Shown piece after piece: positions 1 through 64,000 of a DNA stretch of 64,000 nucleotides; position 1 is the stretch's first letter; the number at the start of each line of letters is the position of its first letter. A model generated the notes under the pieces. That model searched no databases. It saw only the letters and a program-made list of their open reading frames with translations, and was not told the DNA's origin. The DNA lies in the NCBI GenBank assembly GCA_038501625.1, contig JAZAYU010000015.1, positions 682,001-746,000 on the forward strand, written 5' to 3'. The DNA is from Corbicula japonica. Its lineage: Eukaryota > Mollusca > Bivalvia > Venerida > Cyrenidae. Made by a program: the position numbers and the translations under genes.

Positions 1-70
1 GTTGTCTACTTACGCAGTGTTCAAGATAATGACTTGAATCTTTCATTGTAAGTTTTACACCAGTGCAGAA

Positions 71-212
71 GATTATAAAACCGAGATTTGAAACACGTCT
101 CAAATCTCAAGCAAGTGATTGGCTAAAATGGTGATCGGTCCACATTTCAACCAATCCCAACCAACCTTGAGATTTGAGACTGGTTTCCATTCTCAGTTTT
201 ATAATCTTGGGG
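71..212. mobile_element. Foldback MITE, copy 1
   Basis: The two ends are inverted copies of each other: it starts GATTATAAAACCGAGATTTG and ends with CTCAGTTTTATAATCTT. An inner block with the ATTGGCT/AACCAAT motif is also roughly palindromic. Related copies lie at 58294-58396 and 58871-59010, and a half copy lies near 831-860. It has no coding capacity, and I infer a non-autonomous DNA element. Confidence 0.7.
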
Positions 213-1107
213 CCAGTTGTAGATAACCACCCTTGGTCACAATACTATACTGCTCAATAAATACGGAAGAAAACAAAATAATCTTTAGTATTTTCTTTTT
301 AACACCCAATATTTTTAGAACATTGAACACCCAATATTTTTAGAACATTGATGGTGTTGTCTTGTTATATGGTTATATCAAAAAAACAGTTCAGTTATAA
401 ACAATAAGTTAAATTACGTGGATGACTTATCAGTTCTGTTATTTTTGTTTGACCATTAAATGTTTTTATGACTATACTGTTAGTTGGAACATTTATATTT
501 TCTGAAAGTGAATCTTGTGACACAGTAAAGTCACCTACATAACATAGATGACTGCACAGTTCTACTGATATATATTAATTTTGAATGATGTCCTGTTAAC
601 TTACCAAAATAGTTATTTGCACCAGAACACTATCTGTCCACATCATATTGTATCACAATCGATGTAAAATAAATAAGTTTAAACTTAACTAATCATATAT
701 CCTGGAAAAGGAATGTGAACCATAATTGTTATTCCTGAGTACTTTGTAAGAGATGGGCTTAATTATTGAAATAACTTTTTCTGGGCAGGTAAAAAGAAGT
801 CAAATATGGCAGACTGATTCTTGTGTTGAAGATTATAAAACTGATATTTGAAAAACAATTTTTTTTAACAACTGTAATGTATTAACGGGGTTTATTTTAA
901 TTTTAAATGACATATTTGGGATGTGAAAAAACAATGTTTTCCGAAACATACAGAAAAACAACTATCAATTGCTGCATCCAATAAATGTCTTATGAGATTC
1001 GCAATTGCCATTAATTCAGTCATAAAGATTCAGTCTTTGAAATGAAAGTAAAGATTGAATACCGGTATCTACAAATGTGGGGTACATAAAATTAAATACT
1101 GTGAAAA
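213..1107. other. AT-rich intergenic DNA, no gene seen
   Basis: There are only short ORFs and scattered AT-rich runs. A half copy of the foldback MITE sits near 831-860. A short direct duplication (AACACCCAATATTTTTAGA) occurs at about 301-350. Confidence 0.6.
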
Positions 1108-1624
1108 TACAGGGTCAACTATCCAGGCCTGCCAAATCTCCTGATTTTAGCAGAAATCTCAGGATTTAATGTTACTTCTCCGGATCTCCGGATTTATAGT
1201 CAAAATCTCCGGATTTCTATGATATTGCAAGAAATATAGATTAAGTAAACCTAATTTTAAAGTTGCGTAATGAACATATTAGTTACTCTACTGCAGTCGC
1301 GCATTTCCTGTTTATTACGAGATAACGAGGATGTGGTCAGTGACATGCTGCCACAGTGCCTCTGACACAACTTTACAATAACCGCGTGCCCTTAACAAGG
1401 GCATTGATGTTACACCTGCCTTTATCTATTTTCATTGTATGTTCATTCTAATATTGTCAAAAACAGGTCTGAACAGGGTAAACAGAAAGTTAAAAAATGA
1501 ATGATAAAATAGAAAAAAAAAACTCATTTTAGAACAATTTCTATAACTATTTATAACAAATTCACCGAAATTCATTAAAACATTATTTGAAGAATATATT
1601 TATAAAGAAGAATATGAGAAAACT

Positions 1625-1659
<35 letters not shown>

Positions 1660-1780
1660 TTTTGTTCAGTCACAATCATAAACATTAAAACAACAACAAC
1701 ATCATCATCATCGTCGTCGTCATCATCATTATTGACATCGTATTCAGACAAATCTCCGGATTTTTAAGTTTTGGCAGCCC
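1108..1780. mobile_element. Dispersed element with CTCCGGATTT motifs and internal microsatellite
   Basis: It begins near AGGCCTGCCAAATCTCC and ends near ATTTTTAAGTTTTGGCAGCCCT, so the ends are imperfect inverted repeats containing GCCAAA. Both flanks repeat the motif AAATCTCCGGATTT. A partial copy of the same motif block lies in the opposite orientation at about 5950-6055. There is no ORF, so it is probably a MITE-like non-autonomous element. Confidence 0.45.
1627..1730. repeat. (ATC)n microsatellite
   Basis: There is a pure run of ATC triplets at about 1627-1660. A second interrupted run (ATC/GTC) lies at about 1703-1730. Confidence 0.9.
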
Positions 1781-2039
1781 TGACTATCACATATTGTTCA
1801 TGTTACGGATGACCTTTATGCATCACTAAACATTTTCCATTGTAATTTCATATACTGTATACTTCAAAATGATGTGTGGTTAGCGTGGTGTTTAGCAAAC
1901 TTTGAGTAGAATCTAGTATATTTCGTTTTGCATGTCACTAAGTAATCTGGGGTTCAGCATAATGTTGCCATTTAATCTGATGAATGATTAAGCACCATAA
2001 GTAATTATTAACATACAAGTATACATAAATCTATCCCGA

Positions 2040-2737
2040 TTACAAATTTCTGTTGGTTTTGGTGGTCTCCACGAATTCTTGGCTTATGGAGCACATTTCC
2101 GCACAGACTTTAACAAGACGTGGAATAATTATTTTACATCTTTTCTTGCATCTTCTTGGCATTAAACACTGCTTTGCAAGCAATTTGCATTTGACAGATA
2201 GTATAACAAATACCATGAAAAGCATTCTCTTGCCATTATCTTGTTTCTCCCAAAAAGGGCTGGTATACGATAATGTACATAATGAAGCTTTGAGCCTTTT
2301 GACCTTCAATATTTGATTATAGATGTCCGATAGCTTTACCCCATAATTGGTCACGCCATTCTTTGAAATCATTGCCCCTTGAAGCATAGTTACATAACAA
2401 ACTTTGTTTCCAGTGACAATCACTCCAGGTGATCCTGATGCGCCATGTTCAAATGCAAGAGAATGAAAGTTCAGCACACTTGATGTAAGCAGACTGGACG
2501 GCATTTCAATGACTGATCTTTCACAATGTTGTGTTGGTAATTCACTGGGACCTTTGTAACCAACCAAATAGATCGGTAGTCCAGGGCGACATTCTGCCAC
2601 GGATATATTGGTTTGATCTGGTAAATCAGTGTATAACTTCAACACAGCAACATCAAGATCTGTGCTGCAGAACACCATTCTTGAACCACATATCACATTT
2701 GCATCGGGAAAGTCAACATCTATGGATACTGCCGTTC
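2040..2737 (-). CDS. OTU/RHIM/protease gene, terminal exon 6: trypsin-like catalytic Asp and Ser
   Basis: This is the last exon of the multi-exon minus-strand gene. It starts after a TTTTTCTAG acceptor (AG at 2739-2738) and ends at TAA (2042-2040). It encodes the C-terminal half of a chymotrypsin-fold serine protease: DLDVAVLKL holds the expected catalytic Asp, and GASGSPG holds the catalytic Ser in the GxSGxP form typical of trypsin-like and FAM111/HtrA-type domains. The catalytic His lies in the preceding exon at 12150-12341, and the two exons join in phase 1. The protease fold is followed by a basic, Cys-rich tail of about 80 residues that I do not recognise. No polyadenylation signal stands out just downstream. 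The protease assignment is strong; substrate and location are unknown. There is no signal peptide in the model, so a cytoplasmic or nuclear protein is inferred. Confidence 0.8.
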
Positions 2738-2829
2738 CTAGAAAAATACAAATTGATTAAGAATAAATAGGTTTTTGTTGGAATAAAAATAGTACAAAAT
2801 TCCAGCCAACAAAGCGAAAAAAACTAGAA

Positions 2830-4320
2830 TTATCACTGAAAGTGATTAAATACCCTCACATGTGTGCTTGATACTTGAACTGGGAACTTGACCCCACCAG
2901 GCCCATTTTCAATACCAAGACAGACACTACCTATATAGCAATTTTCATCACAATATCTCATTCCAAACTAAAGTTATTGAGCATTTTGAAAAGAGTGATA
3001 AAAACAATGTTGTGCAAAGGCATTAAGTAACTAACACTAGAAACATGGACACATGTAGTAGTGACCTTGACCACACACAACTACTTTCAATCCCAAGCAG
3101 TCTTCAAAGAAGCAACCATAACAGTAAGTTTCATCACAATATCTCATTTCTCACTAAAGTAATTTAGCATAAAAAGTTTTTTTCTATCTTTAGTAACAGT
3201 GGCCTTTACCAGTGACCCCACTCAATCCAAAGTGTCGTCTTCACAGTAGCCACAGCAAGTTTCATCACAATATCTCATTCCTTCTACATTAATTGAGCAG
3301 AAAGTGTTTGCATATGTTAGTAACAGTGACATTTTCTTAACTTTTATCTAACAACTGTGTGCTAAAAATTGTGTAAATATGCGAAGCCTTTCATTAGAAA
3401 TCATCAGAAACCATTTTTTCTATTTTTAGTAACAGTGAATAGTGACCTTGAACCCACCAGGCCCATTTCCAATACCAAGACAGACACTACCCATATAGCA
3501 ATTTTCATCACAATATCTTATTTCGAACTAAAGTTATTGAGCATACAGTTTTTTTCTATTTTTAGAAACAGTGACCTTGACCCCACAGGCCTTACTTTCA
3601 ATCCCAAAAGTCGTCTTCACAGAAACCACCAATACACCAAATTTCATTCAAGAATCTAGGGGAAATGAATTACACAGTTAAAATAACAGTGACCTTGACC
3701 TTGAACCCACAGGCCCCAAAGTAAAACCCAGCCTGTATCTTGTAATGTTAACTCAAAAAGTAGAAAAAAAAATTAAAAAAAATTCCCCCAAAATAATTAA
3801 ATCTATAAAGTATTTTATGTGTTATCGTCCAAAAACAATTTTTCTATTATAAGTAAAAGTGATCTTTACATAGATCCCACAGGCCCCAAAGTGGAACTCA
3901 ACCTGTATCTTCTGATGTTACAGCTATGTCCCCAAAAAGGATTTAATCTGTGAAGTATTTCATCAGTTATCATCCGGAAACCATTTTACTATTTTTAGTA
4001 ACACTGACCTTGACATTGACCCCACAAGCCCCAAAGTCGAACCTGACCTGTATCTTGTGATGTTACATCTGTGTACCATATTTTTTAAAAAAAATATTTG
4101 GTGCCTTTCAGGAGTTATCATCCGGGAAGCATTTTTCTATTTTTTGTAACAGTGACCTTGACACTGACCCCACCAGCCCCAAAACCAATATTGACCTGTA
4201 CCTTATGACGTTACACATGTGTACCAAAAATTATTTAAATCTGTCAAGCCTTTCATGAGTTATCATCCGGAAACGAAGAATCCGACCGACCGACCGACCG
4301 ACCGACCACCAAGCTCACTC
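2830..4320 (+). repeat. Diverged tandem repeat, GTGACCTTGACC family, with GACC tail
   Basis: About ten diverged units of roughly 120-170 bp share AGTAACAGTGACCTTGACC, CACAGGCCCCAAAG and ATCATCCGG blocks. The array ends in a short run of GACC tetramers at about 4282-4308. The layout (TAGTAACAGTGACC monomers, GAC-rich tail) parallels the large array at 21.6-27.8 kb, so both look like members of one bivalve-type dispersed element class. ORFs here are accidental. Confidence 0.75.
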
Positions 4321-4439
4321 CTATATACCCCCTCAAACTTCGTGTGTAAAAACAAAAATACTTATTCTTTTTTTTTCATTTTTGTTGAACATGTAACCGA
4401 AAACCGGACCATTAGTGTGCAACAGAAAATAACATAAAC

Positions 4440-7076
4440 GTAATTCTTTACCATCGTAACTCGTATTAGACATGGTTCTTTCTTTTAAAATCTGCCTTTA
4501 CTCGTCTTATACTTAAAACAATAATTTTGATTCCTTCAAAAAGATGAAGTTATGGCATTTATTACAAAAATATGTGTTCTAGCAGAAATCCATGAAATGC
4601 CTTCATCGTTTTGAAGGTATCACGACTGGGCAGGTTTTTGATGAAATATTTCATTATTAGTCTTACAATAAGAACTAGTGTGCTAAGGGCTATTCCATTT
4701 AAACATCTATCCCACCCCAGGAAGGCACTTTCAAATTAGACCGTCCCCCATTAGAAGCAGACAAAATAGAAAAAAAGTGTGAGGAAAATTATTTGATGGT
4801 ACAGCTTGGACAGAGTCTAACTGCTTTATCTTTTTGGTTATTTTGATGCTTTGTGTTAAATTACACGTTTGAACGGTAAAGTCCGAGGATTCCGTCGGAA
4901 GGTATAATGACAATTTGTCAATTACCGATCATTGATACAGGGTAGTCTGTTTCTGGTATTTACATCGTTGAATAGAGTTCTTTCACATTGTTACCTCCCC
5001 TTAGCGCTCTCTAAAATTGAAGAGCATATTTAGTCGATAAATGCACGCGAGGGGGCATCGTTTACTATTGTTAATATGACTAAGTGATTATAAAATTAAG
5101 AACATGTTGATTAATCATTTCAAATTTATAAATAAGTGAGTTCAGTCAAACAACAAAGAATAAAAAACCGTTATGATCACTTACAAGCACATCAAGAAAG
5201 TTTATGCGCATTTTAAACATTGCTAATCGCCGTATTTTCAGGACGCGAGTATCCGACGGATTTGTTTGGGGTTTTTATGAAAATACACACGTGAATTGTG
5301 TTTACTAAAAATAAATCTGTATAATTGACAATTCAGACGAACATTATCGAACATTTTACGGCATTTTTTTTGTAACGCTATAATTTATAGTGGAATGAGA
5401 CATAAAATTTTATATTCTTATGTAGCTCGTCGGCGACTAGGTTGATATGTGTTTTGCGTGTTTTGCTTTTGAGAAAAAATATTACGTATTTACATAATAG
5501 GATGATTCCAGCTACAACCCGAGAAATCGTTAAATTGATTGAAACAAACGAATATTGCCGGACGGCAGGCCAACCAAAACTATTCAAAAAAATCCAGAGA
5601 GTTTTTTGTTTTGTTTTTTTTTTAAATAAAAACTATTTTGATGTTGAAGTTGGTAATTGTTGTCGCTGAAGGTTTTGAAATATAATATTTTCATTTCTGT
5701 TTAAAATCAAAATGACCATGGACCAAAACAAATGAACGGAACTGCGATATTCAGGTCCGAGTTTAGTTTTATGACACTTAGCTGTTGTGTACATGTGTGC
5801 CCGAGGCATCGTGTCACTATCACGTAATCTCTCAATAAACAGGAAATTTTGGAGCCGTGACCAAGACCAAGTTTCTTAAAATTAATTAATATAATTGTAA
5901 AACCCATTCTAAATTCAGTTAAATTTATGTTTCATTAATTATCCTTTTCAATATTTTTAAATCCTGAGATTTTGCCTGAAAATCCTTAGATCCGGAGAAG
6001 AACCTTACGGTTCGGAGATTTCAGATAAAATCCTGAGATTTTGGAGGTCTGCGGACATTTTATCTTCTGTCTACATCATTCCCGTAACACGTAGATATTC
6101 ATAAAATGCGACTTAAACTAATGTCTATTGACTATGGCTGACGATTTTACAAAAAATGATGTTTATAATAACATGAATAAGACGTAAACTACTACATGAT
6201 CTGCCATTTCAACGCTACAAATTATAGTTATAGAAATATGGGACTGAACTCGTGAAAAATTTTAGGTATTTCAATTTGATGATTTGAGATAATTAATTTT
6301 AAGTCTTCTCAAATGTCAGATATCAAACAAGTTTTCACACCTCAATATGTCACCATCGTTTTCTGGGCAGAATGGGAATGGGAATATTGTGTCAAATATA
6401 TAGGGACAATTAACAGTAACACGGTCGTGTTCAAAGTATGATTTCTAGTTATTAAACATAAAAATAATTTTAATCCAGGACTGATAAAAGAAATATACTA
6501 ATGATTACAATAAATTTAAGTTTTAAACATATGTTGGAAGGAAGTAAAATAGTAAACAAAATAATAACGCTTAACGGGCGTTGAATACAACGGCGATACA
6601 TTGTTGAATTCATCCGTTTTCTTTTCCAATTTAGGGAGATCAAGTTACATAAAATATATTTTTTGAAGTAAACGCATTTTGTCAGAAAAACACGAGACGC
6701 TTATATATGTGTCTGTGGCAAATAGACAGTAACATGCAATCCACATTCTTTTTGTTTTTATATAAGACTTCCTGATTCAAAATTGCAACCACGTCTTTGA
6801 TTGTTTTACGCTTTTCACGAATTTTTTGTGCCTCATCACAATTATTATTATAATTTATCATAAGCTTTAAGGCGACACCGTGATCATGTCCGTCCATTCT
6901 GTTAGCAATGACACAGTTAAATGCCCCCTCACTTGTCGGTTTAGGATAAAACCAATATTTTCCGCACCTAACGTGGCGTACGACGCATGCGCACAACAAT
7001 GTGAAAGACCTCTATTTTGAGTTAACATTTTGGTCTGCATTATAGGTCCAATATAGTACAGCTCCGTACTAGGGCA
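4440..7076. other. Intronic or intergenic DNA, no confident gene
   Basis: This stretch lies downstream of exon 5 and upstream of exon 6 of the minus-strand gene, so it is intronic in that model. A block at about 4687-4735 (GGGCTATTCC...ACCCCAGGA) is a diverged inverted match to 12095-12136. A copy of the 1.1-1.8 kb element motif lies at 5950-6055. A minus-strand ORF at 6682-6999 (105 aa) has moderately protein-like composition, but I cannot match it to any family. Confidence 0.5.
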
Positions 7077-7525
7077 TACACTCAACAAAAGTTCTAATTG
7101 GTCATCGATTGTATTTGTTTACAATGTATGCTAGTTTCGTTTCTTCCCTACGTCAAGAAAGGTTGTGGAAAGAACTGTTTTGTCTTGAAATCAATTTTGT
7201 AATGTCTTTTTAATCTTTATGGATTGTTTTCTTAAATTAATCCAAAACCGTTAACTTACACCACAGGGTCAAAATTAGAACAGTCGTTAATTAAAAGGGA
7301 GGTAATTTTAAAATTGAATACTTTGACCTGTTTATGCAAGAAATGCATTTTTAGCAAAATTACGGATAACTCTCGCCAAACTGTTCCAAAGTCAATTATT
7401 ACAAGATTAAAGCATAAGCTGAAGACTGTTGTTGGCATATGATCATAAATAAAGAGTGAATTCAATGTCTTTCTAATAAAACAATACGGACAAAAAGTGA
7501 CCAATTAGAACTTTGATTGAGTGTA
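7077..7525. mobile_element. Tc1/mariner-type MITE
   Basis: Near-perfect 28-bp terminal inverted repeats open with TACACTCAACAAAAGTTC at 7077 and close with the inverted form ending GAGTGTA at 7525. The ends start and finish with TA, as expected for TA target duplication. The roughly 450-bp interior has no transposase, so this is a non-autonomous element. It lies inside the long last intron of the minus-strand gene. Confidence 0.8.
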
Positions 7526-7599
7526 TTGACCGGATTGTCTCAATCAACGTGTATGATGTGAATAGTATTCGTTGAAGCTAGGGTTGATAGGGTTTTGAG

Positions 7600-7990
7600 A
7601 TAGTGTCTTCAGACAATTGCTGGAAACACATGCGTCTGAGACACTTATGTCCGTAAGGTAGCTTCAGAATAGGTGTTGAGCGTATTTTCTAGATAGTGCC
7701 TTCAGACAATTGCTGGAAACATATGCGTCTGAGACACTTCTGTCCCTGAGGTAGCTTTGAACAGAGTAGGTGTTGAGGATAGGATTTTAGAGTGTCTTCA
7801 GACAATTGCTGGAAACACATGCGTCTGAGACACTTCTGTTCCTCAGGTAGCTTTAGAGTAGGTGTTGAGGATAGGTTTTAGGTTAGACAGTGTTCTCAAA
7901 CTATTGCTGACGAAGAGGTTCTCGTATCCTCGGGATATCACATAAGTCTGAGAAACTACTGTTCAGTAGCGTTTTAGTGTTGAGGGTATG
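7600..7990 (+). repeat. Tandem repeat, 93-96 bp period, about 3.5 copies
   Basis: The phrase CTTCAGACAATTGCTGG recurs at about 7607, 7700 and 7796, each time followed by GCGTCTGAGACACTT and GGTAGCTT. A degenerate fourth unit runs to about 7990. Confidence 0.85.
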
Positions 7991-10900
7991 TTTGAAGGTG
8001 TTTTGCTTGAGGTTTGTTTTGATTGTGGTTTATTCATGACTTTGTTGACCACTGTTTGAAAGTTAAATGGCTCAGATATGATTGCTGTAATGATCCTTAT
8101 ATTTTATTGCATAGCGTGCGCGCTGAGAGTGTGCTGGAAGTGAGATTGTTTTGTTTCAGACTGTGATTTTGTTCAGGAAGAGTGGTTGGGAATTTAATTA
8201 AAGATCAGTTATTTTTGTCCAGGAGGTTCATTGTCATCGGGGTATTTTCCTATATTCTAACCTTGATTTATTTGTTTGAACCCAATCGTTTCTAAAATCC
8301 GTATAATCATTTAAGAGCAAAGTAGCTCAGGAAAAATTTATTATATTGTTCAAAACAATAAACATTGCTTCAGCATATTTATAATTATTGTAGGCGAAAA
8401 ATTATATAATAGGCTGAGACAAATAGTGTTTTATAGTCTGTTTTATGTGCCTTCCGCTCGGGGCACGTTACAAAAGGTATCCCCTATAGAATTTTTTCTT
8501 CATTTTTTGTCCACATTTAGAAGAGATATTTTTTAACCCTTAGAAATTTTTAAATGTTGAACACCATTCATAAATACATGTTTCATTATTGGGAGTTCAT
8601 ATTAATTTTATAAATATTAGTATTAAGTCTACCATCACGTGGCTGTCTAGTTATCCTTTACATACTATAGTTAAATCTACTCCCAAGGACATTGTCAGTG
8701 TAAATGCATGAAAAAATGAATAACGCTGCCATTTTTTGCATATTTTTCCCCCATTTATATATAAAAGTCAAACAGACCTAACATTCATACTTTTAAAGTG
8801 ACTTCATTTACCAAAAGACAGGACAGACATCAAATGATAATTTATTGATAGAAAGTCCTCATTTAGACATGATCCAACAGTTCCGCACGCTCTTTTGACA
8901 GTAAATTAGTTTTGGATAAACTGATAACGGTTTCGGTCTATGAAATTTAAAAAAAAACCATTTGTTTTCCCGTGTAGACCCCCCAAAAATCGTTATTTAT
9001 TTTAGAGGGGTCAGCTCATATAAGTTTTGGAGAAAACGAGGTCCATCTCTAAAGCGCCTGTGGTCTTGCCAACAGATTAAGGCTATTATAAATAAATAAT
9101 AATAATACGAAAACAGCTAATAATTCAAGAATATCTACAGCAAACAAAAGTAGAAAGTAGCAAATACATGTACACGCGATTTTTTTATCGTGTAATTTTC
9201 TTCCCCTGCAATGAGCGGACTTACACTATCCACCGTGATTTTGTACATTCATCACGGGGATGAGCGGATGCCATCGAGGTAACCGATTACCATCCTGATG
9301 TCGCGGAGGATCCGCCGTGGTTGGTCGCGCGAACGCGCTAGCAATTTGTAGTGAAATTTACGTCTGATTATGTTTTGAACACATGCACATTTCCATTTTG
9401 AAATATGAGTAAAACATCTTAATTCTTGATAATTTATTTGATTACGATTGCCAAAAAAGAAAACAGTGCGCAAGGTTTCAGACCGAAGCAAATAAAAACA
9501 AATCTGCTAATTTTCATTAGAAAATTCATTCATATTGAAAATTAACTTCGCATTGTGTTTGTTATGCATGTACGTTTTCCATCTTTAATAATTCGAAGAT
9601 GTGTTTTGTTAATTTCTTTTATAGCTTACGCAATATAAATTTTTAAGAAGTCTTGATGAAAGCAAAGATACGGACAACGCATCATTTTATTTCTTGCATC
9701 GGAGATTCTGAAATGAAAATCTAAATTCTGAAAAAAAAACTGTTTTGAGGAATCTGACATACGCCATCAGATATGACCTACTACCAGATGTCTGGATATT
9801 TTGCGGTAAAAACACACATTATGATTTGCTCGAAACGCACTGTTTGTTCGCCGCTTACATCATACACATATGACGTACAATAAAACAATACGTCTGCAAT
9901 AAAAAGGAGATGATTTACACGAAATGCATGCTTTTTTGCGCACATCATGTGGAAAGTTTTCGTCATGGGTGGTTATCTTTTGACTTTCTTTTTTCTCTAG
10001 GAAAGATTCGCATGAATGGCACGCTACTTGCGAGCAGAATTATGCATTTCTCGGTCACAGATCGAAAGTGTTGTTATCAAAATTATATTATTTAACAAAT
10101 ATCATAACAAGTAGCCTATACATCCTCTTTTTAAAACGAACATTTCTAATGTAGACGTTGTAGCATCCTTTCTGCACAAAACAGTGTTTCGATTATTAAA
10201 AAAAAGCTGTACGATCTTTTACGTAAGATTTTGTAATGTAATAGGAAAATTATGATAATAATTTACAAACATATTAGGTGTTAAACATTTACATTTTAAA
10301 ATATTTATTTATGGCCTTGTTAAGACTAATATCCTTTTCTGGATAACATCAAAAATCTTGTAGGTATTTTAGCCACAGGTCATTTCATGTCTTCACCTGT
10401 ATCTATTAATTACATTGGACTCGATCTTGTTATGATTAAGCAAGACGTTAGATAACTGTTAATGTAATTTATAGATGTTCTTGATGTCAATCTGTCATCT
10501 CGAACAGTAATAAGTCTGCATGAACAGTCTAGGGTATTGCATAAAAGCCAGAGATATTGTATTGTATATTTGGAGAAGAGAACGGCCGGATGGCCGGAAT
10601 GGGCCACGGGATGCCTTTAGGAGTATAGTTTGTTAGTCTCGTGGCTAAATTACTAAACTTTAAATAAGAGAAACTTATGACACTAAGAAATGTATGAGGA
10701 AAATTTATACTTAGGAGAAATAACTGTTTATGTTTTAGAAAGTCGGTTTAAACATTAAATAAACTGTTAAAAGCTTAAAGATATATAAAGTTATTTCGGA
10801 ACTTAAAAAGTGTTTGTGTTATTACACCCTAAGACCTTTGTAAGAATTAACCACTACGTTACAATTTCACCAGGTGTCATTTTATCCAATGTCTGGTCCA

Positions 10901-11500
10901 ATATTTAGCAAGTTTGTAAAAGTGATATCCCTTTGACATACTGACAGTAGGCACTTTTCCCGTTGGTCAAGAACAGGTTATCTCCCGTTGACATTGTACG
11001 ATTCTTTTATTCTGTTTATATTGAACAAATATCCAGTGTAACTCTTGAAAGTAATAACTTCATAGTATAACAGCACCGTATTTACATGAGCGTGAGTGTA
11101 TAAATTTTTTTTTTCAAAAGTTTCAGTTCTAAATAAACTACTTAACGAATAAGCTTGCATGCTTCAAAGCCAAAACAAAACACATCAACGGTTTATCGCA
11201 CTTGTATTTTACTTAAATATTTTAATTCATATGAATCAAATTGAAATTAATGTTCCTATCAAAAGATAGCTATCGGTCGCATCGAGTCGCACGCGAGGAT
11301 AAATGACCAGAGCTCCGCATTTTAGCGCCAAATTTTAAGGTATTCTCGGACTGCCGGATTTCGTTTTCAATACTAAAAAGCTTCATAAGAAAATAAATTT
11401 AACAGTGTTGTTGGAAATACAATATAAAAACACATAGTAAAGCATAGATAGTTTTCGTAACAAATATTCATTTATTTCAAAGGTTATAGAACATCAATAA
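7991..11500. other. Long stretch without a supported gene
   Basis: Only short non-conserved ORFs are present (the longest are about 80 aa). No terminal repeats or family motifs were recognised. In the gene model this is part of the 9.4-kb final intron. Confidence 0.5.
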
Positions 11501-11524
11501 TGATTAATAATATACTAATTGAAT

Positions 11525-11990
11525 TTAAAATATAAACACTGGAAAGTTTTTATTGCCTTTTCTAATCAAATATTGAGCGTCCACGCTTCTACAAATTTTA
11601 ATGTTACCCCCTGCAGAGCTGTGTCCGCCCGAATCAGTGGACAAAGTGGAGAATCCCGGTGGAATTGCTATGACCTCCGAAAACTTGTCCGCTGTGATTT
11701 TGCCCCCCCCCCCCCCCTCCAAACGGTTATACTGTCCGCGGTGGCATCGTGACTCCACGCTGCGTGTACTGCCGTTTGCTTGCATCCACTTTTGGAAGTC
11801 TTCCTTAGAAATTTCGAACGAAACCCGATTAGCCACCATAATTCGCGCCGTTTCTTGTAACGGGAATAGAAGTCACTGTTGCAATTTATATCGTAATACA
11901 ATAAGTTCGGCCCGCACGCCGACGTTTTTCGCCCCACACGCCGACAATTTTCTCGCCTATTTTTCGCTAAACTATACAACCAAACTATCG
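11525..11990 (-). other. GC-richer block with overlapping hypothetical ORFs
   Basis: A minus-strand ORF of 104 aa (11525-11839) opens with ATG, and overlapping ORFs exist in other frames (11668-11979 minus, 11601-12017 plus). The block is more GC-rich than its surroundings and contains a C15 homopolymer at 11703-11717, which falls inside the ORF as a glycine run. I recognise no domain. It sits inside the last intron of the minus-strand gene. It may be a repeat-derived or non-coding segment; coding status is unresolved. Confidence 0.25.
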
Positions 11991-12149
11991 TGTTTTCCGT
12001 TTTTTAACCTCCTTTAGAAGTGAAAACCCTATTTTCCCAACCCCCATTAGAAGTTGTATTTACAGGACCTTCCCCCAATAGAAGTTTTTTATTTTGCCGT
12101 CCTGGGGTAGGATATATGTTTAACTGGAATAGCCCTAATTTAAACTTGC

Positions 12150-12341
12150 CTTCCTCCAAGAGCACGTGTTTAATCACGTGGTATGCGGTCATTACGTAGG
12201 AAGGGCCAATTCGGAAACATGTGCCTATTACTCCTTTGCCCGTTCTGACAACGCCGATATTTCCACGTACGACTTGTAGAATTCTATCATTTTCTTCATG
12301 AATCGGTAATGGTGTTTTCAGAACATCATCTTGCTTGGAGC
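12150..12341 (-). CDS. OTU/RHIM/protease gene, exon 5: protease N-terminal half with catalytic His
   Basis: The exon is 192 nt, entered after AAATAG (AG at 12343-12342). It encodes the N-terminal beta-barrel of a trypsin-like protease: a GNIGVV strand, a GVIGTCFRIG glycine-rich turn, then YVMTAYHVIKHV, whose TAYHV matches the catalytic His motif. The exon ends GAGGAAG followed by GCAAGT. That is the consensus of a GC-AG intron donor, and it restores phase 1 with exon 6 (the split codon gives Gly). The alternative GT donor two bases further on would be phase 2 and break the join. The His-to-Asp spacing across the junction is about 45 residues, normal for the fold. Immediately 3' of the exon is a dispersed repeat, which supports the exon end. 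Confidence 0.8.
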
Positions 12342-12569
12342 CTATTTAGTTGAAAAAAAAAATCAAAAGTAGAAAGTTATTACAATAAACACACTGACAA
12401 AAGACATGTTGCAACACACTGACAATAACATGTTGCTGACCAACTTTTAGTTTTGCTGCACTAATGAATACTTCATTAACCTTAACTTCAACAGTACGAT
12501 ACTCCCATACTACTAGTACTTTTCACCCTGTCGATCTCTTTTCCGATATCACTAAAACGCGAAAACACA

Positions 12570-12720
12570 ATGCGTGGTCATGAAAGCACGTTATCAATAT
12601 CGCACCCTAGCATTGTAATTTCGTACCTGGCATCGTGTTCTTGCGTCCTCGCATCGGGGATTGCGATCTCTCATTGTGTTTTCGAGGTTTCGTGTTCGTG
12701 TCCAAGAGGTCGACAGAGTA
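12570..12720. repeat. Degenerate short repeats in GCATCG/TCGTG phrasing
   Basis: The block repeats near-copies of CGCACCCTAGCATTGTAATTTCG, CGTACCTGGCATCGTG and CGTCCTCGCATCGGGG. It is an imperfect tandem pattern of about 25-30 bp with no coding support. Confidence 0.4.
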
Positions 12721-12807
12721 AAACGGAATACTGTACTACAGCGTACATGTATAATTTTGCAGTTACATGAAATCACATTTTACTAAAGGCATATAATAAA
12801 AGTGGTA

Positions 12808-12895
12808 AATAAAATGGACTCCAATGACTCAAACGTTGTATTTTCTGGCTAACCGTGTCGTCAGTTAACCAGTTGAGCTATAAAAGCCATCTGAC
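12808..12895 (-). repeat. tRNA-like (probable tRNA-derived SINE) fragment
   Basis: The minus strand reads GGCTTTTATAGCTCAACTGG, which contains an A-box-like TAGCTCAACTGG. About 50 bases later comes GTTTGAGTC, resembling a B box. The arms do not form a clean cloverleaf, so I do not call a functional tRNA gene. Confidence 0.35.
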
Positions 12896-13499
12896 ATAAG
12901 TATTAATATGTTCATCCACTTTTAAATAGTTCAAGTATGGTCTCCAAATTGCATTCTTTATACAGGTATAAAATCTTTACATATGTGCATGTCAATACTT
13001 TTTATTGACATGGTTATAGGTATATCAATAAACCGATACTTTGGTTACTACACACTTCGCTTCTTGTACTGTGGTCTTTAAATGAGGAATTAGTAATTGA
13101 TTTGGCAAATTTCTCTATGGCTGCATAGGTTCAAGTGAATAAGTTCTTAGTCAACATTTCCTTCAGGATATTACCAAGAGTGGTAAAGAGAATATGCCTT
13201 GTTAGTGGAAATTGTGTACGTGGACTCAAAATCTCGGATCTCCAACTTAACGTGCCATCGTTCTACTATTCAACTGCTACTACAAAATTATTATATCGAT
13301 TCTGAGTTAAGTTTTATTGTTTAAAGTAACTTTAAATTTATGTTTAGTATGTATGAGGGCATTTGTGTCCAATATTGTCGAGTGTTTCGGTTGGCTAGCT
13401 GGAGTTAACACCGAGGAAGATTGTACCAGTTTGTTCATATGAGAACCTGTTGTGGCAAATGTGATGTTGTTTCGCTTCGAACGTGGTTTAAACCAATTG

Positions 13500-13700
13500 A
13501 AATAGGTGAAATGGGAACTTTGAAAGCCACCGAACACGACAAATATGAAAATATTGCAGTCTCGGTTTGATTGAGCCTGTTCATGGACAGTAATGAAAAT
13601 GCATATTACTGCACACGCCGCCTAGCCCCGGGTTGAACGCAACTCAATATTAACACAAATAAACAGTACAATTTAGATCCATCCCAAACGATGGTGTCAA
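13500..13700 (+). repeat. Dispersed repeat, ACTTTGAAAGCCACCGAA family
   Basis: It contains GGAACTTTGAAAGCCACCG, ATTGAGCCTGTTCATGG and GCAACTCAATATTAAC. The first blocks recur at 59360-59470 and, more diverged, at 31790-31860. The last block recurs in the opposite orientation at 62570-62665. It is non-coding and I infer a transposon fragment. Confidence 0.7.
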
Positions 13701-13974
13701 TATGGCGGTGAACATGTAACATTCAATGCGGAATTTTCAGATTAATACCATTCCATGTAGGCAAAGAAGTATTTTTACGATATCATATTGTTAAATTATG
13801 CTTTCCATTATTTTATTTTGCAATGTTGCTGTGCGAGGCTGTGTTGTCATCATGTGTTCGTCTTGTTATGCATATTTCACTTCTTTCAACGATAGTGAAT
13901 GTCTGAGACTTGCGTTAATAGAAACTTAACGTAAGACAGGTTAGACAATAATCATAACGAACACAACAACTTAC

Positions 13975-14598
13975 AGAATGGCTCCAGGCGGATATCTAGT
14001 TCTGATATGCCCTCACACAGATTTCCTGCTTCTTTGTTTTGCAAAGCTGTGCTAACAACTTGTTCAGGAAAACCTGTGATATCCATTTCCTGACGATTGT
14101 TTTCAGATGTCTTGCTAAACAACAAAGAAATGCCTCTAGATACCTCCGGTGACTTGGCACTAACTTCTCCTTCATATTTATCGTCTAGTATTTCTACATC
14201 GGATCCAGCTTGTGCAACTTCACGATTTGTTTTTCTCCGTATGTCTACTTTTACTCTTAAGCTCAACATGACATCAACATGTAAGTTTTGTTGTTCGAAT
14301 AATTTCTTTGTAGAACAAAGACAGGCAATTACACCAATAATGTCTCCGCCTTGAAAGCTGTTTACAAAATCAAAAAAAGACTCGTTCGATTGTGGTAGCA
14401 GCTCAATTTTAATGCATCCTTGTAGCGCATTTTGAAACGAAACTCCAAAGTTATTAAGCAATGGTTCAAGATTTTGTCTTGTTTCACTTTCATCGTCATT
14501 AAGAAGCTCTATGAGCCTCGCCTCCTTCTCTGCTAATTGTTCTTCTGTTAAGGTGCTTGACTTGATTCTGATCTTAAGTCGGAGCGCCGGTTCTGAAA
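13975..14598 (-). CDS. OTU/RHIM/protease gene, exon 4: adaptor-like alpha/beta domain
   Basis: The exon is 624 nt, entered after TTTGTCCAG (AG at 14600-14599) and ending at a strong CATTCT/GTAAGT donor (GT at 13974-13973). Both ends are phase 1 and match exons 3 and 5. A second possible acceptor six bases on would create a stop codon. It encodes a charged helical segment (TLTEEQLAEKEARLIELL), then a compact domain with QGCIKIELLP, an aromatic/Gly helix region (FFDFVNSFQGGDIIGVIACL) and a LHVDVMLSLRV strand. This resembles domains I recall in lophotrochozoan death-fold/NLR-like proteins and TRADD-N-type domains. That similarity is from memory and weak. A low-complexity linker of about 80 residues follows and leads to the protease. 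Confidence 0.7.
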
Positions 14599-14799
14599 CT
14601 GGACAAAGAAAGAAATGTTTATTAACATAGTGAGGTTGTAAAACGTGCTAAAAGATATGGAATCGATGAAATATTACTTCAAATTTTGATTTCAGTTAGA
14701 TATTGACCCTGCACTTCAACACTTCACAATACGCCGATCACATTGTGGCCATGCGACGACTGTGACAACTGCCGCACCAATCAGAAAACGCATCTTTCG

Positions 14800-15020
14800 G
14801 CTTCGAAACACGGTGTGTGTGTGGGGGGATCGTGCACAACCGTTACCGTTGGTAAAGCGAGAAAAATGTTTTTCAAAGTTCCAAATTTTAATAAAGATGA
14901 GTCAAAGCCGATCATCTACCTTTTCTGATCAAAATGAACGTTTGATAGTACCGTCATCCGAACTTTGCAGAAATTTTTCTCGCTTCACCAGCGGTAACGG
15001 TTATTCGCGATCCGTCCGTG
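14800..15020. repeat. Intronic foldback (imperfect inverted repeat)
   Basis: A left arm near 14833-14885 (CAACCGTTACCGTTGGTAAAGCG, AAAAATG) is inverted at about 14968-15010 (CGCTTCACCAGCGGTAACGG). The spacer is about 85 bp. It lies in intron 3 and is GC-richer than the flanks. It is possibly a small foldback element. Confidence 0.6.
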
Positions 15021-15497
15021 TTGTCGCTGCGGGTTCATTCTCCTTGCGGAATATTAAACTGAAAGTGTCGCTTTCTAAAGATATGAATGTTGGAATAAGA
15101 AAGGACGTGTCTTAAAGTAAAGAAACCTGAAGACGTGATTAACTATGAACAACAGATTGTCTTTTTAACTCTCCAGCTTCTACTCAACGGAAAAATTAGT
15201 CGCCTCGTCGCGCTTTTGATGTTTTATCTACAAGCCAAAATGTAGGTTTTAGTTATGTAGGTTATTGTTGGTCAACCTATCTCGGAATTTGAGTTTGCCG
15301 CACTATTATTATTTTTTGTTTTGCATTATAACAATAAGTAACGTTTCTCACCTTTTTAGAGTTTTGTTTAAGTATTTGTAATTTAATTGCACCTATGCCC
15401 GTCAAATTCTTGTGCGTGGGTGTCACTCTTTTCCTCCGTCCCCACACGAATCCGCTGTGAATATAACATAACAATAAAACAATTAATAGATACTTAC

Positions 15498-15806
15498 ATT
15501 CCTTTTGTTGCTCGCGCATTTCGTTCATGAATTTCAGTAGCTCCTTCGCAGTTCTAAATGTAGCTACAACGTTTTGAGTGTTTCCTTCTCCTATGACGAT
15601 GTTTCGGGATTCTACATATTCCTCTTGGCCGTCCGCAGTGGGCATATGTACTACCACATACTGATTAGAGTTGTCACCAATGAGAACATTTGAATTACCA
15701 CCTATCATGAAGTTTGTTTGTGTACTCGTGGAATCTGAATTTGCATCTTCGATATCATTTTCGGTTGGCATTAGACCCTTTTGATGTGTCAAGGCATTTC
15801 TATTTT
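15498..15806 (-). CDS. OTU/RHIM/protease gene, exon 3: RHIM-like amyloid motif segment
   Basis: The exon is 309 nt, entered after GTTTTCAACAG (AG at 15808-15807) and ending GGAAT/GTAAGT (GT at 15497-15496), with phase 1 at both ends. About 40 residues in lies FMIGGNSNVLIGDNSNQYV, then NIVIGEGNTQNVV. Each contains a hydrophobic-x-hydrophobic-G-x-x-N core like the RHIM signature (I/V-Q-I/V-G-x-x-N) of RIPK1, RIPK3 and TRIF, and like the amyloid motifs of fungal and bacterial signalosomes. The Gln is replaced by Met, Leu or Val, so these are RHIM-like rather than canonical. The motif segment is flanked by disordered Ser/Thr/Asn-rich and acidic sequence, and the exon ends in a short helix (TAKELLKFMNEMREQQKE). 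The inferred role is homotypic oligomerisation. Confidence 0.7.
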
Positions 15807-16152
15807 CTGTTGAAAACAAATGCATAGTCTTGATACACCTTTTTTAGTTCAGATGTGAGTGTATGCGATACAAAATGACCATTTTCTTGAATAATGTTTC
15901 AGTTTCAGTACTATTAGTTCTTTAACTAATATGATAAATTCAAAGACAGAAATGTTCTTAAACGAATGAAATATTTGTTAACTCTTTTCGTTCATCACTT
16001 AATTAGATCATACGAAAGGAAATAATGCAATGTTAAAAGCATTCAACATCTGGTAATTGTTTCAGTCTATTACTGGATGCGATAATACTTTTGATAATTC
16101 TTGCCTTAAATTTTTTTTTTTTTTTAACAAGTAACAGTATTCTGTAACCTAC

Positions 16153-16578
16153 CATTTTGTTTAAAGGCTGGGCTCTCTGTCACAGGTCTCAATGAGTAGT
16201 AACGTCCCCTCCGATCACAACCAACATACAGAGTTTGCATTGGTCGCTGAATCGGGCAGTCGGCTGGACGGAACACAGTGGAACCAAAACTGTCACTGTG
16301 TATAATTTCAATGTTTCTGTTGTACATATTTGCTAAATGTTGAAACGATTCCATGTCATTATGTGAAGTCTTTCTTTTAGACTGATAATCTTTAGATCGT
16401 TTTCGCAGGATTGTTTGCGTGTATGTCCCGTTATGGTTTAGATGACACAGCTGATCTTCAACAGCAGAGTACAAGGTGCCGCCTGGTACTTCATACAGGA
16501 CAAGTCCAAGCCTCTCGGCTTTGCGCTTTAAACAGCAATTTTCTTGCTCCACTGCCTGGATTTGGTGTCTATATCTTG
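16153..16578 (-). CDS. OTU/RHIM/protease gene, exon 2: OTU-like pseudo-deubiquitinase domain
   Basis: The exon is 426 nt, entered after TTATTTCAG (AG at 16580-16579) and ending AATG/GTAGGT (GT at 16152-16151), with phase 1 at both ends. A short coiled-coil-like lead (QAVEQENCCLKRKAERLGL) precedes YEVPGGTLYSAVEDQL. This aligns with the OTU motif VPGDGNCL(F/Y)xAVxDQL, but the four-residue DGNC loop is reduced to two residues, removing the catalytic Cys. Later come ESFQHLANMYNRNIEII, which fits the OTU helix-strand, and GRYYSLRP, which fits the C-terminal HYNSLxP motif with the catalytic His replaced. It is therefore predicted to be a catalytically inactive OTU fold, perhaps binding ubiquitin or used as a scaffold. 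OTU membership is judged by eye. Confidence 0.7.
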
Positions 16579-17164
16579 CTGAAATAATGTTTATATACTA
16601 TTTTGAGATCTTTATTAATGCATTTTACTATTCACCGAATACTATAACAACTCTCGAAAAAGCATCTTCTTATACCGTTAGATATAGTTCATCTATAAAA
16701 ATAATGATGAACAAGAAAACTTTCTGGCTCTCGAAAGAGATTCTATTGGACTAAACAATTTGAACCGGAGATACAATATCAAAATCAACCTGTTTCAACA
16801 AGTTAGAGATTAAACTTGTTCATCAACTGATCTAACAAAAAAGTTGGATAGCAAAATGATGTTCTACAGACTGTTTATCCCTAATATATGGTTTATTTCA
16901 AGTCAATTTATAACCGTCCCTGTTTTGTTGGTGTTCTTAAGTAACAGTATAAAAAAGTACATGATTTCGAAATCACGTATAAACCCCGGATTACCGTATA
17001 TAGCGTATTGAGGCAGACTTGTTTTATGTTGGTAGACGTTACAAATAACGAAAACTTAAAATTTTTTTAATTAAGTAAAAATTGTAACTTATCATAAAAA
17101 TATCTAATGCTGATACTATAATGCAAAATGTTCTTATTCTTATCAACAGCAAGATATTTTTCTT

Positions 17165-17215
17165 TTTTAAAACAGTGACATTAGTCAAAGACCTGCATAT
17201 AGGTCTTTGCCTTAG
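17165..17215. repeat. Short palindrome, CAAAGACCTGCATATAGG type
   Basis: The sequence AGTCAAAGACCTGCATATAGGTCTTTGCCT folds on itself. A second member of the same palindrome (CAAAGACCTATATA...TATATAGGTCTTTG) is at 29395-29430. These are possibly ends of a small element. Confidence 0.6.
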
Positions 17216-17577
17216 TCATAAAATGATGATGCAACATTCATTTAAGTAGCTTCTGTTTTATTAATCTAATCGATTACGAAATTTGTTAATATATTTTTTC
17301 ATCAACGTTTTTCGGGCAATGCTATAACCGTGATAGCAATTATTAATCAAGAAAACTGATAAAGTTACATAAAATAATTTTTGGTGTAAGCAACTTTATT
17401 TTAACCTATTTAATGACTGTCTTCTGAAAAGTGTGTAGATTTCTTTAAACAATTTTCAAATACGATCTATATTACGCACAACTGCTACGTCTTTCCCTGC
17501 TGACCCGATGATACAAAAGATGTGGTATCCGTTGTTTAGATTTGAGTTCGCAACGGTCAATATCTCATTTTATAAAT

Positions 17578-19444
17578 CACGCCCGGTAAACATTCGCTCC
17601 ACAACCAAAAAGAGAACATAACAAAATGAGCGAAAGCCACTTCCGGGATTGAGCGAAAGCGCTGATTTGTTGACAAAAAGTGAGTATGACCAACATTTTT
17701 TCTCTTTATAAGACAGAAGGACGAACTTTTTAACAAAAAATCGGGGAATGTAGTGCCGTGTAGGTGTGATGAAGCTTCACGAAAACACGGTTACATATTT
17801 TAAACATGTAAATTATTCAGGCTAGAACTTTTTTCCCACCGAACAATGACGCAGGTTTCTTTACAAACTTGTCATTTCGACTTAATTTTGTTCTTTAAAT
17901 TGCTTTTAACAATTATTTCTATGTTGCGTGTAAATCGAATACCTGTCGCTTGTGAGTGCTGTACAGATTTCGGATGGTGTAACGTCTTTTTAAACGATTT
18001 ATGCTCATTTTTCAAGAGGTGTAGGAGCGAAAGAGCTAGTTGTGGAGCGAAATCATAGTAGGTAGAGCGAAAATATAACTTCATAATCGATGTTATTGCA
18101 TCATTTTAACTTGTTTGTTAACACATTCATTTGAATTCAAATTTGATCGACAAGCTCCTTGTTAATTTACAAGTAAGCAAGAATGATTATTATAGTGGCA
18201 TTTAAACACGGGATGCATATACGATTACAAATATCAGTATAAACTGTACCTGGCTCCCTAAAAACATAAAATGAAAATACGCTTACATATGTGTACACCT
18301 TATATGAAGTATAAATATTTTATTTATAGATAAACGTTCATGACCATGTTGTGATCAGATAAATATTTCCTAACACATTTATACAAATATATTAAATCGA
18401 AAATCGTAAGACTAAGTAGATAAAAATACCGTGTTATGAAGAAAACACGATTAGTAAACGACAGGCGATTTAAATCACACTGTCACAGTCAACCCCACAC
18501 AATTCAGAAGACTTTTTATCAAACTTACCTGCATCTTTTCTTTTATTACAAAATATTACTTTGAGATATATTGACATTTACTAGCTTTTGATACAATGCT
18601 GATATTGATTTAACAGGGGCAAGATGACAGAAACAGATTATGGTAAAAAAATATATCCTTATGAGGCAAAGACGAACGGAATAGCAGCATTTATGTATCC
18701 CAAGAAAATGCGCGAATACTAAAATTGACATGTATTGGTGCTTGCCGTTTACTCTTCGAAATTCTAAGATAAATATATGTAGGTGCGATGAAAAAAGATT
18801 ATTGATAACTCCTTCTCGTCGCAACATTTTTTTTTCCACATTAATTGACATTGTGTTCAACAAAACATAATATTACTTTATATTGAAATGTCTGGGAGCT
18901 GTAACACACGTACGTGAGAAATCTAGATCTGTAGTGAATACGTTTAGACTGACAAACACAGGTATCCTGGTGTTATGTTTTCGCTCTTCCTCTCAGCTTT
19001 CGCTCCGCAACTAGCTCTTTCGCTCGTACACCTCTTGAAAATGGGACAGTAACCGTTTAAAGAGGCATTAATTCACCCGAAATCTGTACAGCAATCACTA
19101 GCGACAGGTATTCGATTTACACGCAACACAAAAATAATTTCTAAGAGCAAAATTAAGTCGAAATGACAAGTTTGTAAAAAGCATTCACCATTGTTCGCTG
19201 GCAAAAAAGTTCTAGCCGGAGCAATTTACATGTTTAAAATATGTAACCGTGTTTTCCGTGAAGCTTCATCATCCCTACACGGCACTACATTCCCCAAATT
19301 TTGAAACGTTCTTCTTTCCGTCCTTTAAAGAGAAAAGGTGTTAGTCATATTAACTTTTTGTCTGCCTTCGCTCAATCCCGGAAGTGGCTTTCGCTCATTT
19401 TGTAATTATCTCTTTTTGGTTGTGGAGCGAATGTTTACCGGGCA
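17578..19444. mobile_element. Long-inverted-repeat element (arms about 500 bp)
   Basis: The left arm 17578-18079 starts GCCCGGTAAACATTCGCTCC and contains repeated GAGCGAAAG and GGAGCGAAA phrases. The right arm 18973-19444 is its inverted copy and ends GGAGCGAATGTTTACCGGGC. The interior of about 900 bp shows no transposase. A second right arm at 20272-20758 shows that the right part was duplicated in tandem. The structure fits a foldback-type or other long-TIR DNA element. No clear target duplication was identified. Confidence 0.7.
18529..18577 (-). CDS. Candidate first coding exon of the OTU/RHIM/protease gene
   Basis: An ATG at 18577-18575 opens 16 codons (MSIYLKVIFCNKRKDA with the split codon) and ends at a consensus donor GATGCAG/GTAAGT (GT at 18528-18527). 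The donor is phase 1 and would join exon 2 (starting CA) to give Ala. With this exon the six exons sum to 2298 nt, an exact multiple of three ending in the exon 6 stop, although any phase-1 leader would achieve that. A stop codon lies directly upstream of the ATG. The exon sits inside a long-inverted-repeat element, and its duplicated copy near 19950-20015 has a stop, so this may be coincidence or a transposon-supplied 5' exon. Confidence 0.35.
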
Positions 19445-19633
19445 TGTATTTGTGCTTTGTTTTGTTTCTTTCAGATGGGAGCGTTTACATGGTGCAAGGG
19501 AAAATGTTATTTCCTATCATGAAAGAAAACGGAAATTTATTCATCGTTTAAAGTACCGAGACAGAATAGCAATCTGTTAAAAATAAAATGATGATTATCA
19601 AACATATTCCACAGGAAATATGTCGTTTTTTTA

Positions 19634-20758
19634 ACACAGGATTTATATATACGACTACAATTATCAGCATAAACTGTACCTGGCTCCCTAAAATCATATG
19701 ATGAAAATATACCTACATATAAATGAAGTGTAAACATTTTGTTTATAGATAAACGTTCTTGACTATGTTGTGATCAGATATAATATTTCCAAACACATTT
19801 ATACACATTTACACATATATTATATCTAAAATCATGAGACTACATAGATACAAAAGTACTGTGTTATGAAGAAAACAGAATTAGTATCTAAATTAGATTT
19901 AAATCACACTGTCACTGTCAAACAATTCAGAAGGCTATTTTTCAGATTTACCTGCATCTTTACTTTTATTACAAAAATTCTACTTTAAGATATGTTGACA
20001 TTTACTAGCTTTTGATACGATAATTAATTGTCAAGTAATGGTGCTTGTCGTTTACTCTTCAAAATTCTAAGATAAATATCTCTAGGTGCAATGAAAACAT
20101 TTATTGGAAAACTCCATCTCGTTGCAACATTTTTTCCTCATAAATCAACATTGTGTTCAAGAAAATATAAAAAAATTTATATTGAAATGTCTCGGAGCTG
20201 TAACATATGAACGTGAAAAATCCAGGAGTGTAGTGAATACGTTTAGACTGACAAACATAGGTATGGTGGTGTTATGTTTTCGCTCTGCCTCCTATGATTT
20301 CGCTCCACAACCAGCTCTTTCGCTCCTACACCTCTTGAAAAATGAACATAAATCGTAAAAAAGAGGCATTACATCATTTGAAATCTGTACAGCAGTCACT
20401 AGCAACCAGTATTCGATTTACACGCAACACAGAAATAATTTCTAAAAGCAATCAAAGAACAAAACTAAGTCGAAATGATCAGTTTGTAAAAAGAAAGCAC
20501 CATTTCTAGCCGGGAAAAAAGTTCTAGTCGCAGCAGTTTACATGTTTAAAATATGTAACCGTGATTTTCATGAAGCTTCATCATCCTTACACGGTACTAC
20601 ATTCCCCGATTTTTTGAAAAGTTCGTCTTTCTGTCTTATAAAGACAAAATTGTTGGTCACACTCGCTTTTTGTCTGCTTTCGCTTAATCCCGGAAGTGGC
20701 GTTCGCTCATTTTGTTATTATCTCTTTTTGGTTGTGTAGCGAATGTTTACCGGGCGTG
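19634..20758. repeat. Tandem duplication of interior and right arm of the inverted-repeat element
   Basis: The sequence from AAACTGTACCTGGCTCCC at 19671 through the right arm end at 20758 is a diverged direct copy of 18241-19444 (offset about 1.3-1.43 kb because of indels). Minus-strand donor-like GATGCAGGTAA is present in both copies, but the second copy carries a stop in the 5' exon frame. Confidence 0.7.
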
Positions 20759-20859
20759 TAAATAGCGATCACATCGTCACTCACATGTCAATGTAATGTT
20801 CACATGAGCGGTGTGTTCACATTGTCAATATCTAGATAATAAATTATCTGTCGTGTTAG

Positions 20860-21593
20860 CCTTTCTACTTTTGGGGCTAATACAAGAACTTTTGTATTTA
20901 ACCACTTTTCGTGTCGGCGGGTATCAAAATCAAATGTTGTCGCCATTCTTTTGCATTGTCTTCGTTTTATGCGCCTCGAAGGTCGTAATGCGAACTCACG
21001 ACAAATAAGTTTTCGACCTTCGTTACTTTGACCTGCCGACACGAACACACGACAAAAAATTGACAATTCGTACTTTCGTGTATTCGCCTTCCGGTAAGCA
21101 TGTGCATGCGTTTCTAAACGTACACACTTAAATATAATTATATTCGAACAAATCTTTAAATTGTTTGTCTTGAATCGAAACAACTCGTAATATGGGTATA
21201 CTGAATTACATTTAAAAATAGATAAATAAGTAGACAAATTCGCAAGTACGATATCCATTTTGCGATATGAACTCCGTTCCGCAGAAAAGTCGATCCCCAT
21301 CATCCAACCGGAACACAAATAAACGAAAGAAAAGAACTGAAAAAAATTTGTCAAGTGTTGGTGACGTCACGAAAGGTCGAAAATTATGCTTTGCCTTCCG
21401 CATTTCAATGCAAATAAATGAAGACACGACAAAAGGAGGGCTGAACACGAAGTTTTTTATACACACCGGCACGAAAAGTGAATAACACAGAAGTTCGTGT
21501 GTTTGCCTTGGGATTTCGTTTTTTTCGCCTTCAATGTTTCGCTACTTTGTGTATTCGCCCCGAAAACCCTAAGGCGAAATCATGACAAACAAG
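20860..21593. repeat. Dispersed repeat rich in CGTGT/CGACCTT phrases, left flank of the satellite element
   Basis: Repeated short phrases such as TTTCGTGTCGGC, TTCGACCTTCG, ACACGACAAA and GTGTATTCGCC occur on both strands. Similar phrases (TCGACCTTTCGTGTTTTCG, CATTTCGCC) resume at about 27810-27850 right after the satellite element. This suggests the satellite element was inserted into an older copy of this repeat. Confidence 0.5.
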
Positions 21594-24500
21594 AGGGCGA
21601 TGATGGCCCTTTATCGCTCACCTGAGTACAACAAAGTTATTTTTAGTAACAGTGACCAAGACCCAGATGACCTATATTCGAACTCATCCGAGAAATCATT
21701 GGGACAAACATCCTGACCAAGTTTCATGACAATCGGAGCAAAAATGTGACTGCTAGAGTGTTAACAAGAAAATTCTATTTTTAGTAACAGTGACCTAGTT
21801 TTTGGACCCAGATGACCCATATTCGAACTCTTCCAAGAAATCATTGGGACAAACACCCTTACCATGTTTCATGACAATCGAGGCAAAAATGTGACCCCTA
21901 GAGTATTAACAAGAAAATTCTATTTTTAGTAACAGTGACCTAGTTTTTGGACCCATATTCGAACTCGTCCAAGAAATAATTGGGACAAACATCCTGACCA
22001 AGTTTCATGACAATCGGAGCAAAAATGTGATCGCTAGAGTGTTAACAAGAAAATTCTATTTTTAGTAACAGTGACCTAGTTTTTGGACCCAGATGACCCA
22101 TATTCGAACTCGTCCGAGAAAGCATTGAGACAAACATCCTGACCAAGTTTCATGACAATCAGAGCAAAATTGTGACCGCTAGAGTGTTAACAAGAACATT
22201 CATTTTTTAGCAACAGTGACCTTGTTTTTGGACCCAGATGACACATATTCGAACTCGTTCGAGAAATCATTGGGACAAACATCCTGAACAAGTTTCATGA
22301 CTATCGGAGCAAAAATGTGACCGCTAGAGTGTTAACAAGAAAATTCTATTTATAGTAACAGTGACCTAGTTTTTGGACCCAGTTGACCCATATTCGAAGT
22401 CGTCCGAGAAATCATTGGGACAAACATCCTGACCAAGTTTCATGACAATCGGAGCAAAAATGTGACCGCTAGAGTGTTTACAATATAATTCTATTTTTAG
22501 TAACAGTGACCTAGTTTTTGGACCCAGATGACCCATATTGGAACTCGTCCGAGAAATCATTGGGACAAACATCCTGACCAAGTTTCATGACAATCGGAGC
22601 AAAAATGTGACCGCTAGAGTGTTAACAAGAAAATTATATTTTTAGTAACAGTGACCTAGTTTTTGAACCCAGATTACCCATATTCGAACTCGTCCGAGAA
22701 ATCATTGGGACAAACATCCTGACCAAGTTTCATGACAATCGGAGCAAAAATGTGACAGCTAGAGTGTTAACAAGAAAATTCTATTTTTAGTGACAGTGAC
22801 CTAGTTTTTGGATCCAGTTGACCCATATTCGAACTCGTCTGAGAAATCATTAGGACAAACATCCTGACCAAGTTTCATGACAATCAGAGCAAAATTGTGA
22901 CCGCTAGAGTGTTAACAAGAAAATTCTATTTTTAGCAACAGTGACCTAGTTTTTGGACCCAGATGACACATATTCAAACTCGTCCGACAAATCATTGGGA
23001 CAAACATCCTGACCAAGTTTCATGACAATCGGAGCAAAAATGTGACCGCTAGACTGTTAATGAGAAAATTCTATTTTTAGTAACAGTGACCTAGTTTTTG
23101 GACCCAGTTGACCCATATTCGAACTCGTCCGAGAAATCATTGGGACAAACATCCTGACCAAGTTTCATGACAATCGGAGCAAAAATGTGACCGCTAGAGT
23201 GTTTACAATATAATTCTATTTTTAGTAACAGTGACATTGTTTTTGGATCCAGATGACCCATATTCGAACTCGTCCGAGAAATCATTGGGACAAACATCCT
23301 GACCAAGTTTCATGACAATCGGAGCAAAAATGTGATCGCTAGAGTGTTTACAATATAATTCTATTTTTAGTAACAGTGACCTAGTTTTTGGACCCAGATG
23401 ACCCATAATCGAACTCGTCCGAGATATCATTGGGACAAACATCCTGACCAAGTATCATGACAATCGGAGCAAAAATGTGACCGCTAGAGTGTTAACAAGA
23501 AAATTCTATTTATAGTAACAGTGACCTAGTTTTTGGACCCAGATGACCCATATTCGAACTCGTCCGAGATATCATTGGGACAAACATCCTGACCAAGTTT
23601 CATGACAATCGGAGAAAAATGTGATCGCTAGAGTGTTAACAAGAAAATTCTATTTTTAGTAACAGTGACCTAGTTTTTGGACCCAGATGACCCATATTCG
23701 AACTCGTCCGAGAAAGCATTAGGACAAACATCCTGTCCAAGTTTAATGACAATCGGAGCAAAAATGTGACCGCTAGAGTGTTAACAAGAAAATTCTATTT
23801 TTAGTAACAGTGACCTAGTTTTTGGACCCAGATGACCCATATTCGAACTCGTCCGAGAAATCATTGAGACAAACATCCTGACCAAGTTTCATGACAATCA
23901 GAGCAAAATTGTGACCGCTAGAGTGTTAACAAGAACATTCATTTTTTAGCAACAGTGACCTTGTTTTTGGACCCAGATGACACATATTCGAACTCGTCCG
24001 AGAAATCATTGGGACAAACATCCTGACGAATTTTCATGACTATCGGAGCAAAAATGTGACCGCTAGAGTTTTAACAAGAAAATTCTATTTATAGTAACAG
24101 TGACCTAGTTTTTGGACCCTGTTGACCCATATTCGAAGTCGTCCGAGAAATCATTGGGACAAACATCCTGACCAAGTTTCATGACAATCGGAGCAAAAAT
24201 GTGACCGCTAGAGTGTTTACAATATAATTCTATTTTTAGTAACAGTGACCTAGTTTTTGGACCCAGATGACCCATATTGGAACTCGTCCGAGAAATCATT
24301 GGGACAAACATCCTGACCAAGTTTCATGACAATCGGAGCAAAAATGTGACCGCTAGAGTGTTAACAAGAAAATTATATTTTTAGTAACAGTGACCTAGTT
24401 TTTGAACCCAGATTACCCATATTCGAACTCGTCCGAGAAATCATTGGGACAAACATCCTGACCAAGTTTCATGACAATCGGAGCAAAAATGTGACAGCTA

Positions 24501-27500
24501 GAGTGTTAACAAGAAAATTCTATTTTTAGTGACAGTGACCTAGTTTTTGGACCCAGTTGACCCATATTCGAACTCGTCTGAGAAATCATTAGGACAAACA
24601 TCCTGACCAAGTTTCATGACAATCAGAGCAAAATTGTGACCGCTAGAGTGTTAACAAGAAAATTCTATTTTTAGTAACAGTGACCTAGTTTTTAGACCCA
24701 GATGACACATATTCAAACTCGTCCGAGAAATCATTGGGACAAACATCCTGACCAAGTTTCATGACAATCGGAGCAAAAATGTGACCGCTAGAGTGTTAAT
24801 GAGAAAATTCTATTTTTAGTAACAGTGACCTAGTTTTTGGACCCAGTTGACCCATATTCGAACTCGTCCGAGAAATCATTGGGACAAACATCCTGACCAA
24901 GTTTCATGACAATCGGAGCAAAAATGTGACCGCTAGAGTGTTTACAATATAATTCTATTTTTAGTAACAGTGACCTTGTTTTTGGATCCAGATGACCCAT
25001 ATTCGAACTCGTCCGAGAAATCATTGGGACAAACATCCTGACCAAGTTTCATGACAATCGGAGCAAAAATGTAATCGCTAGAGTGTTTACAATATAATTC
25101 TATTTTTAGTAACAGTGACCTAGTTTTTGGACCCAGATGACCCATAATCGAACTCGTCCGAGATATCATTGGGACAAACATCCTGACCAAGTTTCATGAC
25201 AATCGGAGCAAAAATGTGACCGCTAGAGTGTTAACAAGAAAATTCTATTTATAGTAACAGTGACCTAGTTTTTGGACCCAGATGACCCATATTCGAACTC
25301 GTCCGAGATATCATTGGGACAAACATCCTGACCAAGTTTCATGACAATCGGAGAAAAATGTGATCGCTAGAGTGTTAACAAGAAAATTCTATTTTTAGTA
25401 ACAGTGAACTAGTTTTTGGACCCAGATGACCCATATTCGAACTCGTCCGAGAAAGCATTAGGACAAACATCCTGACCAATTTTCATGACAATCGGAGCAA
25501 AAATGTGACCGCTAGAGTGTTAACAAGAAAATTCTATTTTTAGTAACAGTGACCTAGTTTTTGGACCCAGATGACCCATATTCGAACTCGTCTGAGAAAT
25601 CATTGAGACAAACATCCTGACCAAGTTTCATGACAATCAGAGCAAAATTGTGACCGCTAGAGTGTTAACAAGAACATTCATTTTTTAGCAACAGTGACCT
25701 TGTTTTTGGACCCAGATGACACATATTCGAACTCGTCCGAGAAATCATTGGGACAAACATCCTGACCAAGTTTCATGACTATCGGAGCAAAAATGTGACC
25801 GCTAGAGTGTTAACAAGAAAATTCTATTTATAGTAACAGTGACCTAGTTTTTAGACCCAGTTGACCCATATTCGAAGTCGTCCGAGAAATCATTGGGACA
25901 AACATCCTGACCAAGTTTCATGACAATCGGAGCAAAAATGTGACCGCTAGAGTGTTTACAATATAATTCTATTTTTAGTAACAGTGACCTAGTTTTTGGA
26001 CCCAGATGACCCATATTGGAACTCGTCCGAGAAATCATTGGGACAAACATCCTGACCAAGTTTCATGACAATCGGAGCAAAAATGTGACCGCTAGAGTGT
26101 TAACAAGAAAATTATATTTTTAGTAACAGTGACCTAGTTTTTGAACCCAGATTACCCATATTCGAACTCGTCCGAGAAATCATTGGGACAAACATCCTGA
26201 CCAAGTTTCATGACAATCGGAGCAAAAATGTGACAGCTAGAGTGTTAACAAGAAAATTCTATTTTTAGTGACACTGACCTAGTTTTTGGACCCAGTTGAC
26301 CCATATTCGAACTCGTCTGAGAAATCATTAGGACAAACATCCTGACCAAGTTTCATGACAATCGGAGCAAAAATGTGACCGCTAGAGTGTTAACAAGAAA
26401 ATTATATTTTTAGTAACAGTGACCTAGTTTTTGAACCCAGATTACCCATATTCGAACTCGTCCGAGAAATCATTGGGACAAACATCCTGACCAAGTTTCA
26501 TGACAATCGGAGCAAAAATGTGACAGCTAGAGTGTTAACAAGAAAATTCTATTTTTAGCAACAGTGACCTAGTTTTTGGACCCAGATGACACATATTCAA
26601 ACTCTTCCGAGAAATCATTGGGACAAACATCCTGACCAAGTTTCATGACAATCGGAGCAAAAATGTGACCGCTAGAGTGTTAATGAGAAAATTCTATTTT
26701 TAGTAACAGTGACCTAGTTTTTGGACCCAGTTGACCCATATTCGAACTCGTCCGAGAAATCATTGGGACAAACATCCTGACCAAGTTTCATGACAATCGG
26801 AGCAAAAATGTGACCCCTAGAGTGTTTACAATATAATTCTATTTTTAGTAACAGCTACCTTGTTTTTGGACCCAGATGACCCATATTCGAACTCGTCCGA
26901 GAAATCATTGGTACAAACATCCTGACCAAGTTTCATGACAATCGGAGCAAAAATGTGATCGCTAGAGTGTTTACAATATAATTCTATTTTTAGTAACAGT
27001 GACCTAGTTTTTGGATCCAGATGACCCATATTGGAACTCGTCCGAGAAATCATTGGGACAAACATCCTGACCAAGTTTCATGACAATCGGAGAAAAATGT
27101 GATCGCTAGAGTGTTAACAAGAAAATTCTATTTATAGTAACAGTGACCTAGTTTTTGGACCCAGATGACCCATATTCGAACTCGTCCGAGATATCATTGG
27201 GACAAACATCCTGACCAAGTTTCATGACAATCGGAGCAAAAATGTGACCGCTAGAGTGTTAACAAGAAAATTCTATTTTTAGTAACAGTGACCTAGTTTT
27301 TGGACCCAGATGACCCATATTGGAACTCGTCCGAGAAATCATTGGGACAAACATCCTGACCAAGTTTCATGACAATCGGAGCAAAAATGTGACCGCTAGA
27401 GTGTTAACAAGAAAATTCTATTTTTAGTAACAGTGACCTAGTTTTTGGACCCAGATGACCCATATCCGAACTTGTCCAAGAAATCATTGGGACAAACATC

Positions 27501-27800
27501 CTGACCAAGTTTCATGACAATCGGAGCAAAAATGTGACCCCTAGAGTGTTAACAAGAAAATTCTATTTTTAGTAACAGTGACCTAGTTTTTGGACCCAGA
27601 TGACCCATATTCGAACTCGTCCGAGAAATCATTGGGACAAACATCCTGACCAATTTTCATGACAATCGGAGCAAAAATGTGACCGCTAGAGTGTTAACGA
27701 ATTAAGTGTGGACGGACGACGGACGACGGACGACAGACGACGTCCGACGGACATTCATCGATCCTAATAGCTTACCCTGAGCCAGCTCAGGTGAGCTTAA
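21594..27800 (+). mobile_element. 6.2-kb element built of about 42 tandem 145-bp monomers
   Basis: The head reads AAGAGGGCGATGATGGCCC and CGCTCACCTGAG (21616-21626). The tail has GGACGACGGACGAC runs and ends with CTCAGGTGAGC (27786-27796), the exact inverse of the head motif, so the unit has 11-bp subterminal inverted repeats. Between them lie about 42 monomers of 145 bp, each with GTGACCTAGTTTTTGGACCC, CGAACTCGTCCGAGAAATC, CATCCTGACCAAGTTTCATG and AACAAGAAAATTCTATTTTTAG. Monomer variants recur every 12 units (1739 bp). The roughly 71-82 aa minus-strand ORFs are by-products of the repeat. Elements with this head are common in bivalves; I infer a non-autonomous mobile unit with satellite-like core expansion. 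Confidence 0.85.
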
Positions 27801-27850
27801 AAGCTTAATTTCGACCTTTCGTGTTTTCGTTACATCGACATTTCGCCTCG

Positions 27851-28155
27851 TCGACACAAGGGGCGTGCTCGATTGGAAATTCCGACTGTTAGAACAGGGA
27901 GAACTTCAATCCAGTGCGTTGGAACTGTGTTCTGGCAGCGTTCTACACATTCCATCGAAATAGGTGGTGTGAATGGAATCGGTCAGTGTTTTATACTGCA
28001 CCAAATTGAAATATTTTTAAGATACTGTTTTGTTGCCGTAAAATAAGATAATGGTTACATTTCAGTTCTCTGCCAAGAATATCACCAACAGAAATACGAG
28101 AAATAGTGTTATTTTTCAGTAAATTATAAACATTGCTTTGTTGTTGACTGATCTA
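27851..28155. repeat. Direct repeat with CGTGCTCGATTGG end, copy 1
   Basis: The sequence from GGCGTGCTCGATTGGAAATTCC to about TTGACTGATCTAA recurs at 32784-33072 at high identity. The GTGCTCGATTGG end is also found inverted at 42235-42253 and diverged at 43640-43655, so a wider family is present. Confidence 0.75.
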
Positions 28156-28417
28156 AAAACTAACAAGTTTTAGCTTTCCAAAAAGCTAGTCGGTCATTAG
28201 CAAATAAATTAAAAGAATAAGTAGGTATGTATTCGTTCATGTATTTACTTTTGGACCAATGTAAGTCAATGATATGGCCAGTTTTCTGTCTATCAAAGTC
28301 ACACAGACTGTATCTGACAAACTATTTGTGAATTTAGTTGATGTTTCAAGTTTCAAGTGTATTTCCATTTACATTTCTCTGTATGTACAAACATAAATAA
28401 GAGAACATATAAACATT

Positions 28418-28939
28418 GTACAATTCTGTTACTTTAAAGCATGCAAACAAAGTTACTACATTTTATGAATGTTGGTAATGAATACTGAATATTATAAGCG
28501 TAGCTTTTCTCTCAATGTACAAATAAGTATCGACTGTGGAAAGTTCTATGGTACCTCTTTGAGCCTTCGCGTTAATTAACATATTTATCAGATTCGCTGG
28601 TGCTTAAACAACGTAATTATTTCTACACGTCCTGAAAAAATTTACAATTCTGTTACTTTTAAGCATGCAAACAAAGTTGAACGGCTGATGTTTGATTTAT
28701 TGAAACATGAAGAAGACGTGAACCCCCAAAAGGCATCAATATAAATAATCATGTCTCTAGTAGACGTATTTTTTTTTTTCAGGACGTGTAGAAATAATTA
28801 CGTTGTTTAAGCACCAGCGAATCTGATGAATGAGTTACATTAACGCGAATGCTCAATGGGGTTCCATAGAACTTTCCACAGTCGATACTTATTTGTACTT
28901 TGAGAGAAAAGCCACGCTTATAATATTCAGTATTCATTA
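28418..28939. repeat. Inverted repeat; right arm interrupted by a transposon
   Basis: The left arm, about 28457-28640 (from TACATTTTATGAATGTTGGT to TTCTACACGTCCTGAAAAAA), is inverted at 28778-28939 and continues at 30997-31021 beyond the inserted element. A 37-bp direct repeat (TTCTGTTACTTTAAAGCATG phrasing) flanks the left arm at 28418-28455 and 28641-28678. Confidence 0.8.
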
Positions 28940-30996
28940 GGCCTAAAAAAATAGGTTTGTTTCTGGTTACGTCCTTGAAAAAACAATGGGTCGGTAGGTC
29001 GGCTTTCTTTTTTTTTTTGTTTTTTTTTAGGGGAAGGAACCAAAATCCAGGTATATATCATCTTGGGTGTAAGTATGTACATCAAAGATTAAAATTGTTA
29101 AATTTGTACAGCAGACTCAGGGAAATCAAATACACATTGTCAGCTAAAAATATTCTATTGCCCGGAGTGTTCGATTCGCCGGTAATCGTATTCATCATTA
29201 AATCTGCATATATTTGTTGACAATGGAGGTCAGGTAGATCGTGTTCTGGATTATACTCATAATAAATATGCATCATTTATATGTTTATTAATTGATTAAC
29301 AGACCCTTCTGTCATGTACTGCTACAAAATCAAAGTTTCAAATTATATTATGACACCTCGAAATTTACAACGTGAATGTAAAATAAGTATTGAAACAAAG
29401 ACCTATATATTACCTATATAGGTCTTTGATTAAAACACTAACCAATGCGAACATATTCCATAACAAATTACATCCCAATGTTATCTCAAGTATCATATTT
29501 CAGTATTTTTGCATCATCAACCAATTTAACTCAGCCAAAAAATGACAAATGTTACGTACACACTTCTTGTAGATCAAACGATTTCAAAGAAGAGCCGATA
29601 AAACAACACAGTCTTGATACGAGCCGACAATTTCCTTTGAAGTTGCATTTCATTGACAGTTGGTATCAATGTTTACCTCCATACTGACTGTCAATCAAAT
29701 TCAGTCTCCGTATGAAATTAACAGGGAAGGCGGATCAAAGAAATATACATTTATCTACGAGTATTTTTAAAACATGTTTGAGAAAATTTCTTTTTGTTTG
29801 TTTTTGAATTGTGCGGATTTTATGTTAATTAAAAAGAGACAATGGAATTTGAACGTGGATTATTGTAAGTACATGTACCAATAACGTCTCGATTACGGAT
29901 AGGCCTAGGTTGCTGTGTATTTGTAACAGATTTTTAACGCCTGATTGAATTTAATAATATAAGCTGTTTAAAAGAGGTGACAAGTTACAGTTTGTTGCCC
30001 GGAAATATATCTATCTTTTTTAGAGGTATCTTTTAAGGTATTGAAGTGTAGAAAAGGGAAAACTCACTGCATTTTATACTGTAATTCCATTGAAACTAAT
30101 AAACCAGTGTTTCAACTTAAAGTTGAATTGTTTTGCTTAACATGTAATATAAATAATTATTCTTTTAATTACAATTAGATGTGTAATGCCGTAATGTGGT
30201 TGATAGCGTGGATATTGTTGATTTGTTCATGGTTATTTTTGTAAAAAAATATGTTGGATATACTTACCGTAATACCTACCACTTATTGCAACCACTGTAC
30301 CTCACTTTTTAACTCGTATTAAGTCGTTTTTAGCTTTACATTCGTGATATTGATGAATTAACACATAATCAAATATATACATATCCCGTCAATGATGGTA
30401 AAAGTTCTATCACTACCACCAAAGCAGGGTTTATAATTTGATCAGTGCTGTTTCTTTCACGCATTTTACGATACAAATATCAGTACATAATTGTTCACTC
30501 ATAAAGCCATTATTGAACGATTCTGCATTTACGCCGTATCACGTATGCACTTCGAACAGAAATCTTAATCTATTTGCTTCCTTAATTCTTCAATGAAGTC
30601 GTCGGTGGATCAAAATGAATATTTTTACTGGCTCGCCGAACGTTGACATCCATGATTGTTTACCTCGGCGAATTCAATCATGGAATTAGCAACGTTGACC
30701 CGAAAGCACACGCAAACGGGGTTTACATATAATGACACATGGACAGAAAGCACGCGTTTAACAGTTAAAAATAGCACCGGAGAAAAAAAGTGAAAGTAAA
30801 TTTTCCAAAAATGAAACGGTGCTGGCTGTTATTTTGCACCGGACATTGTGTCCGAAAATAACAGAATTTTTCGTCGGTCAAAACCCCGGTCGGCTTTTCA
30901 TACAATTTTTTTGGGAGGGCTGAAAAAAAGTTTCGGTCGGCGCTAAAAAGAGACGGTCGGTCGGGTAACCAGAAACAAACCTATTTTTTTTAGGCC
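28940..30996. mobile_element. 2.06-kb DNA transposon with TTA target duplication (PIF/Harbinger-like)
   Basis: Terminal inverted repeats of about 31 bp begin GGCCTAAAAAAATAGGTT at 28940 and are mirrored at the right end (AACCTATTTTTTTTAGGCC to 30996). TTA is duplicated at 28937-28939 and 30997-30999. The uninterrupted inverted-repeat arm at 28457-28500 shows the original target with a single TTA. A 3-bp TTA/TWA duplication suggests PIF/Harbinger. No transposase ORF is visible, so it is non-autonomous. Internal features include a palindrome at 29395-29430 and a GCCGAACGTTGAC...TCGGCGAATTC block at about 30630-30690. Confidence 0.8.
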
Positions 30997-31021
30997 TTAC
31001 CAACATTCATAAAATGTAGTT

Positions 31022-32024
31022 TTAGTTGGTTCAGCAGATCTCGTCAAAATTGAAGTTGACGAGCGTTAAAAGACAGTAAACAATAAATTAGGATGCTGAT
31101 GCATTTATTACTTTCACTTAAGCTTTATGCTGCTATTATCTTTTGTTTTTGTTTGAACGATTTTCTCTAAAACTATTAAAGGAAATCAAGAAGCACTACT
31201 TGTATTTAAATTAATCTATCATCATAAAAATTGTCGTTATGCCACTGTTCTGAAAACAACTATTTCTTTACTTTAAAGGCTGGTTTTGCATCCCTTGCAG
31301 TATATTCTAGTAGATCGCCCTTACATAGAAATGATAGTGCTTGTGTTGTCTACCTTACTGTACTTGTCAAAATAATGTGATTGTTTAGTATCCCAAGACC
31401 GAATTCAGATCCGTTATATTGCATGTGTATGGGGAAGCAGACATTGGGGTCACGGGCATCCCCGGAAATCTTTTACAAGTAAAACTCAATTTGGATTGCA
31501 ACTGCGACGAGTCCAACCGTTCACTATAGACCCCAAGAAGAGAACGCATAGATATATGCGGTTTTGAGAGGGAATAGGGGAATCAAAATAAATCAATTCG
31601 TATTTCGTTAATAATGCATATATTCAAGGGCAAGTTTTGAACTTTATGGCGGCGGAAGTTTTGTAACATAAATTAAATAGTTAAAGTTTAAATGATAAAA
31701 ATACAGAAGCACGTATAGAATGGTTACCAAGTTTCTATTTCAAAACAATCGTTTAAGTTTTGTTTTCTTAAAATAGATTAAAAGGTCACTTTGAAAACCA
31801 CCGTAGACGAAAAATGTGAAAATATTACAGGCTCGGTTTCATTGAGACTGTTAAAGACTTTAAAGCATATCAAAAACATAAAATACCGCATCCTAATTAG
31901 AGCTCCAACTTGGATATTGTCCGCAGCTTATTGATCGTATTGATGACTGTCTTTTAGCGTAGCGTCGCCCAATTGACTACACTTATGATATTAGATAAAA
32001 AATATTGCCCATGCTGGTCTCCTA
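31022..32024. other. No gene seen
   Basis: The stretch is AT-rich with only short ORFs. A diverged copy of the 13.5-kb dispersed repeat lies at 31790-31860. Confidence 0.5.
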
Positions 32025-32240
32025 TGTTTACTTTAAACAATGGCCATGTCACATTCGCTAAACCTACGGTATCTTCTGATAACATTCACCAAATTTGCAC
32101 TGGAAATCGCAAACAAATGGCAAAATCGCTGATCCTTTTTTTTTTACTTTAAACAATGATCACCTCACTTCGCTAAACTTCCGTTAACTTCTGAGAACAT
32201 TCGCAACATTTGCACTGGAAAGCGCAAAAAGCAAAATCTC
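32025..32240 (+). repeat. Diverged tandem duplication, about 115 bp unit
   Basis: ACTTTAAACAATG, TTCGCTAAAC and TTTGCACTGGAAA recur in the same order in two adjacent units, separated by a poly-T run. Confidence 0.7.
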
Positions 32241-32783
32241 TCTTTAAAAGACAATATTTTGACAATTAGGCAAGTTCTGAGCATTCGTTTCCTCCTAAAT
32301 GCTTGTTTAAAACATCTCCTCGTTTGCTATAAGCCTCTACTGTTTCACGACCGTATGTTTGGTGATTTATACCACAAGAAAGAAATTTTTAAAATTAACA
32401 CATGGGTAGAAGTTTTCATCAATTTTCAAAGTCAATGCATGGACATGAGTTTTTTTTTGAAACCCGCATAATGTCATTTAACATGGCATACACTGAAATT
32501 GACATCATTAAAACTAACAAACAAAAGCAGGAAAAATGTGCGAGAACCACCAATATTACATGTTTAAGTTCAGCATTCTAACGAAATTGTTGAAGATCAG
32601 AATAGTAAATTTAATAATTTGAGTCCCTGTCAGGCTGCTCATCCCCTACCCTAGGACAGTGACGAAATTTTGTTGTTGAACTCTAGATTTTGGAATACAT
32701 TTATGGTTGAAAGTGTATGCTAATGACCGACTAGCTTTTTGTAAACTTTTGTTTACAGACAGCCTTTCACGCAAAAGTCGGAG

Positions 32784-33072
32784 CGTGCTCGATTGAAAAT
32801 TCCGACTTTAAGAACAGGGAGAACTCCAATCGAGTGCGTCGGAACTGTGTTCTGGCAGCGTTCTACCCATTCCATCGAAATAGGTGGTGTGAATGGAATC
32901 GGTCAGTGTTTTATACTGCACCAAACTGAAATATTTTTAGATACTGTTTTTTTTTGCCATAAAATAAGATAATAGTTACATTTCAGTACTATGCCAAGAA
33001 TTTCACCAACATAAATACCGGAAATAGTGTTATTTTTCAGAAAATTATAAATATTGCTTTTTGTTGACTGAT
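32784..33072. repeat. Direct repeat with CGTGCTCGATTG end, copy 2
   Basis: This is a high-identity copy of 27851-28155. It shares GAACTGTGTTCTGGCAGCG, CATTCCATCGAAATAGGTGG and TTTTATACTGCACCAAA. Confidence 0.8.
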
Positions 33073-33549
33073 CTAATCAAAGCGCTGCAGGCGCTGGAGT
33101 AACCACTGCCTGTACCATCAGCGTTTACAAAACAAATGGGTGGTGTAGGAACAATGTTGGCAATATGAATTGGAATGGAATAAGTTGAAATAATAAGACA
33201 TTGTAGACTTATTTCTGTTTGTTAAATGAAATTGGATTTCTAATTTTACAGAGCAACTTTATGTCAAAGTGAAAGAAACCATTCTTTAACATATTTTAGT
33301 TTTTTTAATTATACATATATATTGTATAATGCATTTTTTTATTAAGAATAGCAACGGGCTGAACATTCATTATAAATGCTCAGATTACATTCAAAAAAAG
33401 GATTGAATGTATTTCAAGAAAGTGATGTCACTTCCGCATAATAAAAGTGACTTTGATCCTTACAGAACAGAACAGTATGTGCAGCCTGCAATCCCAGATT
33501 AGGGACAGCCAATCCGTTACAAAAACTTAATCATTCTTTCAGCATTGCT

Positions 33550-33645
33550 GAGATAGTTGTGACAGAAGGAGTGCAGAGCTCTTATTTCACTTTCTGTAGC
33601 GACTCATGGTTGTGAAGGTTTGAATCCCAGTTTGAGATTTTACTA
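33550..33645 (+). repeat. Possible tRNA-derived SINE fragment
   Basis: GGTTTGAATCCC at about 33617 matches a Pol III B box. Upstream sequence has only a weak A-box-like stretch, and no cloverleaf was drawn. An oligo-T stretch follows. Confidence 0.25.
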
Positions 33646-33859
33646 AACTTTTTTTTAAAATGTATCTGACAATATAATTTGTTTTCAATGTTAACAACAA
33701 AGCATAGAATGTGAAAGCTTTTTTTATTTTTTTATGATAGAGAATCTCCGTTTATTCAGTAACAATAACAGCTGTTGAAATTTTAGCATATGTCATTGAA
33801 ACCATTATGTTGTATGCTTGCTTCCTTAACACTTTGCTTTATAAATATGCCTTGATTGC

Positions 33860-34015
33860 CTGGGCAACAGTGTAGATCCAGATCAGCTGGCACATCCATA
33901 CCATCTGATCAGGATCTACACTTTTTCACTTTTAAGTAGGAGGTTTCTGACAAAAGGAAACAGTGCAGATCCTGATCAGATGGCATGAATGTACTGGCTG
34001 ATCTGGGTCTACATA
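33860..34015. repeat. Palindromic repeat, GATCAGGATCTACAC family
   Basis: Alternating direct and inverted copies of GTGTAGATCCAGATCAGCTGG and CATCTGATCAGGATCTACAC fill this block. Another copy lies at about 35855-35905, next to the decayed transposase. It is a small dispersed palindromic element. Confidence 0.75.
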
Positions 34016-34042
34016 GGTTGCACAAGGGATAATATATCTATA

Positions 34043-34607
34043 TATACTGAACAAAAATAAAAAGTATCCACTTTTTATGCTTATATTCTCATTAACACAT
34101 TTTCATTTAATCACGAACGCTTTGAATGGTGTTTTGATAGTTAATCTCAGTTGTTTTTAAGTTTAGTTGTTCATGAACATAATCTTCCACAACAAGAACG
34201 TAGCAACTGCCAGTCGAATAACAATTAATAATGAATTACAAAACACTACATATTCAATTAAAAGGGAGGTAATTGGCAATGGTTGGAATTTCTAGCGTTG
34301 TTTGTCGAAGACTAGTTGTTTTATTGATGAATGTTTTGTGATTTTATTGATCACAAGAGGTGGAGAGACTGATTCAATTTAAATAAATGTAAATAATTTT
34401 AAGAACTACTGATTTTTTTCTGGAATCCTCATTATAACAAAAGGAAAGATAACTAAGTTGTGGCTGCAGATTTTCAAGAAAACTTTATCTCTTTGTAATG
34501 ATAACAGAAATGCAAAATTTGTCTCATATAGGTGTTTGAGTTTTCAATTTAAAATTTTACAAAATTGAAGACAGGAAAGTGGATACTTTTTATTTTTGTT
34601 GAGTATA
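34043..34607. mobile_element. Tc1/mariner-type MITE, 565 bp
   Basis: Inverted ends of about 32 bp: TATACTGAACAAAAATAAAA at the left and its inverse ending GTTGAGTATA at the right. It has TA-type ends and no transposase ORF. It is unrelated in its interior to the element at 7077-7525. Confidence 0.8.
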
Positions 34608-34797
34608 TATGTAGCAAAGGGTTAGTGTTTGTCAACCTTGCTAAATGTCCACTCATAACAGAAAAATACAGCATGTCAATGTCTCTTTAAAGTGAATAAA
34701 ACTAAATTGTTGGTAACTCTTTGTTACATTTTTTATTTAGCTGATTCCCACAACTTTCTTAATAAATAAACTTGTTGGTAACTCTGCCGGTTAAGTA

Positions 34798-35781
34798 TTA
34801 AAAGCTACTATAATTAACAAGCCTATGGTGCAAGTTAGATACTGCAGACCTAATTGTCATTATGTTGTCGGCATGTGGAATCATCTGAAGATTCATTTTT
34901 GAACTTAAAATTTTAAAGTTTTTCAGCCTCTCTATGGCTCGCTCCACATGTATTCTGACACGGGCTATTTACCTTCTTCGTTCCACTTCTCTGGCACTTA
35001 ACTGTTTTTTTCCTCTTGTAAAATCTGGCATAATTAAAGTTGCATAACGCGACGCTACTTCCTCCGAAATAAGAAAGCCACGATCAGCCAGTATTTGGTC
35101 ATCTCTTTCAATCAAATCCAGAAATCCTAAGCGCAGAGTTATGACCTTCCCTGACGTTCTGCCACCAAATGCATGTGAAACGAAACTAATCGCACCTGTT
35201 GTGGTAATGGCAACTAAAAATTTCACAGCACTGTGATGCTTGTAATTCGACCATGTTGATGCCCGTAATGTCAAGTTCCCTGCTCTTTCAATGAAAACTT
35301 CACAACAGTCAATTATTACCCTACATTTACGGTATGTTTCTCGGAAAACCTCTGGAAGATTCCTCAACACAGATTCTTTATCTGGCCACTATACCAGAAA
35401 GCCAATTTTGTTTGCAAGCTTTGGCAGTCCTTCATTTAATATGTTGGATATTACAGTCCGGGAAACATTAAATCTGAATGCAAGATCGTCATTCTGTAAG
35501 TTTAGTCTCAGTTTCATGAGTATGATCATTAACACAGAGCCTGGGGAAAGTATGTTGGACTTTGGTAGAACTGCCTGTGTAAAATTCACCAGCCATAAAA
35601 ACACAGCATGATTTGGTAATCCAGTGAAGAATAAAGTTTTAGCGTCTTTTCTTTCTCCCTCCAGAATATTGTCAGAGAACTTTTGAAGCATAATCTCCTC
35701 TTTCAGCCGATGGTTCTCTTGCTGAAGCTGCCCAATCTCCTCCATTGCTTTCTGGTGCTTTAATGCAGCGGTCATGGATAT
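34798..35781 (-). pseudogene. DDE_Tnp_4 (ISL2EU/Harbinger-type) transposase exon, two in-frame stops
   Basis: The exon starts after ATTATTTCAG (AG at 35783-35782) and reads through a coiled-coil (EEIGQLQQENHRLKEEI), a helix-turn-helix-like region (FRFNVSRTVISNIL) and a DDE catalytic core. The core motifs are VIIDCCEVF (first Asp), LADRGFLI (second Asp) and RIHVERAIERLK (Glu). The order and spacing match the DDE_Tnp_4 superfamily. Reading is interrupted by TAG after GFLV (35391-35389) and TAA after VERRR (34971-34969); the frame is otherwise open to TAA at 34800-34798. It is a decayed transposon gene, with its middle exon at 36145-36400 and probably its THAP exon beyond the LTR insertion. Confidence 0.85.
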
Positions 35782-36144
35782 CTGAAATAATATGAAAAGC
35801 ACATATAAAACAGACAAAATAAGGTACTAATCTCCTTAGACTAACTAACAGTGCTGCTCCAGATCAGCTGGCTTGTTTGTTCCATCTGATCAGGATCTAC
35901 ACTGTTCTCTTTTAGATGTATAAGGTTGTTTTTTTACCAAGATGCCAACTTATTTTAGATTATGATCGGACAGTATGGGTTTGTCAATTGATCTACCAGG
36001 TTCACAAAAGCGTTACAACTTGTACATACACAATTTTATGTTATTCGCTATAGTGAGCAAAATTCTGCGGAGTTTTTCTAAATTCATCGGCACCCATTAA
36101 ATGCATAACATGTACTTAACCTGAGAAGATTTTGAGTAATATAC

Positions 36145-36400
36145 CGGTCTGATTTTTCTGGACTGGTGTCTCTATACTGGGAGTAAGCTGGTAAGGTAGG
36201 GCTTCTGCAGCATCACATTCTGAACTTTTCTCATGTTTCTTTACATCTGGGGTGAGGAAGGCAAGCTGCTTCTTGAATCCCGCAACACTGTTCTCTCATA
36301 CCGACTTTTCATGGCTTCTGAGTTTTTCTTCTCTGTGTAGTGATATTATTCATGTTTACACTTGGTACATAATCTGGATCATGGGGATCATCACACTTTC
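36145..36400 (-). pseudogene. Middle exon relic of the THAP/DDE transposase
   Basis: It starts after TGTGTTGTAG (exon from 36400) with KCDDPHDPDYVPS, a phrase I recall from the linker between THAP and DDE domains in ISL2EU-type transposases. A stop (KP then TGA) and frame changes follow. A possible donor GACCG/GTATAT lies at about 36145. It lies directly left of the LTR retrotransposon insertion. Confidence 0.6.
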
Positions 36401-36487
36401 CTACAACACACACAAATATTAAGTGATTAACAGAAATAATTAAAATATTCTGGACCCTTCATTTAGTACTCTTATCACAAACAACGT

Positions 36488-36682
36488 TGTTACATGGTAG
36501 ACAACTCTGTTGTCCTTACTGAGTAGACAATCATGTAGTACAGAGTTAACTCATCTTGACCCTTTATATATTCATGCTCTCTCTTATAGCAGACACTTCT
36601 TGTTAAGGCCTCACTGAATAAACATGTAACGAACTCAGTGTTACTTAATCAATGTACCCACATACCCGCGCACACCATAACA
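36488..36682 (+). repeat. 5' LTR
   Basis: It is 195 bp, with TG...CA type ends (TGTTAC/TAACA). It contains a TATA-like TTTATATATTC near 36562 and AATAAA near 36620, which are plausible promoter and polyadenylation signals. Confidence 0.95.
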
Positions 36683-36698
36683 TGGTGTCAGAAGGTGG
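36683..36698 (+). promoter_or_regulatory. Primer binding site, tRNA-Leu-like
   Basis: TGGTGTCAGAAGGTGG begins directly after the 5' LTR and resembles the complement of the 3' end of a tRNA-Leu (from memory). Confidence 0.6.
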
Positions 36699-36804
36699 TA
36701 GTTATAGACAATATGGAAATAAACTATAACTAAAGGATTACGTAATTCTGCGGACTGTTTTGTTTCTGTGACACTATACAAGTGTAAAATTCTATTTTAA
36801 AACA

Positions 36805-37143
36805 ATGGAATTAAACTCAGGACAAAACCCCAGAATGGACTGGGCAGCAAGAGACCTTGCTACAGCATTTAAGCGCTTCAAAGAACATTCAGAGTTCATG
36901 TTTGGAGGCCCGCTGGATAAAAAATCAGAAGAAGTCAAATGCAATTACCTAATGTTGTGGATCGGGGAAAAAGGTCGAGAAATTTTCTCCACATGGGATG
37001 TGTCTGACACTGACAAAAAGAAACTGAAAACCTACATGGATGGTTTTGAAGCTTATTGCAAGCCAAAGACAAATTTGATATACAATAGATATATCTACAA
37101 ATCCAGAACACAACACGAAGCGAATCTTTCGAACAATTTGTGA
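36805..37143 (+). CDS. gag: Gag N-terminal part, terminated by a frameshift
   Basis: The 112-codon ORF starts at ATG after the leader and encodes the N-terminal capsid-like part of a Gypsy Gag. Near 37115-37120 the reading frame changes: the sequence before and after is continuous Gag-like protein, but in two frames, consistent with loss of one base. The last dozen residues before the stop are therefore out-of-frame sequence. The remaining Gag, with the zinc knuckles, is in the next ORF. It could be a genuine mutation or an assembly error; the position lacks the long homopolymer typical of sequencing slips. Confidence 0.8.
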   Translation: MELNSGQNPRMDWAARDLATAFKRFKEHSEFMFGGPLDKKSEEVKCNYLMLWIGEKGREIFSTWDVSDTDKKKLKTYMDGFEAYCKPKTNLIYNRYIYKSRTQHEANLSNNL

Positions 37144-40100
37144 CGGAACTAAGGTTGCTAATTAAAGACTGTGCGTATCCAGCCGATATGCAAGACGATC
37201 AGATTCGGGACCACATTGTATTTGGAATACGATCAAACCAAATAAGGGAGAAACTTATCAGAGAAGGCTCGGAACTGACTCTTGAACAGTGCATAGACAT
37301 AGCCAGAACACACGAGCTGAGCCAAGCCCAATGCAAGGCTATGGATGATCCGTCGACAGTTCATGCGGTGAAACAGCCCAACGGTGCTCCGCATCGCCAC
37401 AACAGAGGATCGAACCGGTCAAAACCAGGACGTCAACAGACTCCGAAGAAGCAACAGCATGAGAACTGTAACAATTGTGGTTTGAATCATGGGAACAATA
37501 AGTGCCCTGCAAATGGTGAAACGTGTCATTATTGTGCTAAACTGAATCATTTTGCAAAAATGTGTAGGAAAAAAGTACGCGACATGAAGCAGAGAAAAGT
37601 GAATGAGGTAAATAACACTTCTCTTGATCTTGATTGTCCAGATTTCTTGGTAAATTCTATTGAGCATGACACAATATCGAACCAAGCTTTCGTTAAAGTT
37701 GGTATTGGCAAAGCATGTTTAAGAATGAAAATTGACACTGGCGCTCAGGTCAATGTAATCCCAAGATCACAATACATGGCACTAAACATTAAGGGACCGC
37801 TGCAATACACCAATAAACGCCTCTCAGCTTATGGAGGCAAGCCTCTCACTGTAGATGGTTATAGGAAACTCCCATGCACATACAAGAATAAGACCACACA
37901 TGCAGAATTTTACATAGTAGATTCACCAGGTTCAAGTCCCATTCTTGGCTTAAAACTCTCTTTAGGTCTGATAAACCTTGTATTGTCTATGCAGACAGAA
38001 AGCCCTATGACTAAACAATCCGTGCTAACGACGTACGCTGACGTTTTTGACGGCATAGGTAAACTTAAGGGACAGTGTGAAATACGCATCAGGCAAGATG
38101 CTATCCCTGTTGTACATCCGCCACGCAAAGTACCATTGGCAATACGTGACAAACTAAAGACTGAGTTAGACAAAATGGAACATAATCAGATTATTACAAA
38201 GGTCACAGAACCGACAGAATGGGTCAACAGCTTAGTCACTGTACAGAAACCAGATGGTTCTCTAAGGTTATGTTTGGACCCTAAAGACCTCAATGAGGCA
38301 ATCATGAGACCGCATTACCCCAGTAAGACTCTTGACGACATACTTCCGGACCTGACTGGTGCCAAAGTATTCTCAAAGTTTGATGCCCGCAGTGGTTACT
38401 GGTCGATAGTGCTGACAGAAAAGTCATCTTTTCTCACAACTTTCAATACCCCATTTGGGCGGTACAGATTTCTAAGATTACCGTTTGGTACTAAGAATAG
38501 TAATGACCTATTTCAACAGAAAATGGACGAATGCTTGGAAAACTTACCAGGGGTTAAGACAATAGTTGACGATATCATTGTCTTTGGTAAAGATCAGGCC
38601 ACTCATGATCGAAATCTTGATTTGTTCATGAAAAGATGCCGCGAAATGAATATCAAACTCAACCCTGACAAAACGGAAGTAAGCAAGACAGAAATACCCT
38701 TTTTTGGTCATGTGCTTACAGCAGAAGGTCTTAAAATGGATCCTTCAAAGGTTAAAGCCATTAAAGACATGCCTTCTCCTACTTCAAGGTCAGAACTTGA
38801 AACCATTCTGGGCATGGTGACGTATCTACAAAGGTTCGCACCAAGTCTCTCTGAAATGACTAGCCCAATGAGACAATTACTCTCAAAAGATGCGGAATTC
38901 GTATGGGATAAACCGCAGGAAGAAGCCTTCCAAAAGGTAAAATTGGTTATCACCCAAGATCCAGGTCCTGTCCTAACATACTTTGACCCGAATAAACCGG
39001 TCACATTGCAAGTTGACGCTTCAAAAAGTGGTCTAGGAGCTGTCCTTTTACAAGACAAAAGGCCAGTGAGCTTTACATCCAAATCTCTGACTGAGACGGA
39101 AGTTAATTATGCCCAGATTGAAAAAGAGCTATACGCAATCTTATTTGGGTGTAAACGTTTTCACGACTACGTATATGGTAAACGAATTACCGTAGAGACT
39201 GACCACAAACCCCTCTTGGCGGTGTTCAAGAAAAACTTACACTCAGCACCACCAAGATTACAGCGCATGATGTTACAGCTCAACATCTATGACATAGACT
39301 TGAAATTCCTACCAGGAAAATACATACCCCTTGCTGACACACTGTCACGCAAATACCTTCCTCAGACACACCCAGAATTTGCTGCAGACATGGACACGTA
39401 TGTACATGCTGTCATGTCTAACTTACCAGTCAGTGATCAGAAAATGTCACACATTAAAACGGTCACAGACTCCGACGAGCAAATGCAACGACTTAAACAG
39501 GTCATATCCGAAGGTTGGCCAAATGACAGGTCAAAATGTCACAAAGACTTGTTAGAATTTTGGAACTACAGAGATGAACTGACTGTAGTAGACGGTATCA
39601 TTCTTAAGGGCAATAAGATACTGATACCTAAGGGATGTAGATCCATGATGCTCAAAATAATTCACGAAGCGCACCTTGGCGTTGAAAAATGCACGCAACG
39701 TGCAAGACATGTGTTTTTCTGGCCAAACATGACTACTGACATAAAAACAATGGTTCTTTCTTGTCCAGTATGCTTGGAGCACAGGAATGCTAATCCAAAA
39801 GAGCCAATGCAGCCCAGTGACATACCTGACAGACCGTGGCAGATTGCTGCCACTGACATATTTCACTGGAACAATACTGACTATATTCTCTTAGTAGACT
39901 ATTATAGTAGATACTTTGAGGTGAGCATGTTGCCCGACACAAAATCATCAACTGTCATTGACAAATTAAAAGGCTTCTTAAGCCGTCATGGAATTGTGCA
40001 AACACTCGTTAGCGACAATGCTCGACAGTACACATCACAAGAATTCCATGAATTCGCCAAAAAATGGGATTTTGAGCATAGAACATCAAGCCCAGGTTAT

Positions 40101-40577
40101 CCCCAAAGTAATGGTCTAGGGGAGAGAACTGTTCAAACAATCAAAGCTCTTTTCACAAAAGCTAAACAAGCAGGAACAGATCCTTATCTTTCTCTGCTAG
40201 AGTATCGTAACTCACCACTAGCATGTGGGAAGTCACCAGCTCAATTATTAATGAGCAGGCAGCTAAGGTCAACACTGCCAGTCACATCACACCAACTTGA
40301 CCCCCAAGTTATCTTGAAATCACATGTCAAAAGCAAAATTTCTCAGAACAAAGGCAGATCAAAGATGTACTATGATAGGTCAGCACACCCATTAAGCCCC
40401 CTGCAGATAGGTGATAGTGTACGAATAAGACAAGGAAAACTATGGAAGCCAGCAACAGTATCACAAATGGTAAACAACAGATCATTCATTGTCACTACAC
40501 ACGATGGTTCCACATATAGACGCAACAGACGCCATTTGTTAAAAGCAAATGAAAATCAGTCACAATCAGACAGTTAG
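37140..40577 (+). CDS. pol: Gag C-terminus plus Pol polyprotein (protease, RT, RNase H, integrase)
   Basis: The 1145-codon open frame has, in order: the Gag remainder; two Cys-rich zinc knuckles around residues 110-145 (CNNCG...C and CHYCAKLNHFAKMC); an aspartic protease with IDTGAQ near residue 198; a reverse transcriptase with RLPFGTKNS and the VDD catalytic box near residue 475; RNase H with VDASKSGLGAVL near 625 and TDHKPL; an integrase HHCC zinc finger near 842-880; and a DDE core (ATDIF near 905, SDNARQ near 959, GLGERT near 994). The C-terminus carries a basic GPY/F-like module. No chromodomain or env is seen. The true N-terminus belongs to the upstream frame; the Met at 37140 is an artefact of the shift. 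All catalytic motifs look intact. It ends with TAG at 40575-40577. Confidence 0.95.
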   Translation: MTELRLLIKDCAYPADMQDDQIRDHIVFGIRSNQIREKLIREGSELTLEQCIDIARTHELSQAQCKAMDDPSTVHAVKQPNGAPHRHNRGSNRSKPGRQQTPKKQQHENCNNCGLNHGNNKCPANGETCHYCAKLNHFAKMCRKKVRDMKQRKVNEVNNTSLDLDCPDFLVNSIEHDTISNQAFVKVGIGKACLRMKIDTGAQVNVIPRSQYMALNIKGPLQYTNKRLSAYGGKPLTVDGYRKLPCTYKNKTTHAEFYIVDSPGSSPILGLKLSLGLINLVLSMQTESPMTKQSVLTTYADVFDGIGKLKGQCEIRIRQDAIPVVHPPRKVPLAIRDKLKTELDKMEHNQIITKVTEPTEWVNSLVTVQKPDGSLRLCLDPKDLNEAIMRPHYPSKTLDDILPDLTGAKVFSKFDARSGYWSIVLTEKSSFLTTFNTPFGRYRFLRLPFGTKNSNDLFQQKMDECLENLPGVKTIVDDIIVFGKDQATHDRNLDLFMKRCREMNIKLNPDKTEVSKTEIPFFGHVLTAEGLKMDPSKVKAIKDMPSPTSRSELETILGMVTYLQRFAPSLSEMTSPMRQLLSKDAEFVWDKPQEEAFQKVKLVITQDPGPVLTYFDPNKPVTLQVDASKSGLGAVLLQDKRPVSFTSKSLTETEVNYAQIEKELYAILFGCKRFHDYVYGKRITVETDHKPLLAVFKKNLHSAPPRLQRMMLQLNIYDIDLKFLPGKYIPLADTLSRKYLPQTHPEFAADMDTYVHAVMSNLPVSDQKMSHIKTVTDSDEQMQRLKQVISEGWPNDRSKCHKDLLEFWNYRDELTVVDGIILKGNKILIPKGCRSMMLKIIHEAHLGVEKCTQRARHVFFWPNMTTDIKTMVLSCPVCLEHRNANPKEPMQPSDIPDRPWQIAATDIFHWNNTDYILLVDYYSRYFEVSMLPDTKSSTVIDKLKGFLSRHGIVQTLVSDNARQYTSQEFHEFAKKWDFEHRTSSPGYPQSNGLGERTVQTIKALFTKAKQAGTDPYLSLLEYRNSPLACGKSPAQLLMSRQLRSTLPVTSHQLDPQVILKSHVKSKISQNKGRSKMYYDRSAHPLSPLQIGDSVRIRQGKLWKPATVSQMVNNRSFIVTTHDGSTYRRNRRHLLKANENQSQSDS

Positions 40578-40778
40578 ATTTTCCTAACAAAAACACAAAT
40601 TACCCCAAATACACCAATATTAACATTAACCTGGTCAGTTCAATGATGATCATAGCGGAACATGAAAGGATAATAAATTGCTATAAGATTATCAGCAGTG
40701 ATAGACAGCAATTAATCAACAGTTAAACCCATGAACTTTAATTACACTTTCAGTGCTCTATGATCTTGACTCACATTT

Positions 40779-40792
40779 TAAAAACAGGGAGA
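40779..40792 (+). promoter_or_regulatory. Polypurine tract
   Basis: A purine-rich run (AAAAACAGGGAGA) directly precedes the 3' LTR, as expected for plus-strand priming. Confidence 0.7.
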
Positions 40793-40987
40793 TGTTACAT
40801 GGTAGACAACTCTGTTGTCCTTACTGAGTAGACAATCATGTAGTACAGAGTTAACTCATCTTGACCCTTTATATATTCATGCTCTCTCTTATAGCAGACA
40901 CTTCTTGTTAAGGCCTCACTGAATAAACATGTAACGAACTCAGTGTTACTTAATCAATGTACCCACATACCCGCGCACACCATAACA
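40793..40987 (+). repeat. 3' LTR
   Basis: 195 bp, identical by eye to the 5' LTR, and followed by the AACGT target duplication. Confidence 0.95.
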
Positions 40988-41044
40988 AACGTTACCATTG
41001 TAATTTCGGCCACAATAATTTCTTGGTATATAAAGGATGGGTAT

Positions 41045-41275
41045 CTGGTCAACTTATCTCGTACCTTAGTCAACTCGTGCCGTATTTTGTTTAAAACTGT
41101 CAACGTTAACATTACTAACAAAATACCATTATTATCGCCGCTGTAAACTTTATTTAATTCTAAAAGGGGTACGAGTTGATTAAGGTACGAGTTGACTATG
41201 GTACGAGTTGACCAAAAAGGGTACGAGTTGACTCAGGTACGAGTTGACTAAGGTACGAGTTTACCAGAAACCAAA
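41045..41275. repeat. Short minisatellite, GGTACGAGTTGAC, with an inverted half
   Basis: About six copies of GGTACGAGTTGAC(T/C) lie at 41165-41270. Inverted copies (GTCAACTTATCTCGTACC, GTCAACTCGTGCC) lie at about 41045-41085, so the block can fold. Confidence 0.8.
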
Positions 41276-41419
41276 GGATGTGGGTGGGGTAATCGTTGAG
41301 CTCCGGAAATTTGTACTTTTTATTTGATTTCAAAACGAAAGCATTGATAATTCTATTAAAATAACTATTACAAGGTCAAAATATTTATTCAATCAACTAA
41401 GAAACGCACCTTTGACAAA

Positions 41420-41690
41420 GTGGCGTCCACAATTGCGATCGTGGACTCTTGGTTCCTACGGTGAATTTTACTGTCCAAATTTACATCATTTTACGGCCGC
41501 TAACCACATAGTTCTGCGTGTAGTATTCTTATGAAATCTGTACTCCAGCTTCGTACCTTTGACTGCATCCCGTAACACAACAAGAAACGACCATTTTTTA
41601 TGTTTGTTTACATGGAATTCACATGTTACTTTCTTCATTGGTTGTCTATTGATGCTTTTGCCAACCACAGCGGAAAACCCCATCACGTGA
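41420..41690 (-). pseudogene. THAP-domain relic, probable N-terminal exon of the split transposase
   Basis: The 66-codon ORF begins MMGFSAVVGKSIN and contains YRFHKNTTRRTMWLAAVK, matching the YRFPxxxxRRxxWLxAV core of THAP domains. Past several stops the same strand reads NCGRHFVKGAFLS, matching the THAP C-terminal xICSxHF block. The leading CxxC residues are not visible. It lies just right of the LTR retrotransposon on the same strand as the DDE transposase exons at 34.8-36.4 kb, and THAP plus DDE_4 is a known fusion. I therefore infer one transposon gene split by the retrotransposon. Confidence 0.6.
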
Positions 41691-42044
41691 CTACGCTATG
41701 ACGTCACGGAAATATCTCCTATAGGATTATTTTTAGATTGGAAAAACACGAAATCTTGTATTTCTCCGCGTTATTTGCATTATAAAAACAAATAATAATT
41801 TTGCCATGCTGTGGAAGTATCTATTCAGTATCACATACAAAATGTTTTGTGAACCTAATATCTTTATTGTATGTCATTACATTGCAACCAGTAAAGACGG
41901 TTCCGCGATAGACTAAGGAACTACTTACTTGGTGGATGAGGGATTACCTGGCGGTAAATCAATTAATCCTAGCGAAGTTGCCAGGCTCAGAAAGTCGGTA
42001 ACACTGTAACCAACTGCAAGCAGTGGTTACAAAAACTAAGAAAA

Positions 42045-42260
42045 CTTAGTTGAACTATGAAGTATGGCTTTTTAAGACCATTAGGAGTTCTTTAGACTTC
42101 AAAAGATATAATAAACATGCAATTATGTAACACTTTTTATAAAAACCTATCATAATTCTGTTCCGACAGCCAATTTCACTCGTTTGGCAGATTCTGTGGA
42201 AGAGTCGGAATTTGATTCTGGCACAGTTCCGACATCCCAATCGAGCACGCCCGGATATTC
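42045..42260 (+). repeat. Direct duplication, copy 1 (GTTCCGACAGCC block)
   Basis: The segment from TAGTTGAACTATGAAGTATGG to AGTTCCGACATCCCAATCG recurs at 43438-43650. It ends in CAATCGAGCACGCCC, the inverse of the end of the repeats at 27851 and 32784. Confidence 0.75.
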
Positions 42261-43437
42261 ATTAGTCTCTAAGAAAAACATAAACGATGTCCTGCTTTTG
42301 ACCAACAAAATCAATATAACCGATCGAATCTATTTCATATATGGGATCATCCTGAACAGTTGTTTAAATCAAATAAAGTAACAGTTCAATTTATACACAA
42401 ATAATATTTTGCTATGTTGACTGTTTCACTGCGCATGTCTGTACTTTCAGCAGACAGCGACAGTAGTAAACCAATTTTGTCTGGCGACTATAATCGCCAG
42501 AGAATCCTTAGCGAGCTTAAGTTATCTTTCCTTGAGGTTTAAATATAGGCGATATAACCCAGGAATTCAAGTAAAGTACGTGCTGCTGGAGATTAACAGT
42601 TTAACACCAGTTAGTGTTAGATTGAAATAACAACAAACTCAGAGTCATATTACAAGATGCATGTTTACCATTATCCCAACAGGGTTGCTGATAGCAATTT
42701 GATGCCACTTCACTCTGGGTCACTGATTTATTTGAATGGAATGCCTACTAAACTGAGATATGTTAAACCTTCGAGTTGCACAAAATCTGCACAATGTTTG
42801 TCATAACATGTCGTTCAGTGCAGTGCGATGTTTACACCTTCTAGTTGCTGGTTTAATATAAGTATATAATATAATAAGTATAAGCTGTATCTGTTCTTTA
42901 TTATCACAAAGGGTGCACATTTTCTCTTTATCCATGTCAAGTTTTATCATGAATTATTGTGATGAGCAAAAGAAAAAATATTAAAATAGATACAGAAAGC
43001 AAGTGTGACGTCATCCAGCAGCCAGTCAGAGGCCTCTAGTTTTTGGTTTACAACAGTCGTTTATTTTCTGATAACGACGTAGAAAGAGTCTATTTGCTAT
43101 GAAGGTTTTCATCACGTGACTTTCTAAAAAAAGACGCATAACATTTTTTTCTACACCCTGTAGAAAATACAACACACGTATGTTTATATAATTTAACATG
43201 TCGTTATATATCAGCTCAATTTCTGATTTGATGTTACTACAACGTCCAGGTATTGTTTCATCAACATTTAGAAGACTTTTCTTGCAAATAGGGGGAACGG
43301 AATAGCATTCACAAGCTCTAGACGGGCGGCTTTGTCTAAAGTGACCACGTCCGGTGCCGCTGTTAACCGGTGTTACCCTTCAAAGTTCAAGTTTGGTCCA
43401 TTATAATATGTCGGTCATCCTGATGACCGACAATAAA

Positions 43438-43693
43438 ACTTAGTTTAACTATAAAGTATGGCTTATTAAGACTTTTCGGAGTTCTTTAGACTTCAAAAGA
43501 TAAAATTAACATGCCATAATGTGACACTTTTTATACATTTATCGACCTAACATGATTCAGTTCCGACAGCCAATTTCACTCTTTTGGCAGATTCTGAGGA
43601 AGAGTCGGAATTTGATTCTGGCACAGTTCCGACAGCCCAATCGAGCTTGCCCAAAAAGAGGAAACGACAGAAGACAGCCACCGTTAAATAATC
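43438..43693 (+). repeat. Direct duplication, copy 2, with a C-terminal-exon-like frame
   Basis: It is a diverged copy of 42045-42260. After an acceptor-like TTCCGACAG, one frame reads LADSEEESEFDSGTV and then PKKRKRQK before TAA. An acidic stretch followed by a nuclear-localisation-like basic run looks like a real protein C-terminus. In copy 1 the same frame runs on differently. No neighbouring exon was found, so coding is unproven. Confidence 0.35.
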
Positions 43694-43770
43694 ATAATTA
43701 TAACATATATGGATATTAATTTATTCAGATTGATCCACCCATCTTGTTAAGGAAACGCTTTAAGTCCTAC

Positions 43771-43876
43771 CTTTTCGCCGTACGAGAATGGCAGCTACTA
43801 CTAGCACAGTACATGTGATAATTAGAATCACTATAGTTTTGAAGAAAGAAAATATGTTTAATGGTTGATTATCCAT
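43771..43876 (-). CDS. Candidate initial exon encoding a membrane anchor
   Basis: An ATG at 43876 opens 35 codons: a short polar start, then IVILIITCTVLVVAAIL, a clear hydrophobic helix, then RRK, ending at a CGAAAAG/GTAGGA donor (phase 1). This is what a signal-anchor first exon or a transmembrane exon looks like. I found no partner exon downstream on the minus strand in this window. It could also be the 3' part of a larger exon starting further up, but an upstream extension is not needed. Confidence 0.35.
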
Positions 43877-44589
43877 TATTCGCGAAGGACTGACTAAAAA
43901 TCCCAAATTAATCATCGATATATTTATCTGGGTTTTACGCGTTCTATTAATAATATTAATGTGGGTTCCCGATTTTCAACGATCTGTCAGTTATTATTGA
44001 CTTTTTCACTGCGAATTTCAGATAACTGAACTGTAATACAGACAGCATTTAAAGATCGAGTTAGACTCTTACTCAGTCGTTATTAGTAAATAAACAGAAC
44101 TACTACTGAAGTAGAGACATCCGAGGTGAAACAGTCAAGAGAATGAGTAACGATAAATTGTAAGCCTCCCCTCTGCTATGATTATGATTTCGAATATCTC
44201 CTTTCGGGATTCCTTTGAATTTCTTTCTTTCTATATTAAATATTCTCGCTGTCTGTGTTCTTTCCTATTTTCCAACAACCAGTACAACACTAAAGATTTT
44301 GTTTATTACTTTATAGAGGAATGTTTGTATGATCATAACATCAAAAAGTTAACATCTCTAAATTAATATTCAGTAATAAGGTTTTCATGACTTATTAGCA
44401 AAATGGATAGATAATATTTGGCAACTTATATTTCAATGGAGCATGAAATGCCGAAAATTTTGCAAATTTTTTTCCGAGTGTAAGTTTCGCGTGCTTGTGT
44501 TAACAAATACTCTATATTAATTTGCCACACCTCAAAAAGGAATTGAAATTCAAAATCTTCATTCAGTCAGGTTTAATTTTTTAAAGAAA

Positions 44590-45310
44590 AGAGGAATATG
44601 CTTATCATGAATCGGCACACTCAGAAAACACAAAATCTCCACGCAGCAAAAAAAAAAAAAAAAAGAAAGAAAAAGAGAGCATAATTTATGAAAATATCAA
44701 TTTCAAATAAGACACCACAAACAATTTACGAAAAGAGAGCTTTAGGTTTATCGCCTTGAAACGGCCAGTGGCAAAACAATCTGCCACTGGGGGTTTAAAC
44801 CAGGTACTAGGGTGTACCAACCTCACACTTGCCCCTACAGGTTCTTATATAAATAAACAAGTACAAGTTGTCTTGGTGATATAACTCCAACCCGCCCAGC
44901 AACTCGAAAATGTTGCGTACAAAAGCACAAACACATACATAACATAAGAAGCTAATAGCATCGTGAAGCAAAAGGGTAGGTACTCGATGCTAAGCACACA
45001 AACATTTTGCATGAACCGCATGACCCGTAATGACGTCAGTAACGTCATGGCTGTTACTATTGAAAACTCCCACGTATTACTCCCCCTTTTTACTTAATAC
45101 TACATGTTTAATTTTTGAAAGCGTTCGGCTTAAGTTTATTTACTTAAGCTTTATGGATTTGCCAGCTCTCGCGTGCACGTCCAATCTGCATGAACCGCAC
45201 CAAAATAAGAATCATTCCTTAAAGATTTTCCTATAAATTTTAATAAACTCTAAAACCAAGTATGCATAACGATGGGTTAATCAACAAACTTGCAGAGCGC
45301 TGTAGAATAT
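44590..45310 (+). repeat. Dispersed repeat with GCCACTGGGGGTTTAAACC core, copy 1
   Basis: The core reads CGCCTTGAAACGGCCAGTGG, a CAGTGGCA...TGCCACTG hairpin, GGGGGTTTAAACCAGG and GGTGTACCAACCTCACACTTG. Copies lie at 60050-60640 and (truncated) 62995-63300. The copy has a poly-A run near 44645 and an insertion near 45005-45190 flanked by TGCATGAACCGCA. The GGTTTAAACC block resembles a Pol III B box, so a SINE-like origin is possible. Confidence 0.7.
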
Positions 45311-45865
45311 CGTGTTGGTAGCCTCTTCTTTTCGAGGTAGCTGTAAAAGCTGGTTTTCGACCTAGTTTTTTAACCGACGAAGTGTGGTAAATAATACGCG
45401 TTTTTAGTTATTATGTACTGTAGTAGAAAAATGAAATAAATTTTGTTTAGTTGCTTTTTTTAACAGAGAGGGATCCAGTATGGTGATGAGGTATCTAGTA
45501 GGAATGTTAAACAAGAGGTATAAACTTTTTGAAACAACTATTGCTATGTACATTAATTGATACGCATAGATCTAAGCTATTATGTTGTTGTTGTTTTTCA
45601 GGAAAGAAAAAGCTGTAATGAGGCATACTTGAGCACTCTTTATTTGCTCGGTTATACAGATCATGTTCACAGGAAAGTCTAAAATTAAGAAGGAAATACC
45701 TGCCTCATGAAACAGTTGTGTGGATTGTTGGTTAATGGAAATTATAAGGTTTTATCTATGTCTAAATGTGGCATCTATTTGAATTATGCTATGCGAAAAT
45801 ATCATGAGTATACAACTTCATATATAAAAAATTGGCATAATAATTATGCTAGAAATATAGAGGAT
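45310..45865. other. No gene seen
   Basis: AT-rich sequence between the dispersed repeat and the Crypton-type element. Confidence 0.5.
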
Positions 45866-46013
45866 ATTTGTTTGTTTCAGTGAAATATCGATTTTATTTC
45901 ACGAGTGAACTCCAGACACTGATATTTTCACGAGTGGCGAAGCCACGAGTGAAAATATCTGTTTCTGGAGTTCACGAGTGAAATAAAATCGATATTTCAC
46001 TGAAACAAACAAA
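45866..46013. repeat. 148-bp near-perfect palindrome at the edge of the Crypton-type element
   Basis: Arms of about 70 bp run from ATTTGTTTGTTTCAGTGAAA to its inverse, centred on GTGGCGAAGCCAC at 45935-45947. Each arm carries TTTCAGTGAAATATCGA and TTTCACGAGTGAACTCCAG. The same end motif occurs at the other side of the recombinase gene (48610-48625). Confidence 0.9.
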
Positions 46014-46412
46014 TTTTCTTTTTATTTTATGCTTTTTGACGCAGTAATCGGTAAAAACTTGAAACAGCGAGTTTTTTGTTCCCTGTGGAGGGCCCCAATA
46101 TTATAGCCGCTCTACTTCCAATCATACCTGATAAAGCAATAGAAAATAGTTCCAATATTTATTTCGGATAAAAGTATTTTAAACAACTTTTCTATTACTT
46201 TTATCCAAAAAAAAAACTGAAAAATAACAAATCAATTTTATTTTTATTTAGGCCTACAACATTTTTAATTTAATGTCACGTAAATTATGAAATGCGGAGT
46301 AATACATATTTCAACACATTCAACCGTCATCGATTCAAAAGTCCGCCATCTTGTAAAATATCGCAACATGTCTGTCAATAATAGTGGATTTATATGTGCA
46401 ATTTTAAATCAC

Positions 46413-46857
46413 TCAAGCGCTGTCACTCTCAATTATCTGCCTGATTCGTTTGAACGGAGGACGAACTGGAGATTCCGGATGTAGATTTACGGGACTGTTG
46501 TGTAGAACTTGTGACAATTGCTGTGTTTCATTTCTTGTGTTGGTGAGAGTGCTTGAAGTTGTGAAATGAAAATTCACGTTTCCGTGGAAGTGACTGTTAA
46601 TGAAAAATCCACGAGGTGTTGAATTTTGTGAGGTGGATGGTTGTGCATGTGTGTTTGTTTGAGCGGGTGGGGTAAAAACAGCTGCAGTCGATGTGGACGG
46701 TCTGCTGGATAGGATGTCCGAAATTTGTCTGCACTGTTGGTTATTCAGTTTGCTGTAGTTGTTCAGGCTGTTGACATTCTTGTGACCAGAAATCTGAACA
46801 ATTTGGTTGGCCGGAACCCCGCCATCGCTGAGCTTCTGTACCAGACGTTTTCTTGCA
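46413..46857 (-). CDS. Tyrosine recombinase exon 3 (catalytic His/Tyr region)
   Basis: Exon of 445 nt after TTATTCAG (AG at 46859-46858), ending TGA at 46415-46413. It opens with ARKRLVQKLSDGGVPANQI and contains QISGHKNVNSLNNYSKL, the GH...SL..Y block carrying the catalytic His and nucleophilic Tyr of the DUF3504/Crypton-like recombinases related to ZMYM2, QRICH1 and KCTD1. A Ser/Thr/Pro/Asn-rich tail of about 95 residues and a basic end (PPFKRIRQII) follow. The split codon with exon 2 gives Ser, so the HxxR motif reads YSAR: the usual His is Tyr. The three exons total 1500 nt (499 aa) with no stops, suggesting a functional or recently functional gene. Confidence 0.8.
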
Positions 46858-47163
46858 CTGAATAATAGAGGTATTTTATTTACCTGCCTGGCATTGCTCT
46901 GTTTTTGTTACACATTTAAACTTTTACAGTGCATGTTTGGCTGTACATAAGTGCCTCATTCGTCCTACATTACAACGCTCACTAAAAATACTTTAAAGTG
47001 TGTTTTTTGACAGTCACAATTCAAGTGTCTTCTAAATAAAACAACAAGGAAGTGTGTTAAATTCAATTTGTACTGGATTTACTTTGAATTGTGAAGCCTT
47101 ACAGCTTGTTGCCAGTGGTAAGTTTATTTAAAAATAGTTTTTGTTATTAAATTGTTTACCAAC

Positions 47164-47415
47164 CTGTATGGCGTTATTCGAGGTGCATCAATTCCAGCAT
47201 CTTCCTTCATCTCCTTCATAATTGAGTACAATTTGTTAATGCCCATAGGAGTTTTTCTAAACCAGCAAATCTGAGTGAAGTTTCCAGGTGTCAAAAAGAA
47301 TGGGCTGTCATCCGTATTCATGCCATCTGGGCGCTTTTCTCTGTACATTTTGTACAGGTGAACAGGATCAGACCTCGGATTTTCAGGAATGGCAAAAGCC
47401 TTGGGTTTCAGTGTC
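47164..47415 (-). CDS. Tyrosine recombinase exon 2
   Basis: Exon of 252 nt, phase 2 at both ends, between acceptor TATCATTCAG (AG at 47417-47416) and donor CATACAG/GTTGGT (GT at 47163-47162). It encodes the mid catalytic domain (KAFAIPENPRSDPVHLYKMY, FFLTPGNF, WFRKTPMGINKL, DAPRITPY). The spacing and motifs fit ZMYM2-like DUF3504 proteins. Confidence 0.8.
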
Positions 47416-47587
47416 CTGAATGATAAAATTTAATATGTTAAAGTAAAATGAAAAAGATAATGCAGTTTCAATAGTGGATTATCACATTTATTTTCACAGA
47501 GAGTTTTCCTTTTTTATAGATTGAATTTGTTAAAATGTAAAATCAAATTTTAAAATAACTTGAACTTAAAAAATACATTAGATTTAC

Positions 47588-48390
47588 CTTGTGTCTTTAG
47601 GATTTGCGCCAGTCCTTGTCTTCGTCTGGCGCTCAGTATCTAGTACAAGATACTCCAACCCAGTATGGTCATCAAGCTCAAGTTTTATGTCACCCCAACA
47701 TAGGTTGTGTATTTCCTGGCCTGTCCGCATGCCGAAATATGTAGCACAGATTAGCCAAAGGGAGTGAATAAGGGCCCTTGGACTAGCATCACCCAGGGTT
47801 CCTGCCTCATACATTTTTTCGAGCTGTTCATCCGTCAGGGGCTCAGCAGTTTTCGGCTTGTTGCCTAAACCTTGGCTTTTGAGGCTTTTTTGTTTACCTT
47901 TTAATACCATTCGTGCTTTGTTGAAATCGATATCATTAATAACTGACATTTTTGAATTTTTGGACTTCAGGTGTCTTTCAATTGAGGAGATAAAGCCTCT
48001 TAAAGTGGTTGGTTCATATTCACCCCCATCCATCTTCCGAACAGCTAGCAAAAACTCAGAAATGTAAAGATTCAGCTCATCTGGGGGAATGAACTCAGGG
48101 TCTTTCTGTTCACCCTTAGACATTAAGAAATCTTTGAACACTTTCATGTCTCTGTCAGTTTTCTTTTTTGTGTTATGGTTCACTGACTGTTCTAAAAATG
48201 CATCAACATCAACTGATGCAAAACTTCTGGTATTACCCAGTATAGATGTATTTTCTGATTTGTCTGAAGACTCTGATGTGACTTGAGTTACCAAAGTTTC
48301 ATTTTCTGTGTTGATAAACTCATCCACATCAAATATGTGGCCAAATAATGCATCAAATTCAATTTGATCAATTTCGTGGCAGTCTGTCAT
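47588..48390 (-). CDS. Tyrosine recombinase exon 1 (N-terminus and catalytic Arg)
   Basis: Exon of 803 nt from ATG at 48390 to donor ACACAAG/GTAAAT (GT at 47587-47586), phase 2. After an acidic Ser/Thr-rich start comes a core-binding helical domain (DRDMKVFKDFLMSKGE, IPPDELNLYISEFLLAVRK, EYEPTTLRGFISSIERHLK), then the catalytic domain with ATYFGMRTGQEIHNLCWGDI, whose MRTGQE holds the first catalytic Arg. It is typical of Crypton-derived recombinases. The stop codon (TGA) of an unrelated frame lies just upstream, so the ATG is a reasonable start. Confidence 0.85.
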
Positions 48391-48766
48391 TTTTGACAGT
48401 TGAAGCAGACGGTCAATGACAACAAAAACAAAAGGGAGACAAAACTTGTTATCCTAAAAATCAAGGGAAGTAACAAATGTCAATAATATGAAAAATACCA
48501 AAGGGAGGTAATAAGCTAAAAAAAAGTAGTCCGTCAAAATCAGTGAAAAATAAAAATGGTATTCCACTGTTTCAAAACAGTGAAATACCACTTTTATTTC
48601 ACTGGGAAAATTCTATATTTCACTGAAAAGCATAAAATAAATTTCGTTTCCCAATGATTTCTTTTTAATTTTTAAAGGGCAGACAGTAGTTGATAAAAAC
48701 ATGTTTAAGGTATAAACAAAGGCATGACCGATTTCAAATAGTAAGATTTTCACATTTGATTTACAT

Positions 48767-48773
<7 letters not shown>

Positions 48774-48806
<33 letters not shown>

Positions 48807-48835
48807 TATTATTATTGTTATTATTACTATTATTT
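48774..48835. repeat. (ATC)n/(ATT)n microsatellite
   Basis: A pure run of ATC triplets is followed by ATT-rich triplets. Confidence 0.95.
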
Positions 48836-48999
48836 CTAAAGAAATAATTCATACTCCACTGACAGACTGCCAAAAACCCATTCACAATCAGTTTTATCTA
48901 TGTCTAAAAGCATAATCTTTAAATAGTAAAGCTTTTCATTCGAGAATATATATCCTAAGTCAAACCAAATCGTCATCGTCTTATTCTTATATCACAATT

Positions 49000-49690
49000 T
49001 TGATGACATTGACGATGAATTTAATTTCTTTTTCGAACCTTACAAAAAAGTTTTTAGATTAGCATGCGCCATTAAAAACAAAACGTGTGAAGAGAATCTC
49101 TCAACCAAACTGGATGAACTCGGAAATCCTGCATACTATTAAAACACGCGGAAAATGCTATTATCATGGAGAAACTCTTTAATATAAATTTATGAGACAA
49201 ACGATTAAACCACTCAGTTTTAACCCAGTGTGATTTTTAAAGTGCTAAAGTAAGTTCCAATAAGAAAAACCCGAACAAACTATGGGCCAATCTTCGTGAA
49301 ATATCTGAGCTTTTAAGTCAAAGCATCAAACGAAATTCATAAATGATGACGATGGAAATCCAGTAACTGATCCCCATACGAGAGCAAATATATTTAATAT
49401 ACAGTTTTCAAATGTGTCTCAAGCCTTTCAACAACAAGATGAAATTCACCAATCAAACTGGTTGGAAATTTAAAAGAAACGAATAATGACAAACTGCAGG
49501 ATGCGTCGTGTTTTATAATTCCCCCTATTACTAACGAGTTTGTTGAAAATTGGGTTGATTTTAAAAATCTCTCAAAGTCAACAGGTTCAGACAATTAAAG
49601 TGCAAGATGTTTAAAATGTCCGCATCTATTATAACGCCGTTGCTCGTTAAACTCTTTAATGATAGTACTATCATTTTTTTACTTTCATTC
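49000..49690 (+). pseudogene. Non-LTR retrotransposon (LINE) reverse-transcriptase relic
   Basis: The plus strand, read across several frames, gives KNPNKLWANLREISE, then a phrase like the thumb-to-RT lead, then FYNSPYY (from the IPPIT region) and ENWVDFKNLSKSTGSDN, matching the KSxGxDxI block of LINE reverse transcriptases. ASIITPLLVKLFND, the usual I..PL..LFN that follows it, comes next. Many stops and frame changes show long decay. Only the pre-RT to early-RT portion is present. Confidence 0.6.
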
Positions 49691-49699
49691 GATTTTATT

Positions 49700-50150
49700 T
49701 TCATGCGATATGAGAACATGAAATGCATAATTATATAAATGCTTTTTAAATGAAATGACAGTTTAAATTCACGCGATAACATCATCTACTTCAATTATTT
49801 AAAGCCTTTAACTTTTCGCTGTCAGGCTGTTGGACTGCTAGTCGGCCATTATTTTATTTAAAATATGTTCATTTTAAGTTGTTTTACACACAAAATTATG
49901 GATTAGAAAAATGTTGAAATTTTCGTTTTTTAGGATATTTTGGAATAAACTGACTTGTAATGACACTTGCTTACTGAAAATATACGAATCAAATCTAATA
50001 TTAAGATATTACTTTTTTTTCAAATTTCCAAGTGTTTAATGTTCGCATTTTCTGAAAATAATATGAACATGAACTTAAAACAGAAATGTGTTTTAATGAT
50101 ATAATAGAATAAAATCACATGAAAACATCATTAACGTCAAATGTTTTAAA
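49700..50150. other. No gene seen
   Basis: AT-rich sequence. An early stray unit of the GCTGCTAG minisatellite lies at about 49820-49850. Confidence 0.5.
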
Positions 50151-51400
50151 ACTCTCGCTGCCAGGCTGCTGGGGTGCCAGGCTGCTTGTGTGCCTGGCTG
50201 CTAGGCTACCGCGTGCTTGTCTGCCAGGCTGCTAGTCTGCCAGGTTGCTAGTCTACCTGGCTGATGGGCTGCTAGTCTGCCAGATTGCTAGTCTACCTGG
50301 CTGATGGGCTGCTAGTCTGCCAGGTTGCTAGTCTACCTGGCGGGCTGCTAGACTGCCAGGCTGCTAGTCTGCCAGGTTGCTAGTCTACCTGGCTAATGGG
50401 CTGCTAGACTGCCAGGCTGCTTGTCTGCCAGGTTGCTAGTCTACCTGACTGATGGGCTGCTAGACTGCCAGGCTGCTAGTCTGCCAGGTTGCTAGTCTAC
50501 CTGGCTAAAGGGCTGCTAGACTGCCAGGAAGCCTGTCTGCCAGGTTGCTAGTCTACCTGGCTGATGGGCTGCTAGACTGCCAGGCTGCTAGTCTGCCAGT
50601 TTGCCAGTCCACCTGGCTGATGGGCTGCTAGACTGCCAGGAAGCTAGTCTGCCAGGTTGCCAGTCTACCTGGCTGATGGGCTGCTAGACTGCCAGGAAGC
50701 TAGTCTGCCAGGTTGCTAGTCTACCTGGCTGATGGGCTGCTATACTGCCAGGCTGCCAGGTTGCCAGTCTACCTGGCTGATGGGCTGCTAGACTGCCTGG
50801 AAGCTAGTCTGCCAGGTTGCTAGTCTACCTGGCTGATGGGCTGCTAGGCTGCCAGGAAGCTAGTCTGCCAGGTTGCTAGTCTACCTGGCTGATGGGCTGC
50901 TAGACTACCAGGAAGCTAGTCTGCTAGGTTGCTAGTCAACCTGGCTGATGGGCTGCTAGACTGCCAGAAAGCTAGTCTGCCAGGTTGCTAGTCTACCTGG
51001 CTGATGGGCTGCTAGACTGCCAGCAAGCTAGTCTGCCAGGTTGCTAGTCTACCTGGCTGATGGGCTGCTAGACTGCCAGGAAGCTAGTCTGTCAGGTTGC
51101 TAGTCTACCTGGCTGATGGGCTGCTAGTCTGCCAGGTTGCTAGTGTGCCAGTCTACCTGGCTGATGGGCTGCTAGTCTGCCAGGCTGCTAGTCTACCTGG
51201 CTGATGGGCTGCTAGTCTGCCAGGTTGCTAGTCTGGCAGGCTGCTAGTCTACTTGGCTGATGGGCTGCTAGTCTGCCAGGATGCTAGTCTGCCAGGCTGC
51301 TAGTCTACTAGGCTGATGAGCTGCTTGTCTGCCTGGTTGCTAGTCTTCCAGGCTGCTAGTCTACCTGGCTGATGGGTTGCTAGACTGCCAGGAAGCTGCA
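50150..51400 (+). repeat. 56-bp minisatellite, about 20 copies
   Basis: The main unit is 56 bp, made of three related sub-blocks: GCTAGTCTGCCAGGTT, GCTAGTCTACCTGGCTGATG and GGCTGCTAGACTGCCAGGAA. All are variants of CTGCTAG and CTGCCAGG, so the unit is itself an internal repeat. Copy variants with missing sub-blocks are common at both ends. The plus strand is T/G-rich, unlike its AT-rich surroundings. There is no coding support. Confidence 0.95.
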
Positions 51401-51719
51401 AGGGTGGTAGGCTGCAAGGCTTCTTGGTCCATGACGTCAACATTTGTTGAATTCATTTTGTTACCTCAAATACGATTTTTCCAAGTTGCTCTGCATACAA
51501 CAGTATTAAGCGATTTTATTTTCTTATATAAATGTCCATATTTTCGTTCTTATAAAGTCTTTCGAACAAAATTATTTCTAATGGCACAGTCAGTTTTGAT
51601 AGACCTCGTGTCTTTAATGTTCAGTTATCGCATTTTCAGAAAAAAGAACATGAAATATCGAAAAAATGCTGCAAAGTTTTAAATAACGTTATATCAGATA
51701 TCACATCACATATGTCAAG

Positions 51720-51900
51720 TCTAACTTCTCGCTGCTAAGCTGCTGACATTACACTGCCGGGCTGCTAGGCTGCTTACTTCACGCTGCCAGGCTGTTAGGG
51801 CTGCTAATTTCACATTGCCTGGCTTTTACTTCACGCTGCCAGGCTGCTATGCTGCCAGGCTGCTAACATCACGCTAACAGGCTGCTAACTTCACGAACAT
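51720..51900 (+). repeat. Degenerate outlier of the GCTGCTAG minisatellite
   Basis: Irregular copies of GCTGCCAGGCTGCTA separated by TTCACGCT and ACATCACGCT. It is separated from the main array by about 320 bp of non-repetitive sequence. Confidence 0.8.
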
Positions 51901-52184
51901 TGACAAAAACTATTTCTAAGTTCTTCATCTTGTGTGTTATCTAGCTTTACATTAGAGCGGTTTTTGCATGGTGTAACAATTCTCAGTAAGGTAAAGAAGA
52001 AATTTATAAATCAAATACGTCATTTTCACTATTTCTTAGAACGCATGTAACGGAAACTATTTGCACCAACGTTTATCTTTTTTGAAAAGATATTTCTTGT
52101 TGAATTTACAGATTCTTTTTACGAATAACGTGGTGAAATTAATATTCCTTTTATTTTTTAATTTATATCAATTAAATCTCCATA

Positions 52185-52695
52185 AAACATAAAAAAACTC
52201 GCTTGAAAATAAATAATTATTTTTTAAAACTTTTAATATGTGTAAAAGTTTAATACATTGGCAATAGTAGATGTGTTTTAAAATCAATAAGATGCATCCG
52301 ACGAGCGATTTCAAGTCGAAACAGCCTTCCTTGGACCATGCCCAATACTTCATGTCGCTGTATGTCTGGACGTCTTGGCATTTTCACATTTGTAAAAAGT
52401 AAAACTTGAAAACTGAAGATGGGATTTGTGTTGCGATTAGTAAGGTAAACAAATGTACTTGTATTGAGGTTCTTCATGAATGTCTACATGCCGAAACGAA
52501 AATTTCGTGCGTTTGTACGAGGTTAATGTAGGAGAGAACAAAATTTAAAAAAGTGGACCGTTAATGTATTGACTAATTTCTTATTTACTTTAAAACACAG
52601 TTACCTTTGCCAATTTATTAAACTTTTCCATGCATCAAAAATATTCCAAAACATAAAGTTTTGCGTTTTCATTGGCAGTCAGTATATTAACCTGC
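52185..52695 (-). mobile_element. Internally deleted Tc1/mariner-like transposon
   Basis: The minus strand starts with ATACTGACTGCCAATG near 52692 and reads a long terminal repeat. It then reads MPRRPDIQRHEVLGMVQGRLFRLEIARRMHL (52385-52290), the helix-turn-helix start of a Tc1-type transposase. The frame is then cut by a deletion, and the inverse of the terminal repeat (TGTGTAAAAGTTTAATACATTGG) follows at about 52240-52290. It is the same family as 61988-62430. Confidence 0.7.
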
Positions 52696-52729
52696 CCAGG
52701 AGTCATCGCCTTAATAGTTCTAAAATCAG

Positions 52730-53190
52730 ATGATGCAAGTGTTTCTTGAAAAACACAATTTAATACATAATAAATAAATAAATAATTTGTTTTTATCTGA
52801 ATTTTAGCATTTTTTAAACAATAAGTTCTTCTACACATTTCAGGTTTCTTTACCTTTAAAGAAGCGATTTCTTTTGTGTCATATCACGCAAAATAAATAA
52901 ATCATTGTTTAAAGAAAAGTTTTATCTTTTATCATAATTATTATTTTCTTAAATCATTCATTACTAAATCATTTTCGAACTTACTTTGACTTAAAAGAAG
53001 CAATAAATAAAAAGAGATGAAAGAATTTAGCATCTCAGTGTGGCAAAGAAGGAGTTATGATGCAAAATGTCATTTTGATAAAATATAACCGTAACATTTT
53101 TAAATTTATTTCTTGACAGAGAACGAAATTTCTATGGTAAGATATTTCAAGATATCGCCTCTTCATTCTTTAATATCAATTTTTTTAGAC
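52730..53190 (+). repeat. Segmental duplication, copy 1 (empty site)
   Basis: The segment from GCAAGTGTTTCTTGAAAAAC to GGTAAGATATTTCAA is repeated at 58445-59040. Here GAACGAAATTTCTATGGTAAG is uninterrupted, whereas the second copy carries a foldback MITE at this point. Confidence 0.85.
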
Positions 53191-53199
53191 AGATAATGC

Positions 53200-54240
53200 T
53201 TTTTTAGCGACCAGAAATGTTGTCCTATACTTCCAGTGGAGATATATTATAACGCAATCCATTCAGTTTCGTATGGAAACGCATAGGGTTCCCCTGGTAA
53301 TTTAAATCGCGATATTTTTTACGCGCGATAACACCTTAATTATCACGTATATCGTGACATTTCTCTCATGAAAATCCCAAAACATGTTTGTATGACTTGA
53401 AAAACTTTGCACACAGAGCTGATATTTTTCCATCTCATTCGCGAAATGAATTCAGCCATGTCAAATTTTTCTGGAAAAGATGAATTTCTATGTTGTATAA
53501 AGCCCGAAGGCTGAACATTCTTTCTCACCCTGTGACATTTGGCGTCCAAAGGGGGGACGTGACAGCATTGCATGGTCAGTCTAAGACGCCTGCAATTGTG
53601 AATATAAAGTTCCCGCTGGAATTCGAGGACGAATTTCCTTTTGTATTTGCTTGAGGCAATTTGCAATTTCCAGTAAATGCAGTCATGTGAGCAAAATTCA
53701 ATGAGATGAAGTTTTTTTTTCGATTTTCGTGCAGTATTGTGTTGCATTCCCGTCCCCTATCACTGCAGCATCAAAGGATACATTCCGTTTTTTATCCCTG
53801 TGACTGGTTTAAATCTGTAGAGGCTTTACTACTGATGTGAAGGTTGTGCACAAGAACATTATTTAGAGTGGTAAATAAAGATGTAATTTAACTAATTAGT
53901 TATTATTCTCATCTATATGATGGCATTGCATACGAATGACTTCTGTCGTAATAAGATACAACTGTATATGGGCGAGTTTTCGTAGGTTTAACCAAAAGGA
54001 AAGCCTGAATGGTGATACCTTCTGAAATACTATTATGTTTAGATGCCTATACTGCATGTCTGGATGTCATATTACTCGAGCGGTAGGGGAGGGGTTATTT
54101 ATGACATCCAGACCGGCAATATATCCTCATATAGCCTTTCAAGAAAACAAATAATTGTTCAATTATATTGCAAAGCATTTTCCAGGCAATGAAAAAAAAA
54201 CAACCACTATTCGGTTTTCGTTTATTTCGCTCATTTATTT
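53200..54240. other. No supported gene
   Basis: A 134-aa minus-strand ORF (53343-53747) has no recognisable motif, and I do not call it. The rest is AT-rich. Confidence 0.5.
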
Positions 54241-54249
54241 TGAATGATT

Positions 54250-54600
54250 TACTTCTCCTTCCGTTCGACATCACTTACATACTTGCGTGACGTCACTGCA
54301 CACTTCTCCTTCAGTTCGACATCACTTACATACTTGCGTGACGTCACTGCTCACTTCTTCTGTTCGACATCACTTACATACTTGCGTGACGTCACTGCAC
54401 ACTTCTCCTTCTGTTCGACATCACTTACATACTTGCGTGACGTCACTGCACACTTCTCCTTCTGTTCGACATCACTTACATACTTGCGTGACGTCACTGC
54501 TCACTTCTCATTCTGTTCCGACATCACTAACATACTTGCATGACGTCACTGCTCACTTCTCCTTCTGTTCGACATCACTTACATACTTGCGTGACGTCAC
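54250..54600 (+). repeat. 51-bp tandem repeat carrying seven CRE palindromes
   Basis: Units read CACTTCTCCTTCTGTTCGAC, ATCACTTACATACTTGCG, TGACGTCACTGC. The full CREB/ATF palindrome TGACGTCA occurs at 54288, 54339, 54387, 54438, 54489, 54541 and 54592, so spacings are 51, 48, 51, 51, 52 and 51. Because 51 is divisible by three, overlapping ORFs of 99 and 138 aa arise; I regard them as by-products. Confidence 0.9.
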
Positions 54601-54857
54601 TGCTATATTGTTTTTATGGTTTGTCGATTCCTTTTCTGCTGTAAAAGGTTGTTCGTTGACAATCATAGGCCTCTTATCGCTGTGGGTTTCGGTCCTCATA
54701 TAAAATATCAAATGGGATAATAATTCTTATGAAATGTTATCGTACGATAATCAAAATTTGAAAAAAACACTAGCAATTATATTGTCCAATTCCATTAACT
54801 GATTAGTTATTTAGTTTGATTAACACAATGATATAATTTATACTTTCCTTTGTCCAG

Positions 54858-55293
54858 TGTCAAGAGAAATATTCACGTTTGCAAGTTATGTGATAAAGAG
54901 TATTAAAGAGGTATACCCATGTGCTATTTGCTCAAAGGAATGTTCTACACCGGGTAACAGAAGAAGGCCTCTGAAGCAAGTCCACATGGACAAAGAGTTC
55001 AAATGCGAGACCTGTGATGGTGCCGTTGCTTTGAGATGGGCTCTTAAGCGGGATTACGACCAAGTACATAAGAACCTGCATTCAGCTTCTGCGAATGTCA
55101 CAAAGGTTTTGGATAAAGTTCTCGAATACTAAGTACTTACAGACATGCAAAACCCGAGAAAGATACACGTGCAAAACATGAGGGGGCCCTTTTAAAACAC
55201 TACTTTACGTAAAGGATCATTACAAGTACGTTCACAACGAATTGGAAAATAGGCGTCGCGTGTACAATGTTTGTAGAGAGTCGTACTCTAGAG
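54858..55293 (+). pseudogene. C2H2 zinc-finger gene relic, 5' part
   Basis: An exon-like start after TTTGTCCAG (AG at 54856-54857) opens a frame with YPCAICSKECS...LKQVH and FKCETCDGAV...YDQVHKN, both C2H2-type fingers with partly altered spacing. A stop at 55130-55132 and a frame change follow. In the new frame a third finger reads RYTCKT, stop, GGPFKTLLYVKDHYKYVHN, so the second zinc-binding Cys codon has become TGA. A fourth finger begins YNVCRESYSRA and is cut by the hAT insertion. Presumed ancestral role: nucleic-acid binding. It is broken three ways: frameshift, nonsense and insertion. Confidence 0.7.
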
Positions 55294-56647
55294 CAGACCT
55301 GGGTCCAATTACAATTATAATTTTATGAATTATAATTAATTACGTTTTTTTCAAGTAGTTGAAAATAATTAATAATTGAAACAAAAATCAATTATTTTAA
55401 TTGTAATTAATTAATTTAAATCCAAAAAATGCAGTATAATTGACAATTAAATTCAATTACTCTTCAATTACATGTAGCAAACAGTAACATATGGCAAAAC
55501 ACAGGATATTGTGCAGATGCTATTGTCACCTCAAGTTATAACTTTCACACTTGCCATTTAATGAGGTGTTCCTGATAGTTGCTAGACTATTGATGAATAT
55601 GAAGCCATAAAAAATAAAATAACTAGTATAAGTAGCCTAAAATGAAGAGAAATTTAAAGTTGCTACATTTTTCTTCTAAGTATTATTCCTCTTTGTCTAT
55701 ACTAGTATTATTCCTCTTTGTCTAAGTTTTCTTATCATTTTTTCTGTTGCCATTGCAAAATTATTATAGACCACAAAGCAATTATTCATAAATTATTTAT
55801 GTTGTTCTTCCCCATGTTGTATACATGGATGATATAAAAGAAATGTTATGTTCTTTTCTTTTCACAAAGTGTTCTAAGTGGGCAACTAAGAATTGTTCAA
55901 AATTTATTCTCAATCTAAGGTATTAAACATTACTTGAATATATGTTCTTGGCATTTCACAAATGACCATTATCCACACAAAATGAATTCAAGCTCATTAA
56001 ATCACTTTATAATATCAAAAGATACTAGTGGAATTTTTAAGCAAAATGAAGATACTGTTCCTCAGAGTACAAAGGCAGACTGAAAGCTACTTCAAACTTT
56101 GTCTCCACAAGCACTACCAGTATATACAGTTTCATTCCGCAGACATTAACATGTCAAAGACGCACAGGAAACAGTTAGAGCTTGTCCAATATTTGTCTCC
56201 AGTTAGTAAAAGTTCTGATTTAAACCCTCTCCATTACTGGTCTATCCATGCTGAGAGTCTACCAAAGTTGTCAAAGATGCCTGAAATCTACCTGGCTCTA
56301 CCTGGATCATTTGCCCTAGTTGAACGGCTCTTTTTAATGGCTGGAGGTGTTTAAGCCTGGATGTTGTTCACTGACTGACAGGAACTTTGAAGCATTTATG
56401 TTTTTGAAATGCAATAAGGACTTATATATCTGCATCAGAAATCTGTTTTCGACAAGGTTCTGTTTGTGAATAATATTTCCTATTTTGAAAATAATTACAA
56501 ATAATTAAAAAATAATTAATTATTTTCCTTAAAATAATTGTAATTAATTAATTACTTATGGAAAGAGCAAGTAATTATAATTGTTATTTAATTGAGGCAT
56601 TTCTGATTTAATTGTATTACATTTCAAAGTAATTGAACCCAGGTCTG
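55294..56647 (+). mobile_element. hAT transposon remnant, 1354 bp
   Basis: Ends are inverted (CAGACCTGGGT...ACCCAGGTCTG) and flanked by an 8-bp duplication CTCTAGAG at 55286-55293 and 56648-56655, which is diagnostic of hAT. Subterminal sequence is rich in AATTAATTA inverted repeats. It contains the C-terminal end of a hAT transposase and otherwise appears internally deleted. Confidence 0.9.
56028..56354 (+). pseudogene. hAT transposase C-terminal dimerisation domain
   Basis: The 108-codon ORF ends with LNPLHYWSIHAESLPKLSKM and IYLALPGSFALVERLFLMAGG, matching the hAT dimerisation domain (PLxWW...YPxLxxLAxxYLxxPxSSxxxERxFSxAG). The DDE core and zinc finger are missing, so the element cannot supply its own transposase. 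Confidence 0.85.
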
Positions 56648-56655
56648 CTCTAGAG

Positions 56656-56723
56656 CCTTTGTTTTAAGACGTCACACCACAAGAAAGCATCCTAACATTA
56701 GCTTAACTGTGTGCACTAAATAA
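56656..56723 (+). pseudogene. C2H2 zinc-finger relic, 3' part after the hAT insertion
   Basis: Directly after the hAT target duplication the sequence reads AFVLRRHTTRKHPN in the same frame as the finger start left of the element, then continues to TAA at 56721-56723. It supplies the F-x-L-x-x-H-x-x-x-x-H half of the fourth finger. Confidence 0.7.
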
Positions 56724-56731
56724 ACTCTAAT

Positions 56732-57679
56732 GTACACTTAACAACTTTCCTAAGTATACACCTGCGTACTGGGACATTACTGGCTTGATACGTGAACTAT
56801 TGCCTTAAACTTTCAATAAAACATGCAAAAAATACTAACTGATTTATAAGTAAAATATTTTTCAAAACGACAGACAACTTACTGCTCACAATCATTTAGA
56901 GTACTGGCACCCACAGAATACCAATTCACATCAGTGAATAATGAGTATGACCACCAACAGCGCGTATAACTGCAAGTCACATTGATCTGATTGAGCTTAA
57001 ACAGTTCTGAGTGACACATTTTGGGGAATCCTAAGCCCAAACCTGAAGAAGCGCAATTCCAAGTTGGCAAGATTGCATGGTTAGTCCCTCCCGTTTCGTA
57101 CTCCTGTGCCAAGATCAGACCACAGTTTTTCTTTTGGATTAAGATCCGGAATTTTGCAGACCATGGATATATCCTTCGGTGTTCACCTCAAGAAAAAGTC
57201 TGGTGTTCGCCGAACGATGACACGGTGCACCATCATGCATTAACTGCATGAACATATGTGCTTGAAGACAAGGAGGGACAGTCGGAACAAGGACTTGTCG
57301 CTGATATTCTTTAAAATTTAAGTTCCTTAGGATTAAAACCGCTGCAGTCCTCTTGTGCATTGACATACCAGCCCACAGCATTAAACCTGATCCACCACAA
57401 TAAAAACATCCGCTTCAACAATATTTTCGCGATTTAACCGGTTACCGCTGAAGGTGGTAATACGCCTTATTAACTGATTTTGTGAATTTGTATTCTGTGG
57501 GTGCCAGTACTCTAAACGATTGTGAGCAGTCAGTTGTCTGTCAGTTTGAAAAATATTTTACTGATAAATCAGTTAGTATTTTTTGCATGTTTTATTGAAA
57601 GTTTATAGGGCAATAGTTCAATTATCAAGCAAGTAATGCCCATTACGCAGGTGTATACTTAGAAAAGTTGTTAAGTGTA
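56732..57679 (-). mobile_element. Tc1-like transposon relic with about 200-bp inverted repeats
   Basis: The left end TACACTTAACAACTTTCC at 56732 is mirrored at 57679; arms extend to about 56935 and from about 57480. Between them the minus strand encodes decayed Tc1 transposase: LWAGMSMHKRTAAVLI and HDGAPCHRSANTRLFLE (57381-57139), then a frame-broken C-terminus ending near RAVGGHTHY. The N-terminal half is absent. TA flanks both ends. Confidence 0.8.
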
Positions 57680-57824
57680 TTACAGTAAGGGCTTATTTAC
57701 TGAGAACTGAATAAGGTTTTGATGGCTGATTATAGTTAGTGGTGTCATTTTTTTTTGTTTTCGTTTCGTACACTTTATATTGTTGTAAATCAAATCATGA
57801 AAAAAAATTTATTTATAATATTTC

Positions 57825-58150
57825 CAGTGAAATAACAATCGTATTACACTGTTTTGAAACTATGGAATACCATATTTATTTCCACTACTTTCGAATAACA
57901 ACTTTTTAGCTTATGGCCTCCCTTTTGTACGACATTCCTGGCGTGATGTTTCATTTGAAAATAACGTAATTTTAAATAAAATGAACTGTTGTTGTGTTTT
58001 AGTTTCTTTCGATATTAGTGACATATATGGGGTTTGCAATACTTGTCTCTAAAATTATTCTTTTTCAAGAAAACATAAAATAAAAAGAAAATCAGTCTGT
58101 TTCAGTTAAATATCGCTTTTATTTCACTCGTGAACACCAAAGCTGATATT
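57825..58150 (+). mobile_element. Deletion derivative of the Crypton-type element
   Basis: 57825-57910 matches the inverse of 48500-48615 (CCAGTGAAATAA, CTGTTTTGAAAC, GGAATACCAT, TTTTTAGCTTATGGCC). 58070-58150 matches the inverse of 45960-46040 (AACATAAAATAAAAAGAAAA, GTTTCAG, TTTTATTTCACTCGTGAAC). Both ends are kept in the reversed orientation with no recombinase between. It is non-autonomous. Confidence 0.7.
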
Positions 58151-58293
58151 TTCAAGATAATATTTTCAGATATTTATAATGGCTTTATAAATATTTCAAC
58201 GTATTGGAGAAATCGTATATTTAGAAATTAAAAGAACTAAGGAACGTTTTAGAAATGTACTGTTAAATATAATATAAGCCTGCTCTGAGCTAA

Positions 58294-58396
58294 AGGTTAT
58301 AAAACTGAGTTTGGAAACCGACTGGTCGCCATTTCAGCCAATCAGATGCTTGATATTTGAGACTGGTTTCCATGCTCAGTTTTATAACCTTGGGCA
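58294..58396. mobile_element. Foldback MITE, copy 2
   Basis: AAGGTTATAAAACTGAG at the left is mirrored by CTCAGTTTTATAACCTT at the right, with the CAGCCAATCAGATGCTTGA core. Same family as 71-212. Confidence 0.85.
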
Positions 58397-58444
58397 CAGG
58401 TGTTATTGCTTTTATAGTTTAAAAATCGACATCGGCATTGTTTG

Positions 58445-59070
58445 CAGCATGCAAGTGTTTCTTGAAAAACAAAATTTAATACATTAATAAATCATTGTTC
58501 AAAGATCGCTTTGGTATTTTATCTGAATTAAAGTATTTTTTTTAAACAGTTAGTACTTCAAAATATTTGAACTTTCTTAAACTTGAAAGACGCGATTTTA
58601 TTTGTGTATTATCACGAAAAATAAATAAATCATTGTTTAAAGAAAATTTTAATCTTTTTATCTAAATTATTATTTTCTTAAATCATTCATTACTAAATCA
58701 TGTTTGAACCTACTGTGATTAAAAAGAAGCAATAAATCAAAAAGATGTAAGAATTTAGCATCTCAGTGTGGCAAAGACTGTGTGATGATGCAAAATGCAA
58801 AATATCATTTTGATAAAATATAACCATAACTTTTATGATTTATTACTTGACAGATTACGAAAATTCTGTGCCCAAGGTTATAAAACTGAGCATGAAAACC
58901 AGTTACAACTCTCAAGCATCTGATTGGCTGAAATGGCGACCAGTCGCCATTTCAGCTAATCAGATCTTTGAGATTTGAGACTGGTTTACAATCTCAGCTT
59001 TATAACCTTCAACCCTGTGGTAAGATATTTCAAAGAATCGCCTCATCATTCTTCAATTTCAATATAAAAA
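58445..59070 (+). repeat. Segmental duplication, copy 2 (filled site)
   Basis: A diverged direct copy of 52730-53190 with foldback MITE copy 3 inserted at 58871-59013. Confidence 0.85.
58871..59013. mobile_element. Foldback MITE, copy 3, with identifiable target site
   Basis: CCAAGGTTATAAAACTGAGC runs to GCTTTATAACCTTCAACC. The element is flanked by CTGTG on both sides. The paralogous segment at 53105-53140 lacks it, giving a direct empty-site comparison. Confidence 0.85.
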
Positions 59071-59079
59071 AAGTCAGTT

Positions 59080-59302
59080 CGTGCGTAGTGCGTTCCTTGC
59101 ACTGATTGAATGTACGGGGAGACTTTTTACAGCCGACAGGAATATTCGTGACGTAGTGCGTTCCTTGCACTGATTGAATGTACGGGGAGACTTTTTATAG
59201 CCGACAGAAATATTCGTGACGTAGTGCGTTCCTTGCACTGATTGAATGTACGGGGAGATTTTTTACAGCCGACAGGAATATTCGTGACGTAGTGCGTTCC
59301 TT
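59080..59302 (+). repeat. 68-bp tandem repeat, about 3.3 copies
   Basis: The unit GTAGTGCGTTCCTTGCACTG...GTACGGGGAGACTTTTTA...CAGGAATATTCGTGAC is repeated with almost no divergence, indicating recent expansion. Confidence 0.95.
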
Positions 59303-59359
59303 TTATTTTACTTAATTGAGTTTTGAACTTGTTTTATGGAACAACTGATATTAAGTGAA

Positions 59360-59470
59360 TAGGTGAAAAGGGAACTTTGAAAGCCACCGAATATGACAAA
59401 CATGAAAATATTGCAGGCTCGGTTTGATTGAGCCTGTTCATAGGCAGTAATGGAAATGCATATTACTGTC
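59360..59470 (+). repeat. Dispersed repeat, ACTTTGAAAGCCACCGAA family, copy 2
   Basis: High-identity copy of about 13505-13610. Confidence 0.8.
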
Positions 59471-59474
59471 TAGC

Positions 59475-60050
59475 AAAGTTCAAATTGTAATTTATTGTTA
59501 CACGAGCAGTGTAGCGGAGCCAAGTCACCAAAAGAAGACCGAACTAGATTTAATATACTTTTAATCTCACGCCACATTGGAATTTAATTTCACACAAATT
59601 TACAATAAATATAAAGTTACACTTTGGAATATTAACACACTTTTTACACTAAAAGGCTTTAATTTTCTTATTTGTCGTGTTCGTCGGCTTTCAAAGTTTA
59701 CTGTTTATCTATTTAAACACTAATATTTTAAATCCAAAATTTCGAATGGTAATCCAAAAGAATGTAGAAGAATATTACTGTAAACACTTAATAATGGTAT
59801 TTTCATAATAGTAGGCACTGCTCACAATAATATTTTCACTAATTAAATCCAGCTTGAAGAATGACACTTAAATCCACAAATTAAATCCAGATGGTAAGAA
59901 TATCACTAATAAATCCAATATGAATCACTTTGTTAAATCCCACAATGAATATTCTGTTCACTTTTACTTGTTACTAAATTCGGTTCCAAAAGTTAGAAAT
60001 TCTTGACTATTTGTATATTAAACAATTGACAATATAATGACTTAATTGAA
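59475..60050. other. No gene seen; possible LTR-like end at the left
   Basis: The block begins TTGTTACACGAGCAGTGTAG, which has an LTR-like look, and repeats short TTAAATCCA phrases at 59840-59945. No second LTR was found. Confidence 0.3.
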
Positions 60051-60640
60051 AAAAAGGTGAAATATGCATATCAGGAATTGCCACATTCAGAAAAAAACAG
60101 CCTCCCCACACAGTCAAGAAGAAGAGAGGGGGAGAGAGCATGGTTAATAAAATAATCAGTTTCAAAAAGGACGCCACTAACAAAAAACAAAAATGAGAAC
60201 CCGAGGGGTTACCGCCTTGGAACGGTCAGTGGCAAATCAAATTGCCACTGGGGGTTTAAACCAGGTTCTAGGGTGCACCAACCTCACACTTGCCCCAACA
60301 GGTTCTCGTATCACAAGACAAGTACAAATTGTCTTGGTGAAATAACTCCAACCCACCCATCAGCTCAACAATGTTGTATGCAAAAGCATACAAACATAAA
60401 AACATAAGAAGCTAATAGCATTGCAAAGCCAAAGGGCGGGTACTCAATGATCTTTCCGAGACCAGAGCATCTGGAGTAAAATCAGCAAGAACACGATGAC
60501 AGGGATAAAAGAAACAAATCGAGCTTCTAGGTTCTTTTAAGAAAAGATTTCCCCATTAACCTTCATAAACTCTTAAACCCCTGCCACCGTCGTGCAATCA
60601 AAGAGGTAAGCATAATGATCAACTGAAGCTTTTATAGTAA
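60050..60640 (+). repeat. Dispersed repeat with GCCACTGGGGGTTTAAACC core, copy 2
   Basis: It carries GAGAACC...GGTTCTCG pairing around the core, CAGTGGCA...TGCCACTG and GGTGCACCAACCTCACACTTG. It is uninterrupted where copy 1 has an insertion. Confidence 0.75.
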
Positions 60641-60716
60641 TATACATTACCAAAACCAATAATTATGTATAATAATTCTGTGTCTTTAGGAATTTTGAAA
60701 CTGAACACAAATATTA

Positions 60717-60822
60717 ATTTTAGATCAATTATTACTTGAAATTATACCATAAATATTAAAATTAATTTAATAATTTAAGATCAATTATTACTTGAAATTA
60801 TACCATAAATATTAAAATTAAT
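60717..60822 (+). repeat. Direct duplication, about 55 bp
   Basis: GATCAATTATTACTTGAAAT and TATACCATAAATATTAAAAT recur twice in tandem. Confidence 0.9.
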
Positions 60823-60829
60823 GAAACTG

Positions 60830-61280
60830 ACATCAAGTTACGCACAGAATTTAAAGTTTGTTTAAGGTTTTTTTTAAGTAATTAACATATAACATTCGCG
60901 AAGTTCGCGACAAGCAGTACAGCCAGATTAAAAAATAATTGACTTAATTTTGAGAAAAGCATGTCGCCAGCATCTTCAAGGTTAAAACTCTAAAATTAAA
61001 TATTGCAATTTTGGGGAGAGATCTGATGTTTTCTTAGAACAAACATCACTGAGATTGTCATTTATGTTACTTCCTTTAAGTTTTATAGCATGTTAAATGT
61101 CTAGTAACATCGCTTTTTTGCATGTCGCCAGGCAAAACATCAATTTTTACAGTAAAATTGTTGAAATATGATGAATGGCAATTAAGAAATTTGCTGTTTT
61201 TAATGTTTAAGGCACGTGAAAATATAATATTAGAAAGTTCTGTTGCAATTGGATGTCTTTTTTAAACAATGACACTGGTT
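60830..61280. other. No gene seen
   Basis: AT-rich sequence with no recognisable motif. Confidence 0.5.
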
Positions 61281-61284
61281 TTAA

Positions 61285-61860
61285 GGGATTCGCCAAAAAA
61301 CTACTTTCCTACCGTAACCATTTTTAAACCTCACTGCTGATGGTATTAAATATGATAAAAACAGTTATAAAGGCATAAATATGTTATAGAATTATCAAAT
61401 TTTATGTATTTCAAATTAAAACACCCGCGGCTTTTTTTATATATTTTTGTTGGTCATAGCCTTAACTCGAAATTCTTGATGTCCGATAATAAAATTTTCC
61501 TCCGTAACTGTGTATTTCACTTCTTTTAATCTATGTTAATTCCATGGATCAAACAGTTTACATCAATTACACGGTTATTAATTGATTAATACATACCACC
61601 ACTAAATAAGTATTATTTATTGCAAATATTAGTAAAAAAAATGTTAAAAATATTTCCTCCGTAATTTTTTCTTCCGTAACCAAAAGTATCATGATTACTT
61701 CTAGTGCTAATTAGATTGTTGTTATCAACTGACTGCCTCGTTATTATCACAGAAGCCGTCAAGTACTATGGTCAGAAGTGGTAAAATTTACCCTTATAAT
61801 TTTGGGTTACGGAGGAAAGTTACGGAGAAAGCTAGAAAAGTAACGGAGGAAAGATATGCA
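61285..61860. mobile_element. MITE-like block with TTCCTCCGTAAC motifs
   Basis: TTTCCTxCCGTAAC occurs at about 61299 and CCTCCGTAAC near 61498 and 61660-61680. The inverse (GTTACGGAGGAAAG, AAGTAACGGAGGAAAG) occurs at 61804-61856. This gives inverted motif ends of roughly 15-20 bp around a 550-bp AT-rich core. Confidence 0.5.
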
Positions 61861-61987
61861 CGATTATCAATTTATCCTCATATAACTTGTGTCTAAATGT
61901 AAGCTGCACATATGAGTTTTTATTTAAAAAATTTTCCTCCATTGCAACTGATACGTAAGTACTCCGAATTGTTTGTCAAAATTCAAA

Positions 61988-62430
61988 CAAATACTGAGTG
62001 CCAATGAAAACACAACACTTTATTTTTTGGAATATTTTTGATGTGTGTAAAAGTTAAATGAATTGGCAAAGTTATATGTGTTTTAAAATCAAAAAGTAAC
62101 CAGTCTATACATTTATTGTCCACTGATTGTTTAAACTTTTTCTCCTACAGTAACCCCGTACAAACGCATGAAAGTTTCGTTTTGGCATGTAAACCTGCAT
62201 AAATAACCTCAAAACAAGTTCATTTGTAAACCTTTACAAACGGCTACACAATCCCATCTTCAGTTTTACTCTATACAAATGTGAAAATGCCATGACTTTT
62301 AGACAACCAGCGACATGAGGTTTAAGGCATGATCCAAGGAGGTGTGTCTCGTCGTGAAATCGCTCGTCGAATGCATTGTTCGCCGTCGACAATTACTCGC
62401 TGGGCCCAACGACATCCCATATCAAAATTC
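61988..62430 (+). mobile_element. Truncated Tc1/mariner-like transposon
   Basis: It starts TACTGAGTGCCAATGAAAAC, the same end as the relic at 52.7 kb, with a long terminal repeat. It then reads HEV, stop, GMIQGGVSRREIARRMHCSPSTITRWAQRHP (62315-62415), the helix-turn-helix of a Tc1-type transposase. The rest is missing. Confidence 0.75.
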
Positions 62431-62569
62431 TATTTTGTTTAGGGCCCATTGTTTTCTCTTTTAGGGCAAACCCATTCTTTTATCTGGGAAACATACTCCG
62501 CTGAACAAGGAATGGTATTAATCTGAAAATACAGCATTGAAGGTTCCAAGTTCAGCGCCATATGCATAC

Positions 62570-62665
62570 CACCGTTTGGGATGAATCAAAATTGTACTGT
62601 TAGTTGGTGTTAATATTGAGTTGCGCTCAACTAGGCGGCGTGGGCAGTAATAAGCATTTCCATTT
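62570..62665 (-). repeat. Inverted fragment of the 13.5-kb dispersed repeat
   Basis: CAAAATTGTACTGTTAG, TTAATATTGAGTTGCG and GGCGGCGTGGGCAGTAATA mirror 13600-13695. Confidence 0.65.
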
Positions 62666-62994
62666 GCAAGCTTTGCCCAAGTGCTCAGTACAATATATTC
62701 ATTATATATTCATTATATGAAACAGTATGACTTTGTTGTTTACTTGTGGAAAGATCTGTGATGTCAAAAGAAATCTTGTACGAGGGTTGGTAATAAAACG
62801 CGGAAAAAAGCGTGGTATCTTAAAAAACCTTCTCACCTTCATAAAACTTGGTAACATAAATAACTGTCATTACTGAAAATGATCAACAATACAAATCAAC
62901 AGTTTATCAGTTTAGAAGTTCACTACACTGTAACAACCGAATCTGGGGTTTTCCACATTGCAGGCTGACTCGTGGTTTTCGGTCCGCAGAGCCA

Positions 62995-63300
62995 AAAGAA
63001 CGTAAAAATTGCATATACGGAATTGCCACATTCAGAAGACATAGACTCCCCACACAGCCTAGAAGAAGAGAAAGAGATAGCATGGTAAATAAAATAATCA
63101 ATTTCAATACAGACACCAAAAACAACACAAAAAAATGAGAACCAGAGGGGCTAACGCCTTGGAACGGTTAGTGTTAAAACAATTAGCCACTGGGGGCTTT
63201 AACCAGGTTCTCGGGTGCACCAACCGCACACTACCAACACGTTCTCATATGACTCATATGAACAAACAAGTAAAAGTTGTCTTGGTGAAATCGACTGACA
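62995..63300 (+). repeat. Dispersed repeat with GCCACTGGGGGCTTTAACC core, copy 3 (truncated)
   Basis: It shares CACACAGCC, ACGCCTTGGAACGGT, TAGCCACTGGGGG and GGTGCACCAACC with copies 1 and 2 and stops near GTCTTGGTGAAAT. Confidence 0.7.
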
Positions 63301-63549
63301 CTATGCGTCTTAAAAACTTATTTTCTTCAAGTTCGACTTTGCCGCACAAACTGCTCCAAACATCGTACTCTGCCGTTAACATTTTAGGAATTCATCTTAC
63401 ACAAATTTTTCTAGTATTCAACTCTCTGTGTATGATGTGGTTCATGGTTCCGATGTAGCAACCCATATTCATGTATTCAGTACTGTTTTCAGTAAAATAA
63501 TCCGCTACCGATGTCTTGCGGTGATGATTACACTAAACGGGTTTATTCA

Positions 63550-63580
63550 ATCGTTTTTTTTGTTTTTTTTTTGGGGGGGG
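63550..63580 (+). repeat. Poly-T/poly-G tract
   Basis: A T-rich run is followed by about 11 G residues at about 63572-63582. Confidence 0.85.
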
Positions 63581-63797
63581 GGGTGTGGTTGTCCCAACTA
63601 GCACAGTCGGTAGCGTGATCGGAATCGCATGGATAGGCGCGGAAACCTTGAATACCACTGATACGAGGGTTGTCTCACTAAATCGTGGACTTTGCATATA
63701 TTTTTTTCATTTGACTTCCGATCGTAATAATATTCTAGAAATACTTTTCCCATTTAATATCAGTAAAATATATGCAATGATAGAACTAAATGTAGAA

Positions 63798-63925
63798 CTG
63801 GTGATCGATTAGGTTTATGTATGCGTACCCGGCGCAACCCAAATTAACGACTTAAAATAATTACCTGTATGCTTATTTGGGTTGCGCCGGTTACGCATAC
63901 AAAGACCTAATCGATCACGCACAAT
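63798..63925. repeat. Long hairpin, arms about 45 bp
   Basis: GTGATCGATTAGGT, TATGCGTACCCGGCGCAACC and CAAAT on the left are mirrored by ATTTG, GGTTGCGCCGGTTACGCATA and ACCTAATCGATCAC on the right, with about 35 bp between. It may be a foldback element or transposon ends close together. Confidence 0.85.
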
Positions 63926-64000
63926 TCACAAGTTCTGCATTTATTTCTTTCATCATTACAACCCTCGTATATGTTTGTATGATTTGTCGAGTTGATAGGT

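Follow-up and report, generated by a model that had tools for sequence, protein, structure and literature searches.

FAM111A carries N-terminal ubiquitin-like domains ahead of a C-terminal Trypsin_2 protease and is described in connection with autocleavage and antiviral defence, and FAM111 also acts at replication forks; the available part of the same source reports two marine invertebrate FAM111-like proteins without ubiquitin-like domains (PMC9798293). In bivalves, expansions of multidomain immune proteins with TRADD-N domains have been described. The available portion of that survey places trypsin only with bacterial systems, and its main text, to the same extent, mentions RHIM and OTU zero times (PMC8195603). 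For amyloid signalling, the accessible parts of three further papers report a zebra mussel RIPK1-like protein with a conserved RHIM (PMC12119088), name N/Q and G conservation as a feature of amyloid signalling motifs (PMC7885112) and suggest that RHIM may be able to function in a central position (PMC7889193). Our literature searches found no description of the domain architecture presented below.

The gene studied here lies on the minus strand of the window, by which we mean the whole 64,000-nucleotide stretch of Corbicula japonica DNA that was analysed; several transposable-element genes are found elsewhere in it. The earlier note had proposed a chain of six minus-strand segments in uniform phase 1, and recomputed coordinates and phases bore this out: segments 18577-18529, 16578-16153, 15806-15498, 14598-13975, 12341-12150 and 2737-2040 are all joined in phase 1, and their total length, with the stop codon counted in, is 2298 nt for a product of 765 aa. 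The final intron of this copy, called A, measures 9.4 kb. Four of its donors are GT and the remaining one is GC (GAAG/GCAAGT, at the end of exon 5); the GC-AG reading of that donor holds because paralogue B has GT at the same place (GAAG/GTAAGC).

As a real gene, the chain stood for exons 2-6 and fell for exon 1. Exons 2-6 are each matched in two paralogues, B and C, on the same contig, in the same order and on the same strand, without stops and with shared phases and splice sites; one of the two is the tandem neighbour of A. The exon 2 copies of B and C come from the paralogue loci only. The proposed exon 1 (MSIYLKVIFCNKRKDA, 18529..18577, minus strand) offers an ATG, an open frame and an in-phase GTAAGT donor, yet is doubtful: its 49 nt have 22% GC and belong to sequence that shares about 80% identity with 19629-20021, and no counterpart was found upstream of exon 2 of paralogue B. 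Since it is repeat DNA with no counterpart in B, we rejected it as an unsupported part of the gene. Between A and B, dN/dS is about 0.40 (exons 2-5 plus the protease part of exon 6). Between A and C, dN is 0.49 with synonymous sites saturated, which therefore indicates coding constraint, and the dN of 0.27 between the tandem copies amounts to fast divergence. The gene is real, selected and locally duplicated, with three copies on one contig. The two paralogues with their matching exons give good support to reading exons 2-6 as one gene, whose predicted product combines several domains, among them an intact serine protease.

The C-terminal domain is encoded by exon 5 (12150..12341, minus strand), which holds the first part of the protease with His524 (codon 12180-12178), and by exon 6 (2040..2737, minus strand), which holds the second part with Asp562 (2654-2652) and Ser634 (2438-2436), a variable C-terminal tail and the stop. 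The Pfam family Trypsin_2 (PF13365) matches across both exons of A with an E value of 1e-7, and all three copies exceed the curated cut-off of 27.6 bits (33.3 for A, 32.5 for B and 34.1 for C). The catalytic His, Asp and Ser are likewise invariant in all three. A protease with this triad had been claimed in the earlier note, and at the level of sequence the domain is confirmed as a Trypsin_2-family serine protease with an intact triad and predicted activity. In this it resembles FAM111A and FAM111B, which also have N-terminal modules tied to ubiquitin biology and adjacent duplicate genes, according to the available text of PMC9798293. The difference lies upstream: OTU-like, motif-pair and unassigned-domain exons stand here in place of ubiquitin-like domains, of which the FAM111 type has two at the N terminus and Pfam detected none in A. 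No FAM111 structure was among the PDB matches at E <= 10 with either a single sequence or a profile, and a chloroplast Do-like (HtrA-type) protease appeared among the weak profile matches with an E value of 0.056.

Exon 2 (16153..16578, minus strand; 77% identity to B, 48% to C) had been put forward as OTU-like. Pfam gave no OTU match for A, B or C when the exons were left untrimmed. With exon 2 trimmed, PF02338 reached 13.2 bits in A (E 0.13) and 13.5 bits in B (E 0.11), below the cut-off of 23.3, and had no match in C. A three-copy exon 2 profile searched against the PDB recovered OTUD5 (3tmo, E 0.079) over exon 2 positions 47-128, which include LANMYNRNIEI; OTUD5 was slightly outscored there by an unrelated beta-propeller design. 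The OTU hints thus come from two libraries, Pfam and PDB, both below threshold. Unlike in OTUD5-type deubiquitinases, the position of the catalytic Cys is, by motif reading, occupied by Thr in all three copies (Thr51 in A), and in no copy do the final 25 aligned residues of the exon include a His. An active OTU protease was therefore rejected, and the OTU-like domain would be dead because both catalytic residues are missing. The single-sequence AlphaFold model of exon 2 alone (mean pLDDT 37.6) was too poor for fold comparison. What survives of the claim is a sub-threshold profile resemblance, and a catalytically dead OTU-like domain is tentatively plausible.

Exon 3 (15498..15806, minus strand; 58% identity to B, 49% to C) contains two copies of the pattern N-x3-G-[DE]-x3-Q-x-V, namely R1 (NVLIGDNSNQYV, 15655..15690, minus strand) and, 29 residues later, R2 (NIVIGEGNTQNV, 15568..15603, minus strand). 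Both motifs and their 29-residue spacing are kept in A, B and C. The pattern, which was derived from these same sequences, has 7 matches in the 175,778 translated residues of the DNA examined, and 6 of these are the R1 and R2 copies. The self-repeat score of exon 3 was reached by 9 (A), 0 (B) and 25 (C) of 2000 shuffles, so that the internal repeat, taken alone, is only moderately significant. Three RHIM motifs had been proposed for this protein. Three loose RHIM-like motifs do occur in A, of which only two are kept in all copies, and these are the N/G/Q motifs, which fail the RHIM core. They share with RHIM and related amyloid motifs a short hydrophobic make-up with G, N and Q and a central position, but the core G-(I,V)-Q-(I,V)-G is missing. 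Neither this core nor the tetrad (V/I)-Q-(V/I)-G occurs in exon 3 of any copy or anywhere in the 765 aa of A, and the aligned portions of exons 2-6 lack the core in A, B and C alike. A single VQIG tetrad is present in exon 4 of C only, outside the motif region. RHIM membership was rejected, exon 3 having no RHIM core.

Exon 4 (13975..14598, minus strand; full-exon identity 50% to B, 39% to C) belongs to no assigned family; it is probably alpha/beta and is TRADD-N-like by eye. It invites comparison with metazoan TRADD-N proteins of the DEDD2 and NCOA6 clades, which the available text of PMC8195603 describes as duplicated, multidomain and present in marine invertebrates including bivalves, with the middle domain flanked by two others. 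The TRADD-N turn given there, a tiny residue followed by Ser or Cys, resembles a GC dipeptide that all three copies keep unchanged in exon 4, the equation with the strand 2-3 turn being made by eye. Against this likeness, no TRADD family was found in Pfam at E <= 10 for any copy, whole or trimmed, and hhalign gave a probability of 0.1 per cent to an alignment with a human TRADD fragment, a comparison that covers the human TRADD type. The TRADD-N-type domain suggested previously, being without statistical support, was not accepted. Searches of exon 4 against Pfam and PDB returned chance-level matches only, its profile recovered nothing at E <= 10 among 3856 candidates of the protein database, and Pfam found no death-fold domain in copy A. 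Across the Pfam and PDB searches of the gene, weak matches such as multi-haem cytochrome, bacteriophytochrome, MA-Mit and MurB were put down to chance. The single-sequence AlphaFold model of exon 4 alone, with a mean pLDDT of 40.2, could not serve for fold comparison.

Our preferred reading, to which we assign a probability of about 0.4, is that the protein would be a modular serine protease with a dead OTU-like head and a doubled motif, acting as a defence or cell-death effector activated by clustering. The putative domain order is a dead OTU-like domain, the duplicated hydrophobic N/G/Q motif, the unassigned domain of exon 4 and the Trypsin_2 protease. Cell location, binding, clustering, activation and immune role are inferred, and the likeliest mechanism would run as follows. 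The dead OTU-like domain may bind a target that it does not cleave, either ubiquitin, a ubiquitin-like protein or a protein of an invader, after which the doubled motif and the exon 4 domain would gather several molecules. Crowding would then turn on the C-terminal protease, which might cut itself and host or invader proteins as a response that serves defence or cell death. From the architecture and the local duplication it may fairly be inferred that the protein is an effector of death or immunity, and FAM111A and the TRADD-N expansions of bivalves are architectural parallels that speak for this reading. We take the family to be a small, selected set of multidomain serine proteases with a probable part in defence.

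One competing explanation makes the protein a divergent housekeeping protease of FAM111 or HtrA type, dealing with DNA-protein crosslinks or misfolded proteins, with N-terminal modules that select substrates and are not pathogen sensors. FAM111A shares its Pfam domain and C-terminal position, the replication-fork role and the marine invertebrate proteins without ubiquitin-like domains fit as well (PMC9798293, available part), and both the Trypsin_2 scores of all three copies and the Do-like match point the same way. We consider it rather unlikely: FAM111 structures are missing from the PDB matches at E <= 10, and the fast divergence of the tandem copies together with the variable C terminus is unlike housekeeping.

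The HET-s fold is a two-repeat amyloid, and exon 3 could by analogy encode a genuine functional amyloid with two repeats, a new type, which would make the protein an amyloid-gated protease. The fixed spacing of the motif pair in three paralogues and its rarity among the translated residues favour this, as do the N/Q and G conservation (PMC7885112) and the possible central placement of RHIM (PMC7889193), so far as the available parts of those papers go. However, the exon has no G-phi-Q-phi-G core, a small globular beta domain would suit the same pattern, and the repeat score is moderate and the pattern was drawn from these very sequences, and we regard the amyloid as unlikely. Quite unlikely is the fuller version in which, behind a dead deubiquitinase-like head, a two-repeat non-RHIM amyloid-type motif would directly activate the protease of the same chain by templated clustering. 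The alternative that the open frames line up by chance, or that these are decaying pseudogenes, could draw on the doubtful exon 1, the long last intron and the transposable-element genes elsewhere in the window, but five exons that two stop-free paralogues share with the same order, phases and splice sites, the protein constraint and a metagenomic relative 90% identical to the last exon of C make it extremely improbable; for exons 2-6 it was rejected on the paralogue evidence.

If the preferred clustering reading is true, the gene would provide a single-chain path from sensing to proteolysis, with no caspase or separate receptor, and would be unusual in coupling a protease with a motif that may self-assemble; were templated clustering also true, sensor, amplifier and executioner would lie on one polypeptide. 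Even without clustering, this is a clean, testable gene family of unusual architecture with three natural variants.

A genome search with exon 3 (E <= 10) returned A, B, C and one stop-containing match at E 1. With only three copies found, the family is no large immune-type expansion. The 765-aa model found nothing at E <= 0.001 among 7994 candidates scored in the protein database, and NCBIfam and PADLOC gave weak partial matches only, far below the cut-off where one is given. The sole outside relative found is the metagenomic protein that matches the last exon of C.

The six-segment, phase-1 chain of 2298 nt that had been claimed for the minus strand at 2040-18577 (gene A) was reproduced exactly and codes for 765 aa, with introns of 1950, 346, 899, 1633 and 9412 nt and a GC content of 40% in the coding sequence compared to 36% across the window. 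Single exons were searched against the whole 1.07 Gb assembly by scoring the best candidates, match counts being lower bounds. Exon 4 gave at least three matches at E ≤ 1: A itself (100% identity) and two paralogues on the same contig, JAZAYU010000015.1, of which the window is 682001-746000, namely B (673824-674444, 50% identity to A) and C (969862-970485, 38% identity to A). The same loci were recovered with exon 6 (at least three) and with exon 3, together with one further exon 3 match (E 1, three stops) that is due to chance. B is a tandem neighbour of A, its exon 2 lying about 8 kb downstream of the A stop codon, with C at a distance of about 0.29 Mb.

Sequence surrounding B and C (80 kb), from which the exon 2 partners were taken, gave one strong partner in B and one in C for each of exons 2-6, with order and strand kept. 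Identities for exons 2-6 in turn were 77, 58, 50, 64 and 55% between A and B, and 48, 49, 39, 55 and 46% between A and C. By eye, splice sites and phases were concordant among the copies; the unusual GC donor of A is GT in B. The A-B dN/dS was 0.40 pooled (0.23-0.58 for single exons), and synonymous sites were saturated against C (pS 0.79 for A-C and 0.81 for B-C) at a dN of 0.49. The conserved exons, the dN/dS and the saturated pS alongside this dN exclude chance and indicate that the protein is under constraint.

The proposed exon 1 of A (49 nt) sits inside 18201-18597, a stretch 80% identical to 19629-20021. No counterpart beyond chance was detected upstream of B exon 2, and the A/B alignment breaks off some 40 nt before exon 2 begins. 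The exon is embedded in nested repeats at 17574-20760, both direct and inverted, which measure about 0.4-0.7 kb and are 80-85% identical.

The proposed protease, in exons 5-6, was borne out: Trypsin_2 (PF13365) scored over its cut-off at residues 509-639 of A (E 1e-7), and likewise in B (32.5 bits) and C (34.1 bits; cut-off 27.6), and the proposed catalytic residues, His524, Asp562 and Ser634, are invariant across the three copies. Among PDB sequences, A alone as query retrieved no serine protease, and the three-copy profile retrieved them weakly (best SplD, E 0.046). A, B and C were missing from the genome-wide Trypsin_2 listing, maybe because an intron splits the domain in all three; the single match listed (stretch L001, 1450-2142) had motifs read as those of an ordinary trypsin. 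The C-terminal tail differs among the copies: its last residues in A are basic and mildly hydrophobic, and in C it is short. In B, the tail after the protease (stretch L006, below 8912, minus strand) contains, by eye, imperfect repeats (VKARPDMEPLVRSEW.. and similar).

The proposed OTU-like fold would lie in exon 2, a label that is tentative. Before trimming, the exon gave no OTU match in any copy. After trimming, PF02338 matched A (E 0.13, 13.2 bits) and B (E 0.11, 13.5 bits) below its cut-off of 23.3, and did not match C. The three-copy profile reached OTUD5 at E 0.079, in an alignment that takes in LANMYNRNIEI as well as the final motif; the score of an unrelated designed beta-propeller was marginally better (E 0.041). 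OTU domains usually carry a DGxC motif and a final motif with His. At these positions the copies have PGGT, PGCT and PGNT, and GRYYS, GCYYS and GCYYS (A, B and C, respectively), and none has a His in the last 25 residues of the exon. Thus, if exon 2 is an OTU domain, it would be catalytically dead, and the simplest reading is that activity was lost before the copies diverged. An AlphaFold single-sequence model was uninformative. In C, exon 2 (stretch L010, 7721-9442, minus strand) bears a long polar extension ahead of the OTU-like domain (about 422 residues if the acceptor placed by eye is used, with Asn and Gln making up 24%), which is missing from exon 2 of A and B. A 922-aa open frame upstream of C (stretch L011, 5943-8708, minus strand) is Gln/Ser/Asn-rich by eye and may belong to C or to a gene of its own.

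The three proposed RHIM-like motifs, in exon 3, fared less well. Three loose motifs are present in A, a number reached in 2 of 200,000 exon shuffles with a pattern drawn up after viewing the sequence, which occurs 18 times in translated frames of the window. The first is not conserved (FMIG in A, FMAG in B, AAIG in C), but the second and third share N-x3-G-[DE]-x3-Q-x-V in all copies, their starts exactly 29 residues apart in 3/3. This pattern occurs 7 times in the 175,778 translated residues of the window and stretches L005-L012, six of these being the A/B/C pairs. The self-alignment score of exon 3 was equalled by 9 (A), 0 (B) and 25 (C) of 2000 shuffles. A RHIM requires a G-(I,V)-Q-(I,V)-G core according to PMC7885112, or a (V/I)-Q-(V/I)-G tetrad according to PMC12119088; both are absent from exon 3 of A, B and C. 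A canonical tetrad, VQIG, is found in exon 4 of C (L010, 4862-5485, minus strand) and was taken as chance because it is absent from exon 4 of A and B.

Exon 4 is conserved end to end among the copies. For a possible TRADD-N-type domain here, no family match was found: the one Pfam match, MA-Mit for A (E 0.1), was at chance level, B and C giving none; PDB gave nothing better than E 0.68, and the protein database no match. Against a human TRADD fragment, hhalign produced no alignment (probability 0.1 per cent), and Smith-Waterman scores were equalled by 502 (A), 1666 (B) and 804 (C) of 3000 shuffles. The by-eye TRADD-N register gave the best alignment and best hydropathy correlation for C (0.51), was third best for A (0.31) and fell outside the best three for B; an AlphaFold single-sequence model was uninformative. 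TRADD-N is kept as a lead.

In the chain, an intact protease would follow the catalytically dead OTU-like head, the paired motif and the exon 4 domain, an order which suggests that clustering of molecules could lead to regulated proteolysis. In the literature consulted, FAM111A (PMC9798293) is the closest working analogue, and the closest evolutionary setting is the expansion of multidomain immune proteins in marine invertebrates, bivalves included (PMC8195603). A cockle iridovirus encodes a CARD-RHIM protein resembling bivalve ones (PMC12452177), which would be of relevance if the host is a bivalve. In the full-text literature searched, which covered few subscription papers, no description of this architecture was found. 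The one outside relative found, in a search scope without animal proteome collections, was P0001, a 200-aa metagenomic protein from a 1383-base contig with 90% identity to C exon 6 over 199 residues.

Elsewhere in the window, transposable-element remains lie at 34969-40577, 46413-48453 and 56013-56354. They include a Harbinger-like DDE_Tnp_4 with HTH_Tnp_4; the RT, RNase H and integrase of a Ty3-type retroelement; a hAT dimerisation domain; and a DUF3504/phage-integrase-type recombinase whose integrase part is below cut-off. At 21660-27698, a 145-bp unit is repeated about 42 times (93% matches) as a satellite array.
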